This document shows, in pieces, positions 1 to 47,900 of a stretch of 47,900 bases of DNA (position 1 is the stretch's first letter; each line of letters opens with the position of its first letter). The notes under the pieces are model-generated. The model worked only from the letters and a program-made list of their open reading frames with translations. It searched no databases and was not told the DNA's origin. A program made the position numbers and the translations under genes. Source of the DNA: Thioalkalivibrio versutus (GTDB taxonomy: Bacteria; Pseudomonadota; Gammaproteobacteria; Ectothiorhodospirales; Ectothiorhodospiraceae); contig NZ_MVAR01000012.1 of NCBI RefSeq assembly GCF_001999325.1, forward strand, positions 1 through 47,900, given 5' to 3'.

Positions 1-375
1 CACGGAAATTAGACCAGCTCAGGGTGCAGCGGTTGAAAGCGGGTGTTTAGTGCGGGCGCTCGTAAGTCCTCTAATGATCAATTGGAGATCCCAACGTATG
101 TCGGCCGGCTTTGATGGAGCTTCATGCGGAGGCAATCGCCCCTAGCGATCCCGGGCGGCCATTCCGTGTCGAGTGCGCAGGATCTTCTTACTACACGAAA
201 AAACTACTACACATGGAAACGATTCATCTGTTGGATGGCGCACAGATGAGCGGTGCTTCTTGGAAATTCAGTTTCCGCTGAGAAACCAGAAGAAGTGGAC
301 ACCCATGATCTTCTTGACGGTCTGAGGCGGTCGGGCTAGGTTTTGGGGTGAGTTCATGGACCAAGGAGGGTCCTG
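1..375. other. Intergenic region without a convincing gene
   Basis: No reading frame here looks coding in codon use or recognisable motifs. The stretch holds one copy of a short dispersed repeat (288-316). A good Shine-Dalgarno sequence (aaggagg, 363-369) serves the transposase fragment that starts at 376. The region is probably transposon debris and spacer. Confidence 0.5.
288..316. repeat. Short dispersed repeat, copy 1
   Basis: The core reads AAGAAG-TGGACACCCATGATC-TTCTTG, with AAGAAG and CTTCTT forming short inverted arms. A close relative lies at 1920-1949 (AAGAAGAGGGCACCCATGAC...) and a more diverged one at 4747-4770 (AAAGGACACCAACGATCTTC). All three are in the accessory stretch that also contains RAYT remnants. 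Relatedness is judged by eye, and the origin is unknown. Confidence 0.5.
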
Positions 376-489
376 ATGACGCGAGCCAGGAAGGAGCTCG
401 TCTCGATCGAGGCGACGCCGTATTACCACTGCATTTGTCGCTGTGTTCGCCGTGCGTTCCTGTGTGGCGAGAATTTCTATTCCGCATGA
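376..489 (+). pseudogene. REP-associated (RAYT/Y1) transposase, N-terminal fragment
   Basis: A good Shine-Dalgarno (aaggagg, 363-369) precedes an ATG and 37 codons. They begin [19 protein letters not shown] and continue with [14 protein letters not shown]. This is the characteristic N-terminus of RAYT/IS200-like Y1 transposases of gammaproteobacteria. The frame then runs into TGA at 487-489, and no sequence like the family's HUH motif or catalytic Tyr follows. Full-length members are roughly 200-300 residues, so this is a 5' fragment. A GGTCGGACC palindrome follows at once (491-503), in keeping with the known pairing of RAYTs and REP sequences. Family recognition is strong; decay is certain from length. 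Confidence 0.8.
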
Positions 490-490
490 C

Positions 491-503
491 GAGGTCGGAC
501 CTC
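491..503. repeat. REP-like palindrome, copy 1
   Basis: GAGGTC-G-GACCTC is a perfect 6-bp inverted repeat two bases after the stop of the truncated RAYT fragment. The GGTCGGACC core recurs at 1706-1714 and, inverted, at 4056-4064. REP elements are known targets or products of RAYT transposases; assignment of this motif as the local REP is inference. Confidence 0.5.
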
Positions 504-519
504 GTTACCATCCACAGGG

Positions 520-1638
520 TCAATTCGAGCGCCGCGCGATCAGGTCCATCACCGCGCGGATGAGTTGCCACTGGCCGATAAGCCCCACGCCTTGCGGATC
601 GATGTGGGAAAAGCCATCGATCAGGTGGAGGTCGACCTCGCCGATTGCACGGGCGAGGCGCGCGCTTTCGGTGTGCGGGATCATGGTGTCGGCCCGACCG
701 TGGATCAGGATGGCACCGTTGGAAAGATGCGAGAGGTCGCGGTTGGTGAGGGACAGCATTTCGATGGCCTCCCGCGCGCTGGCCGGCAGATCATTCAGGA
801 GCTCCGGCACGCGCTCCTGGTCATCGTTCAGGATTAACGCCAAGAGGGTCCGCCCCTCATCCCCGAGATCATCTGTCACGTCGTCGATGGGGGCCTTGGG
901 GTCGCCCATGCGCCGGCGCGCGATTTCTTCGAGAATCCTGCGGTCTTCGCGGTTATCCAGCATGTGCAGATTGCCGCGCAGGAATAGCCACTTCGCCAAC
1001 GGGTCAGGCGTCCGCGTCTGCCAGTGGTCCGATCCGGGCTCCTGGAAGGCCCCTGTGGTGGAGAAGGTGATGACGTTCTTCGTGTCGTAGTAGCCGCCGA
1101 TCCCGACCAGGAAGTCGATGGCCGCTTCCCCCTGCGGCGTCAGCGTCGCCAGGACGGCCAGGCCCACGGCATAAGAGATCGCCGCGACCCCCACGTATTG
1201 TTCATCCGCTGCGCGCTCCACATCCAGACGGGACAGAAGGGCCGCGGCATCACCGATGGCAGCGGCCTCCTCGGGACGCACGCTGAGGTCTTTCGAGCCC
1301 TGCAGGTCGGGCACCAGCACCAGGAAGCGCGCCCGCGCCAACGTATTGGCGAGTTGCACCAGCCGCCGGTCGTCCTTGCCCTGCGGCGTGAAGCCCGGCA
1401 CGAGGACGATGCGGGCCCCCACATTCTGCTGGGGATGATAGAGGTCGGCCGCGATGTCACCTTCGTCCGTCTCGAGGGTAAGCGTTTGGCGCGTGGGCTC
1501 GGGGGTGCGGTCCTTCAGCGTGCTCGGTCCCGCGCCGGCCTCGATGTCCTGGAGCACGCGCGTCGCCTCCCAGCTTTGGGTGCTGATGCAGCCGGCAAGC
1601 AGCAAGAGACCCAGCAACACAGCAGCGATGCGCAGCAT
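520..1638 (-). CDS. Lipoprotein alpha/beta hydrolase
   Basis: The product has 372 residues. A lipobox signal peptide (LLLLAGC, acylated Cys17) predicts a membrane-anchored, extracytoplasmic protein. The alpha/beta-hydrolase core spans about 70-360: strand and oxyanion-loop sequence VLVPGFTPQG, nucleophile Ser155 in AISYAVG (a variant of GxSxG), probable acid Asp317 in HGRADTMIP, and His345 in GFSHIDP. The fold resembles dienelactone hydrolase or serine-aminopeptidase relatives, but the substrate cannot be told. The start follows a weak ggagaat-type site and gives the signal peptide directly. The gene is convergent with the RAYT fragment and stands alone as a transcription unit. Confidence 0.8.
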   Translation of the reverse strand: MLRIAAVLLGLLLLAGCISTQSWEATRVLQDIEAGAGPSTLKDRTPEPTRQTLTLETDEGDIAADLYHPQQNVGARIVLVPGFTPQGKDDRRLVQLANTLARARFLVLVPDLQGSKDLSVRPEEAAAIGDAAALLSRLDVERAADEQYVGVAAISYAVGLAVLATLTPQGEAAIDFLVGIGGYYDTKNVITFSTTGAFQEPGSDHWQTRTPDPLAKWLFLRGNLHMLDNREDRRILEEIARRRMGDPKAPIDDVTDDLGDEGRTLLALILNDDQERVPELLNDLPASAREAIEMLSLTNRDLSHLSNGAILIHGRADTMIPHTESARLARAIGEVDLHLIDGFSHIDPQGVGLIGQWQLIRAVMDLIARRSN

Positions 1639-1705
1639 GCGATTCTCCTGTCAGATGAGCGGTACCAGTCCCGCCGGTACCCTAAGTCTATATCCGGAGT
1701 GACCG

Positions 1706-1714
1706 GGTCGGACC
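1706..1714. repeat. REP-like palindrome, copy 2
   Basis: GGTCGGACC lies within gaccgggtcggacctcc, upstream of the lipoprotein hydrolase and 289 bp before the first NERD gene. Its core matches that at 491-503 and is the reverse complement of the one at 4056-4064. Confidence 0.4.
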
Positions 1715-1919
1715 TCCAGGCGTAGGGTGTAATGAACAGGTTGCGCCCTGATCGGCAAAGGGTTTGGGCCTTGGAGTGGCCATTTTCGGCCATGAGTGGG
1801 GCTGTAACGTGCGGGGTCTTCGGCGAGGTGTGAAGCGTCCGAGTCGGTGCGTACGGAGTGATCGACGGCGCGGATATCCAGCTGTGCCTGGATCTGGCGC
1901 AGGAATGATTGGCTTCCCA

Positions 1920-1949
1920 TGAAGAAGAGGGCACCCATGACCTTTTTGG
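1920..1949. repeat. Short dispersed repeat, copy 2
   Basis: TGAAGAAGAGGGCACCCATGACC followed by TTTTTGG resembles the repeat at 288-316. It lies just upstream of the first NERD gene. An in-frame ATG inside it could extend that protein by 28 residues, but repeat DNA is an unlikely true N-terminus, which supports the start at 2003. Confidence 0.45.
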
Positions 1950-2002
1950 GTGCCGACGCTTGGTCCAGCTTTACTAGTCCGGAGAGCCAAGAAGGGGATG
2001 TG

Positions 2003-2782
2003 ATGGAGAACAATCTGGGCGGGGCATTTCTGGAGGGGATGCTGCGATTCTGGTGGGCCTGGATCTTGGTCGTGCTGTTCGCCATCGGTCGGCTGCCGAT
2101 GGTCAAGGGCTGGGTGGGTGAGCTTGTGGTTCGCCTGATTCTGTCGGTTGGGCTGGACGGCAAGGCGGGGCACGCGCTTCATGATGTCACGCTGGAGACG
2201 GGCGACGGCACGACGCAGGTGGACCATGTGCTGGTGTCCCGCTTCGGCATTTTCGTCATCGAGACGAAGAATATGCGCGGGTGGATCTTTGGCGATGCGC
2301 GGCAGGCTCAATGGACGCAACGTTTCTACCGCCGGTCGTTTCGCTTCCAGAATCCGCTGCGCCAGAACTACCGGCATGAACGGGCGATTTCCGATGCGCT
2401 GCAGGTCGAGCCCGAGACGATCCATTCGGTGGTGGTCTTTGTCGGCAGCAGTCGTTTCAAGACGCCGATGCCCGAGAACGTGGTCCGGGGCCTCGGGCTG
2501 CTGGGCTACATCCGTTCGTTCCGCACGAAGGTGTGGAGCGATGACGAGGTGCAGGCCCTGGTGGACCAGCTGAAGGGTCGCCGGCTGGAGCCTTCTCGGC
2601 ATACGCACCGGGCCCACGTGCAGCAGCTACGCGAACGGCATGAGGCCCCGGCCGGGCCGGCCTGTCCGAAATGCGGCGAGGCGATGATGAAGCGGAAGGC
2701 ACGTCGCGGCTCCAGGGTCGGCCAGGAGTTCTGGGGGTGTACGCAGTATCCCGGCTGCCGCGGAACGAAGCCGGTCCAGTAG
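2003..2782 (+). CDS. NERD-domain membrane protein with C-terminal zinc ribbon
   Basis: The product has 259 residues. One membrane segment near 16-35 (FWWAWILVVLFAIGRLP) is followed by a NERD (nuclease-related) domain at about 45-150. The PD-(D/E)xK-like signature is visible: VDHVLVSRFGIFVIETKN supplies the Asp and ExK. The C-terminus carries a topoisomerase-type zinc ribbon with four cysteines (CPKCGEAM ... FWGCTQYPGC). NERD proteins are predicted nucleases of poorly known role; the zinc ribbon suggests nucleic-acid binding. The start at 2003 has a gaagggg site 8 bases upstream; an in-frame ATG at 1919 lies in repeat DNA. A second NERD gene follows 62 bp downstream on the same strand. Confidence 0.85.
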   Translation: MENNLGGAFLEGMLRFWWAWILVVLFAIGRLPMVKGWVGELVVRLILSVGLDGKAGHALHDVTLETGDGTTQVDHVLVSRFGIFVIETKNMRGWIFGDARQAQWTQRFYRRSFRFQNPLRQNYRHERAISDALQVEPETIHSVVVFVGSSRFKTPMPENVVRGLGLLGYIRSFRTKVWSDDEVQALVDQLKGRRLEPSRHTHRAHVQQLRERHEAPAGPACPKCGEAMMKRKARRGSRVGQEFWGCTQYPGCRGTKPVQ

Positions 2783-2844
2783 TCGGGCTCAATCTGGCAT
2801 CGTGGAGGCGTTCGATTCGTTCCGGAAATGAAAAGGAAGGGGCC

Positions 2845-3561
2845 ATGGCGAATACTCGGTATGTGACCGCGAATCGATTGACTGAGGAGTCGAAGGCGAT
2901 TCAGGCGAAGGGGCGGAATCTGGTCCTGATCCTGGGCCTTCCGGTCGCGGTTGCGGCCTTCTTCATTCATCCGCTCGTAGGGCTCGTAGCGCTTGCGGGC
3001 GTGGCGGCCCTGTATGGAAGCATCGGTGGCAGCGCGGTGATCGAGGCGGGGGCGCGCGGCGAGGATGCGGCCCTGGACTGGCTTTCGAAGCTCCCGGATT
3101 CATTCGCGATCTTCAATCAGGTGGATCTGCCCAGCGAACAGTCCCGCACCGGGATGGTGGAGACCGACTTGGTGGTGACCGGACCGGAGGCGGTGTTCGT
3201 GATCGAGGTGAAGCACAACAACGGGGCGATCGACTGTGACGAGAGCCGGCCGCAATGGACCGTGAGCAAGACGGGGCGTCGCGGAAACCGCTATGGCAAG
3301 GAGATGCGCAATCCCATCAGGCAGGTGAAGAAGCAGGTGTGGTTGCTGAGTGAATACCTGAAGAGCCGCAAGGCGAAGCGCTGGATCCAGCCGATCGTGC
3401 TGTTCACCCACCCGGATGTCTCGCTGGGGCGTTCGTCCGACCTGTCGGTACCCGTGCTCACCGGCCCCGAGGCGGTCGAGTACATCCGGAACTTCAAGCC
3501 GGAGCGGCCGCGCCCGGTGAAGGAGAACACGGTGCAGGCCATCGCGACCCTGAAGGGCTGA
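2845..3561 (+). CDS. NERD-domain membrane protein
   Basis: The product has 238 residues. Two hydrophobic segments at about 25-65 (LVLILGLPVAVAAFFI and LVGLVALAGVAALYG) are followed by a NERD domain at about 70-190. The nuclease signature is ETDLVVTGPEAVFVIEVKH (Asp plus ExK). Unlike its upstream neighbour it has no zinc ribbon. The start was set at ATG 2845, preceded by aaaaggaagggg, rather than at earlier in-frame codons that would overlap the upstream gene. With the first NERD gene it probably forms a two-gene operon. The function is unknown; DNA processing or defence is only a guess from the family name and the mobile surroundings. Confidence 0.82.
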   Translation: MANTRYVTANRLTEESKAIQAKGRNLVLILGLPVAVAAFFIHPLVGLVALAGVAALYGSIGGSAVIEAGARGEDAALDWLSKLPDSFAIFNQVDLPSEQSRTGMVETDLVVTGPEAVFVIEVKHNNGAIDCDESRPQWTVSKTGRRGNRYGKEMRNPIRQVKKQVWLLSEYLKSRKAKRWIQPIVLFTHPDVSLGRSSDLSVPVLTGPEAVEYIRNFKPERPRPVKENTVQAIATLKG

Positions 3562-3689
3562 ATCGTCGAGAGTGGCTGCGCATCGGGGGGGCGGACCAGG
3601 GTAAGGGTTGGAAAAGGCGGTGAACATATCTGGCCTAGGGCACGAATTCGGGCTTGAAGCCGCCATTTCGACCGTCAAATGGCTATTTC

Positions 3690-3899
3690 AGGGAGGGAAG
3701 CCCATCACTGGCTGGGCCAATCTGGCATGTGGTCCATCGCTGTCTCAAGCAGGAGTTCCTGCTGAAGTTTGCCCGTGACCGCAGGCTCGGGCGGTACTGG
3801 CTGTATGACGCGCGGCAGCACTACGGTTTGTGTGTGCTGAACGCCATGGTCACCTCGCTGCGCGTGCACCTGCTGGTACGCCATGTGGGGAGGGCGAGA
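3690..3899 (+). pseudogene. REP-associated (RAYT) transposase remnant
   Basis: Translated codons read VVHRCLKQEFLLKFARDRRL, then GRYWLYDARQHYGLCVLNAM and VTSLRVHLLV. These match RAYT-type transposases, whose consensus I recall as HRCHKREFLLKFARDRRRWRYWLFEAR...GLCVLNYVVTSNHIHLLV. The first His of the HUH metal motif is replaced (RVHLLV). There is no proper start, and the frame degenerates into unrelated sequence after about 3899. It is a different RAYT lineage from the fragment at 376-489. A GGTCCGACC palindrome lies at 4056-4064. Most of the 3562-4083 interval holds nothing else recognisable. Confidence 0.75.
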
Positions 3900-4055
3900 T
3901 GGCGGGTGACGTCGTGGATCGCGGGATGGGTGGCCAGTCCTAAACCGGCGCAGGTTATCGGGTGGATACACGGTCTTGACCACCAAACAGGGCGGATAAG
4001 CGTCTAGAAAGGGGGTTTGGCGCGATATAACTACATTAAGTCAGTAGGTTATCGT

Positions 4056-4064
4056 GGTCCGACC
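4056..4064. repeat. REP-like palindrome, copy 3 (inverted)
   Basis: GGTCCGACC within gtggtccgaccccg is the reverse complement of the core at 491-503 and 1706-1714. It lies about 150 bp beyond the second RAYT remnant. Confidence 0.4.
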
Positions 4065-4083
4065 CCGTCGCCGCCGCCGTCTG

Positions 4084-4557
4084 TTATGGGTGCACGGCGG
4101 TGTTCTGTCCGAACTGGATCTGCCAGCCGTGGTGATCGTGGCGTTCGAACAGGAAGCTCATACGCGTGTGCAGCTCGCCGTCGCCGCGGTCCGGCAGGCC
4201 GTCCGGCATGGATTCAATGCCCGAAACCCGAAACATGACCTCCGCGAAGGCGGTGTCGTCGCCGAGCAGGATGATGTCCTGTACGTCGACGCTTAGCGAG
4301 GTTCCGGCAAAGGGGCCCTGCAGCAAGTCCGTATGCCGTTGTGCATTGCTCGAACGGTCCTCGAGGCGCGTGCCGACGAGATTGATCACCCCGGCGTTCT
4401 CCGCATAGTCGCGTGCCCAGGCCTCGCCATCGCCGGCTTCCCATGCGGCCCCCTTGGCCTCCAGGATGCGCTGGATCTCGCCGTCGTCGGCCCAAGCAGG
4501 GGCCGCCATGAGTGCGGCCAGGGGCAAGGCGATCAGTAGGAACGGTTTCCTGGACAT
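4084..4557 (-). CDS. Secreted SnoaL/DUF4440-like protein
   Basis: The product has 157 residues with a clean Sec signal peptide (cleavage after APAWA, about residue 23). The rest has the pattern of NTF2-fold DUF4440/SgcJ-EcaC proteins: IQRILEAKGAAWEAGDGEAW opens the domain and SFLFERHDHHGWQIQFGQNT closes it. The predicted location is the periplasm. Members bind small ligands or act as isomerases or hydrolases; no specific activity can be assigned. A degenerate second copy lies at 16899-17215, with clear DNA similarity over about 260 bp. No operon partner is seen. Confidence 0.75.
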   Translation of the reverse strand: MSRKPFLLIALPLAALMAAPAWADDGEIQRILEAKGAAWEAGDGEAWARDYAENAGVINLVGTRLEDRSSNAQRHTDLLQGPFAGTSLSVDVQDIILLGDDTAFAEVMFRVSGIESMPDGLPDRGDGELHTRMSFLFERHDHHGWQIQFGQNTAVHP

Positions 4558-4640
4558 GCAAGCTCCGGATGGTGTTTGTGACAGGCGCCCCCTGTGTACA
4601 GGAGTGTCGGCCTGAGTGCCAGCGAGCCCGCGCTATGGGG

Positions 4641-4665
4641 TCTACCTTCGGATGTAGCAGGCCGG
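4641..4665. repeat. 25-bp dispersed repeat, copy 1
   Basis: TCTACCTTCGGATGTAGCAG followed by GCCGG matches 8141-8165 at 22 of 25 positions. CTAC...GTAG can pair across CTTCGGAT. Both copies are intergenic. This could be another REP/BIME-type family. Confidence 0.5.
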
Positions 4666-4746
4666 CATCGCCAAGGGAGCAGCTGCGGCGATTTCCCGCA
4701 CAAATGGGCCCCCCGTCGGCTTGAGTGGCGCAATGGATGTGCGAGC

Positions 4747-4770
4747 AACAAAGGACACCAACGATCTTCG
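4747..4770. repeat. Short dispersed repeat, diverged copy 3
   Basis: ACAAAGGACACCAACGATCT followed by TCG resembles the core at 288-316 (GGACACCCATGATCTTC). It lies in the 367-bp gap between the SnoaL-like gene and the small protein at 4925. Apart from this and the 25-bp repeat, that gap shows no gene. Confidence 0.35.
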
Positions 4771-4924
4771 TTATGTTTGACACCGTACGGACTGCATCCT
4801 GACATCAGCCCATTTTGGCGGAAAGTGGAAGGGGCCTGGCATCAAAGCAAGGGCCGGAAGGCGCCTCGTACGCTGGGCATGGATCGCGTGACACTACGCG
4901 GGATATTCGGATGGAAGGAGTGAC

Positions 4925-5245
4925 ATGATGGCCAGAGACAATTTGCCGACCGTGGATTGGGAGCGTGGCGAGAACACGGATCGGGTGAAGGTGCAGGTAA
5001 TGCGCGAGGAGCCCGTCATCCTGCAGATGCCATCGGGCATGGACTGGTCGGTGGATGGGGGTGAGTTCAAGTGCACAGCCGATCCCGACAGAGGGATGCA
5101 ATGCGACTGCGAAGGCGGCCTGTTGCGGAAACTGGCGGAGCTCAACAATATGCCAGAGCTGAAGGAAATCGCGGACGCCTGCGAGTATTCGAGTTCCCGC
5201 GTCGATATCGACCCCGCCGGCGCGCGCATCATCGTCCACGACTGA
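4925..5245 (+). CDS. Small hypothetical protein with four cysteines
   Basis: The product has 106 residues and is predicted soluble and acidic, with no signal peptide or membrane segment. I do not recognise the family. Cysteines lie in KCTADP, MQCDCEGG and DACEYS, so metal or redox binding is possible but unproven. The gene has tandem ATGs at 4925 and 4928 and a good site (ggaaggag, about 4914-4921). Codon use looks coding throughout. The next gene starts 243 bp downstream, so it appears to be monocistronic. Confidence 0.6.
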   Translation: MMARDNLPTVDWERGENTDRVKVQVMREEPVILQMPSGMDWSVDGGEFKCTADPDRGMQCDCEGGLLRKLAELNNMPELKEIADACEYSSSRVDIDPAGARIIVHD

Positions 5246-5488
5246 TTTGCCCGGGAGCCGCGAGGGCGGCAAGGGCTCAGGCCGTCCTTTCGCGCCGCGC
5301 CTCCACCCAAGCGGCAAGGGCTTCTCTAATGTCCCGGGCTCGTTGATGTCTCACAACATCACGACGTGTGGCGCTGTTATATTGTGCGGCGTTTCGCTGA
5401 CCCATCGCGGGGTCAACGCGAAACATGTCGCCGACCAGCAGATCGACGGGTCGGGACTCACTCACGACCCACGATAGGGACTGGCTGA

Positions 5489-6442
5489 ATGGCACAGGGC
5501 GCACCGACCCCGCTGAGGTCGCTTTCATCCGAAAAAGTGGTGGGTCTGAGCACGCTGTTCGTCGCCCTGGCGGCGTTTTCCTGGGGGCTGTCCGGCGGGA
5601 TTGGGGGCATTCTCACGGGCCAGGGTTGGGATCCGGTGGTGGTGTCGTTCTACCGGGGTGCGATCGGGCTGCTGTTCGTGCTCGCCTGGCTTGCGATTCG
5701 TCCGCATGGCAGCGGATTGGCCAGTGGCCGCATGTGGTTCTGGTCGGCGATCGCCGGCCTGGGGGTCGCGGGCAACTTCACCTTCTACTTCCTGAGCATC
5801 GCCGAGGGCAGTGTCGCGGTGGCTGCGACACTGATGTACTGCGCGCCGGTATTCGTTTATCTCGTCTCTTTTGCACTCGGGCTCGAAAAACCCACCCTGT
5901 TCAAGTGGGTCGCGATCGCGATGGTCATGCTGGGTGTGGTGCTGCTGACGGGTATTTACGATATCGGCGCCGGTGACGTGACGCCGATTGCCGCTGGGGC
6001 CGGTCTGGCTTCCGGGCTGTCCTACGCGGTCTTTATCTTCGGCTTCAAGTTCGCGGCACCCCACGGCAGCCCGCAGGCGATTCTGGTGATCGCGTTCGCG
6101 GTCCTGGTCGTCATCCTGTTCGGGCTGGGCGATCCCGACCAGACCGTGGCTGTGCTGAGCACGCCGAGCTGGCCGTTGTTCGTGATACTGGGCGTGCTGG
6201 GCGCCGGGTTGTCGTTCATTTTCTACATCATCGGCCTGAACCACACGGCACCCGCCGTCGCGTCCATCGTGGCGATGGTCGAGCCGGTGACTGCGTCGCT
6301 GTTCGGCGTGGTGTTCCTGAGCGAGACCCTGGGCGCACTCCAGGTCTTTGGCATGGGATTGATCCTGCTGACCGTGACCGCCCTGAGCGTCTATTCCAGC
6401 TCGCAGAAGCAATCGGTTCCGCCCCAACCTCGCGCTGATTAG
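5489..6442 (+). CDS. EamA/DMT-superfamily transporter
   Basis: The product has 317 residues with about ten hydrophobic segments in two five-helix halves, the arrangement of the drug/metabolite transporter superfamily. The first half begins LFVALAAFSWGLSGGIGGIL and the second near DVTPIAAGAGLASGLSYAVF. The late motif SIVAMVEPVTASLFGVVFLS is typical of the C-terminal EamA repeat (conserved Glu-Pro). It is an inner-membrane permease, probably an exporter of small metabolites; the substrate cannot be read from sequence. The start at 5489 has only a weak purine-rich site. No linked gene indicates the cargo. Confidence 0.88.
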   Translation: MAQGAPTPLRSLSSEKVVGLSTLFVALAAFSWGLSGGIGGILTGQGWDPVVVSFYRGAIGLLFVLAWLAIRPHGSGLASGRMWFWSAIAGLGVAGNFTFYFLSIAEGSVAVAATLMYCAPVFVYLVSFALGLEKPTLFKWVAIAMVMLGVVLLTGIYDIGAGDVTPIAAGAGLASGLSYAVFIFGFKFAAPHGSPQAILVIAFAVLVVILFGLGDPDQTVAVLSTPSWPLFVILGVLGAGLSFIFYIIGLNHTAPAVASIVAMVEPVTASLFGVVFLSETLGALQVFGMGLILLTVTALSVYSSSQKQSVPPQPRAD

Positions 6443-6645
6443 CGCTTGAACCTGCTCCGGGGAGCTGGATTCGTGGGGTCCGATATCGCCTTCACGGCTC
6501 ATCTTCCGACAATGTTTCGAAAGAGACAAAGGGATGAGAATGAGGGTCAAGATGCACTCATCCCTGCTAATCTGAACTAGGGATCGGGCGGCGCGGACGT
6601 CTCCCGGTGTTTACTGGTCAGCGGCCTTGCCCAAGGAGCCCAGTG

Positions 6646-8115
6646 ATGCACGAGCCTGTCCACTCCCACCCCTGCTGCGGCACCGAACACCCCGGGGGCA
6701 TGTCGTGCCTGTGCGGCCGGCCGGAGACCATGCGCGCCATGCAGCGTATTGAGGCGGACATCAGCCGCCGGCGTATGCTGGGAGGCATGGCGGTGCTGGT
6801 GGGCATGTTCGCCGGGTTCCGAGTAGCGGCCGGGCCGGATGAGCGGCCGGGCCTGCCGGATCGCCCCCTGCTACTGGTGAATCTGCGGCTGTTCGATGGC
6901 CAGTCCCTTCATCTGAGGGAAGGCGTGGCGGTTTTGATCCAGGGTGAGCGGATCGTCGATCTGATCACGCCGGACGCAGCGCCCGAGGGTGTGCTGCGTG
7001 TGGATTGCGGAGGACGGGTGGTGATGCCCGGACTCATCGATGCCCACTGGCATACCACCCTGGCGGGGGTGGACATGCGCACCGCCCTGACGGCGGATCC
7101 GGCCTACATTCACCTGCAGGCGGCGCGCGAGGCGCGGGCGACGCTGATGCGTGGTTTCACCACGGTGCGCGACGTGGGCGGCCCCGCCTTCGCTCTCAAG
7201 CGCGCCATTGACGAAGGCGTTACCCCGGGGCCGCGCATCTTCCCCTCCGGCGCGATGATCAGCCAGACCTCGGGGCACGGTGATTTCCGCATGCGCCATG
7301 AAGTACCGCGCACGGCCCTGTCTGGCCCCATCCAGACGGAGCTTTCCGGGGTTTCGGTGATCGCCGATGGCGCCGACGAGGTGCTCCGTCGCGCGCGGGA
7401 ACAGCTCATGCTGGGCGCAAGCCAGATCAAGCTAATGGCTGGTGGCGGTGTGGCCTCCCTCTACGATCCCCTGGATAGCGTGCAGTACACCGAGCGGGAG
7501 TTGCGCGCGGGTGTCGAGGCCGCCAGGGACTGGGGCACCTACGCCACGGTGCACGTTTACGTGCCCGAAGGGATCAAGCGCGCCATCCGCGCGGGTGTCG
7601 GCTGCATCGAACACGGCCAGCTGGCAGACGAGGAGGCGGTCCGCATGATGGCGGGCGAGGGCGTCTGGTGGAGCCTGCAGCCATTTCTCCAGGACGAGGA
7701 CTCCAACGTTTACCGGGATCCGGAACAGGTGGCGAAGCAGACGCGGGTGGCCAGGGGTACGGAACAGGCCTACGCGTGGGCACGCGAGCATGAGGTACAG
7801 ACCGCCTGGGGCACGGACATCCTGTTTGCCCCCGACAAGACCCATACCCAGGGGCGTCAGCTGGCCAAGATGACCCGCTTCTACGAACCCCTCGAGGTAC
7901 TGCGCATGGCTACTGGGGACAACGGCCGCTGCCTGGCGTTATCCGGGCCGCGCGCGCCCTACGGCAGCGGTCTGGGGGTTGTTCAGCCCGGCGGCCTGGC
8001 AGACCTGCTGGTGGTCGACGGGGAGCCGGAGCGGGATCTGTCCTTCCTGGCGGAGCCGGAGAACTCGTTGCGGTTGATCATGAAGGGCGGGCGGATGTAC
8101 CGGAACACCCTGTGA
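6646..8115 (+). CDS. Tat-exported metal-dependent amidohydrolase
   Basis: The product has 489 residues. The N-terminus carries a Cys-rich stretch, then SRRRMLGGMAVLVGMFAGF (about 40-58), a twin-arginine-like signal; with its 40-residue extension this would be an unusually long Tat leader. The amidohydrolase domain follows: VMPGLIDAHWHT holds the HxH metal ligands (His134 and His136). Later come KLMAGGG (possible carbamylated Lys), ATVHVY and CIEHGQ (His ligands) and WGTDILF (Asp). The C-terminal strand GLADLLVVDGEPERD closes the composite beta-sandwich. It resembles imidazolonepropionase/prolidase-type peptidases of this superfamily. The start at 6646 has aaggag at 6633-6638; an upstream in-frame start would add 13 residues. 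Confidence 0.85.
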   Translation: MHEPVHSHPCCGTEHPGGMSCLCGRPETMRAMQRIEADISRRRMLGGMAVLVGMFAGFRVAAGPDERPGLPDRPLLLVNLRLFDGQSLHLREGVAVLIQGERIVDLITPDAAPEGVLRVDCGGRVVMPGLIDAHWHTTLAGVDMRTALTADPAYIHLQAAREARATLMRGFTTVRDVGGPAFALKRAIDEGVTPGPRIFPSGAMISQTSGHGDFRMRHEVPRTALSGPIQTELSGVSVIADGADEVLRRAREQLMLGASQIKLMAGGGVASLYDPLDSVQYTERELRAGVEAARDWGTYATVHVYVPEGIKRAIRAGVGCIEHGQLADEEAVRMMAGEGVWWSLQPFLQDEDSNVYRDPEQVAKQTRVARGTEQAYAWAREHEVQTAWGTDILFAPDKTHTQGRQLAKMTRFYEPLEVLRMATGDNGRCLALSGPRAPYGSGLGVVQPGGLADLLVVDGEPERDLSFLAEPENSLRLIMKGGRMYRNTL

Positions 8116-8140
8116 AGTCGCTGCCGGCAGGGCTAAGAAT

Positions 8141-8165
8141 TCTACCTGCGGATTTAGCAGGTCGG
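8141..8165. repeat. 25-bp dispersed repeat, copy 2
   Basis: TCTACCTGCGGATTTAGCAG followed by GTCGG differs at 3 of 25 positions from 4641-4665. ACCTGC-ggattta-GCAGGT is a perfect 6-bp stem here. It lies 26 bp after the amidohydrolase stop and could fold in its transcript. The remaining 250 bp up to 8418 contain short GGGCAAGGT-type repetitions (8187-8196 and 8236-8245) but no gene. Confidence 0.5.
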
Positions 8166-8417
8166 CGGGTTGGCGGCGGATGGGCAAAGGGCAAGGTTCG
8201 ACCCCGAGCATTTCGGCTGGCAGTGGATGGGTAAAGGGCAAGGTCAGCCCCGGTCATCTCGCCTGCGCGAGGATGGGACTCGGGGGGCGGCCTACTCGAG
8301 CGCGCAGAGGCAGTCGGCTCCGTCTCAAGCAGGCGCTGAGTGGCGCCTGGGCCTGGAACCGGCCCGGTGCAGTACGGGATGGTGGCGTGGAATCACGCCA
8401 AATATCGGTTGATCAGG

Positions 8418-8751
8418 CTATCGTGGGTGGTAGATGGTCACCAGGACTGACGCGTCTTCCAGCGCCTTGAGGGCATGGGGCTGACCCCCATTCAGATAGA
8501 TCAGGGCGCCGGCGGTGAGTCGCTGGACCTTGTCTTCCCCGATACGGAAATCGACCGAGCCTTCCAGGCATTGGACCGTGATCTCTCCGGGTACGGCGTG
8601 ATCACTGAACTCTTCGCCTTTGGGGAGCACGACGCGGAAGACATTGCAAATGTTCCGAACGCAGCAGCGTTGCACTTTTTGATTCGCGCAGTTCTTTCCC
8701 CAGGGGGCGAACGTCCACGATTTCTCCGGGTGTGGCGTGGTGCAATGCCAT
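8418..8751 (-). pseudogene. Small cupin-domain protein, frameshifted
   Basis: Translation from ATG 8751 gives MALHHATPGEIVDVRPLGKE, continues through LLRSEHLQ, then leaves frame near 8650. The adjacent frame continues VFRVVLPKGEEFSDH, VPGEITVQCLEGSVDFRIG, GALIYLNGGQPHALKALED and ASVLVTIYHPR, ending at 8418. Joined, this is a typical single-domain cupin of about 110 residues; 334 bp equals 111 codons plus one extra base. One surplus base in TTGCAATGTC explains the break. The family's motif HxH is reduced here (SDHAVPGE). It lies just downstream of, and probably in operon with, the 8795 gene. The break may be real decay or a sequencing error. Confidence 0.8.
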
Positions 8752-8794
8752 GTTGTGCTCCAGCAGTTTTCTGCAATGGCGGGGCGCGCTGGCC

Positions 8795-10069
8795 TCAGCG
8801 GAGTGGGCGCACCTCGGCGATGTCGGACAGCGCGAGTGGCACGACCATGTAGCCGCTGCCGAAGCGTCGGCGCACACGGATGTGCTCCTCCTCGATTCCG
8901 AGCAGTTCGCCATCGCGGGTGCGCCCGTCGGCGAGCTGGATGCGGATATTGCGGCCGATGTGGTCGCCCAGGGCATTCAGTGCGATGTTCGGGACAGGCG
9001 ATAAATCGGGTGCCGTGGTCGAGGCGGCCGGGCCCGTGTTCAAGTTCGTATTCTCGGTCGTCGTCGGTCTGGCGGGGCCCGGGGTGACGGGGCGCAGATC
9101 GACGCGACCGTAGTGTTTTTCGGCCACGGTCAGGCTGGACTCGACCCGACGTAGCAGGTGGGTCGGGGTGTCGACGTTGGCCCAGAGCAGCGCCGGGTTG
9201 TCGATCGGGCCAATGCGCAGCGAAACGTCCTTGGGATCCTCGATGAAGCGTCCGTAGGCATCGACCATCGTGGGCCCGGGCTGCACGCCGAAGGGGCGCC
9301 AGGCCTCGACCCAGGCGCCTTTGTGGTGCTCGGTATAGTCCTCGAGAGCCATCTCCATCTCGTTCGCGCAGAATTCCATCAGTGCAGGGTAGTACCCCCG
9401 GTCCGCGTACCCCACGGTCAAGGATTGTAGCGAGGCGGTCATTAGCGCCGGAGCGAGATCGCGGGCCCGGTTCGAGGCGGCCTGGATGTCGAAGCGTCCG
9501 GTGGAGGTGCCCTGGCCCAGTGGGCCCATGCCGAACGTGCTGTGCACGGTCAGACTGTTGCGGTCCTCTTCGAGGTGGTAGTGGGCGCCGAAGTCCAGCG
9601 GGATGTCGCGATAGCCGAGTGCGGCCATCAGGGCGTCCGGCGGGGCGGCTTGATAGGCCCCGCAGCCGGCGGTGTCGAGCCACAGCGCAGGCGTGTCGCC
9701 CTGCGCGCCTGTGGCGATGCCGGCCGGCAGGGTCAGCCCGTGCACGGAAAACCCGAGCTGCCGCGGCAGGCGTCGGGCATCCAGCGTGTGCCGAAGCCGG
9801 GCGAGCCGCCACAGGTTTCCGGCTTCCAGGGTGATGCGGTCAGCGCGCATGCGGCCGATGGCCGTGTTGTTGGGTTCAAACAGCAGCCCGTTGACGTGCA
9901 GTTCGCCCCCGAGGCCGATACCGACGTCGGAGTAGTGCAGCGTGCCGAGCGGCTGGAGCATCTCCACCATGTCGTCGAGCTTCTGCTCGACCTGCCGGAC
10001 CTCGTAGTGGTAATACCCGACACCGGCGGCGGCGACCACGAGGCCGCCCACGATCAGTTTCCCTGGCAT
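8795..10069 (-). CDS. DUF945-like membrane-anchored protein with Sm-like C-terminal domain
   Basis: The product has 424 residues. An N-terminal membrane anchor (LIVGGLVVAAAGVGYYHY, about 4-21) is followed by a large extracytoplasmic domain reminiscent of DUF945/AsmA-like proteins: repeats of GTLHYSDVGIGLGGELHVNG type and VDLRPVTPGPARP near 340. A low-complexity Thr/Asn/Pro linker leads to a final block of about 70 residues (IGRNIRIQLADGRTRDGELL ... VVPLALSDIAEV) that looks like an Sm/LSm-type small barrel. The start at 10069 has gggagag nine bases upstream; an in-frame ATG eight codons earlier is less good. Role unknown, probably at the cell envelope. The cupin fragment follows 43 bp downstream. 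Confidence 0.65.
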   Translation of the reverse strand: MPGKLIVGGLVVAAAGVGYYHYEVRQVEQKLDDMVEMLQPLGTLHYSDVGIGLGGELHVNGLLFEPNNTAIGRMRADRITLEAGNLWRLARLRHTLDARRLPRQLGFSVHGLTLPAGIATGAQGDTPALWLDTAGCGAYQAAPPDALMAALGYRDIPLDFGAHYHLEEDRNSLTVHSTFGMGPLGQGTSTGRFDIQAASNRARDLAPALMTASLQSLTVGYADRGYYPALMEFCANEMEMALEDYTEHHKGAWVEAWRPFGVQPGPTMVDAYGRFIEDPKDVSLRIGPIDNPALLWANVDTPTHLLRRVESSLTVAEKHYGRVDLRPVTPGPARPTTTENTNLNTGPAASTTAPDLSPVPNIALNALGDHIGRNIRIQLADGRTRDGELLGIEEEHIRVRRRFGSGYMVVPLALSDIAEVRPLR

Positions 10070-10309
10070 GTTTCTCTCCCTTTTTTGACTCATCCGGGCC
10101 GCGCGATACCGGACCCGACAGCGGGATTGCCTTGTCCCGCGCCAACAAGATACCCACTCCGGGACATTTCCGCACTGCGGTCGAGGCTCGCTACGCGTCG
10201 GGGGGCTATCTAGGGATTGAGCCCGCCGGCGGGATGGACGGAAGCCGGGCGCCCACGGCCCTGCGCCCCCGGGGCTCGTTGATGTCCGGTCCGGGCGGCA
10301 GCAAAGGGG

Positions 10310-10978
10310 TCATTCCTCGCGGGCGGGAATCGAGGCGAAGTAGGCCGACACGGCGGCCATCTCTTCTTCCTCCAGCTCCTGGGCGATGCCTTGCATCAAA
10401 CCGGCCAGGGCGGTCTTGCGGGCCCCCTGGGCATAGGCCTGGAGCTGTGCCATGAGATAACGCGGGGGATGGCCGGCGAGCGGTGGCAGGCTGGGGTTGC
10501 GCTCGCGCCCCTGTTCGCCATGGCAGGAGGCGCAGGACTGGATGTTTCGCTCCGGCAGCCCTTCGAGCGCAATCTCGCGCCCTTTTTCTACCAGGTCTTC
10601 GGGCACCCGGTGCGGCCCGCCCGCGGGTTTCATCTCGGCGTAGTGGCGGCTGACCGCCTCGATCTCGTCATCGTCCAGATGCTGGGCGATCTGGCCCATG
10701 GTGGCATTCGGGCGCTGGCCTTCCCGGTAGGCCGTCATTTGCTCGACCAAGTAGGCCTTCGGGAGCCCCGCCAGGCGTGGGAATGGGGGCTGTGCCTGGC
10801 CCTGTCCCTGTTCGCCGTGGCACTGGATGCAGGCGGTCGCGCCGCGATCATTGCCTCCCTGCGCAATTTGGGCGCCGGGGGCGTCCTCGGCGACGGCGGC
10901 GCCGCCCAGCAGCCACAGGGCGGTTAACAGCGCGAGTGGCCGGACAGTGATTCGGTTGAAGGTGTGCGCTCGTGCCAT
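10310..10978 (-). CDS. Dihaem cytochrome c4-type protein
   Basis: The product has 222 residues, with a signal peptide (ALLTALWLLGGAAVAED) and two haem-c attachment motifs, CIQCH and CASCH, each starting a domain of about 90 residues. Axial Met candidates lie in ATMGQIAQ and AGLMQGIA. This two-domain layout and length match cytochromes c4, periplasmic electron carriers from bc1-type complexes to terminal oxidases or other acceptors. The start at 10978 was chosen over an in-frame ATG 13 codons upstream, which would put a polar extension before the signal peptide. It is monocistronic as far as can be seen. Confidence 0.9.
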   Translation of the reverse strand: MARAHTFNRITVRPLALLTALWLLGGAAVAEDAPGAQIAQGGNDRGATACIQCHGEQGQGQAQPPFPRLAGLPKAYLVEQMTAYREGQRPNATMGQIAQHLDDDEIEAVSRHYAEMKPAGGPHRVPEDLVEKGREIALEGLPERNIQSCASCHGEQGRERNPSLPPLAGHPPRYLMAQLQAYAQGARKTALAGLMQGIAQELEEEEMAAVSAYFASIPAREE

Positions 10979-11199
10979 TGGGTCACCACGATTGCAGGAC
11001 GTTATCTTCAGGAACATAGGGCGGTTTCAACGATGGTGCAATTGCGGTGCACATTTGGCGGGCTTGTGAGGTGTGCGCCGCCGGATATAGCCGCGGTCCG
11101 GCGTGCCGCATCCGGGGCGACCAGGAAAGGACGGGAAGAGAGCAGGAAGAGGACACCCTGCTTCCTGGGTTTCGCACGGCGCGGCGGCGCATCCGGGAA

Positions 11200-12102
11200 T
11201 CATTCCGCCGGGAGGCAGTCCGGAAGGGAATCCTCCAGCCTGCGGGGCGTGATGCCGAGGTCGGCGAAGCTTCCCGCCGTTTCGTCGGCGACGTTGTCCT
11301 GCTGCATCAGGAAGATCTGGTCCCGGGTCAGGGGTGCGTTCGGTAGCAGCGAGCCGAGCCGGGCCAGTGCGTGCCAGAGCGCGAAGGGCACTGGCACCAT
11401 CGGGCGCTGGCGTTCCAGGTGAACCAGTACCCGAGTCAGGATCTGGCGGTACGTCATGATGTCGGGACCACCGAGTTCGAAGACCGGGTGTGCAGGCGGG
11501 GTGGCGGTGAACAGCCTGGCCACGGCGCGGGCGACATCGGCCACGTGCACCGGCTGCAGGCGGGTCTCTCCGCGGCCGAACAGGGGGATCACCGGCAGAC
11601 GCGCAAGGCCGGCCAGGTTGCGCAGGAAGGCATCATGCGGGCCGAAGAGCACGCTGGGACGCACGATCAAGGCGTCGGGGAACGCGCGGATCACGGCCGA
11701 CTCGCCTTCGGCCCTGGCGCGTATGTAGGCGGAGCGCGACTGCCTGTCGGCCCCGATCCCGGAGATCTGCACGACTCGCGCCAGGCCCGCGGCGCGCGCC
11801 GATCGGGCGAGGCGCGCAGCGCCTTCCACGTGGATGGTGGTGAAGCGGAGGTCGCGGTGTTCCACATACAGGCTGACCGCGTTCACCACGCCGCTGGCCC
11901 CCTCCAGGGCCCGGGTGACGGCGGCATCGTCACGGATATCGGCGCTGCAGTGCTCCACCTGGGCATGTTGTTCCAGCGCGGCGGGTAACGCCGCCCGGCG
12001 CGAAGCAATCCGCACGGGGTGTCCGGCGTCGATCAGCTCGTGCACGATCGCGCTGCCGAGAAAGCCGGTGCCGCCAAATACCGTGATCAGGTCCGGGCGC
12101 AT
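11200..12102 (-). CDS. NAD(P)-binding NDUFA9-like reductase/epimerase
   Basis: The product has 300 residues and an atypical short-chain dehydrogenase fold. The dinucleotide-binding motif is at the N-terminus (ITVFGGTGFLGSAIVHELI). VVNAVSLYVEHRDL, VVQISGIGADRQSRSAYIRA and LIVRPSVLFGPHDAFLRNLA follow in the order found in complex I NDUFA9-like proteins. The catalytic Tyr-Lys pair is altered (YIRAR rather than YxxxK), as is common in this subgroup. Bacterial members have been linked to quinone or lipid metabolism; the substrate is unknown. ATG 12102 is the natural start, since the Rossmann motif begins five residues in. Confidence 0.85.
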   Translation of the reverse strand: MRPDLITVFGGTGFLGSAIVHELIDAGHPVRIASRRAALPAALEQHAQVEHCSADIRDDAAVTRALEGASGVVNAVSLYVEHRDLRFTTIHVEGAARLARSARAAGLARVVQISGIGADRQSRSAYIRARAEGESAVIRAFPDALIVRPSVLFGPHDAFLRNLAGLARLPVIPLFGRGETRLQPVHVADVARAVARLFTATPPAHPVFELGGPDIMTYRQILTRVLVHLERQRPMVPVPFALWHALARLGSLLPNAPLTRDQIFLMQQDNVADETAGSFADLGITPRRLEDSLPDCLPAE

Positions 12103-12260
12103 GGCGAGCCACCTTTGTGCGCTCTAGGTAGGCGCCAGATGTGGGGTGTCAATGATCAGTCGTCCAGGTACTGGGTGAGACCGCGCAGAAGTACGAAATG
12201 TCCCGGGCCGGCGTGGATTCAAGGGCTGTCTGTGCCTTTTGGGAACGGTCAGGCGTTCAG

Positions 12261-12773
12261 TCAGCGCGTGCGTCGACATCCGGCCAGCTGCCCGGCCCAG
12301 GCATCAAGCAGCCGCTGACGCACACCGGCGTCGTCGCCGCGCCGCAGCTCCTCGCGGCTAGCGGCGAAGGTTTGGGTCATCCAGCCGTCCTCGGCGGCGC
12401 ATTCGACCCGAATCTCCCAGCCATCGTCGTGCGGCTCGACATCGAACGTGTAGGTCGCCAAATGCAGTTCCTCCAGCAGGCCGTTGACCATCTCCCGCGC
12501 CCGGGAGAACTCCTCGACGGATAACGTCATCGTGTCGTCCCTCATGTTGCCGTGCAGCCACTGTTCGAAGCGGCGGATGGAGTGCTCGAACTCCGAGCGG
12601 TAGTGCGCTGCCGGGGGGTGATTGCCCGCACCGGCCAGCGCTTCGCGGTAGATGTTCAATGTGCGCTCGACCCATTCCCGCGTGGCGGCCTCGCCGTCAC
12701 GCTTGATCAGGAAGCGGATGCGTTGCAGTTCGTCGGTCACGGTCTGCTCTGGAACGGGGCTTGTATCTGCCAT
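12261..12773 (-). CDS. Hypothetical soluble protein
   Basis: The product has 170 residues and is acidic and predicted cytoplasmic, with no signal peptide. I recognise no certain family. The first half is helical (LQRIRFLIKRDGEAATREWV; HYRSEFEHSIRRFEQWLHGN). The middle has an alternating strand pattern (ATYTFDVEPHDDGWEIRVEC) and the end is helical. Codon use is clearly coding. It is divergent from the DUF99 gene, with 189 bp between starts that may hold both promoters. Function unknown. Confidence 0.7.
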   Translation of the reverse strand: MADTSPVPEQTVTDELQRIRFLIKRDGEAATREWVERTLNIYREALAGAGNHPPAAHYRSEFEHSIRRFEQWLHGNMRDDTMTLSVEEFSRAREMVNGLLEELHLATYTFDVEPHDDGWEIRVECAAEDGWMTQTFAASREELRRGDDAGVRQRLLDAWAGQLAGCRRTR

Positions 12774-12962
12774 GATGTAGGGTATTGCGGGCGCCTCTGC
12801 AACCGGTGGCCCTTCGAGGCGAGTCCGTTATGGGCCGCCGGAGCGCGCGGGGCCGCTGCGGGTGGGGCCCGCCCCGAGTGCGCTCCGGGTTGGCGAGGCC
12901 TGGGCGGACACCAGTGGAACTGTGAAACGCCGCGGCGCGAGAGGCGGCAGACCGGGAAGCGG

Positions 12963-13529
12963 ATGCAGGAGCGTCTTTCACACGTGGTGGGTTTCGATGA
13001 TGCGCCGTTCGCGCGGCCACATCGGGGTGATGTGCTGGTGGTCGGTGCGGTATTCGCCGGCATGCGGCTGGACGGTGTGATCTCGACGCGGGTGCGCCGT
13101 GACGGAGCCAACGCCACCGCGCGTCTGGCCGAATGCGTGCTGGACAGTCCGTTTGCACCGCAACTGCACGCGATCCTGTTGCAGGGGATCACCCTGGCCG
13201 GATTCAACGTGGTGGACCTGCCGGCGCTGCACGCGCGCACCGGGTTACCGATCCTCGCGGTGGCGCGCCACGCACCGGATCTGCCCGCGATTCGTCGCGC
13301 GCTGTTCGGGCCTGTTCCAGGGGGCGTGCGCAAGTGGCGATTGATCGAGGCCGCCGGCGTCATGGAACCGCTGGCGGGGTTGTACGTGCAGCGCTGCGGG
13401 CTGAGTCCCGAGGCGGCGCAGAGGCTCCTGGAAGACCAGCGCGTCCATAGCCGGTTGCCGGAACCACTGCGGGTGGCGCACATGATCGCAGGCGGGGTGG
13501 CGACCGGGGCGAGTCGTCACCGTCCGTGA
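12963..13529 (+). CDS. DUF99/UPF0215 (endonuclease V-like) protein
   Basis: The product has 188 residues. Landmarks match COG1628/UPF0215: VVGFDDAPFARPHRGDVLVV at the N-terminus, DGVISTRVRRDGANATARLA, and the strong motif AILLQGITLAGFNVVDLPAL followed by HARTGLPILAVAR. The family is related to endonuclease V and keeps an acidic residue near the N-terminus (Asp12 or Asp13 here). Most members I know are archaeal; bacterial ones are sparse, so transfer is possible though base composition matches the neighbours. The start at 12963 places the family N-terminus at residue 1; longer in-frame starts have no family sequence. Function is not established. Confidence 0.82.
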   Translation: MQERLSHVVGFDDAPFARPHRGDVLVVGAVFAGMRLDGVISTRVRRDGANATARLAECVLDSPFAPQLHAILLQGITLAGFNVVDLPALHARTGLPILAVARHAPDLPAIRRALFGPVPGGVRKWRLIEAAGVMEPLAGLYVQRCGLSPEAAQRLLEDQRVHSRLPEPLRVAHMIAGGVATGASRHRP

Positions 13530-13687
13530 CCGGGGGGCGCGAGCCGTCCGGGAACGGGCGGACATTGGGCCGCCCGCTTTCCGCACGCGACTCCACTGCA
13601 TGAGTGCAGGCGAGATTGGGGCACCCTCCGGATAGGGCGTCAGGCCTGTGGCTACACTCGTTGCAGGCAAGCCTGAAGGAGGTCTCG

Positions 13688-14422
13688 ATGGCCTGTGCGT
13701 ATGTCGGGACGTCCGGCTGGAACTACCGGGCGTGGAAGGACGACTTCTACCGCGGGGTTCCACAGCGCGAGTGGCTCGCCCACTGTGCGCGGAATTTCAG
13801 CGGGCTGGAGATCAATGCCACCTTTTACCGCCTGCCCGCGAGTACGACTGTGCAGCGGTGGGCGGAGCAGACGCCGCCGGATTTCGGCTTCGCGATCAAG
13901 GGCAGCCGGTTCGTCACGCATATCCACCGACTGAAGGACGCCGGGGACTCGGTTCGGCTGCTGCGCGACCGCATGCAACCGATGGGGAGCCGGCTGCGGG
14001 CGGTCGTGTGGCAATTGCCGCCGAACTTCGCGGTGAACCAGGAGCGTCTGGAGGCGTTCACCAACGCGCTGGGCTTCTGGCCGGAGGTGCGGCATGCGAT
14101 CGAGTTTCGCCATCCCAGCTGGTTTACCGTGGCGGTGGCGGGGCAGCTGGACGCGGCCGGAGTGGGGATCTGCCAGTCCGATGCCCCGGACTGGCCGTGC
14201 TGGGAGGCCATAGCGGGCCCGCTGGTCTACTGCCGTCTGCACGGGCATACCCGCACCTATGCCTCGGCCTACAGCGACCGCCTGCTGGACCAGTGGGCCG
14301 ACCGCGTGCGGCAGTGGCTGGCGCAGGGGCGTGAGGTGCATGTCTACTTCGACAACGATGCCGAGGGCGCCGCGCCCCGCGACGCCCAGCGCCTGATCGA
14401 ACGGCTGCGGGATGCAGGCTGA
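13688..14422 (+). CDS. DUF72 family protein
   Basis: The product has 244 residues. It begins with the family hallmark YVGTSGWNYRAWKDDFYRG, followed by FSGLEINATFYRLPASTTVQ, FGFAIKGSRFVTHIHRL, VVWQLPPNFAVNQERLEAF and VYFDNDAEGAAPRDAQRL. DUF72 proteins form a TIM-barrel-like fold of unknown function, near endonuclease IV or xylose isomerase in structure. The length fits the family. The start at 13688 has a strong site (aaggaggt) about nine bases upstream. It lies 158 bp after DUF99 on the same strand and ends five bases from the convergent MFS gene. Confidence 0.92.
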   Translation: MACAYVGTSGWNYRAWKDDFYRGVPQREWLAHCARNFSGLEINATFYRLPASTTVQRWAEQTPPDFGFAIKGSRFVTHIHRLKDAGDSVRLLRDRMQPMGSRLRAVVWQLPPNFAVNQERLEAFTNALGFWPEVRHAIEFRHPSWFTVAVAGQLDAAGVGICQSDAPDWPCWEAIAGPLVYCRLHGHTRTYASAYSDRLLDQWADRVRQWLAQGREVHVYFDNDAEGAAPRDAQRLIERLRDAG

Positions 14423-14426
14423 TGGC

Positions 14427-15665
14427 TCAGGCATCCGCCTCCGCGCGGTGGCGGCGGTACAGCCGCAGGGCCGTTAGCCCGACCAGCAGCGAGGCCAGTC
14501 CACCGATCACGAACACATGTGCGGGCGTGGCACCGGCGGGCCCGGTAAGCAGCCAGAACAGGACCGGTGCCACCAGCATGGCGGAGAAAGCCAGGAAGTT
14601 GCTGGCGGCGATGAAGCGGCCGCGCCGGTCAGCGGGGCTGTGACCCTGCAGGTAGGCGGTGATCGGCACGATGAAGAAACCGGAGGCAATGCCCAGCAGG
14701 GCCATCAGCACCAGCGTCGCGGGGTAACTGTCGGTGGCGAAGTACAGCAATGCGCTGATCAGGGCCGCCGCGATCATGCCGGCCGGGGCATGGTGCATGG
14801 CGATGCCGCCACGCGACAGGTAGCCGGCAAGGATGCTGCCGGTTCCGATGCCGAGCGCCAGCGTGGTCAGGATGATGCCGGTCGCGAGCTCGCCCAGCTC
14901 CAGATGGACCTCGGCGAACAGTGGGACGTTGAGTTGGTACAGCGTGCCCAGAGCCCAGAACCATGCGATGCCGAGGATTACCATGAACAGGACGCGGTGT
15001 GGCCGGATCTCGGTGACCGACTGCATGACGGTCGCGAACGGGTTCAGGCGGAACGGCGCGGGGTTGTCGGTGGCCAGGGTCGGGGCGATGAACAAGCTGG
15101 TCACCAGACCGGTGACGGACAGCGCCACGATCAGGGCCGCCGGGACCCACAGCGCCTCGCCGGCGAACTCCATCACGAAGCCGGCCAGCGCGGTGCCGAG
15201 GATGATTGCCAGGAACGTCCATAGCTGGATGTGTCCGTTGGCGCGCGATAGCTGCTGGTAGCGCACCAGCTCCGGCAGGATGCCGAACTTCGCCGGGCTG
15301 AAGAACGTGCTCTGCAGTCCCATCAGGAAGGTGGTCACCAGCAGGCCGGGGAAGTTGTCGGTGATCAGCATCAGCGCGGCGGTCAGCAGCACCGCGGCCT
15401 CGGCCATGCGGGTGCAGACGATCACAATCTTCTTGCTGTAGCGGTCGGCGATGTAGCCCGCCCATGGCGAGAACAGCACGAACGGAAGCAGGAACACGAA
15501 ACCGACCAGGCTGTAGTAGAAGGTGCCTTCGCCCTCGGCGACGAACTCGCGGATGGCGATGAAAATGACCACCAGCCGGAAGAAGTTGTCGTTGAGGGCG
15601 TTGATGAAGACCGTCGCCATGTGGGCGACGAAGCTCTTCCTGCGGATGTCCGAGGTCTCGGTCAT
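14427..15665 (-). CDS. MFS transporter, LplT-like
   Basis: The product has 412 residues with 12 predicted membrane helices. The opening FVAHMATVFINALNDNFFRL and the loop FSPWAGYIADRYSKKIVIV (MFS motif A region) match the lysophospholipid transporter LplT and the MFS half of Aas/LplT fusions. SIFSPAKFGILPEL-type sequence (STFFSPAKFGILPELVRYQQ) is also typical of that branch. In the known family the protein flips lysophospholipids to the inner leaflet for re-acylation. No acyltransferase gene is adjacent, so substrate assignment is tentative. The start gives a short cytoplasmic tail before helix 1. Confidence 0.85.
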   Translation of the reverse strand: MTETSDIRRKSFVAHMATVFINALNDNFFRLVVIFIAIREFVAEGEGTFYYSLVGFVFLLPFVLFSPWAGYIADRYSKKIVIVCTRMAEAAVLLTAALMLITDNFPGLLVTTFLMGLQSTFFSPAKFGILPELVRYQQLSRANGHIQLWTFLAIILGTALAGFVMEFAGEALWVPAALIVALSVTGLVTSLFIAPTLATDNPAPFRLNPFATVMQSVTEIRPHRVLFMVILGIAWFWALGTLYQLNVPLFAEVHLELGELATGIILTTLALGIGTGSILAGYLSRGGIAMHHAPAGMIAAALISALLYFATDSYPATLVLMALLGIASGFFIVPITAYLQGHSPADRRGRFIAASNFLAFSAMLVAPVLFWLLTGPAGATPAHVFVIGGLASLLVGLTALRLYRRHRAEADA

Positions 15666-15855
15666 GGGATCTGCGGCCCGGCGGGGTTTTTGAAAGAACT
15701 ATAGGTCAGGTTTGACCGCAAAACGGGGGCGGAACACGCGAAACGTCGAAAACAGCGATGAAACGAGGATAAAGCGTCAATTTCAGGCTAGATGAGGAAT
15801 CCCATGATTTTCCGGGAGGCGAGATCCGGTGTGAAATGCGGGGTGCAGGAACGTG

Positions 15856-15890
15856 ACCGGCCCGGCCTGCCATGGGCAGACCGGGCCGGT
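15856..15890. terminator. Strong hairpin downstream of the sulfur globule gene
   Basis: Arms 15856-15871 and 15875-15890 form a 16-bp stem with one mismatch around an ATG loop. The stem begins ACCGGCCCGG on the plus strand. It lies 30 bp after the stop of the minus-strand sulfur globule gene. There is no U-tract on that strand, so it may act as an mRNA 3'-end stabiliser rather than a classical terminator. Confidence 0.65.
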
Positions 15891-15919
15891 TGTCTAGCGG
15901 CCGGAAGGCGCGATCGCGA

Positions 15920-16315
15920 TCAGTTGTCCTGATCTTCCGCCTGATCCGCAGCCATCTGTTGCGGAGCCCAGGCTGCACCCTGGTAGGGGGCGGGGTGGTA
16001 ATACGGGGCATAGCCATAATGCGGGTAGTAGTTCCCGTAGTGACGGCCGTAGTAGTCGCCGTATCCATGCCCGCTGCCGTATCCATGTCCGCGACCGCGC
16101 ATGCTGAAGTCGAAGTCGCCGAACATGTCGCCGAGGCCGAACCAGTCACCTACGCCGCGACCCCAGCCGGGACCGTACCCGTAGCCGGGACCGTAGTAGG
16201 GGCCATAATTCGGCGCGTGATAGCCGGGACCCCACCACTGGGCCGAGGCATGCATCGGGATCGCAAAGGCGCCGATCAGCGCAGCGGTAGAAAGAGCTTT
16301 GGCCAGCTTGTTCAT
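15920..16315 (-). CDS. Sulfur globule family protein, Gly/Tyr-rich
   Basis: The product has 131 residues with a Sec signal peptide (MNKLAKALSTAALIGAFAIP; cleavage near HASA/QW). The mature part is rich in Gly, Tyr, Pro and His: GPYYGPGYGYGPGWGR, then MFGDFDFSMRGRGHGYG, and repeated YGxxY units. Both the signal peptide and the MFGDF-F-M-GRG block match sulfur globule envelope proteins (SgpA/B/C) of purple and colourless sulfur bacteria, which coat periplasmic sulfur deposits. A strong Shine-Dalgarno (gaggaggt, 16322-16329) fits high expression. Flanking hairpins lie at 15856-15890 and 16378-16403. It is the best lifestyle clue in the window. A generic Gly/Tyr-rich secreted protein is the alternative. 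Confidence 0.8.
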   Translation of the reverse strand: MNKLAKALSTAALIGAFAIPMHASAQWWGPGYHAPNYGPYYGPGYGYGPGWGRGVGDWFGLGDMFGDFDFSMRGRGHGYGSGHGYGDYYGRHYGNYYPHYGYAPYYHPAPYQGAAWAPQQMAADQAEDQDN

Positions 16316-16377
16316 GGCAATACCTCCTCAAGTTAACAACCACTTAAACAAGACCAAATGTCTCGGGGCATTCGGGG

Positions 16378-16403
16378 CCCCGCCTGCTGGAGGGCGGGGT
16401 TTT
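16378..16403 (+). terminator. GC hairpin followed by TTTT
   Basis: CCCCGCC (16378-16384) pairs with GGCGGGG (16393-16399) and is followed by TTTT, an intrinsic terminator shape on the plus strand. No plus-strand gene precedes it; it lies 63 bp upstream of the sulfur globule start. It may insulate that gene's promoter or be left from a lost gene. Confidence 0.55.
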
Positions 16404-16479
16404 GGGCCCGCCAGTACCTAGCGGCTTGCATCGTAAAAGAAGAAAATCCAGATAATCTGATATATGTCAATTTCTCGAC

Positions 16480-16491
16480 GGAAAATTTTCC
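16480..16491. promoter_or_regulatory. 12-bp palindrome in an AT-rich island
   Basis: GGAAAATTTTCC is a perfect palindrome within an AT-rich stretch (about 16430-16495) that stands out from the GC-rich surroundings. It lies about 165 bp upstream of the sulfur globule start. It could be a regulator-binding site or part of a distal promoter; no factor can be named. From 16500 to 16898 I see no supportable gene. Confidence 0.35.
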
Positions 16492-16898
16492 TGTGAACGG
16501 GGTTGGCTGCGGTAACCGTCGAAAACTTGGCGATTCGAGGGGCGGCTGATCAGCGTCTCCTTGCGTCTCACGCCGAGATTGCGGATGCCATGCCGTTGAG
16601 CGCGGGCTGGGGCGGTCAGGCTTTCAACCAGCACGAGGGATGCAAAGGCACCTTCTGGGAGGATCGATGCCCACGTGACGGCGGTGGAGACGGGGGCACC
16701 TCTGGCGCGCGGCCTGGTGTATGCGGGGTGGAACATGGTGCGGGCGGGAGTGGTCTCGCATCCATCGGAGTGAGCATGGGCGGACATCGCGAGATCCAGG
16801 CGTCACCCGAACGCTACCGCGTCATGTCCGGTGGAGACGAAGCAAGAGGCTCTCCATGATCTTGTTCGCTGCCGTGGCAGTGTGCCGGTTCCGCGTGC

Positions 16899-17215
16899 CT
16901 ACCGATGCACGGCGGTGTTTTGCCCGAACCGAATCTGCCAGCCGTGATGATCGTCGTGTTCGAGCAGGAAGCTCATGCGCGTGTACAGGGCGCCGTCCCC
17001 CCGGTCCGGGAGGCCCGCAGGCATGGATGCGATGTTCGAGACCCGCAACAGGGCTGCGGTGAAGGCCGTGTCATCGCTCCGCATTGTGATGTCCTGGACG
17101 TCCACGCGTAGCGACGTTCCGGCAAGTGGGCCCTGCAGGACTTCGGTATGCCGTTTGGCATTGGTCGCGCGATCATTGAAGCGCGCCCCGAAGGGGTTGG
17201 GGTGACGGGCCCAGC
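16899..17215 (-). pseudogene. Degenerate second copy of the SnoaL/DUF4440-like gene
   Basis: The minus strand encodes NPFGARFNDRATNAKRHTEV, LQGPLAGTSLRVDVQDIT, PAGLPDRGDGALYTRMSFLL and HHGWQIRFGQNTAVHR. This aligns along the C-terminal two thirds of the intact gene at 4084-4557. The signal peptide and first helix are absent, and about eight residues corresponding to YAENAGVI are deleted after WAR (Trp-Ala-Arg). No plausible start with a ribosome site exists; a GTG at 17105 would give only 68 residues. DNA similarity to 4091-4350 is obvious by eye, so this is an old duplication that has decayed. Confidence 0.8.
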
Positions 17216-17376
17216 CCTGAATCGGACGATCAGTGCAGGGCGGTCGTTGGTCTGGAAGCTACTGAGGGCGCTTGTCGGCTCCAGGGGTGCCGGTTTCAGC
17301 GTTGATGGAGACGGGCGTAGGTAGGTAGCGGGCTTGTGTGGGTGACCGGACGACCGGGATGCAACGGCGGGAGCGA

Positions 17377-18174
17377 ATGATGGACAAGACGCAGGCGTTG
17401 TTTTTGTCCCATGGCGGCGGGCCGCTGCCACTGCTGGGGGACCCAGGGCACACGGCCATGGTGACGAATCTGGAGGGTCTGGCCGGGCGCGTGCGGGTGC
17501 CCGATGCGCTGGTGGTGGTGAGTGCGCACTGGGAGGCGTCGGTGCCGACCATCACGTCCGGGGCGAATCCGGGGCTGATCTACGACTACCACGGGTTTCC
17601 CCCGGAGTCGTACACCATCGAGTATCCCTGCCCGGGCGAGCCGGCACTGGCCGCGGAGGTTCATCGACGGCTGCAGGTGGCGGGCATCGATGCGCACCTG
17701 GACCCGGCGCGGGGGTTCGATCACGGGCTCTTCGTGCCGCTGAAGATCATGTATCCCGAGGCGCAGGTCCCATGCGTTCAGCTCTCCCTGGTGGAGACGC
17801 TGGACCCGGCGCAGCATATTGAGATTGGACGGGCTCTGGCAGGGCTGCATGAATCCGGTGTGTGGGTGGTGGGGTCTGGCTTCTCGTTCCACAACCTGCG
17901 CGCCTTTTTCACGCCCGATACGCAGGAGTCCCGGCAGCTCAACCAGTCGTTCGAGGCCTGGTTGGAGGCCGTCTGCTGCGGGCGCGCGGACGCGGAAGAT
18001 GCACGGGCGGCCAAGCTCGTGCACTGGGATGCCGCGCCGGGCGCCCGGTTCTGCCATCCGCGGGCGGAGCACTTGTTGCCGCTGCATGTCTGCTACGGAG
18101 TGGCGGGTGGCCCCGCGGCGGAGCGTATCGGGATGCAAATTATGGGCAAGGAAGCCAGTTGTTATCGGTGGTAG
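17377..18174 (+). CDS. DODA-type extradiol dioxygenase (LigB superfamily)
   Basis: The product has about 265 residues. Family signatures are visible in order: ALFLSHGGGPLPLLGD (metal His), LVVVSAHWEASVPTIT (second His), YDYHGFPPESYTIEYPCPGE, GFDHGLFVPLKIMYPEAQVP (third His) and the late Arg/His-rich AEHLLPLHVCYG. This is the DODA/YgiD type of LigB-fold ring-opening dioxygenase, a zinc- or iron-dependent enzyme acting on catechol-type aromatics. The natural substrate is not predictable. Tandem ATGs at 17377 and 17380 follow gcgggag. The gene is convergent with the lactate permease. Confidence 0.9.
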   Translation: MMDKTQALFLSHGGGPLPLLGDPGHTAMVTNLEGLAGRVRVPDALVVVSAHWEASVPTITSGANPGLIYDYHGFPPESYTIEYPCPGEPALAAEVHRRLQVAGIDAHLDPARGFDHGLFVPLKIMYPEAQVPCVQLSLVETLDPAQHIEIGRALAGLHESGVWVVGSGFSFHNLRAFFTPDTQESRQLNQSFEAWLEAVCCGRADAEDARAAKLVHWDAAPGARFCHPRAEHLLPLHVCYGVAGGPAAERIGMQIMGKEASCYRW

Positions 18175-18244
18175 CCGAGGCCACGGAAAGGCGCCCCAGT
18201 GTCGCCTTCCGGTAACCCGTAGCGCGGGCCGACGCCGCCCCTGG

Positions 18245-19777
18245 CTACCAGGCGAGTGCCAGCAAGCCGGCCCCGAGGCAGACGACGATGACCGGGATGA
18301 TGGTCTCGCGGATCACCTGACCCTCGCGTGCCTGCAGGCCGGCGGCCCCGGCCGCCATGGCGATGTTGTGCAGCGAGATCATGTTGCCCACCCCGGCGCC
18401 GATCAGTTGCAGGGCGAGTACGGTCGGGAGCGCCATGCCCAGGGCATCGGCAGTGTCTGCCTGGAGCTGGGCAAACAGCAGGTTGGAGACGGTCGCGCTT
18501 CCGGTCATGAACGAGCCCAGGGCACCGAGGAAGGCACTGAACATCACGAAGGTCCCGCCCAGTGATTCCGCCAGGCCCTGCCCCAGCACCTGTGGCATCG
18601 ACGGCAGGCCTGCGGCGTTGGAGCCGGAGCTCAGCAGGAGCTGGGTGAGGGCGATGATGAATGCCAGCACGATGGCCGCCACGCGCAGCTTGCCCCAGGT
18701 GGCGGCCACCGCCTGACCCAGCGTGGCGCGGCTCACGCGGAACAGGATCAGCGCGGTGAGCAGGGCCAGGCCAAAGTAGAAATAGGGTGTGTACAGCGGG
18801 GCCAGGCTCTGCCCCAGCTCGATGCCGTGGAACTCGCCCGGCGACCAGCGCACGGACTGCAGGGCCTCGCGCAGCGGCATGATGGTGCGCGAGGCGATCA
18901 GCGCCACGGCCATGACCGCGAATGGCACAAACGCCAGCACCACCCGCCCGACTGGGGCCCGCTCGACCTCTGCGCGTCGTTCGTGCCCAGGTAGCAGGAA
19001 GCCGCGATGGGCCGCCAGGGCAATCACCGCCATTGCCACCACGCCGCCGATGATCGCGGGCAGTTCCGGCCCCACCAGCCAGGCAATCAGCAGATAGGGG
19101 ATGCCGAACGCCAGCGCCGATAGCACGGCGAAGGGCACGAACTCGCGGAAGCGCCCGCGTTCCTCGCCGAGGGTCGCCACCCAGACCATGAACAGCGTAA
19201 TGAATGGTGCGAGGACGGTGTGGATGACCGCCGTCTGCAACACGGCCGAGCGGGTGGTCTCCGCATCCAGTCCGAGGCCGGCGAAGCCGATGATCACGGG
19301 CGTTCCGGCCGCACCGAAGGGGACGGCGGTGCTGTTGCCGATCAGGGCGATGGCGACCGCCTTCAGGGGCCGCATGCCGAAATACACCAGCAGCGGTGCC
19401 GCCAGTACCGCGGGGGTGCCGAAGCCGGCGATGCCCTCTACGAAACCGACCAGCCCCCACCCCAGCAGCATGGCCAGCACCCGGTGGTCGCGCGAGACGC
19501 TGGCGATGACTGACTGGATCGCGCTCATGTGCCCGGTCCCGATCATCACGTTCAGCACCAGCAGTGCCATCAGGATGATCAGCAGGACCTCCACGAAAAC
19601 GATGGCAGCATCCAGCAGACTCGCTACCAGCACCGTGCCCGATATCTGCCAGACCAGAACGGCCAGAACCAGGGTGGCGAGATAGGCGATGGGCGCCGCT
19701 TCAAAGGCCGGCCGCCGCAACGGCACCAGCCACACGAACAGCAACACGAACGGCACCAACGTGAGCCAGAACAGCAC
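18245..19777 (-). CDS. lctP: L-lactate permease family protein
   Basis: The product has 510 residues with about 12-14 membrane helices. The opening LTLVPFVLLFVWLVPLRRPA and the motifs VGFVEGIAGFGTPAVLAAPL, LIGNSTAVPFGAAGTPVIIG, FLGALGSFMTGSATVSNLLF and IGAGVGNMISLHNIAMAAGA are hallmarks of the LctP/LldP/GlcA family. Members import lactate or glycolate with protons. The start codon is GTG (19775-19777), preceded by gggagaggg. The length is slightly under E. coli LldP (551). No lactate dehydrogenase gene is adjacent, so glycolate or another 2-hydroxy acid is equally possible. Confidence 0.9.
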   Translation of the reverse strand: MLFWLTLVPFVLLFVWLVPLRRPAFEAAPIAYLATLVLAVLVWQISGTVLVASLLDAAIVFVEVLLIILMALLVLNVMIGTGHMSAIQSVIASVSRDHRVLAMLLGWGLVGFVEGIAGFGTPAVLAAPLLVYFGMRPLKAVAIALIGNSTAVPFGAAGTPVIIGFAGLGLDAETTRSAVLQTAVIHTVLAPFITLFMVWVATLGEERGRFREFVPFAVLSALAFGIPYLLIAWLVGPELPAIIGGVVAMAVIALAAHRGFLLPGHERRAEVERAPVGRVVLAFVPFAVMAVALIASRTIMPLREALQSVRWSPGEFHGIELGQSLAPLYTPYFYFGLALLTALILFRVSRATLGQAVAATWGKLRVAAIVLAFIIALTQLLLSSGSNAAGLPSMPQVLGQGLAESLGGTFVMFSAFLGALGSFMTGSATVSNLLFAQLQADTADALGMALPTVLALQLIGAGVGNMISLHNIAMAAGAAGLQAREGQVIRETIIPVIVVCLGAGLLALAW

Positions 19778-19989
19778 GATCCCTCTCCCGTTATGCGCAA
19801 GGCGTCATCCTAACCCGGGGCTCGGTTCGGGAATAACCGAATCAGGCTGCCACAAGGCCCCTCGGCGTTATGCCCCGCGAAGAGCTCGCTGGGTCGGGCA
19901 GCGTCCTGGAGGTCAGGGCCGGACGCTCGGCCCCATGGGCCGTGGATACTTGTCTATAGTGAGGCTGAACTGGTCACGTCCGGGTCTAC

Positions 19990-22446
19990 ATGATGCATAA
20001 CTCCGAAACCCAGTCATCCGGGGGCGCCTCGGATGCCCTTGATACGGACTTCTTGAAGAAACTTCCGAAGGTGGTCGATGACCTCAGGGACCGCTGGTAC
20101 ATCGTGCGCCAGCGCGGGTTCCGGCCACAGGATGTGATGGATGTCCGGGGCATAACGCGGGCTTTGGTGAGTGGTCTGACCGGCTCGGCAATGGATGACT
20201 CCTTCACCACCGCTCGCCGGATTGATGAGCGTCTGGCGCAGTATGCGGCCACCACGGTGCGTCCCAACCCGGCCGATCTCGAGACCATTGGAGCCCTGGT
20301 TCTGCGGCTGCGCGAAAGTGTGCGGGGCGAAGTGCCGCTCGCCGCGTACGACGCCGAGACGGCCGCGCCGGCCCCGACGATCCAGCGGCCTCTGGTATGC
20401 CTGTTCGGGGCGGATGCTTCGCCGGAGAGCGAGACCGCCTTGCTGCTGGGAATACACGGCTATGCGGTTATTGCGTGCGCCGACGAGGCAGCCCTGCCGC
20501 ATCCGGGCGACGCGACCCGCCCCGACGTGATGATCGCCGAACTGGCGGCGATGGATGACGCCGAACTGTCGCGGCTTGTCCATCTGCGTGACGGTTCGCT
20601 GCCGGGCGTGCCGCTGGTCATCCTGGCGCCAGTCAGCGGAGGAGCAGCAGGACAGGCCGGGCTGCATGTGCTCCGCGCCGGTGCCGATGCCCTGTTGAAG
20701 CGGCCCGTGACGGACCTGGACTTGGTGGGGGCCATACGCGGGCTGGTGCAGGACGACCTGATCCCGTACCGGGTGCTGATGCTCGGCGCGGACGCCGGGT
20801 CTGTCGAGGAGCCGGCGTCCATGTTGCGGCAGGCCGGGCTGGAGGTAGGTATCAGCGTGGACCCCCTGGAGGTGGTTGGTCGAGTGGCGGATGGTCGGCC
20901 AGAGGCGGTAGTGATCGCCGGGTCTTTGCCGGGGGTCACCGCGGAGGAGATCGGCCGCCTGCTGTTGCCCCACGACATGTCTCTGGATATCCCCCTGTTG
21001 GCTTTGGGTGTGCCGGGGGCACCGGATGGCTCGCCCGGCAATGGGATGCTCGACTACCTGCCGCCCGCCAGTACCGATGCGGACATCGTCTGCCGGGTTC
21101 GTGCGCGGGCTGCATGGCACCGCCGTATTCGGTCGCGGGCGCACGGCCAGGCCGAGCTTGGTCGTGCGCCGACACTGGTGCATCCCCTGGAGTTCGAGCG
21201 TCTCGTGTTATGCCATCTCGACGGCCTTGATCCTGCGCAGGGGGCCGCGGTGGTCCTGCAGTGGGCGTTCGATGACCCGGGGGCACTCCTCGCCCGCCTC
21301 GGTCCGATCGACTACCAGCAGACTCGCAACCAGTTCGTGCGCCGGATTCGCGAGGCCATGGCCCCGGGTGATCTGGTGGTGAGCCATGGTGAGGCGGGCT
21401 TGATTGCGATTGCCCAACGCAAGGACCTGAAGGAGATCGTCGAACTCGCGCAACGCGTGCATGAGCAGACTGCCGGTGCCGCTGTGTCCGGTCTCCCCGG
21501 TGGAACCGTTGCGGCCAGCATCGGTGTCGGACAGGTGATGTGGGAACGTCCGCTCAAGGCTCTGGACCGTGCCATCGCGCTTTGTAGCGAGGCCCGCGAC
21601 AGCGGCGGCAACCGGGTGCAACTGGATCCGGAGTTGCTGACGCCGAATCTGGAGGTCGAAGAGCGCAATCACTGGCGGCGCACCATTGCCCATGCCATCA
21701 AGGAAAAGCGACTGTTCCCGGTGTTTCAGCCGATCGCGAATATCAGTGGGTCCGATCAGATCGAGCGTCACGAGGTGCTGCTGAGAATCCGCGAGCCGAA
21801 TGGCAAGATCCTGTTGCCGGGACAGTTCGTCGAGATGGCGGAACGGCTCGAGCTCGACCGGCATCTCGATCGCTGGGTCATCAGTAATGCCCTTGGCATC
21901 CTCAATGCCCGAACCGTGAGCCATCCGCAGTCGCGGCTGTTTGTGAAGATGTCCCGCGGCTCGCTCGGCGATTCGAGCTTTTTGCCCTGGCTGGGCAAAC
22001 AACTTGCCGTGCACCCGGTATGGCCGGGAAGCCTGGTTCTGCAACTCCGCGAGGGCGATGTGCTGGGCCGTGTGGATCAGCTCTCGGCCTTCGGCGATGC
22101 GCTTCGGGATTTGGAGATCCGCATCGCCCTGGAACACTTTGGCGCCAGTACCGATGCCGATACGCGCCGGATGCTTGCCGAAATGCGGCCCGACTACGTC
22201 AAGATCGCGCGGGAACTCACCGTGGGGCTGCATCACTCCGCCACGCCTTCGTTACGGCTCAACGGCCTCCTGGGTCAGGCCAAGGAGGTCGGTGCCTACA
22301 CCATGGCCAGCTATGTGGAGGATGCCGATGGTCTGGCCTTGTTGTGGCAGGCCCAGATCGACCTGGTTCAGGGGAACTTCATCCGGCAGCCAGAGGAAGA
22401 GCTGCGCTACGAACTCGAGTTTCCAGGCCTGGACGACGCGGGCTGA
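19990..22446 (+). CDS. Degenerate GGDEF/EAL regulator with pseudo-receiver domains (FimX-like)
   Basis: The product has 818 residues. The order is: an HPt-like helical region (about 1-115) lacking the phospho-His; two receiver-like domains (about 130-255 and 256-375) whose acceptor Asp is Glu (VMIAELAAM) or Ala (VVIAGSLPG); a diverged GGDEF-like domain (about 390-545) without GGDEF; and an EAL-like domain (about 560-810). In the EAL part the first Glu remains (EVLLRI), but Asn of NLS is Lys (VKMSRGS), DDFG is EHFG, and the later Glu of AEGVET is gone (MASYVED). It should be catalytically dead and act as a c-di-GMP receptor or scaffold, like FimX or LapD. Tandem ATGs start it without an obvious ribosome site. 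Confidence 0.8.
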   Translation: MMHNSETQSSGGASDALDTDFLKKLPKVVDDLRDRWYIVRQRGFRPQDVMDVRGITRALVSGLTGSAMDDSFTTARRIDERLAQYAATTVRPNPADLETIGALVLRLRESVRGEVPLAAYDAETAAPAPTIQRPLVCLFGADASPESETALLLGIHGYAVIACADEAALPHPGDATRPDVMIAELAAMDDAELSRLVHLRDGSLPGVPLVILAPVSGGAAGQAGLHVLRAGADALLKRPVTDLDLVGAIRGLVQDDLIPYRVLMLGADAGSVEEPASMLRQAGLEVGISVDPLEVVGRVADGRPEAVVIAGSLPGVTAEEIGRLLLPHDMSLDIPLLALGVPGAPDGSPGNGMLDYLPPASTDADIVCRVRARAAWHRRIRSRAHGQAELGRAPTLVHPLEFERLVLCHLDGLDPAQGAAVVLQWAFDDPGALLARLGPIDYQQTRNQFVRRIREAMAPGDLVVSHGEAGLIAIAQRKDLKEIVELAQRVHEQTAGAAVSGLPGGTVAASIGVGQVMWERPLKALDRAIALCSEARDSGGNRVQLDPELLTPNLEVEERNHWRRTIAHAIKEKRLFPVFQPIANISGSDQIERHEVLLRIREPNGKILLPGQFVEMAERLELDRHLDRWVISNALGILNARTVSHPQSRLFVKMSRGSLGDSSFLPWLGKQLAVHPVWPGSLVLQLREGDVLGRVDQLSAFGDALRDLEIRIALEHFGASTDADTRRMLAEMRPDYVKIARELTVGLHHSATPSLRLNGLLGQAKEVGAYTMASYVEDADGLALLWQAQIDLVQGNFIRQPEEELRYELEFPGLDDAG

Positions 22447-22465
22447 TCGGCTCGGTGAGACAGGA

Positions 22466-22498
22466 CAGTACGCCTGCGAAGAATGCGGTCAGGCCGGC
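22466..22498. repeat. 33-bp sequence shared with a small membrane-protein gene
   Basis: CAGTACGCCTGCGAAGAATG and the next 13 bases differ from 27009-27041 at only 3 positions. Read on the minus strand both encode (A/S)LTAFF(A/S)GVL. At 27009 this is inside the small membrane protein at 26937-27080; here the surrounding frame is not a convincing gene. It is probably a fragment of a related small gene. Confidence 0.4.
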
Positions 22499-22614
22499 AA
22501 GGCGCAGGGGGCGGTCACGAGCAACGGATGGTCCAGGACGGTAGGATCGGCAGGCGGGGTCGCCAGGCCCCGCAGCGACGGACCGTTCCAATCACGTGAC
22601 GCAGGGAGGCGTTC

Positions 22615-23256
22615 ATGATTCTTCTGGTTGTATACAGTTTCGCGGTAGTGGCCGCATTGGTGATGCTGTTGTCGCGACGGCGCGCCGCGCTTGGCGTGCG
22701 GGTGTTGTATGCCTTCGCGACCTTGGCGCTGCCCTTTGCCACGGTATTGCTCGCGCATGCGCTGAACGGTGGCGAGGCATCCGGGGCGGGGGCTTTCGGG
22801 CTGGTGCTGTTCGCGTTCCTTGGGAGCCCGTTGTTGATGTGGTGGGTGTTTGCCTATCGCCACCCTGCAGGGGTCTGCGAGGGTCCTGCTGAGGGGGGCA
22901 TCGCGCCGGGCTCACCGCCGCCGGAGGCGGCCCGATCGGCCGCGCCGGATGCCGTCCAGGAGTCCGCGGTGGCCGCGGCACAGCGGTCGACTGTGCGGAT
23001 GCACCCCTTTCATCGTGCGGCGCTGGTGCAGACGCCGGGGTCGCTCCTGCTGGGGTTGGGACTGGCCGAGAAGCTCGGGGATAATGACGGTCCGATCTTT
23101 CCGTTTCTGGCGAATGGCTGGCTAGTCGACGGCATGCTGGTGCTGGGGACGGTTCTGTTTGCCGTATCGCTCCGTATGATCGTCGCGGAACTGCGCCGGC
23201 CGTCCGCACCGCAACGGGATACCGATGCGCTGGGAATCCGTAACCCGCGTCGCTGA
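22615..23256 (+). CDS. Hypothetical membrane protein
   Basis: The product has 213 residues. Three hydrophobic segments occupy the first 85 residues (ILLVVYSFAVVAALVMLLS; LYAFATLALPFATVLLAHAL; FGLVLFAFLGSPLLMWWVFA). A Pro/Ala/Glu-rich linker (about 88-120) follows, then one or two further segments (GSLLLGLGLAEKL; GMLVLGTVLFAVSLRMIVAE). I do not recognise a family. The start has gcaggg/gggagg seven bases upstream. It lies 168 bp behind the FimX-like gene on the same strand, so co-transcription is possible. Role unknown. Confidence 0.65.
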   Translation: MILLVVYSFAVVAALVMLLSRRRAALGVRVLYAFATLALPFATVLLAHALNGGEASGAGAFGLVLFAFLGSPLLMWWVFAYRHPAGVCEGPAEGGIAPGSPPPEAARSAAPDAVQESAVAAAQRSTVRMHPFHRAALVQTPGSLLLGLGLAEKLGDNDGPIFPFLANGWLVDGMLVLGTVLFAVSLRMIVAELRRPSAPQRDTDALGIRNPRR

Positions 23257-23667
23257 GCCACCCGCAGACGCCGTTCGCCGCGACCGCTTCTCGTACGCCC
23301 GTTGACTGTTCCGGTGGACCGGATCTTGTGAGCTCTCTAACGGAACGGTGCTTCCGGGTATGACGGATCGGTAGCAAGCCTCTCCGGCGCGGGCTATGTT
23401 CTGGGTGGAGCCGCTGTGGTGGACGAATTCCTCGACTCGCGGGATCGGCCCTAAAACGGTCGGTCGGCGCGGACGGAGGACTTGTGTGGGGTCGTGGGTA
23501 TGGATGAGTAGCGTGGTGCGGAGGGTTTCGTCATGCAGGGATACGTCGTCGGCAGGGTGGAATCCGATTCGCGGGCAGGGCCTGGCTTGCGGTACCCATG
23601 ACGTCGGTGGTTGTCACCGCGGCGGGCTGGAGAACGAAGGTATGACCACCGCACAGAGTGACCCCGC
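23257..23667. other. Intergenic region without a recognised gene
   Basis: Open frames on both strands here have poor codon use and no motifs. Near the end, ATG at 23642 preceded by gaagg opens a nine-codon frame (MTTAQSDPA) whose TGA overlaps the TTG start of the fusion gene at 23668. It may be a leader peptide providing translational coupling, or chance. Confidence 0.35.
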
Positions 23668-25191
23668 TTGAAGGTGCTCGTCATCCTCGGCCACCCGCGC
23701 ACCGATAGCCTGTGCGGGGCGCTGGCCGAAGCCTACAGCGAAGGGGCGCGCGCGGCCGGGACCGAGGTGCAGTCCCTGAATCTGGCGAGTCTGGAGTTTG
23801 ATCCGCACGTCCACACCCCTTCGCCCAATCAGCAGCCACTCGAAAAGGATCTGGAGGCCGCACGCGGCCTCGTCGCGTGGGCTGATCATCTGGTGTTTGT
23901 CTATCCCACCTGGTGGGGCACCATGCCGGCGCTGCTCAAGGGTTTTCTGGACCGGATCATGACGCCGGAATTCGCCTTTCGCTCCTGCGAGGGCGGTACC
24001 GGGTACGAAGGGTTGCTGCAGGGCCGCTCGGCGCAACTGATCACGACCATGGATACGCCGCCGCTGATCCACCGGCTGGTGTATCGCCAGCCAGGTGCCA
24101 ATGCGATGGCGCGCGCCACGCTGGGGTTCTGTGGGGTCCGGCCGGTGCGCTCGTTGATGTTCGGTTCGGTGCGCCATAGCGACGAGGCCCAGCGCAAAGC
24201 CTGGTTGCAGCGCGCACGCCAGGAAGGGCTGCGTCTGGCCAGGGGGCGCGAAAGTGCGGGCGAGTGGCTTGCGCACAAGGCCGGTGCCTGGCTCCAGGCG
24301 TTGCGCTTGCAGTTCTATCCGATGACCTTTGTGGCCTACGCGGTGGGGGCGCTGGTGGCCGCCCCGGCGGGTGGGGTGTTCGGCAATCCGGTGTTCTGGC
24401 TCGGGTACCTGTGCCTGTTTCTACTGGAAGTGGCCACGGTGCTGGTGAACGAACGCGTGGACTTTGGCTCGGACCGGCAAAACCGGTTCTATGGTCCCTT
24501 TACCGGTGGGTCGCGTGTGCTGGTGGAGGGGCTGTTGTCCGCGCGCGAGCTGGGCGTGGGGATTGCCGTCGCGCTGGTGGGCTTCGCCCTCGCGTTCGTT
24601 GCATTGCTGGCGACCGCACCCGGAGATTCGGGGCCGATCCTGCTGGTGATGGTCGTCCTCGCGATCCTGGCGATCGGCTACACGGCGGCGCCGCTGAAGC
24701 TTAGCTATCGGGGGCTGGGCGAGCTCGATGTCGCGCTGACGCACAGCCTGGGCGTGCTGCTGTGCGGCTATGTGTTCCTGGCGGGCGACTGGACCGCGTC
24801 CTTGCCCTGGCTGTTGAGCCTGCCGCTGTTCCTGGCGATTGTGCCGTCGATCACGCTATCCGGTATTCCCGACCGCGAGGCGGACGCCGCGGTGGGCAAG
24901 GGCACCCTGGCCGTGCGGCTGGGGAACGACGGTGCGCTTTGGGTGGCGTTGTCGTTCACCATCCTGGCGGCCGCCAGCGGCGCATTGTTCGATGCGCTGG
25001 GATGGGCGCAGGGGGCCTATGCCGGGATCGGGTATGTGGTGGTCCCGTATGCCGCCTGGTTGGTCTGGCTCCTGTGGCGTGCGCTGCACCGCCAAGGCCC
25101 CAGGGGGCGCATTGATGGATTAATGGCGGCATCCCTGGGCTATGTGCTCTGGTTCGGACTGTTCCCCCTGGTGAACCTGGTCATGGGCTGA
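23668..25191 (+). CDS. Fusion of flavodoxin-fold NAD(P)H:quinone oxidoreductase and UbiA prenyltransferase
   Basis: The product has 507 residues. Residues 1-195 are a flavodoxin_2/NQO-type oxidoreductase: VLVILGHPRTDSLCGALAEA and the flavin-contact block LVFVYPTWWGTMPALLKGFL. Residues 210-507 form a UbiA-superfamily domain with about eight membrane helices. They carry both prenyl-diphosphate motifs: NERVDFGSD (261-269) and DREADAAVGKGTLAVRLG (Asp402, Asp406), the latter close to MenA and chlorophyll-synthase types. The reductase domain should be cytoplasmic at the membrane face. Both halves keep their key residues, so the protein probably prenylates an aromatic or quinone acceptor and reduces or prepares it. 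The start is TTG at 23668, giving the normal NQO N-terminus; GTG 23674 is an alternative. The product is unknown. Confidence 0.88.
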   Translation: MKVLVILGHPRTDSLCGALAEAYSEGARAAGTEVQSLNLASLEFDPHVHTPSPNQQPLEKDLEAARGLVAWADHLVFVYPTWWGTMPALLKGFLDRIMTPEFAFRSCEGGTGYEGLLQGRSAQLITTMDTPPLIHRLVYRQPGANAMARATLGFCGVRPVRSLMFGSVRHSDEAQRKAWLQRARQEGLRLARGRESAGEWLAHKAGAWLQALRLQFYPMTFVAYAVGALVAAPAGGVFGNPVFWLGYLCLFLLEVATVLVNERVDFGSDRQNRFYGPFTGGSRVLVEGLLSARELGVGIAVALVGFALAFVALLATAPGDSGPILLVMVVLAILAIGYTAAPLKLSYRGLGELDVALTHSLGVLLCGYVFLAGDWTASLPWLLSLPLFLAIVPSITLSGIPDREADAAVGKGTLAVRLGNDGALWVALSFTILAAASGALFDALGWAQGAYAGIGYVVVPYAAWLVWLLWRALHRQGPRGRIDGLMAASLGYVLWFGLFPLVNLVMG

Positions 25192-25308
25192 TGGTGAGTA
25201 TCTCCGACGAAGCCAATAGCCATGGAAGGCAACGGAGAGGACAGACAGGAACAGGATGAAGGGGCATCCACCAGGCTCCAGCAAGGATGAGGGCAGCGAG
25301 CCCGGTGT

Positions 25309-25550
25309 CCTGGGGAAACACTGATCAAGGTGCATGTTGGCGCTCGAGTCGCTTTTGGGTGTCAGCAAAGGGCGGCGACTGCCGTGCGGTCACTTTGCCC
25401 CAGGTGAGCCACAACGCCGTGCGCGCACCCGTTTTCACCAACAGCGGTCGGCCGTGCCCCGTCTTTAAAGGCGTTGTGGGGTTGGTGCGCCTTGTCTCGG
25501 AAAACATGGGACACCAACGCGAACATACTCCTTGATCAGTGTTTTCCTGG
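25309..25550. mobile_element. 242-bp MITE-like element with terminal inverted repeats
   Basis: The left end CCTGGGGAAACACTGATCAA plus GG (25309-25330) is repeated in inverse at the right end CCTTGATCAGTGTTTTCCTG plus G (25530-25550), with only terminal mismatches. No transposase is encoded. The sequence just inside the left end (to 25358) matches 47858-47900 at 37 of 43 positions, so this is a family. It is best seen as a non-autonomous element or the joined ends of a deleted IS; the IS family is not identified. Target duplications were not obvious. Confidence 0.65.
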
Positions 25551-25605
25551 CGGCCAGGCCATGACAGGCCGACCCGTTGGGGCCGGCCTCTCGTTCAGGG
25601 TGGGT

Positions 25606-25908
25606 TTAGTTGTTGTCTTCTTCGTCGTCGCTATCCAGGTCGAAGCCGCCTTCGGCCTCGGCATCGCCTTCGGCGTCGACTCCATCATCGTCCATGTCGG
25701 TGTCAGCGCCGGCTCCCGCGCCGGCCCCCATGCCGCGGTCGCTGCCCAAGCCACGTTCGCTACCCATGCCGCCGCTTGCTTCGGCTCCGGTTTCGGCAGC
25801 GCCTTCGGCAGAGGAGCCTAGATCCTGGGCCTGGGCGGCGCCCAGGGCACCGAGTGTGAACAGCGAGCTCAGGGCAATGGCAATGCCGGTCTTTCGATAG
25901 TTCCACAT
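25606..25908 (-). CDS. Small acidic secreted protein
   Basis: The product has 100 residues with a Sec signal peptide (AIALSSLFTLGALGAAQA, cleavage near residue 27). The mature part is almost entirely Gly, Ala, Asp, Glu, Ser and Met in short repeats (GSERGLGSDRGMGAGAGAGA; then DAEGDAEAEGGFDLDSDDEE), very acidic at its C-terminus. It looks intrinsically disordered and could bind divalent cations. The gene has a good site (taggagc) before ATG. I know no defined family; acidic secreted proteins fit a halophile. The coding DNA itself is a GC-rich short-repeat tract. Confidence 0.65.
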   Translation of the reverse strand: MWNYRKTGIAIALSSLFTLGALGAAQAQDLGSSAEGAAETGAEASGGMGSERGLGSDRGMGAGAGAGADTDMDDDGVDAEGDAEAEGGFDLDSDDEEDNN

Positions 25909-26152
25909 GGTTCTTGCTCCTACATTTTTGGCAAAAGTCGCACCGACTGGATGTCACCCCTCGGGGGTGCATCGGTCGCGTGCAAGCCATGGATAACGCT
26001 GGTTGGGGGTCGGATAAACCCTGTGCGTGAGGAGTTGAACGCTAGTTCACAGATGTAGGCGGCAAGTTGTGGAGGGGTTCGCGTGCAGGCGGGAAGCGGG
26101 CGGGGGCAGCCATCATTGGCTCAGGTGTTGGTTTAAGGCCCGGGGATGCGGC

Positions 26153-26848
26153 TTATGCGGAGGGTGGCTCGCCAGTCAGCCGCTGCGGGCTGCTGGCATC
26201 GGCGGCGCCGCGCCGTTTCCTACGCGCCTTGTCTCGCCAGTTGGGGGCCAGGGTTTCGCAATCGGCGAGTTGCTGCAGGTGCTGGTGGTTCGGGCGCTGA
26301 TAGACCGCGGCCATTGCGGCCGCGATGCTGAGGCTTTCCGGCAGGCGTTCGAGCCGTTCGATGGTGTCGCCCGCAGTAAGGGTGCCGGGTTCCAGAACGC
26401 GGTAGAACCAGCCGCAACGCCCGGTTTCCTGGACCCGGCGTGCCAGGCCGGGGATGTCGAAGCGGACGTCCAGCTTCCAGCAGGGTGTTCGGGGCTGGCT
26501 GACCTGCACCCGGACGGAGCCGATGCGATAGACATCGCCGATGTGCACGCTGTGCTCGTCCATGTCGCGGCTTGCGAGGTTTTCGCCAAAGCCGGGGGGC
26601 TCGAAGCGCGTGGCCTGCGCTGGGTGCTCCGTCTGCCACCAGGCGTAATGGTCGAGGCAGTAGTGGAGCAGCGCCCGTTCGGGACCGCCGTGATTGTCAG
26701 GGTCGGCCTGTTCGTCACCGGTCAGGCCGAGGCGATCCACTGATACCTCGCCTGGCGCGGGTTGCTTGTCGATGGCGCTGGCGCGGCCCTTGGCGTAGTC
26801 GGGGGCCACGCGGCCGGTGTAAAGGCCACTGAGGGTGGAGATCGTCAT
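26153..26848 (-). CDS. MOSC-domain protein, YiiM-like
   Basis: The product has 231 residues. Landmarks of the YiiM branch of MOSC proteins are: VSVDRLGLTGDEQADPDNHG, RALLHYCLDHYAWWQTEHP, FGENLASRDMDEHSVHIGDV, VQVSQPRTPCWKLDVRF (the molybdenum-cofactor-type Cys) and the C-terminal helical 3-alpha region (AAMAAVYQRPNHQHLQQLAD). E. coli YiiM reduces N-hydroxylated base analogues such as 6-hydroxylaminopurine using Mo cofactor; the same role is plausible here. The start at 26848 gives the family N-terminus; an earlier ATG 13 codons up adds polar sequence. It is the last gene of a possible three-gene minus-strand set. Confidence 0.85.
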   Translation of the reverse strand: MTISTLSGLYTGRVAPDYAKGRASAIDKQPAPGEVSVDRLGLTGDEQADPDNHGGPERALLHYCLDHYAWWQTEHPAQATRFEPPGFGENLASRDMDEHSVHIGDVYRIGSVRVQVSQPRTPCWKLDVRFDIPGLARRVQETGRCGWFYRVLEPGTLTAGDTIERLERLPESLSIAAAMAAVYQRPNHQHLQQLADCETLAPNWRDKARRKRRGAADASSPQRLTGEPPSA

Positions 26849-26936
26849 CTGGGACCTTTCCCTGTTGTCGTGACTTTGACCATACAACAGCCCGGGCGCG
26901 CCGATAGAGGCCGAGAATGAGCCATCCGTTGGGCCT

Positions 26937-27080
26937 TCAGCGCCCGCTCAGGTAGATCAGGCGGGCGATGAAGGCGATTCCCAGGATGATCCAACCGACC
27001 GGGTAGGGCAGTACGCCCGAGAAGAATGCGGTCAGGCTGGCGACGAGCAGGACGCCGATGACGAGCAGAGGGATATCCAT
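26937..27080 (-). CDS. Small membrane protein, 47 residues
   Basis: The predicted product has two short hydrophobic segments, MDIPLLVIGVLLVASLTAFF and LPYPVGWIILGIAFIARLIY, with a short loop and a basic C-terminus. The start at 27080 follows caagggg at suitable spacing; a longer frame to 27137 would add a polar N-terminus overlapping the intergenic space. It lies 63 bp after the alpha/beta hydrolase and 88 bp before the MOSC gene on the same strand. A related 33-bp fragment occurs at 22466-22498. No function can be given. Confidence 0.55.
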   Translation of the reverse strand: MDIPLLVIGVLLVASLTAFFSGVLPYPVGWIILGIAFIARLIYLSGR

Positions 27081-27143
27081 CCCCTTGAGAGCCAGGATTC
27101 CGGTAGACGTTCCGCGCGGGCGGGACACGCCGGGCACTTGCGC

Positions 27144-28202
27144 TTACGGGTCGCCTTGCCACTGATCGAGGATCTCCAGGATCGTGTCGATGGCCGGGGG
27201 TTCGTCCGTCAGCGGCCCGGGCACCAGCAGCCCACGATGCGAGGCCTCGAGGATCAGCGGGTTCGGATGACCGTCCAGGTGCAAGGATTCGACCGGCACC
27301 ACGCCGTCGCCCAGTTCGTCGTCGGTCTGCTCCCACCATTCGCTGATGCGCCCGGCCACCGCCTCGAGGTCGATCTGTTCGTCCAGCGCGGCCAGACTCT
27401 CGCGCATGGCGGGGGTGGGTTCGGGCAGTTTTCCGCCGATGATGCGGACCGGTATGTCGTCCGGCCAGGGGCGTGCGTTGAGTTCGGCCAGGAAGTGGCT
27501 GCCCGGGCGCAGGTCGATCTTGGCCGCGCCGGTGCCGTCGCGCAGGCCGGCAAACAGCGAGAAGCGCTGCTGCTGGATGTCGGCCAGCCACTCGCGTACC
27601 TCCAGCCAGACCCGCAGCCGGGCCCACTCGGAGCCATGATTGGGGGTGGCCACCAGGATCACGCCGGCGACGGGTCGCCCCCCGACACGCGGGGTCGCAT
27701 CCTCCGGATGCCGGTAGCGAGTCACGAAATCGCGGATCACCAGACCCCCCATGCTGTGGCCAATCAGGATCAGCGGGTCGTCGCCTTCGAGCTGCGCCCA
27801 GTGTTCCGCCAGCAGGTCCGCGCTGTGGTCGATGGCCTGGTCGTTGGGATAGCGGAATTCCCAGCCATTGATTCCGGCGTCGTCCAGCGCGGGCGCCAGG
27901 GCGTCCCAGATATCGCCGGGCTCGTCCAGTCCGTGCAGCAGCAGAACGTCCGGCGGGCGCTCGTCGTCGAACCGGTCCGAACGCGGCAGGAAGCCCCGCA
28001 GATCGTCGGGCAGCTCCATGGTCTCGGGGAACCATTCGTGCAGGCGGTCCTGGACTTCGACGCGCAGCTCGCGCTCCTGTTCCGGATTCTGCTCGGCCCA
28101 GCCGACCCAGATGGCGAGGCCGAGCAGGGGCACGCCCACCAGGATCAGGAAGGCGCCGAGGCGCCGGCGGCGCCGGGACGGTTCGGGACGGCTGGCATTC
28201 AT
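27144..28202 (-). CDS. Membrane-anchored alpha/beta hydrolase (lipase-like)
   Basis: The product has 352 residues. A basic N-terminus and one membrane segment (AFLILVGVPLLGLAIWVGWA, about 17-36) anchor it, with the catalytic domain outside. The domain shows VLLLHGLDEPGDIWDAL (oxyanion region), the nucleophile elbow LILIGHSMGGLVIRDF, VILVATPNHGSEWARL and the late His in LILEASHRGLLVPGPL; the acid is probably in DGVVPVESLHLDG. This is the pattern of lipase or PGAP1-like esterases. The start is clear because the anchor begins right away. It is divergent from the DUF4197 lipoprotein. Confidence 0.85.
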   Translation of the reverse strand: MNASRPEPSRRRRRLGAFLILVGVPLLGLAIWVGWAEQNPEQERELRVEVQDRLHEWFPETMELPDDLRGFLPRSDRFDDERPPDVLLLHGLDEPGDIWDALAPALDDAGINGWEFRYPNDQAIDHSADLLAEHWAQLEGDDPLILIGHSMGGLVIRDFVTRYRHPEDATPRVGGRPVAGVILVATPNHGSEWARLRVWLEVREWLADIQQQRFSLFAGLRDGTGAAKIDLRPGSHFLAELNARPWPDDIPVRIIGGKLPEPTPAMRESLAALDEQIDLEAVAGRISEWWEQTDDELGDGVVPVESLHLDGHPNPLILEASHRGLLVPGPLTDEPPAIDTILEILDQWQGDP

Positions 28203-28309
28203 GGACGATCACCATCGGACAAGCCGAGCTCCACGGCAAGTGGGGGCCTGGCGCGGGCCAGTCGATGCCCTGTGTATCATGGCGGGAAGTCCCTCACGGA
28301 AGTTTCGAC

Positions 28310-29002
28310 ATGCGACGCGCGCACCTGCTCCCCTGGCTTCTGGTCCCCCTCTTGCTGACCGCCTGCGCCGGACTGGATGTCCGCGACTTCGGCCTCGATG
28401 GTGGTGATGATCGTGCCGAGGAGGCCATCCGCGAGGCCCTGCGGGTGGGCACCGAGCGCACGGTGGAGCGGACCGGCCGCGAGGATGGCTACTGGGGCAA
28501 CGCGTTGATCCGCATCGGTCTTCCGCCGGAGCTGGAGCAGGCCGGCGATACGCTGCGGCGCGTCGGGTTTGCCAGCCAGGTGAACGATCTGGAGCGGCGG
28601 ATGAATCGTGCGGCGGAGTCCGCAGCGCAGGAGGCCGTTTCGGTGTTTGTCAGCGCCATCCGCGGGATGCGGCCGGAGGATGTGTATGGGGTGCTGCGCG
28701 GGGCCGATGATGCCGCCACGCAGTATCTGCGCGATGCGTCGGAGTCCACCCTGCGCGAGCGCTACATGCCGATTGTGCAGGAGCAGATGGAGCGGGCCGA
28801 CGTCTATCGGGTGTACCAGCCGCTGCGCGACGCGGCGGGCCGCATTCCGGGCCTGTCGGGGCTGGACGTCGATCTGGATCGCTACGTGACCGATCACGCC
28901 CTGGATGGCCTGTTTACCATCCTCGCGGACGAGGAGCGGCGCATCCGCGAGGATCCGGCTGCCCGCACGACCCAGCTCCTGCGCGACTATTTCGGTCAGT
29001 AG
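28310..29002 (+). CDS. DUF4197 lipoprotein
   Basis: The product has 230 residues. A lipobox signal (WLLVPLLLTAC, Cys at about 19) predicts a lipoprotein. The remainder matches DUF4197: EEAIREALRVGTERTVERTG, NALIRIGLPPELEQAGDTLR, ERRMNRAAESAAQEAVSVFV and TILADEERRIREDPAARTTQ near the end. The family is widespread in proteobacteria and of unknown function, predicted periplasmic. ATG 28310 gives the signal peptide at once; in-frame sequence upstream does not look coding. The 3' end overlaps the convergent EAL gene by 7 bp. Confidence 0.88.
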   Translation: MRRAHLLPWLLVPLLLTACAGLDVRDFGLDGGDDRAEEAIREALRVGTERTVERTGREDGYWGNALIRIGLPPELEQAGDTLRRVGFASQVNDLERRMNRAAESAAQEAVSVFVSAIRGMRPEDVYGVLRGADDAATQYLRDASESTLRERYMPIVQEQMERADVYRVYQPLRDAAGRIPGLSGLDVDLDRYVTDHALDGLFTILADEERRIREDPAARTTQLLRDYFGQ

Positions 29003-30225
29003 CGCACCGCGTGCAGATGGCCGGTGTGCGGCGTGTCGGAAAGCAGCAGGGATGGGATCTCTTCGGCCCGTAACGGACGGGCGAAGTAGTAGCCCTGGAT
29101 GCAATCGAATTTTAGTTCGCGGCCGATTGCCAGTTGTTCCTTCGTCTCCACGCCCTCGGCGATGGTTCGCAGGCCCAGCGACTCGGCCAGCAGGACCATG
29201 CCGCGCGAGAGGTCGTGGGCGGACGGATCGATCCCGAGTCCGGAGATCAGCTGGCGGTCGATCTTGAGGATGTCGATGGGGAATCGGTTGAGGTAGGCCA
29301 GCGAGGAATAACCCGTGCCGAAGTCGTCGATGGCGAGCTGGATGCCGAGTGACTTGAGCTGCTTCAGGGCATCGGTGGCCGCGTCCATCGCCAGCACTGT
29401 CTCAGTCAGTTCGATGTGCAGCAACTCCGGCGGTAGCCGATGGCGATCCAGCGCGGCCGCGACATGGGCCGCCATTTCGGGGCGGACGATGTCGTGCGCC
29501 GAGAGGTTGATTGCCACGTACCATGCGGGGCGGCCGTGTTCGGCGGCCAGGGCGTTCCACGCACCGGCCTGGCGGCAGCCCTCGTCCAGGGCCAGATCGC
29601 AGATGTCATGAATTAACGTGGAATCCTCCGCCACGTCCAGAAACTCCGCCGGGGATAGTTCTCCGCGGATGGGGTGTTGCCAGCGGATCAACGCCTCGAC
29701 GCCGACATGGCGCTCCTGCGCCAGGGAGTAAATCGGTTGGTAGCGCAGGAAAAACTCGTTGTGCCGCAGCCCGCGCCGGATATCGAATTCTTGGCGCATG
29801 CGCCGCAGTTCCTCGGTGACCGGGTGCAGCGCGGGGATGACCAGCCAGGCCATCAGCTGGCCGATGCCGACGAAGAATCCGGTACGGGTTAGCCAGCGTT
29901 CGGTCTCCTGCGCGATGCCGGCGGTGACATCCACCGGCGTCATGGGTCCGGCCAGAACGCCGGCCACCAGGGCCACGACCAGGGCGGCGCCCGCGCCGAA
30001 GCGCGCCGCGGCGAACAGGATGGGCACGTAATAAAAGTGCGGGACGATACTGTCGGCGCCACCGGCGGTGTAGACGACCAGCCAGGACAGGGCGAGCCCA
30101 CCCAAGATCAGCAGACTAGCGCCCACGAAGGACATGCCCACCCAGGCACGGAGTGTGGTGCGGGCGAGGTAGTCGGTGTAGCGGATGCTACCGGTGGAGG
30201 GCAGGGCCGAGGGAAACCTGGACAT
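28996..30225 (-). CDS. Membrane EAL-domain c-di-GMP phosphodiesterase
   Basis: The product has 409 residues. Membrane helices occupy about residues 25-135 (including HFYYVPILFAAARFGAGAAL, a MASE/DUF4118-like pattern). A short linker leads to an EAL domain from about 155 to the end. All catalytic landmarks are present: EALIRWQHP, INLSAHDIV, LTETVLAM, IDDFGTGYSSLAYLNRF, ILKIDRQL, IAEGVETKEQL and QGYYFARPL. There is no GGDEF domain, so it should hydrolyse c-di-GMP. ATG 30225 has ggaagagcg upstream; an earlier in-frame start would add 19 polar residues. It is divergent from the HD-GYP gene across a 397-bp gap. Confidence 0.9.
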   Translation of the reverse strand: MSRFPSALPSTGSIRYTDYLARTTLRAWVGMSFVGASLLILGGLALSWLVVYTAGGADSIVPHFYYVPILFAAARFGAGAALVVALVAGVLAGPMTPVDVTAGIAQETERWLTRTGFFVGIGQLMAWLVIPALHPVTEELRRMRQEFDIRRGLRHNEFFLRYQPIYSLAQERHVGVEALIRWQHPIRGELSPAEFLDVAEDSTLIHDICDLALDEGCRQAGAWNALAAEHGRPAWYVAINLSAHDIVRPEMAAHVAAALDRHRLPPELLHIELTETVLAMDAATDALKQLKSLGIQLAIDDFGTGYSSLAYLNRFPIDILKIDRQLISGLGIDPSAHDLSRGMVLLAESLGLRTIAEGVETKEQLAIGRELKFDCIQGYYFARPLRAEEIPSLLLSDTPHTGHLHAVRY

Positions 30226-30622
30226 CGCGCTCTTCCTTTGGCCAATCCCGGGCCGGTTATTACACCTTTGGCTGTGCGACAAAGCGGCACGGCTTCAGGG
30301 TGGCATGTCCAGTCGTCCAAGCGACCGCGCCTGTATCCCGAGTGTAGTACATGTGAGTCAGAACACCGTTTTGCAGATCGGCAGCGCGGATCTGGCAAAT
30401 CGGTACCCCATGAACGCTGCGGGGTCGTTCCTGGTGCATATAAAAGGCGGGCCCTCGCCTTCGATGATCTGGCTTTTCATGCCCCCTCCTCGCGATGCCC
30501 GGGTGGCCAGAAAGGACTCTCGTTAGGCGGTGTTAGGTCTGAGTTGTGGGCAATCGAGATCGGGATGATAATCCGCCGCCCGGGGCACAGCCCCGGCCTG
30601 CCATTGCAAGCCTGGGCCCCGA
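30226..30622. other. Divergent promoter region between EAL and HD-GYP genes
   Basis: This 397-bp gap holds no supportable gene. Just before the HD-GYP start, CCGGGGC-ACA-GCCCCGG (30580-30596) forms a perfect 7-bp stem that would lie in the leader of that mRNA. It does not match the conserved GEMM (c-di-GMP riboswitch) core. Promoters for both flanking genes must lie here, but I cannot place them confidently. Confidence 0.45.
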
Positions 30623-31864
30623 ATGCTGAAGAAGATCAAGTTGGAATATGTCGTCGAGGGAATGTACAGCCGGGAACTTTGTGGCTCGTGGATGGAGCAT
30701 CCCTTCTGGCGCACGCGCTTCCTGCTGGACGATGCGAAGGACCTCGCGACCCTGCGCGAAAGCAGTATCCGCGAGGTCTGGATCGACACCACCAGGGGGC
30801 GGGACGTGGAGGGTGCGGAGGCCGCCATGACGCCGGCGGAGCGGGATGCCGAGGTGCAGGCGTCGCTGCAGTCGGTCCCGGATGCCGGGCGCGATTGGGA
30901 GCCCGCGTCCATGCGGCAGGAACTGGACCGGGCGGCGACCATTTGCCGGAAATCGCGGCAGGCGATGACCTCGATCTTCGGGGAGGCGCGCATGGGCCGC
31001 GCCGTGGACACGGAACTGGCGCGCAAGGTGGTTGAGGAGATCACGGACTCGGTGGCTCGCAACTCCAGGGCGCTGGTCAGCCTGGCGCGGCTGAAGAACG
31101 CGGACGACTACACCTACATGCATTCGGTGGCGGTATGCGCGCTGATGGTGGCGCTGGGCCGCGAACTGGGACTTGAGGACGACGCGGTCCTGGCGGCTGG
31201 TGAGGCGGGTCTGATGCACGACATCGGCAAGGCCGCGATGCCGCTGGAGGTGCTCAACAAGCCGGGCAAGCTCACCCCCGAAGAGTTTGCCGTGATGAAG
31301 CGCCATCCGGCGGAGGGGCGTCGCATCCTGCAGGCGGCCGAAGAAGATCTCTACCCGGTCACCCTGGATGTCTGTCTGCATCACCACGAGAAGATGGATG
31401 GTTCGGGGTATCCCGAGGGGCTGGTTGGGGACCAGATTACCCTGTACGCAAAGATGGGCGCGGTCTGCGATGTCTATGACGCGATTACGTCGAATCGCCC
31501 TTACAAGGCGGGCTGGGACCCGGGCGACTCCATTCGCAAGATGGCCGAGTGGGCTCAAGGCCATTTCGATCCAACCGTTTTCCAGGCGTTCGTGAAGAGC
31601 CTGGGTATTTACCCCGTGGGGTCCCTGGTGCGACTGGAGTCCGGGCGGATCGGTGTGGTCGTGGACCAGTCCGCGGGTTCGTTGCTCAAGCCGGTCGTGA
31701 AGGTCTTTTACTCAACCAGCTCGGGGTGCCGCATTCCCCCGAAGGTCGTGGACCTCTCGGCCACGCACGTTCAGGAGGCTATTGCCGGGCGCGAGGACCC
31801 CACGGCATGGCCGTTCCCGGACCTGGATGAGCTTTGGTCCGGTCTGCCCGGCGGCAACGGATAA
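30623..31864 (+). CDS. HD-GYP c-di-GMP phosphodiesterase with DUF3391
   Basis: The product has 413 residues. The N-terminal DUF3391-type region (about 1-140) starts with KKIKLEYVVEGMYSREL. The HD-GYP domain (about 145-330) is complete: the first His in YTYMHSVAV, HDIGK at 199-203, KRHPAEGRRIL, and HHHEKMDGSGYPEGL at 253-267 with GYP intact. LYAKMGAVCDVYDAITSNRP closes the metal site. HD-GYP proteins hydrolyse c-di-GMP through pGpG to GMP. The C-terminus adds VGSLVRLESGRIGVVVDQS. The leader has no clear Shine-Dalgarno, only a GC hairpin. It lies among five other c-di-GMP genes. Confidence 0.93.
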   Translation: MLKKIKLEYVVEGMYSRELCGSWMEHPFWRTRFLLDDAKDLATLRESSIREVWIDTTRGRDVEGAEAAMTPAERDAEVQASLQSVPDAGRDWEPASMRQELDRAATICRKSRQAMTSIFGEARMGRAVDTELARKVVEEITDSVARNSRALVSLARLKNADDYTYMHSVAVCALMVALGRELGLEDDAVLAAGEAGLMHDIGKAAMPLEVLNKPGKLTPEEFAVMKRHPAEGRRILQAAEEDLYPVTLDVCLHHHEKMDGSGYPEGLVGDQITLYAKMGAVCDVYDAITSNRPYKAGWDPGDSIRKMAEWAQGHFDPTVFQAFVKSLGIYPVGSLVRLESGRIGVVVDQSAGSLLKPVVKVFYSTSSGCRIPPKVVDLSATHVQEAIAGREDPTAWPFPDLDELWSGLPGGNG

Positions 31865-31897
31865 AGGAGACGCTTCGCCGCCGCCGGTGGTGGGTCG

Positions 31898-32212
31898 TCA
31901 GAACAGGCCGCAGGCGGGTCCTGTCCGCGCCGAGCGAACCCCGCGGATGTCGGGATGGGCCCGCAGCTCATCCATCATTTCGCTGTACAGGCCATCCGGG
32001 ACATCCCGTGCAAAAGTGATGTCGACGCGGCCGTTGCGGCGCATGTTGTAGGCCGTAAAGGCGTCTGCATCGTAGTCGAAAAGGATGTGGGACAGCGCAT
32101 CCTCGGACGCTCGTGCCTCCGGCGTGGTCGCATGGGTGGTAGCGCAGCCGGACAGGGTTAGAGGTAGAGCGAGAACTAGGATCAGTACGAGGGGCGATAA
32201 AAGGATCTGCAT
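31898..32212 (-). CDS. Small hypothetical lipoprotein
   Basis: The product has 104 residues. The signal peptide ends in a lipobox (LPLTLSGC, Cys at about 23). The mature part of about 80 residues (ALSHILFDYDADAFTAYNMR; then DVPDGLYSEMMDELRAHPDI) belongs to no family I recognise. It could adopt a small alpha/beta fold. It is convergent with the HD-GYP gene, 33 bp away, and lies downstream of flagellin on the same strand, with a terminator between. Confidence 0.65.
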   Translation of the reverse strand: MQILLSPLVLILVLALPLTLSGCATTHATTPEARASEDALSHILFDYDADAFTAYNMRRNGRVDITFARDVPDGLYSEMMDELRAHPDIRGVRSARTGPACGLF

Positions 32213-32395
32213 GGTGGACCTCCGTGCCGGACGCGATCAAATCGGCGGTTCCCGGGTTGTGCGGCTTTCCTGCGTTACCGGGTGGGAGGTGGCAACCAGG
32301 GGCCATCATTCATCTTTGAGCTTCGCCATCAGCTTTCATTTATGTCAAAACATGAAGGAAAGCAAGGGTTGTGCGCGGCTTAGAAGGGATACCCA

Positions 32396-32424
32396 GGGAG
32401 AGGCGGATTCAATCCGCGTCTCCC
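32396..32424 (-). terminator. Hairpin at the end of the flagellin gene
   Basis: GGGAGA-g-GCGGATT (from 32396) pairs with AATCCGC-g-TCTCCC (to 32424), about 13 bp apart from one bulge-like mismatch. It starts inside the TAG stop of the flagellin gene on the minus strand. A U-tract is lacking, but the position is that of a transcription terminator. Confidence 0.65.
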
Positions 32425-33545
32425 TAGGCGAGCAGGCGCAGGACGAGCTGGGGTGCCAGGTTGGCCTGGGCGAGGATGGCGATTCCGGCCTGCTGGAGGA
32501 TCTGGGCACGGATCAGGGCGGCGACCTCGGCGGCATAGTCGGCATCCAGGATGCGGCTGCGCGCGGCCTGGAGGTTCTCGCTGCCGATGCCCAGGTTGTC
32601 GATGGTGGACTCCAGGCGATTCTGCACCGCGCCCAGACGACTGTGCCGGGCGCTGATCTGGTCCAGGGCCTGGTCGATTCGGGCGAGTGCGTCGCTGGCG
32701 CCCTGTGCGGTGCCTAGGTCGATCCCGGCCAGGTGGCCCTCGACCGCGCGGGTGGCGGGCATGTCCAGGGCATTGAGACCGGCGTCGCCGCTTATGGTGA
32801 TGATCTCGCGTGCCGTGATGTCGAGGCGCCCATCGAAGCTGGCGGAGGCGCGGTTCGGGGCTCCGAGCTCGCGGTTGATGGCGGTGGCCAGGGCCGCGAC
32901 CGAGCCGTAATCCCCGTCCGGGACGTCGATCTCCGGCCGCTCGCCGATGCGGATGCGGAAGTCGCCCGCCACCGTGAACGGACCGCTGGCGAACAGCGCC
33001 GTCAGATCCCCCGACCGGCTGGTCGCGATCGCGCCGAGCTGGCGCGTGCCCATGCCGTCGCCGAGGTCCACGGCGAGGGTCTGCCCGGCGTTGGCACCAA
33101 CCTGAAAGAACGCGGTGGGGGCGCTGCCATCGAGCAGGGTGCGTCCATTGAAGGTGGTCTGGGTGACCACCCGGTCGGTCTCGGCCAGCAACTGCCGGGC
33201 CTCGCGGTTCAGGGCCTGGCGGTCGGAGGCGGACAGGGTGCCGTTGGCCGCCTGCAGGGCCAGCTCGCGGATGCGCTGGATGTTGCCGCTCATGGAGCCC
33301 AGCCCGCCCTCGGCGGTGCGGGCCAGCCCGATGCCGTCCTGCGCATTGCGCATGGCCTGGTTCAGGCCACGAATCTGGGTCGTGAAGCGTTCGCTGATGG
33401 CCATTCCGGCGGCATCGTCGCGCGCCGAGTTGATGCGGCGCCCGGAGGCCAGGCGTTGCAGGGCCACCTGCAGGGCGCCCTGGGAAAGCCGCAGGTTGCG
33501 CTAGGCGTTGAGCGACAGGAGATTCGTGTTGATCACCTGGGCCAT
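32424..33545 (-). pseudogene. fliC: Flagellin with an in-frame amber stop at codon 15
   Basis: From ATG 33545 the translation is MAQVINTNLLSLNA, TAG (33503-33501), then RNLRLSQGALQVALQRLASG and onward to codon 373. Flagellins have Gln here (NAQRNL), so a single CAG-to-TAG change explains the stop. The rest is intact: the N-terminal D0/D1 (INSARDDAAGMAISERFTTQ; ELALQAANGTLSASDRQALN), a mid-size variable region, and the C-terminal D1/D0 (RLGAVQNRLESTIDNLGIGS; QAGIAILAQANLAPQLVLRL). A sigma-28 promoter (33639-33665) and a terminator hairpin frame it. No good Shine-Dalgarno precedes the ATG. Restarting at a later GTG (33467) would lose D0 residues needed for filament assembly. It is silent unless amber is suppressed. 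Confidence 0.88.
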
Positions 33546-33638
33546 GATGTCGGGTCTCACGGCCCCGTCACCGGGCCTGTCGGTACCCGGTGCCATGCCG
33601 CCGGGATCATGCAGCCGAAGTTTCGCGGCTACAGTGCG

Positions 33639-33665
33639 TTAACGGCGGTCTTGAGGCGAACTTTA
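33639..33665 (-). promoter_or_regulatory. Sigma-28 (FliA)-type promoter of flagellin
   Basis: On the minus strand TAAAGTTC (33665-33658), an 11-base spacer and GCCGTTAA (33646-33639) match the FliA consensus TAAAGTTT-N11-GCCGATAA with two mismatches. It lies about 95 bp upstream of the flagellin ATG and 17 bp beyond the msrA stop, so it is specific to flagellin. Confidence 0.8.
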
Positions 33666-33681
33666 GGCCCAGGAAACCCAA

Positions 33682-34302
33682 TCATTTCCATGGTGGCCCC
33701 AACCTGTTGGGTACGCCCCATAGCGCTTGCAGGCGCTCCTCCCGGCCGCAAAGGGTCACGTAGTCGGCGTAGCGGTCCGGGTGGTTGCGGTAGTAGTTCT
33801 GGTGTTCGTCCTCGGCCCGGTAGAAGGGTGCAGCGTCCCGTATGCGTGTCACCACCGGTTGGTCGAAGCGGCCCGAGCGGTTCAGCTCGGCCCGTGAGGC
33901 TTCGGCGATGGCGCGCTGGGCGGCATCCTGCGGAAAGATGGCGGTTCGATAGTGGGGCCCGCGATCACAGAACTGCCCGTGGGGATCCAGCGGGTCAATA
34001 CTGCGCCAGAAGGCCTCCAGGATCTCGCTGAAGCCGATGCGCCCGGGGTCGAAGAGGATACGCACGGCCTCGACGTGGCCGGTGCGCCCGGTGACCACCT
34101 GCCAGTACCCGGGATCAAGGGTATGCCCCCCGGTATACCCAAGCTCAGTTTCAAGCACGCCTTCCAGCGCATCGAAGGGTGCCTGCATGGACCAGAAGCA
34201 ACCGCCGGCCAGTACCGCCTGTTCGGGTCCCTCGGCCTGTGTCAGGGCCGGCGCCGAGAACAGGAGCAGGGCGGCAAGCCAGAGCGTGCGAGCGAAGGAC
34301 AT
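33682..34302 (-). CDS. msrA: Periplasmic peptide-methionine (S)-S-oxide reductase
   Basis: The product has 206 residues. A signal peptide (TLWLAALLLFSAPALTQAEG) is followed by the MsrA domain with the catalytic motif AVLAGGCFWSMQAPFDALEG. VLETELGYTGGHTLDPGYW, GHVEAVRILFDPGRIGFSEI, FWRSIDPLDPHGQFCDRGPH and AEDEHQNYY follow in the expected order. It reduces methionine sulfoxide (S form) in exported proteins; a C-terminal Cys (TLCGREERL) may resolve the disulfide. The signal peptide makes it an envelope form rather than the usual cytosolic one. It is an independent unit upstream of the flagellin promoter. Confidence 0.93.
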   Translation of the reverse strand: MSFARTLWLAALLLFSAPALTQAEGPEQAVLAGGCFWSMQAPFDALEGVLETELGYTGGHTLDPGYWQVVTGRTGHVEAVRILFDPGRIGFSEILEAFWRSIDPLDPHGQFCDRGPHYRTAIFPQDAAQRAIAEASRAELNRSGRFDQPVVTRIRDAAPFYRAEDEHQNYYRNHPDRYADYVTLCGREERLQALWGVPNRLGPPWK

Positions 34303-34454
34303 GATGCCTCACGAATGCATGCGATCCGATCTTCAGACCCCGAGCCGCGTTCAAGGTGCCCGGTCCAGCGGTCGCGGGCGCCTGGATCAGTCCCTACTGG
34401 TTATCACGAGGGATGGAGGCGATGGACCTGACCCCGAACCTGGTGCCACTGCAG

Positions 34455-34566
34455 GACATCCGGTGGTGCTGGCCGATGATTTCTCCGCGGGAGTGGCCTA
34501 CTGTTTTGGGAAAGAGCACGCTGGTATCGAGGATCTGGCCACGCGGGGTGAACTCGATGTGGCGAC
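34455..34566 (-). pseudogene. Remnant of a chemoreceptor-type PAS domain
   Basis: Minus-strand codons read HIEFTPRGQILDTSVLFPKT, then VGHSRGEIIGQHHRMSC. This matches PAS domains of Aer-like chemoreceptors and related sensors, which I recall as [35 protein letters not shown]. Only about 38 codons survive, with no start and no MCP signalling domain nearby, so it is a fragment. The rest of 34303-34739 contains no other recognisable gene. Confidence 0.7.
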
Positions 34567-34739
34567 GACCTCGCGGATTGTGTCCCGCACGGCGTGATCC
34601 GTACTTTTCGTGGCGGGAGGGCGTCTGCGTATGCGGCGGGGATGGATGACATGACGAACCCCTTGGGGAAGGGTACGGCAACCGCCGTTGCACGCAATGT
34701 AAAAGGGCGGTACAGATTCATTGTGCAAGGAGCCAGGTA

Positions 34740-35633
34740 ATGGATAAGCGTACACGGGCAGGGGTGTTGGCGGCCGTCCTGTCGCTGGGACTCGCGGTGC
34801 TGTTGGCTGGGTGCGGGGGAACCTTCCCGCAGCCCGGTCCGGATCCGGAATTCGACGACGGACTGAGTGCGGAGGCCCTGTTTCAGCGAACGCTTGCGGC
34901 CCACGGCGGGGACCTGCGCGAGTACCCGGGTGATCTGAATCAGGCGACCGATGGCGAGTGGGGGCGGATGATCCAGCGTTTGCAGCCGCTGGTGGCGGAC
35001 GGCGAGTACCGCGGCCAGGGTGAGGAGCGTTATCGTCCCGCCGATGATCTGTATGCGGTCCACTACACCGGTCCCGAGGGCACCAAGAGCGTCTTCCGCC
35101 ACGGTGACGAATTCCGCTTGTACTACGATGGCGAGCGCAGTTCGGACCGCGACCGGATTCGCGCCAGCGCGATGACCACGGACGCCGGCGAGCTGTTCCA
35201 CTACGGTCCGAGCTTCGTCAAACACCGGGCGACCGACATGGAGCGGCTGGCGGACCAGCGCGAGGGCGGTGTGAACTACCGCCGGGTACTGGCCACCATT
35301 GAGCCGGGGTTCGGCGAGGCGGACGAAGACCGGGTGGTGCTGTGGATCCACCCCGAAACCGACCTGCTTTATCGCGTGCATGTCACCCTGAACGGCTTTG
35401 GCCCCACCCAGGGTGCCCACGTGGATACGACCTTCCTGGAGTACGCGGAGATCGAGGGGTACACCCTGCCGACTCGCTTCGAGGAGCGGGTGCGCGGGCC
35501 GCTGCGGCTGTTCGTGCACGAGTGGTGGGTGACCGGTCGGGACAGCGGACGTGACTGGGCGCCTGCGGATGTCCGTGGGCCCGGTTTCTCGGGGGCTGCG
35601 GCGCCCCCCGCGGCGGACACTGCCGCTCCGTAA
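34740..35633 (+). CDS. Hypothetical lipoprotein
   Basis: The product has 297 residues. A lipobox (GLAVLLAGC, Cys at about 25) marks a lipoprotein. A family-like opening, LSAEALFQRTLAAHGGDLRE, is reminiscent of outer-membrane lipoprotein carrier-like proteins that begin with an 'AHGG' helix. Beta-rich stretches follow (TKSVFRHGDEFRLYYDGERS; VVLWIHPETDLLYRVHVTLN; FLEYAEIEGYTLPTRFEERV). It may bind lipid or polymer, but that is speculative. The start has aaggagcc nine bases upstream. The C-terminus is Ala/Pro-rich. It is monocistronic, or followed by the small protein at 35668. Confidence 0.72.
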   Translation: MDKRTRAGVLAAVLSLGLAVLLAGCGGTFPQPGPDPEFDDGLSAEALFQRTLAAHGGDLREYPGDLNQATDGEWGRMIQRLQPLVADGEYRGQGEERYRPADDLYAVHYTGPEGTKSVFRHGDEFRLYYDGERSSDRDRIRASAMTTDAGELFHYGPSFVKHRATDMERLADQREGGVNYRRVLATIEPGFGEADEDRVVLWIHPETDLLYRVHVTLNGFGPTQGAHVDTTFLEYAEIEGYTLPTRFEERVRGPLRLFVHEWWVTGRDSGRDWAPADVRGPGFSGAAAPPAADTAAP

Positions 35634-35667
35634 GGGATGTGTTCGGGTGTGCCGTCATCGGCCCGCC

Positions 35668-35847
35668 ATGAACGACGTGAGCCGACCCAGGGCCGATCTG
35701 CCGCCTCCGAATGCCCCCGCGGTTCCGGCTGCGCCGGCGGTCGCCGATTGCTTGTGGGGTCGCTGTGCGGTCGGGCCCTACTGGCTGGAGATTGCGGAAG
35801 CGCTCGAATCCGACCCCGATGGGATGGCGGACAAGCCACCTTCCTGA
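35668..35847 (+). CDS. Small cysteine protein with PYWxEIAExLxxDPD motif
   Basis: The product has 59 residues. A Pro/Ala-rich N-terminus is followed by [20 protein letters not shown] and ESDPDG. The latter part aligns with the protein at 44029-44277 (WCDCCSCEAEPYWAEVAEEL, then GIDPDLG): shared Cys spacing, PYWxE, AExL and DPD. The conservation argues that both are real genes of one small family, although this copy lacks a clear Shine-Dalgarno and overlaps the convergent kinase gene by 70 bp. Two cysteines could bind metal. Function unknown. Confidence 0.5.
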
Positions 35848-36815
35848 AGGCGCCGGACCACGGCCAGTGCCGTGCGGCGGCTGTAGTCGTGGATCTTCCA
35901 GTGATCCGGCATCCAGCCGACCAGGAAGCGGTAGAAGTCGGCCTGGGCAATGGGGAACAGCGCACGCCACTCGTGCTCGATGGCGCCGGCTTCCGTGCCC
36001 TTGCCCCGTTCGTTCAGGGCCTCGCGCAATGCCTCGAAATAGGCATCCAGCAGGTCGGCCTCCCAGTTCTCCTGTTCCCGTTCGTCCAGGCAGCTCCCGA
36101 GGAAATAGGCCACATCGCGCATGCCGCAGCCGCCCCCGACATACTGGAAATCCACGGCTGCGACGGCGTCGCCCTCTGGCGCAAAGCAGAAGTTGGCGAC
36201 CTTGGCATCGCCGTGGACCAAGCTGCGATAGCGGGCGCCGGTCAGGGCGTTGTCGAGGGTCGCTGCCGTCTCGCGAATCGCCGGGTCCTCGATGGCGGCC
36301 CATTCGTCCGGGCGGGTGGCCAGATGCCAGTAGCTGCCCTCGGGCCACAGGCCGGTGGGCTCCCGCCCCATGAAACGCGCGTGGAAGCGGGCGAGCCAGC
36401 GCAGGCAGAGCCGCGCCTCGGCGCGGGTCAGGTGGTCCTTGCGCTGCGGGAAACCGGCAGCGTCGAGGTCCTCCAGCACGATCAGGTGCTCGCCGCCGAT
36501 GGTCGCGGTATCCAGACAGCGGGGGACACGGGTGCTGGCGTCGCATTGGTTGGCCCAGTCGCGGTACCAGGCCATCTCCACCTGATAGGAGCGGAGCTTG
36601 CGCTGATGCGAGCGGTTGTTGCTCCAGCCGCGCGGATGGTCCAGTTCGTCGGGGAACACGATGTGCTTGAGGATGACTGTGGGGGAGTCGCCGCCTTCAA
36701 GAAGGTAGCGCACGATCTCGCCGTAGCCGCTCCAGAGGGTCTGGATGACCGGGCCGCGCACCGCCGTGCGGGCACTGGTGGCCTGCAGGACGAAACGGGT
36801 CGCTGCGTCGGTCAT
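35778..36815 (-). CDS. Aminoglycoside/ecdysteroid-type phosphotransferase
   Basis: The product has 345 residues of protein kinase-like fold. The N-lobe contains [10 protein letters not shown] (ATP Lys) and a mid segment [19 protein letters not shown] (hinge). The catalytic loop is [20 protein letters not shown] (HGDxKxxN type) and the metal motif is [20 protein letters not shown] (VDFQ), a combination typical of the APH/EcKinase/DUF1679 group. It should phosphorylate a small hydroxyl or amine substrate; choline, sugars and antibiotics are all possible. Its ATG overlaps the TGA of the upstream MliC-like gene (ATGA), so the two are translationally coupled. Confidence 0.85.
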
Positions 36816-37126
36816 CCGCGGTCGGGCAGGGCGCGACAGCTCCAGAACACGCCCAGCATCTCGAGCATGGCGGCGTCGTCGCGGGTCCAGAACACGATGT
36901 CGTCGGTGGGATTGGCGTAGCGCCCGCCGTAGGCCGTCTCGGTGGCTTGTAGTCGGGCGCGGGCCCCGTTGAAGGCCAGGACGGCCTGCTCGCCCTCGAA
37001 GGTGGCGGTGAGTTCGGGGCCGTAGGCGCAGATGTAGGCCACCTCGCGCAGGGCATCATCGCCCCGCGGCAGCGCGCTGCAGCCGGCGATCAGCATGATT
37101 CCTGCCAGTACGATTGCTAGGCGCAC
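36812..37126 (-). CDS. MliC-like lipoprotein (C-type lysozyme inhibitor family)
   Basis: The product has 104 residues. GTG 37126 begins a signal peptide with lipobox ([10 protein letters not shown]). The domain shows the MliC/PliC pattern: [38 protein letters not shown], then [14 protein letters not shown]. The conserved inhibitor loop SGxRY is changed to YGGRY. MliC proteins protect the periplasm from host or predator c-type lysozyme; inhibition by this member is inferred. The GTG start is preceded by cggag and is the only one giving the lipobox. Its stop overlaps the start of the phosphotransferase. Confidence 0.78.
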
Positions 37127-37230
37127 GCGGTGGTCTCCGGTTAGTGATGGTCCATCGTAGGGAAACACGGATCGATGTGCATGCTCGCTGCGTCGTCGCT
37201 TGGGCGCGCGAACATGGCGCGGGGAACCGC

Positions 37231-39711
37231 TCAGGCGCTGCGGCCAGGCTGCGTGGCGGCGGACGAAGCGGGCTCGGCGAGCATCCGTTGGCAGTCGGCG
37301 GCTGGCTGCGGGCGGGCAAACAGGAAGCCCTGCAGGGTCTGGCAACCGGCCTCCTGCAGGAAGGCTTGCTGCGCCTCGGTCTCCACGCCCTCGGCGACGG
37401 ATTCGAGGCCCAGGTTATCCGCGAGGCTGAGGATGGTGCGCACGATGGCGCCCGCGCTCGACTCGGTCTCCAGGTCCGCGGTGAAGCAGCGATCGATCTT
37501 CAGCACATCCAGCGGAAAACGGCGCAGATAGGCCAGCGATGAATACCCGGTGCCGAAGTCGTCCAGGGCCACGCGCACCCCGCGCTCGCGAAACTGGCCC
37601 AAGGTGCGGATGACCTGGTCGGTATCGGCCATCAGCATGCTCTCGGTGACCTCCAGCTCCAGGGCGTCCGCACTCAGCTGGGTGTGTTCCAATACCCGGT
37701 CGATGCTGTGCGCCATCTGGCGATCCCGAAACTGGGGGGCGGCCAGATTGACGGACACGCGGACCGGTGGCAGCCCGGCCTGATGCCAGGCCCGACACTG
37801 ACGGCAGGCCTCGGTCAGTATCCACTGGCCCAGTTCGACGATCAGCCCGGTCTCTTCGAGGATTGGGATGAAGGCGCCCGGCGAATGTACCGTGCCGGCG
37901 CCATCCTCCCAGCGCAGCAGGGCCTCGACGCCTACGATCCGGCCATCGCCGGCCGCCACCCGCGGCTGGTAGTGGAGAAAGAACCCTTCCTGGTGATCGA
38001 CCGCGCGCCGCAGTTGGCCCTCCAGCGAGACGCGTGTCCGCACGTCATTGTTGAGCTCGCCGGAACAGAACTGGATGGCATTGCCCTCGGTGCGCTTGGC
38101 CTGGTGCATCGCGGATTCGGCGCGGCGCATCAGGTCGGACGCATCCTGGGTGTCGTGGGGATACACGGCGACCCCGACGGAACCGGGCACATAGAGCTCG
38201 TGCTCGCCAGCCTTGATGATCTGGCGCAGCGGCTCCAGCAGGCGGGTGACCGCGCCGGCGACCGAGCCGGGAGACTCCACCGGGAGCAGAGCGCCGAACT
38301 CGTCGCCGCCCAGGCGTGCCAGTACGCCACCGACCGGCAGACGGTTTTCCAGGCGCCGGGCCACATGTTGCAGGACCTCGTCGCCGGTGGCCTGGCCCAT
38401 GCCTTCGTTGACGCTCTTGAAGCGATCCAGGCCAATGTGGGCCAGCACCAGCGGACGCCCCAGGCGCTCGGCATCGGCGACGGCCTGGTCGGCGCGTTCG
38501 GCAAAGCGGGTGCGGTTGGGCAGGCCGGTGAGGGCGTCGTGGTAGGTGATGAAATGGAGGTGGCGCTCCGCCTCGCGCCGTTCGGTGATGTCGTGCACCA
38601 CGCCGGCCATGCGTTGGGGCCGACCCTGGGCATCGAAGTCCACGCTCCCGCGCTGGTAGACGATGCGGACGGAGCCATCGGGGCGGACGATGCGGTGCTC
38701 GATGTCGTATTCCGGTCCTCCGGGGGTGAGGGCGTCGTCGACCGCGCGCTGCACGCGCTCGCGGTCGTCCGGGTGCACCGCCTGCATGAACGCCTCGTGG
38801 GTAGCACCCCATTGGTCGTATTCGAGGCCGAAGATGCGGAACACCTCGCTGGACCAGCGGATGCCCCCGGCGTCGAAGTCCGAGATCCAGTTGCCCAGAT
38901 GGGCGATCTGCTGCGCCTCCTGCAGTTCCGCCTCGCGCCGTTCCAGCGCCTCGCGCGCCGCGCGACGCTCGGTGATGTCCTGGAACGAGACCACGGCGCC
39001 GGTAACCCGGTTGCGGGCATCGAACAGCGGGGCGGCGTTGATCAGTACCGGGAACCCGTGTCCCGCGCGGCTCCAGAAATACTCCTCGCAGGCCTGCAAC
39101 GGCTCGCCGGTGCGCAAGACCCGGTAGACCGGGCATTCCGTGGCGGGGAAGGCCTGGCCGTCGGGCCGGCTGTGGTGCGACAGTTCGTGCGAATTGTGGC
39201 TCAGGGCCTCGTCTTCGCTGGCGAACCCGAGCAGTTCGCAGGCCGCGGGGTTGAGAAAGGTGTAGTTGCCATCGGCGTCGATGCCGAAGACGCCCTCGGC
39301 CAGGCTCCCCAGCAGGTTCTCGCGCAGGAGTTCGCCCTGCTTGCGGTCCGTGACGTCGATTCCGAGGGTCTGAAAATGGGTGATCTCGCCGGCCTCGTTG
39401 AAAAAGGCGCGGCTGGTCCAGCGGATCCAGCGGTCGGCCCCGTCGCCGCGGCGCACCGGGTTCTCGATGGTGCGCACGGGCGCGTCGGGGGTATAGCGCA
39501 GCAGGTCGGCGCGGTTCTCGGGCTGCCGCTCTTCGGGGAGGTCATGGATCCAGCGGTGCCCGAGCAGGCTTCCGGGGCGCGCCGCGAAGTACTCGTGGGC
39601 CGCCCGGTTGGCATAGAAGATGGTGGTGTCGGGTCGATAACAGATGATGATGAAGGGGTGGTTTTCCACCAGGTCCTCGTACTGGACCTTCACCCCGGAC
39701 GAATTGCTCAT
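37231..39711 (-). CDS. PAS-PAS-PAS-GGDEF-EAL c-di-GMP protein
   Basis: The product has 826 residues and is predicted cytoplasmic. Three PAS domains cover about 8-385 (ending near FQTLGIDVTDRKQ, VVSFQDITERRAA and MAGVVHDITERREA). The third resembles a PAS_3 fold (WSSEVFRIFGLEYDQ). GGDEF domain at about 390-560: HDALTGLPNRTRFAERAD and ARLGGDEFGALLPV, without a preceding RxxD I-site. EAL domain at about 570-815: EALLRWEDG, VNLAAPQFR, EVTESMLMADTD, LDDFGTGYSSLAYLRRF, LKIDRCF, VAEGVETEAQ and QGFLFARPQ, all catalytic residues present. Net activity is likely hydrolysis, with GGDEF as GTP sensor or cyclase. It lies 104 bp upstream of the MliC-like gene. Confidence 0.92.
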   Translation of the reverse strand: MSNSSGVKVQYEDLVENHPFIIICYRPDTTIFYANRAAHEYFAARPGSLLGHRWIHDLPEERQPENRADLLRYTPDAPVRTIENPVRRGDGADRWIRWTSRAFFNEAGEITHFQTLGIDVTDRKQGELLRENLLGSLAEGVFGIDADGNYTFLNPAACELLGFASEDEALSHNSHELSHHSRPDGQAFPATECPVYRVLRTGEPLQACEEYFWSRAGHGFPVLINAAPLFDARNRVTGAVVSFQDITERRAAREALERREAELQEAQQIAHLGNWISDFDAGGIRWSSEVFRIFGLEYDQWGATHEAFMQAVHPDDRERVQRAVDDALTPGGPEYDIEHRIVRPDGSVRIVYQRGSVDFDAQGRPQRMAGVVHDITERREAERHLHFITYHDALTGLPNRTRFAERADQAVADAERLGRPLVLAHIGLDRFKSVNEGMGQATGDEVLQHVARRLENRLPVGGVLARLGGDEFGALLPVESPGSVAGAVTRLLEPLRQIIKAGEHELYVPGSVGVAVYPHDTQDASDLMRRAESAMHQAKRTEGNAIQFCSGELNNDVRTRVSLEGQLRRAVDHQEGFFLHYQPRVAAGDGRIVGVEALLRWEDGAGTVHSPGAFIPILEETGLIVELGQWILTEACRQCRAWHQAGLPPVRVSVNLAAPQFRDRQMAHSIDRVLEHTQLSADALELEVTESMLMADTDQVIRTLGQFRERGVRVALDDFGTGYSSLAYLRRFPLDVLKIDRCFTADLETESSAGAIVRTILSLADNLGLESVAEGVETEAQQAFLQEAGCQTLQGFLFARPQPAADCQRMLAEPASSAATQPGRSA

Positions 39712-39882
39712 GCATTTCCCCTGTCGGACGCGTCCTGCTGGCCCCCTCCACCCGAACGCGTTGTCCCGAGTTTGTCAGGGGAGTTCTGAAGGCGCAAACC
39801 GTATTCAAGAGGCAGATTTCCGGGGCGGTCAAGCGGCGTCAACGCGGCGCGGTTCAGTGGGGCGCCGGTACGGGCGGAGATG

Positions 39883-40266
39883 TCAGCGCGGGCGTTCGCC
39901 GGAATCGAGTTGATCCAGCGGGTCGTGGGCGTCCTCGCGCTGGCGGACGCGTTGTTCGTGTGTCCGGGGGTCGGTAAGGGAGGGATCCGCTTGCACGTTT
40001 CGCACGACCAGGAAGGTCCATACCGTCGCAAACACCCACAGGAACAGACCGATTGCCAGCGGGAAGCCGCCGTAGCCGGAGATGCCGGCCAGGCCGGTCA
40101 GCAGGGCATAGGCGATCGACACAAGGGCGGCCGCCCAGGCAATGGCGATCGGCGCGGCGCAGCTGTGGGCGGCGGCGCCGTAGCGGTACGCCGCCACCGG
40201 TGGCAACACGATGCCGAGAAAACGGTAGAGCGCAGGTTCCCGCGCGGGTTGATGCAGGCTGGTCAT
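39883..40266 (-). CDS. Hypothetical membrane protein
   Basis: The product has 127 residues with four probable membrane segments: YRFLGIVLPPVAAYRYG, CAAPIAIAWAAALVSIAYAL, SGYGGFPLAIGLFLWVFATV and the continuation TFLVVRNVQ. A charged tail (HEQRVRQREDAHDPLDQLDS) follows. I do not recognise a family. ATG 40266 follows ggagggatcgac. It is transcribed on the same strand as the two diguanylate cyclase-type neighbours (stop 172 bp before the next start; 207 bp behind the PAS-GGDEF gene), but no functional link is shown. Confidence 0.62.
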   Translation of the reverse strand: MTSLHQPAREPALYRFLGIVLPPVAAYRYGAAAHSCAAPIAIAWAAALVSIAYALLTGLAGISGYGGFPLAIGLFLWVFATVWTFLVVRNVQADPSLTDPRTHEQRVRQREDAHDPLDQLDSGERPR

Positions 40267-40473
40267 GTCGATCCCTCCCTCCGGGGTGCCGCTTTCCCCG
40301 GAGTCTGGTCCGAATCCGGGATGTTTTCCACGTGGCCCGGCGCCCGCTGCGCGAGGACTGGACGTGGATCACGGCCCTGGCGCTCGGCCCGGCCGCGGAT
40401 GGACTGCGTTCCGGCCCCTGCGCGGGGCGCGGTCCGGTTGCTATCCGTTCAGATCACCGGCGATGGGGATGGT

Positions 40474-41499
40474 TCAGGGCCTGGGTTTGGCGGTGTCGGC
40501 CGCGGCAATGGCGACCCGGTCGCGCCCGCCGCGCTTGGCCTGGTACAGGGCGCGGTCCGCGGCCTCGACCACCTGCGTGGCGTGGCGGGTCTCGTTGGGG
40601 GTGAGGCAGCCGACCCCGGCGCTGGCGGTCAGTGTGGGGGCCACGCGGGAACTCGCGTGCGGGATCGCCTCCTCGCGGATGCGCTGCAGGCAGCGCTCGG
40701 CCAGCGCGTGGGCCGCGTCGATATCGGTGTCCGGCAGGATCAGTACGAACTCCTCCCCGCCCAGGCGTGCCAGCAGGTCCTGTTCGCGGCCGACGATGCC
40801 GGCGAGGCAGGTGGCGATCCGCTGCAGGCAGCCGTCGCCGGCCGGGTGGCCGTAGCGGTCGTTGTATTCCTTGAAATGGTCGATATCGAGCATGATGGCG
40901 GAGAGCGGGCGCTGGTCGCGCCGGGCGTGGGCCCACTCGCGTTCGAGTACGAGGTCGAACTGCCGACGGTTGGCGATGCCGGTGAGCGAGTCGCGGTAGG
41001 ACAGGGCCTCCAGTTCGGACTTCAGGCGCAGTAGTTCTTCTTCCTGTTGCTTGCGCTCGCTGATGTCGAACATGAAACCGACCAGGGCCTCCACCTCGCC
41101 GTCCCTGCGCACCACGTGGACCACATCGCGGATCCAGATGTAGTGCCCGTCCCGTGTCAGGGCGCGGTAGTCCGCCTCGTGGTCGACCCCGGACTGCGAC
41201 TGGGTGACGCAGAAGTTGACGACCGATTCGCGATCGTCCGGGTGCATGCGCTCCACCCAGTCGTCGATGCTGACCCAGCTCTCCGGCGTCCAGCCCAGCA
41301 ACGCCTCGATCTGCGGGCCGATGTAGGTGAAGCGCATGGTGGCCCAGTCGATCCTCCACGGGATGGCGCGGGTGGATTCCAGCAGCGTGCGATAGACGGT
41401 GCTGTCCGGTTCCATCTCGGGGTGCGTGGTGGGCGATTCGATGCCCGGTCCCGGGGCCGTCCCTGTGTTCTCCGGCTGGTCGGCTGCGGTCGCGTTCAT
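40474..41499 (-). CDS. PAS-GGDEF diguanylate cyclase
   Basis: The product has 341 residues, predicted soluble. A PAS_3-type domain covers about 35-155 (RFTYIGPQIEALLGWTPESW; MHPDDRESVVNF; LVGFMFDISERKQQEEE). The GGDEF domain occupies about 170-330: LSYRDSLTGIANRRQFDLVL, IMLDIDHFKEYNDRYGHPAG and LARLGGEEFVLILPD. The signature is intact (GGEEF) and an inhibitory RxxD site (REQD) lies five residues before it, so an active, product-inhibited cyclase is expected. It lies 56 bp after the OmpA-like gene and may be the third gene of that minus-strand transcription unit. The start has aaggac upstream. Confidence 0.93.
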   Translation of the reverse strand: MNATAADQPENTGTAPGPGIESPTTHPEMEPDSTVYRTLLESTRAIPWRIDWATMRFTYIGPQIEALLGWTPESWVSIDDWVERMHPDDRESVVNFCVTQSQSGVDHEADYRALTRDGHYIWIRDVVHVVRRDGEVEALVGFMFDISERKQQEEELLRLKSELEALSYRDSLTGIANRRQFDLVLEREWAHARRDQRPLSAIMLDIDHFKEYNDRYGHPAGDGCLQRIATCLAGIVGREQDLLARLGGEEFVLILPDTDIDAAHALAERCLQRIREEAIPHASSRVAPTLTASAGVGCLTPNETRHATQVVEAADRALYQAKRGGRDRVAIAAADTAKPRP

Positions 41500-41554
41500 G
41501 GCGAATCAAGTCCTTCTTTGGGGCGCAGGCGGTATTGCGTGGTGGTTGGATTGA

Positions 41555-42334
41555 TCAGCTGGCGGCGAGGGGCTGGATCAGCAGCTCGATCTGCGGGGAG
41601 AACGCCTCGCTGCCGAGGTTCCCGGCCGGAGTGGTGGTGCCGAAGACGCGCAGGACCAGGCGTTCGGGGGCGACCCCGGCGTTCTCCAGGCGGCGGCCCG
41701 CCGCCATCGCATCGTCCTCCGTGCCCTCCGATGAGGTGTCGGATGCGTCCATGCCGTGTCCATGCGCGATGACGGTCACCAGGCTGGCACCAAACTCGTC
41801 GAGCAGCCGGCCGATGGTATCCAGTGCGCGGGCTTGGTCCGCACCTTCCGGCAGGGTCACGCGGATACCCGAATCCTGATGATCGATCGCGCTGGGTTGT
41901 CCGGACAACTCCTGGCGCAGGCGGGCCCCCAGGACGTCCATGTAGTAGCCCAGGCGGCCGGGGTCCAGGGTTTCGTGACCCTGTTCCCTCAGGAAGACGC
42001 GTCGTTCGCTTTCGGCGCTGGACGAGCGGGCGATGTGCAGGCCCAGCGACGGTTCGGTGGGTTCCGTCGAGCGGGTTTCCGTCTCCGTCTCGGTGTCCGT
42101 ATCCGTACCTGCGGCCGTGTCCGTGTTCGTATCCGTTTCGGGCTGGTTATCGGTGCCTTCGGGTGGCGTCGTATCGGTTTCCGGCGCGGCGGGTTCGGAG
42201 GCGGGGCGGTCGCCAGTGGGAGCCGGTGCATCCTGCTCCACCGGCAACAGGGCACAGCCCGAGGCCATCGCGGACAGTAACAGGGGGAGCGCCAGGATTC
42301 GGCCCGAGCGACGGGTGTTCGAAGATTGGAACAT
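41555..42334 (-). CDS. OmpA-like lipoprotein with acidic linker
   Basis: The product has 259 residues. The lipobox signal (LALPLLLSAMASGC, Cys at about 27) is followed by a long Pro/Thr/Asp/Glu linker with TDT/TET repeats (about 35-95). A diverged OmpA-C-like domain covers about 130-250: GIRVTLPEGADQARALDTIG, SLVTVIAHGHGMDASDT, then AMAAGRRLENAGVAPERLVL and VFGTTTP. The usual peptidoglycan-binding Asp and Arg are only partly evident. It should tether outer membrane to cell wall or sense the envelope. It starts 7 bp after the stop of the CSS-EAL gene, so the pair is co-translated. Confidence 0.75.
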   Translation of the reverse strand: MFQSSNTRRSGRILALPLLLSAMASGCALLPVEQDAPAPTGDRPASEPAAPETDTTPPEGTDNQPETDTNTDTAAGTDTDTETETETRSTEPTEPSLGLHIARSSSAESERRVFLREQGHETLDPGRLGYYMDVLGARLRQELSGQPSAIDHQDSGIRVTLPEGADQARALDTIGRLLDEFGASLVTVIAHGHGMDASDTSSEGTEDDAMAAGRRLENAGVAPERLVLRVFGTTTPAGNLGSEAFSPQIELLIQPLAAS

Positions 42335-42341
42335 GGTCTCC

Positions 42342-43898
42342 TCAGTGTTGGCGGCACCAGTCGAGGAAGGCCTCGGCGGACAGGGGACGGCTGAAGTGGT
42401 AGCCCTGTCCGCCTTCCACGCCCTGCGCGCGCAACCATTCCACCTGGTGGGCCGATTCGATGCCCTCGGCGACGATCTGCAGATTGAGCGAGCGGGCCAT
42501 CTCGATGATGTGGCCGATGACATGGCTGGTCACCGCTTCGTGGGCGATGGCATCGGCAAAGGTCTTGTCGATTTTTAGTGTATCGAGTTCGAAACGTTCC
42601 AGGTAGGAAAGGCTCGAATATCCGGTGCCAAAGTCGTCGATGGCGATGTGGTGGCCGCGCCGGCGCAGTTCCCGCAGGCGGGCGCGTATGGCGTCTTCGT
42701 TGAGCAGGGAGCGTTCGGTCAGCTCCAGCTTGATCGCGGAGGGTGCGACACCTGCCTCGCGCAGGGCCTTGCGCAGCGCATCCCCGAAGCGGTCGGAGGC
42801 CAGGTCGTGGCCGGTAATGTTGAGGTTGATGGTCTGCTCGGGATGCGCCCGCAGGTTGTCGCCGAGATCGCGGAGGATCGCGCGCAAGATCGCCAGGGTC
42901 AGATCGGTGGCCTGCCCGGTGTCCTCGGCGAGCGGCACAAAGACATCCGGGCGGATGGTCTCGTCGCCCTCGCGATGCCAGCGGGCCAGGGCCTCGGCAC
43001 CCCGGCAACGGCCGTCGGCGAGGTCGACGATGGGCTGGTACTCGACACTCAGGCACTCGTTGGCAATGGCCTCGCGCAGCTCGCTGGCCAGGCTCAGGTG
43101 GCGGCGCAGGTAATGCAGGACCAGGAGTAGCCAGAGGGTCACCAGGAGCAGCCCGAAGATGCCCGCCACGATCAGGGTGGAAAGGTAGCGATCCCAGAAG
43201 GCCGCCAGCGGCTGCACGGCAATGATGTCGACAGGGAAGATCGTGTCCAGCGAGAAGCGGCTGACGATGCGTCCCTGGGCGCGGTCGACGCTCAGGCCAA
43301 TGGGGGTGGCGGCGGGTGATGGCAGGTCGGCGTCAGCGGGATAGCGGCTCATGGGAAGGCCTTCGACCCACAGGCCGACCCGCTGCTTGTCCAGCAGGCC
43401 CGGACTGATCAACAGGCGTGGGTCGATCGCGACATCATGCTGGCCGAAGCGCATCAGGAACAGCTCCACACCGCCCACGGCGGTGTCCGCGCTCGGCCAC
43501 CAGGCGACCACGCCGGTGTCGTAGATGCGGCTGGCACGCGGTGGTGTGAGGGCCTCGCCCTGGACAAACCCCGCACCGCACTGGCGTTCGGCCGCGCGCC
43601 AGTAACCGATGGCACGCACATGAGGCCGTGCGATGGCCGCGTCCTGAAGGCGTTCCAGGTGCTCCGGGGAGCAGGGTTCCAGATCCAGCTGGTTGAGGCT
43701 GTCCAGTAGTTCGCGGGCGTCTACCAGCGCGGCTTCGGTCTGTTCGCCCAGACGCTGGGAGAGTTCGGCCAGGCGCTTCTCCTCGGCGACCACGGATTCC
43801 TGCCACAGGAACCAGGCCAGGGCGGCGAGCGGCAGCAGGATGCCGAGCAGGGTCGCGGCGGAGACCGAGAGCAGGACCTTGTCGCGTCGGGTGACCAT
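42342..43898 (-). CDS. CSS-motif EAL phosphodiesterase (PdeC-like)
   Basis: The product has 518 residues. Two membrane helices (about 10-32 and 237-262) flank a periplasmic domain of about 200 residues with LDLEPCSPEHLERLQDAAIA, the CSS-type motif (Cys-Ser; the second Ser position is Pro), and a second Cys in ERQCGAGFVQG. In E. coli PdeC-type enzymes periplasmic thiol redox state controls activity. The cytoplasmic EAL domain is complete: EALARWHRE, LNITGHDLA, ELTERSLLNED, IDDFGTGYSSLSYLERF, LKIDKTFAD, VAEGIESAHQ and QGYHFSRPL. ATG 43898 gives the first helix promptly; an in-frame ATG 29 codons upstream does not. It leads an operon with the OmpA-like gene. Confidence 0.9.
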   Translation of the reverse strand: MVTRRDKVLLSVSAATLLGILLPLAALAWFLWQESVVAEEKRLAELSQRLGEQTEAALVDARELLDSLNQLDLEPCSPEHLERLQDAAIARPHVRAIGYWRAAERQCGAGFVQGEALTPPRASRIYDTGVVAWWPSADTAVGGVELFLMRFGQHDVAIDPRLLISPGLLDKQRVGLWVEGLPMSRYPADADLPSPAATPIGLSVDRAQGRIVSRFSLDTIFPVDIIAVQPLAAFWDRYLSTLIVAGIFGLLLVTLWLLLVLHYLRRHLSLASELREAIANECLSVEYQPIVDLADGRCRGAEALARWHREGDETIRPDVFVPLAEDTGQATDLTLAILRAILRDLGDNLRAHPEQTINLNITGHDLASDRFGDALRKALREAGVAPSAIKLELTERSLLNEDAIRARLRELRRRGHHIAIDDFGTGYSSLSYLERFELDTLKIDKTFADAIAHEAVTSHVIGHIIEMARSLNLQIVAEGIESAHQVEWLRAQGVEGGQGYHFSRPLSAEAFLDWCRQH

Positions 43899-44028
43899 AT
43901 TCACCAGGGGCCGGGATCGAACGGATTGAGAGTAGCACGGGGCGGACCTCAGGCCGGTACCCGTAATGTCACGGAGATTCGGCAACGTCTATGGTCAGAA
44001 TGAGGAGTCCGTGTCGGGAGGTGTTGCC

Positions 44029-44277
44029 ATGAACCAGGATCGGAAAGAGGGCGGAGATGGGGGCGCGACGATGTCGCACGAAACATCCGGAACGCGAATG
44101 CCGCAGGCCCTGCGCAGCCGGATCAGCATGCATGACGGTGTCACCGATTGGTGCGACTGCTGTTCCTGCGAGGCCGAGCCGTACTGGGCGGAGGTGGCCG
44201 AGGAGCTGGGAATCGATCCGGATCTGGGCGTGGCACGTGGAGGGCGCGCCCGCGGGTCAGTCGCAGCTCCCGACTGA
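44029..44277 (+). CDS. Small cysteine-rich protein with PYWxEVAExLxxDPD motif
   Basis: The product has 82 residues. The central block VTDWCDCCSCEAEPYWAEVA followed by EELGIDPDLG carries four closely spaced cysteines, then the motif shared with 35668-35847. The start follows gggaggt at good spacing. There is no signal peptide or membrane segment. The 3' end overlaps the convergent pentapeptide gene by 21 bp. Cys spacing suggests a small metal-binding module. I know of no named family. It is divergent from the CSS-EAL gene, as its relative lies convergent with a kinase gene. Confidence 0.6.
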   Translation: MNQDRKEGGDGGATMSHETSGTRMPQALRSRISMHDGVTDWCDCCSCEAEPYWAEVAEELGIDPDLGVARGGRARGSVAAPD

Positions 44278-45213
44278 GTCACGGGCGCAGATGCGGCCGT
44301 CGGTCCAGATGCTGCGGCTTAGGTAAGCAGCGTCCAGCCGGGCACCGGAGAGGTCGGCATTGGTCAGGTTGGCGTGGGCGAGATTGGCACTCTCGAGGTT
44401 GGCGTCGACCAGGCGAGCCTGGATCAGGTCCGCGCCGGTCAGGTTGGTTCCAGCCAGATTCGCGCCCTCCAGTCCGGCCAGGGCGAGGTCCGCGAAACGC
44501 AGATCCGCGTCGGTCAGCCGTGCACCATGCAGGCGCGCGCCGGCCAGGCGGGTGCTGTGAAGTGACGCGCCCGTCAGGTCGGCACCGCGCAGGTCGGCGC
44601 CGGCCTTGTCACAGTAGTTCCAGTTGACCCCGGGCCCCGCGGCTTGTTCGCAGTTGGGCCCGGAGTCACGCTCGAAGGCAATCCCGAAGGCGAGCAGCAG
44701 GCCGATGGCCAGGGTGACTGCAAGGCCACCCGCGATCCAGGGCCGCGGCCCGCGGACCCACTCACTCCAGGGCGGCGCCGGCCGTTCCAGGATCTCGGCC
44801 CATTGTTGGCGATGGGAGATCGTCGCGGGCGATTCGGGACAACGGCGGTCCCCCTTGCGGCGTTCGCGGATCTCGGCGGGCGGGTTGTCGTCGCGCCGTT
44901 CCCGCCGGCGTTCGTCCTCGCGCAGGCGGGCCTGCTCCAGGCGTTCGCGGCCCTCCGGGGTGTGGGCGTTCTGCAACTCTTCGGGGATCAGGTGAGGGCG
45001 CTGGTCGATGCGCCACCAGGTCTCGCGGTCGAGGCTGACCTGGTCATCCGGGCGCAGCCGGCCCAGGATCAGGAAGCGGCCGATCGAGCGCTGAGGGTAG
45101 GGCCCGCAGACCTGATCATCGCGTCGGGTAAACCACAGCTCATGGCGTCCGTCGCCGGTTCCCGGGGGCGGATCTTTTGCGTCTGGCCGGGGATCGGGGT
45201 TATCGCTGGTCAC
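44257..45213 (-). CDS. Membrane pentapeptide-repeat protein with GYF_2-like N-terminus
   Basis: The product has 318 residues. An N-terminal module (about 24-80; ELWFTRRDDQVCGPYPQRSI ... LRPDDQVSLDRETWWRIDQR) resembles GYF_2-type domains seen in other gammaproteobacterial envelope proteins. A basic/acidic helical stretch (about 85-130) leads to one membrane helix (AGGLAVTLAIGLLLAFGIAF, about 160-180). Then come about 18 pentapeptide repeats A(D/N)Lxx (AGADLRGADLTGASLHSTRL onward), which fold as a right-handed beta-helix, probably in the periplasm. Function is unknown; pentapeptide proteins are usually scaffolds. It lies 85 bp downstream of the patatin gene on the same strand. Confidence 0.82.
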   Translation of the reverse strand: MTSDNPDPRPDAKDPPPGTGDGRHELWFTRRDDQVCGPYPQRSIGRFLILGRLRPDDQVSLDRETWWRIDQRPHLIPEELQNAHTPEGRERLEQARLREDERRRERRDDNPPAEIRERRKGDRRCPESPATISHRQQWAEILERPAPPWSEWVRGPRPWIAGGLAVTLAIGLLLAFGIAFERDSGPNCEQAAGPGVNWNYCDKAGADLRGADLTGASLHSTRLAGARLHGARLTDADLRFADLALAGLEGANLAGTNLTGADLIQARLVDANLESANLAHANLTNADLSGARLDAAYLSRSIWTDGRICARDSVGSCD

Positions 45214-45298
45214 GGTTCTTGCTGGCTTCCCTTGGCACCGCGTCCGTTACGGTGGATGCCGCGAGTATAGGGCATGAAACCGGGCTTCTGGGCACGGA

Positions 45299-46225
45299 TT
45301 ACCGGCTGGGGGCCGGGGGCTGGATGCCCCAGGCATCGAGCTGGGCGCGGAGTTCCCCGGCGGCGGGCTCCGCCTTCTCCAGGATTTCGTCGATCCGGTT
45401 GAAGTGCAGCAAACGGATGCCACCAGTGTCCGGTACCAGGTAGAGATCCGGCGGGTCGAGGCGGGTCATGTGGCGGATGATGGAGCCCTGCATGATGCTG
45501 AAGCTCTTGAACAGCAGGTCGGTGATGCCGATCTCCTCGGTGGCGTTCGGCGAGCCATTGCCGGACACGTCCACGGCGATCACGTAGTCGTATTCGCCCT
45601 GCAGCAGATCATAGGGCAGAGGATTGGAGGCCCCGCCGTCGATCAGGGTCTGGCCGTCGTCGTGCCGGACCGGTTCGAACAGGCCGGGCACTGCCATGCT
45701 TGCCTCGATCGCCAGGAAAAGGTCGCCCTGGTCGATCACCACGCTCTCGCCGGTGCGAAAGTCGGTGGCGACCACGGCGAAGGGGATGCGCAGGTCGTCG
45801 AAGTCGCGCGCCTCGGTGTGCTCGGCGAGGAAACGCAGGAACTCGCCCGAATCGAACAGGGCATTGCGGCCCAGTCGCAGGGGGACCAGGTCCAGCAGCT
45901 TGATCTCGGAGCGCGCCAGCCCGGTCAGGGCATCAAGCTCGGATCCGGAAAAGTCGTCGAACAGGTCGAAGATCTCGTCGGCATCGAGCCCCGCGGCGTA
46001 CAGGCCGCCGATCACGGCGCCGATGCTGGTGCCGGTGATGCGGTCGGGCAGGACCCCCCGGTCGTCGAACACCTGCAGCATGGCGATATGCGCCAGCCCC
46101 CCGGCCCCGCCCGAGCCCAGCGCCAGGCCAATGGTGGGGGTGGGCGGTTCAGCGGTGTCCGCAGCCAGTGCGACCGGGGCGGTGGCCAGGAACAGGGCGA
46201 GGAAAAGGAACGACAGCCGTCTCAT
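45299..46225 (-). CDS. Secreted patatin-like phospholipase
   Basis: The product has 308 residues with a signal peptide (LSFLFLALFLATAPVALAAD). The patatin domain shows the oxyanion motif IGLALGSGGAGGLAHIAMLQ, the nucleophile elbow ITGTSIGAVIGGLYAAGLDA (Ser in GTSIG) and the catalytic Asp in TLIDGGASNPLPYDLL (DGG). AIEASMAVPGLFEPVRHDDG lies between. It belongs with RssA/PlpD-type esterases; without a C-terminal barrel (PlpD has one) it should be periplasmic or secreted. It likely cleaves phospholipid acyl chains. It precedes the pentapeptide gene and may share its transcript. Confidence 0.9.
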   Translation of the reverse strand: MRRLSFLFLALFLATAPVALAADTAEPPTPTIGLALGSGGAGGLAHIAMLQVFDDRGVLPDRITGTSIGAVIGGLYAAGLDADEIFDLFDDFSGSELDALTGLARSEIKLLDLVPLRLGRNALFDSGEFLRFLAEHTEARDFDDLRIPFAVVATDFRTGESVVIDQGDLFLAIEASMAVPGLFEPVRHDDGQTLIDGGASNPLPYDLLQGEYDYVIAVDVSGNGSPNATEEIGITDLLFKSFSIMQGSIIRHMTRLDPPDLYLVPDTGGIRLLHFNRIDEILEKAEPAAGELRAQLDAWGIQPPAPSR

Positions 46226-46308
46226 GGGGCGATGCGTTTCCGGGGCGTGTGGGTGTCATGCTGCTACCCTGAGCCCGAATGCACGGACGGGCAAGAAGAG
46301 GGTCGCGC

Positions 46309-46950
46309 ATGCGGGTCACAACAGGGAGTGGCGAGAGGGTCCCCCGCGCCTTCAAGTGGAGCTATCTCGCCTTCGTTCTGGTGCTGGTTCCGGTGTATGC
46401 CGTGGTGCATGGCTGGTTCAATTTCCTCTGGTTTTCCAATGTGGCGTTACTGGGCGGGCTGCTGGCGGCCTGGCTGGAGAGTCGCCGGATCGCGAGCATG
46501 ATGCTGGTGGCCGTCGTGCTTCTGGAGCTGGGCTGGGTGCTGGATTTCCTGCTGAGCATGGCGGTCTGGGGCTGGGCCCCGCTGGGGGTTGTGCACTACA
46601 TGTTCAACCCCGAGATCCCGCTGTTCGTGCGCCTGCTGTCGCTTTACCACCTGCCGCTTCCGTTCGTGCTGATCTGGATGGTCTGGCGTCTCGGGTATGA
46701 CCCCCGTGCCTGGCGTTACATGGTGGGGCTGGGCTGGGTCATCCTGTTGCTGACCTTCGCGCTCGCGGATGCCGACAACAACGTGAACTGGGTGCTGGGT
46801 CCGGGTGGGCAGGTGCAGGAGTGGATGCACCCTGTTGCATGGCTCGCGGTGGTCATGGCGGTATGTTCCGGGGTGTGGTGGCTCACGCATCTGCTGTCTG
46901 CCTGGCTGTTGCCGCAGCGCAGCATCGCGCGCTGCGGGCGGGCTTGGTAG
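46309..46950 (+). CDS. Hypothetical six-helix membrane protein
   Basis: The product has 213 residues with six predicted membrane helices, from YLAFVLVLVPVYAVVHGW to VVMAVCSGVWWLTHLLSAWL. Motifs FNFLWFSNVALLGGLLAAWL, HYMFNPEIPLFVRLLSLYHL and LADADNNVNWVLGPG look conserved, with polar residues (His, Asn, Asp) inside or near helices that could form a catalytic or transport site. I have seen similar conserved 'membrane-associated' proteins but cannot name a function. The start at 46309 follows aagaagaggg. The JmjC-like gene follows 38 bp later, so they may be an operon. Confidence 0.72.
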   Translation: MRVTTGSGERVPRAFKWSYLAFVLVLVPVYAVVHGWFNFLWFSNVALLGGLLAAWLESRRIASMMLVAVVLLELGWVLDFLLSMAVWGWAPLGVVHYMFNPEIPLFVRLLSLYHLPLPFVLIWMVWRLGYDPRAWRYMVGLGWVILLLTFALADADNNVNWVLGPGGQVQEWMHPVAWLAVVMAVCSGVWWLTHLLSAWLLPQRSIARCGRAW

Positions 46951-46988
46951 GCTGACGGGCTTCCCCGAGCGAGGAAACGGGAGCGGAA

Positions 46989-47867
46989 ATGATCGAGACT
47001 ACGCCGGTAGAGCGGGTCGGGCTTGTCGAACCGGACACGTTCCTGCGGCAGTACAAGGCGGTCGCGCAACCGGTGATCCTGGAGGAGCTGACCCGAGAGT
47101 GGCCGGCACGGGAGCGCTGGACACCCGACTATTTTCGCGAGGTCGCCGGGGATGCCGTGGTGCCGCTGTACGACAGCCGGCCCGCGCGCGACAACGAGCA
47201 TCAACACGCCGCGTCCCTGCACATGCCGCTGGCGGAGTATCTGGACCTTCTGGAAGGGGGCGAGCGCGATCTGCGCCTGTTCTTCTTCAACCTGTTTGCC
47301 GCCCGGCCGACGCTGGCGCGCGACTTCGAGTTTCCCGACATCGGTTTGCGACTGTTCCGCAAGCTGCCCGTGCTGTTCATGGGCGGCAAGGACGCGCGCG
47401 TGCAGATGCACTTCGACATCGACCGCCCGGATATCTTGTTGTGCCACTTTGGCGGGCCGAAACGCGTACTGCTGGTCGCTCCCGAGTACACGCCGTACAT
47501 GTACCACGTGCCTTTCTCGTTCAGTGCGCTGGCCTCGGTGGACTTCGAGGATCCCGACTACCAGCGCCATCCGGCGCTGCGGCATGTGCGGGGCCACCTG
47601 GCCGAATTGCACCACGGGGACGTGCTCTATATCCCGCCGGGGTTCTGGCACTACGTGCTGTATGACGACATCGGCTTTTCCATGGCACTGCGGGCGTTTC
47701 CGCGTGACCTGCCGAATGTCGCGCGGATGCTGAGCAACCTGCTGGTGACGCGGACTATCGAGGGCACCATGCGCAAACTGGTCGGGCAATCCTGGAACGA
47801 CCGCAACGAACGCCGCGCGGTGGAACGCACCGAACACTTTCTCGCCCGGCATCCAGGGAAACACTGA
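46989..47867 (+). CDS. JmjC/cupin_8-type Fe(II)-dependent oxygenase
   Basis: The product has 292 residues. The N-terminus follows the cupin_8 pattern (YKAVAQPVILEELTREWPAR). The iron site is ARVQMHFDIDRPDILLCHFG (HxD) with the distal His in IPPGFWHYVLYDDIGFSMAL; FGGPKRVLLVAPE resembles the 2-oxoglutarate-facing strand. Such proteins are usually protein hydroxylases or tRNA/ribosomal oxygenases; the target is unknown. The last codons (HPGKH-stop) lie in the terminal repeat of a mobile element (47853 onward), so the original C-terminus may have been replaced. The start has gggagcgg nine bases upstream. Confidence 0.85.
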   Translation: MIETTPVERVGLVEPDTFLRQYKAVAQPVILEELTREWPARERWTPDYFREVAGDAVVPLYDSRPARDNEHQHAASLHMPLAEYLDLLEGGERDLRLFFFNLFAARPTLARDFEFPDIGLRLFRKLPVLFMGGKDARVQMHFDIDRPDILLCHFGGPKRVLLVAPEYTPYMYHVPFSFSALASVDFEDPDYQRHPALRHVRGHLAELHHGDVLYIPPGFWHYVLYDDIGFSMALRAFPRDLPNVARMLSNLLVTRTIEGTMRKLVGQSWNDRNERRAVERTEHFLARHPGKH

Positions 47868-47900
47868 TTAATGTACACGCTCGCGCTCGAGTCGCTTTTG
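47853..47900 (+). mobile_element. End of a second copy of the repeat element, cut by the window
   Basis: CCAGGGAAACACTGATTAAT and the bases to 47900 match the left end of the 25309-25550 element; positions 47858-47900 agree at 37 of 43. The ACACTGA of the terminal repeat supplies the TGA stop of the JmjC-like gene. Whether the element beyond the window is another short copy or a complete IS cannot be seen. Confidence 0.65.

Follow-up and report, generated by a model that had tools for sequence, protein, structure and literature searches.

A single open frame of Thioalkalivibrio versutus joins an NAD(P)H:quinone-reductase-like flavodoxin domain to a UbiA prenyltransferase domain, and its product belongs to a two-domain Flavodoxin_2-UbiA family that is widespread yet patchily carried. 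Both halves are of known kinds, and their combination is a conserved variant for which searches aimed at it turned up no description among the open PMC papers listed, as judged from titles and the opening parts of abstracts. We predict that the protein is a self-sufficient enzyme that would reduce a quinone and then prenylate the hydroquinone. The two activities, their order and a shared substrate are all predictions, and we consider the chances of this reading to be evenly balanced.

The gene lies at positions 23668..25191 (+) of the window, the 47,900-nucleotide stretch of DNA that was analysed. It encodes 507 aa in one frame, with a TTG start and a stop ending at 25191; relatives have ATG, GTG or TTG at the equivalent position. 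The N-terminal flavodoxin domain (residues 1-185; 23668..24222, +) was recognized by Pfam, fold match and profile match, with Flavodoxin_2 (PF02525) scoring 135.3 bits against a cut-off of 27 (E 2.9e-39). A helical and variable linker of about residues 186-205 (24223..24282, +), placed from model helices 173-192 and 197-212 and from dN, leads to the UbiA domain (about residues 206-507; 24283..25188, +). The latter was supported by Pfam, predicted model and fold match, UbiA (PF01040) scoring 77.1 bits at residues 224-476 (cut-off 34.2, E 1.7e-21). It carries Asp-rich motif I, N261-x3-D265-x3-D269 (24448..24474, +), and Asp-rich motif II with a lysine, D402-x3-D406 and K411 (24871..24900, +). 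The first-pass annotation had described a flavodoxin domain joined in frame to a UbiA domain with both Asp-rich motifs, and the single 507-residue frame, which passes both Pfam cut-offs, bears this out. A short ATG frame runs across the fusion start codon only in the window, L003 and L004 among 13 rows inspected.

In the source genome (2.83 Mb, 58 contigs), the whole protein had just one further match, to a flavodoxin that stands alone and shares 34% identity across residues 2-188. We searched a first set of 58 genomes, made up of the own genome and others from its genus, family and class. The full-length fusion was present in 15 of them. Thirteen are among the 30 genomes of the genus, counting the own genome, and the remaining two belong to a different genus of the family and to a different family of the class. 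The join is therefore not an assembly error, an explanation that the first-pass annotation had raised. An alignment of the 15 intact proteins has 507 columns, with identities to the window protein of 56-98%. Five further genomes of the set gave long partial matches, three of them on contigs shorter than 7 kb and two with an internal stop, and a sixth had just a 33-residue stretch matching the fusion. A stop lies inside the partial match at L018 (in G011, a single-contig genome) and at L020 (in G030, where the match covers the flavodoxin half alone, 51%). The fusion gene thus seems to be decaying in some lineages, these two among them.

A collection of named genomes, which overlaps the 58-genome set, contained 342 stretches encoding a relative, of which the best 80 were analysed. 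At least 467 residues were matched in 79 of these 80, and the other one, L082, stops at a contig edge. These best 80 relatives are 48-98% identical to the window protein, which excludes a chance likeness, and they represent 79 genomes, L064 and L071 both lying in one MAG. By origin, they divide into Gammaproteobacteria (40), Betaproteobacteria (14), Halobacteria (7), Holophagae (6), Alphaproteobacteria (4), Hydrogenophilia (3), Bacteroidota (3), and Balneolota, Gemmatimonadota and Planctomycetota, each with one MAG in which mis-binning is possible. They span seven phyla and both prokaryotic domains, with Haloarchaea among them. The closest among the named relatives are from Thioalkalivibrio strains AKL19 (98%) and ALMg11 (94%). 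A draw of genomes from the class yielded the fusion in 4 of 274 (own included), and of 300 plasmid records that gave a match, one covered at least 80% of the query. The arrangement had been called unusual. This holds for its sparseness within the class but not on a larger scale, as it recurs in at least 80 loci. Our analysis flags a family for which the one annotated record examined, that of a relative on a Roseinatronobacter plasmid, gives only the name NAD(P)H-dependent oxidoreductase.

We modelled the whole protein with AlphaFold2, using an alignment of 47 family members (pLDDT 92.5, pTM 0.85). The N-terminal half of the model matched 3lcm (Z 24.3, 184 residues, 1.9 A, 31% identity) and NQO1/NQO2 (Z about 23) in VIA-align, and a profile of the flavodoxin half found 3lcm among PDB sequences at E 1.9e-34. 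The Pfam score and the predicted fold thus place it among Flavodoxin_2 proteins of the quinone-reductase type. The Flavodoxin_2-type fold is common to the Smu.1420 NADPH:quinone oxidoreductase (3lcm, 4f8y) and to NQO1/NQO2, but their solved chains (188-273 long) have no UbiA domain, unlike the fusion. In NQO2, a glycine pair and a Tyr, which we take to be active-site loop residues, align with M128-D129 and I134 of the window protein, so that the combination that defines NQO1/NQO2 proper is absent from the window protein. All 81 rows keep M128 and D129, but many family members have a Tyr at 135, one position past I134, and the Tyr may be present in these.

Because the listed Foldseek matches held the N-terminal half only, the UbiA half was folded on its own (pLDDT 91.9). 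Its model matched UBIAD1 (8djk, Z 23.1), ApUbiA (4od4, Z 22.6) and AfUbiA (4tq4, Z 22.5), which are effectively tied, and more distantly a membrane phosphoribosyltransferase (Z 17.0) and isoprenyl diphosphate synthases (Z about 13-14). The C-terminal half of the whole-protein model likewise matched UBIAD1 (Z 23.3) and also archaeal UbiA in VIA-align. UBIAD1 was the sole PDB sequence found by the UbiA-half profile at E up to 1 (E 4.5e-6). The Pfam score, the two Asp-rich motifs and a predicted fold over most of the domain assign this half to the UbiA superfamily (PF01040). UBIAD1, the human MK-4 synthase, has the UbiA fold in common with it over 266 aligned residues at about 15% identity. In a HMMER alignment read by eye, UBIAD1 has an Asp at D265 but no Asn at N261 and no Asp at D269. 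Unlike the fusion, UBIAD1 itself is not known to have a reductase domain.

The best NCBIfam match of the UbiA half was the DHNA polyprenyltransferase model (MenA, PRK06080 group), at 59.3 bits against an equivalog cut-off of 346, and TIGR00751 gave 27.4 against 102.15 bits. By these cut-offs the half does not count as a MenA equivalog, and the PRK06080 group model (301 positions) has no flavodoxin domain, unlike the fusion. No listed NCBIfam UbiA-type model reached its cut-off, and TIGR01474 (4-hydroxybenzoate octaprenyltransferase) gave no match at E up to 0.001, a level at which 16 families matched. The own genome encodes three PF01040 proteins, namely the fusion, a true UbiA (L032), which passes the TIGR01474 cut-off (322.2 versus 275.45 bits), and L033, which passes the cut-off of a decaprenyl-phosphate phosphoribosyltransferase model. 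L032 shares the superfamily and the motif I spacing N-x3-D-x3-D with the fusion, yet it is a separate gene. As the genome keeps a true UbiA, L033 is of the phosphoribosyltransferase type, and no PF02621 protein was found in this genome, the fusion is unlikely to be the housekeeping lipoquinone prenyltransferase.

Trees of the two halves were built by a quick method from 41 fused rows. These were the window and 40 loci chosen from the 80, the rest being near-duplicates, truncated or not picked. The flavodoxin tree also held 17 standalone flavodoxins (L022 added, L153 left out), and the UbiA tree 23 standalone proteins (21 of 26 fetched, plus L032 and L033 of the own genome). With all 23 standalone rows in the UbiA tree, the fused state needs two changes, as L032, with an end branch of 8.87, joins a fused row. 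When L032 and L033, both on very long branches, were removed, the fused rows made up one side with an SH-aLRT of 99. The free flavodoxin tree also needs two changes, with standalone L150 and L151 inside the fused set, although the data did not reject a single clade of fused rows (p-AU 0.697). Distances in one half correlated with those in the other at 0.756, a value that none of 2,000 permutations reached, and 25 of 38 splits were in common. A phylogeny of each half, proposed in the first-pass annotation as a check, has the fused rows clustering and the half-trees largely in agreement.

As far as these sequences tell, this pattern would fit one fusion event followed by co-inheritance and horizontal spread, with the UbiA half perhaps lost in some lines. 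Halomonadaceae fall into two separate clades of the half-trees, and the patchy spread of the fusion looks horizontal. L150 and L151 are the standalone flavodoxins nearest to the fused ones, and they may have lost a UbiA half. We also looked for reductase and UbiA genes as pairs, using tblastn with fused-family queries on flanks of up to 1.5 kb. A partner was near none of 26 standalone UbiA loci and none of 17 standalone flavodoxin loci.

The two halves are conserved to comparable extents. N261, D265 and D269 of motif I are invariant in 81/81 sequences, as are Y338, W82, W83, D95, R96, M128, D129 and P131. In motif II, D402 is kept in 80/81, D406 in 79/81 and K411 in 80/81; the exceptions are an Asn at D406 in one row, and L082, cut by a contig end. 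In pairwise comparisons with eight relatives, the flavodoxin half (residues 2-190) had a dN/dS of 0.09-0.21 and the UbiA half (residues 206-507) one of 0.11-0.22. In six of the eight, dS of the halves was about 0.7-1.3, near saturation; the two closest pairs (dS 0.09-0.25) gave a like picture. Both halves are under purifying selection, to a similar degree. In the linker (residues 191-205), dN was above that of either half in all eight comparisons, on just 15 codons.

These data bear on whether the halves work together or are merely tethered. The fusion might pair a membrane-anchored quinone reductase with a prenyltransferase whose substrates have nothing to do with those of the reductase, or the flavodoxin half might be a redox regulator of the UbiA half, as KefF is of KefC. 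The first-pass annotation had called the flavodoxin domain KefF-like, and the KefF fold (3l9w) does match the N-terminal half of the model at Z 20.4. Its match to the KefF model PRK00871 is weak, at 33.2 bits against an equivalog cut-off of 210, and membership in that family does not stand. The variable linker also suits uncoupled halves, as does the grouping of standalone L150 and L151 among fused rows in the unconstrained analysis, which suggests that the flavodoxin half may work alone. However, the join has been kept over seven phyla, the half-trees largely agree and the halves are similarly constrained, and we regard this alternative as quite unlikely.

In the reduce-then-prenylate reading that we prefer, the flavodoxin domain, which presumably sits on the cytosolic side like the UbiA cavity, would take two electrons from NAD(P)H and convert a quinone to a hydroquinone. 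The UbiA domain would use its two Asp-rich motifs to hold Mg2+ and thereby bind an isoprenyl diphosphate, and would attach the prenyl chain to the hydroquinone coming from the flavodoxin domain. Having reduction and prenylation in one chain would keep the reactive intermediate local. The process may be likened to menadione reduction followed by UBIAD1 prenylation, in a single membrane-bound polypeptide, and a role in salvage or remodelling of small quinones appears more likely than one in the main ubiquinone pathway.

PMC4398444 reports that UBIAD1 microsomes made no MK-4 without DTT, which its authors assumed to reduce menadione to the hydroquinone, and states that reduction is required for prenylation. 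UBIAD1 thus needs an acceptor reduced beforehand, whereas the fusion could supply the reduction by its NQO-type domain. Because the motif residues are kept, both halves are under purifying selection and UBIAD1 needs a reduced acceptor, it is a reasonable inference that both activities act on one aromatic substrate, as the first-pass annotation had proposed. Counting for the reduce-then-prenylate reading are the complete domains, the near-invariant motifs, the purifying selection on both halves, the quinone-reductase and UBIAD1/archaeal-UbiA folds, the UBIAD1 hit of the UbiA-half profile, the largely agreeing half-trees, the DTT requirement of UBIAD1, the true UbiA kept in the genome and a second, separate redox-UbiA fusion. 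Counting against it are the lack of quinone-pathway genes among the window genes scanned, the few conserved neighbourhoods, the replaced NQO2 glycine pair, the lack of reductase-UbiA pairs among the loci searched and the position of L150 and L151. Carriers of the fusion presumably include both ubiquinone-using and menaquinone-using lineages, so no single substrate is indicated.

Neighbours in the window include a LigB-type dioxygenase, a lactate permease, c-di-GMP proteins and a MOSC protein. Besides the fusion, the window has 43 called genes, of which 27 were scanned with Pfam; 22 had a match and five had none. No quinone-biosynthesis family was among the matches, so that within these 27 genes the result agrees with the earlier remark that no ubiquinone or menaquinone genes lie nearby. 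Rather than a lipoquinone precursor, the acceptor could be another reducible aromatic or a polyene, and the product a specialised meroterpenoid or modified carotenoid, which this result would suit. The UbiA-type NCBIfam models listed, all below their cut-offs, and the patchy, seemingly horizontal spread, as in Halomonadaceae, are also consistent with such an acceptor. Set against it, among named models the UbiA half comes closest to a DHNA polyprenyltransferase, and UBIAD1 is the one solved sequence that its profile retrieved. We consider this possibility distinctly improbable.

We clustered the neighbours across the 80 loci and the window, with genes taken from a codon-usage gene caller. No family adjoined the fusion in most loci, and operon logic was set aside as a guide. 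Two families of SRPBCC (Polyketide_cyc) proteins, which have a lipid-binding fold, do recur, whereas any other neighbour in common was limited to closely related loci, those of Geothrix for instance. The first SRPBCC family is divergent at position -1 in 12 of 80 loci by gene calls; an HMM search gave 13, including two from a single MAG. The second occurs in five of 80 loci, from Thiobacillus or Hydrogenophilales, at -1 in four and at +1 in one; the HMM scan recovered four of the five. An identity of the SRPBCC neighbour with COQ10 is not supported, as it matched only Polyketide_cyc in Pfam, fell far below NCBIfam cut-offs, and its PDB matches were uncharacterised proteins. In related Thioalkalivibrio and Halomonas, the first SRPBCC gene has an open frame that runs divergently from the fusion. 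For this gene in the window, a home-made profile matched 23335..23475 (-) at E 1.3e-4, within an open frame at 23125-23613 (-) that likely keeps a decayed SRPBCC remnant, and a degenerate trace is found in the closest relatives too (L039, E 5.9e-11; L038, E 0.0021). In two gammaproteobacterial MAGs, a gene of about 500 aa ends 3-6 bases upstream of the fusion (L095, 1823-3319; L099, 4945-6525), the L095 copy having no Pfam match.

The recurrent, sparse SRPBCC neighbours would suit a reverse order, in which a prenylquinone is first made, or only bound, by the UbiA half, and the reductase half then keeps this membrane quinone reduced, for antioxidant or redox-poising purposes. Quinone reductases of like fold guard against quinone stress, as described for Campylobacter MdaB in PMC8765430. 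A protein that only bound quinones could do without the Mg2+/diphosphate motifs, yet these are near-invariant. In the window, moreover, the SRPBCC gene appears to have degenerated and is hence dispensable here. We judge the reverse order unlikely.

The UbiA-half profile also retrieved a second redox-UbiA combination. L128 (1255-2928, -) encodes 558 aa, in which a PNPOx_N domain (37.0 bits against a cut-off of 28.1) precedes a UbiA domain of the MenA-like kind; its relative L167 is 73% identical, and both come from one genus, in two of the 274 class genomes. Like the flavodoxin fusion, L128 and L167 have a redox-type domain before a MenA-like UbiA, but the redox fold is different. We take PNPOx_N of L128 to be a split barrel of the flavin/F420 type, and mycobacterial F420H2-dependent quinone reductases have a split-barrel fold too. 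The N-domain of L128 has weak, below-cut-off matches to F420-dependent PPOX-class models, and PMC3567243 describes F420H2-dependent quinone reductases in mycobacteria. On the UbiA tree, the UbiA half of the PNPOx_N fusion groups with standalone rows, so it probably arose by an independent fusion event. This suggests convergent redox coupling to UbiA enzymes, by Flavodoxin_2 and by PNPOx.

A wider reading combines these points. The fusion proteins might form a widespread reduce-then-prenylate family that turns free, possibly scavenged, quinones into membrane prenylquinones, with redox-UbiA coupling invented at least twice. Such a family would be the bacterial and archaeal counterpart of menadione reduction and UBIAD1 in one polypeptide. 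We advance this joint reading tentatively, as possible rather than probable. The source of hydroquinone for UbiA enzymes in general is easily overlooked, even though UBIAD1 needs a reduced acceptor according to PMC4398444. The fusion, maintained in seven phyla, makes it possible to ask directly whether reduction and prenylation are linked. It could expose an unrecognised route of quinone salvage in haloalkaliphiles and other microbes, and could serve as a tool for producing prenylated hydroquinones.

Several signalling genes also occur in the window. c-di-GMP-type genes (EAL, GGDEF, HD) lie at 19990-22446, 28996-30225, 30623-31864, 37231-39693, 40474-41499 and 42342-43904, and a flagellin gene at 32424-33467. 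In strain AKL19 (L038), 3644-5938 and 6414-8798 seem, from the protein starts compared by eye, to be two neighbouring copies of an EAL-type gene, of which the window has one.
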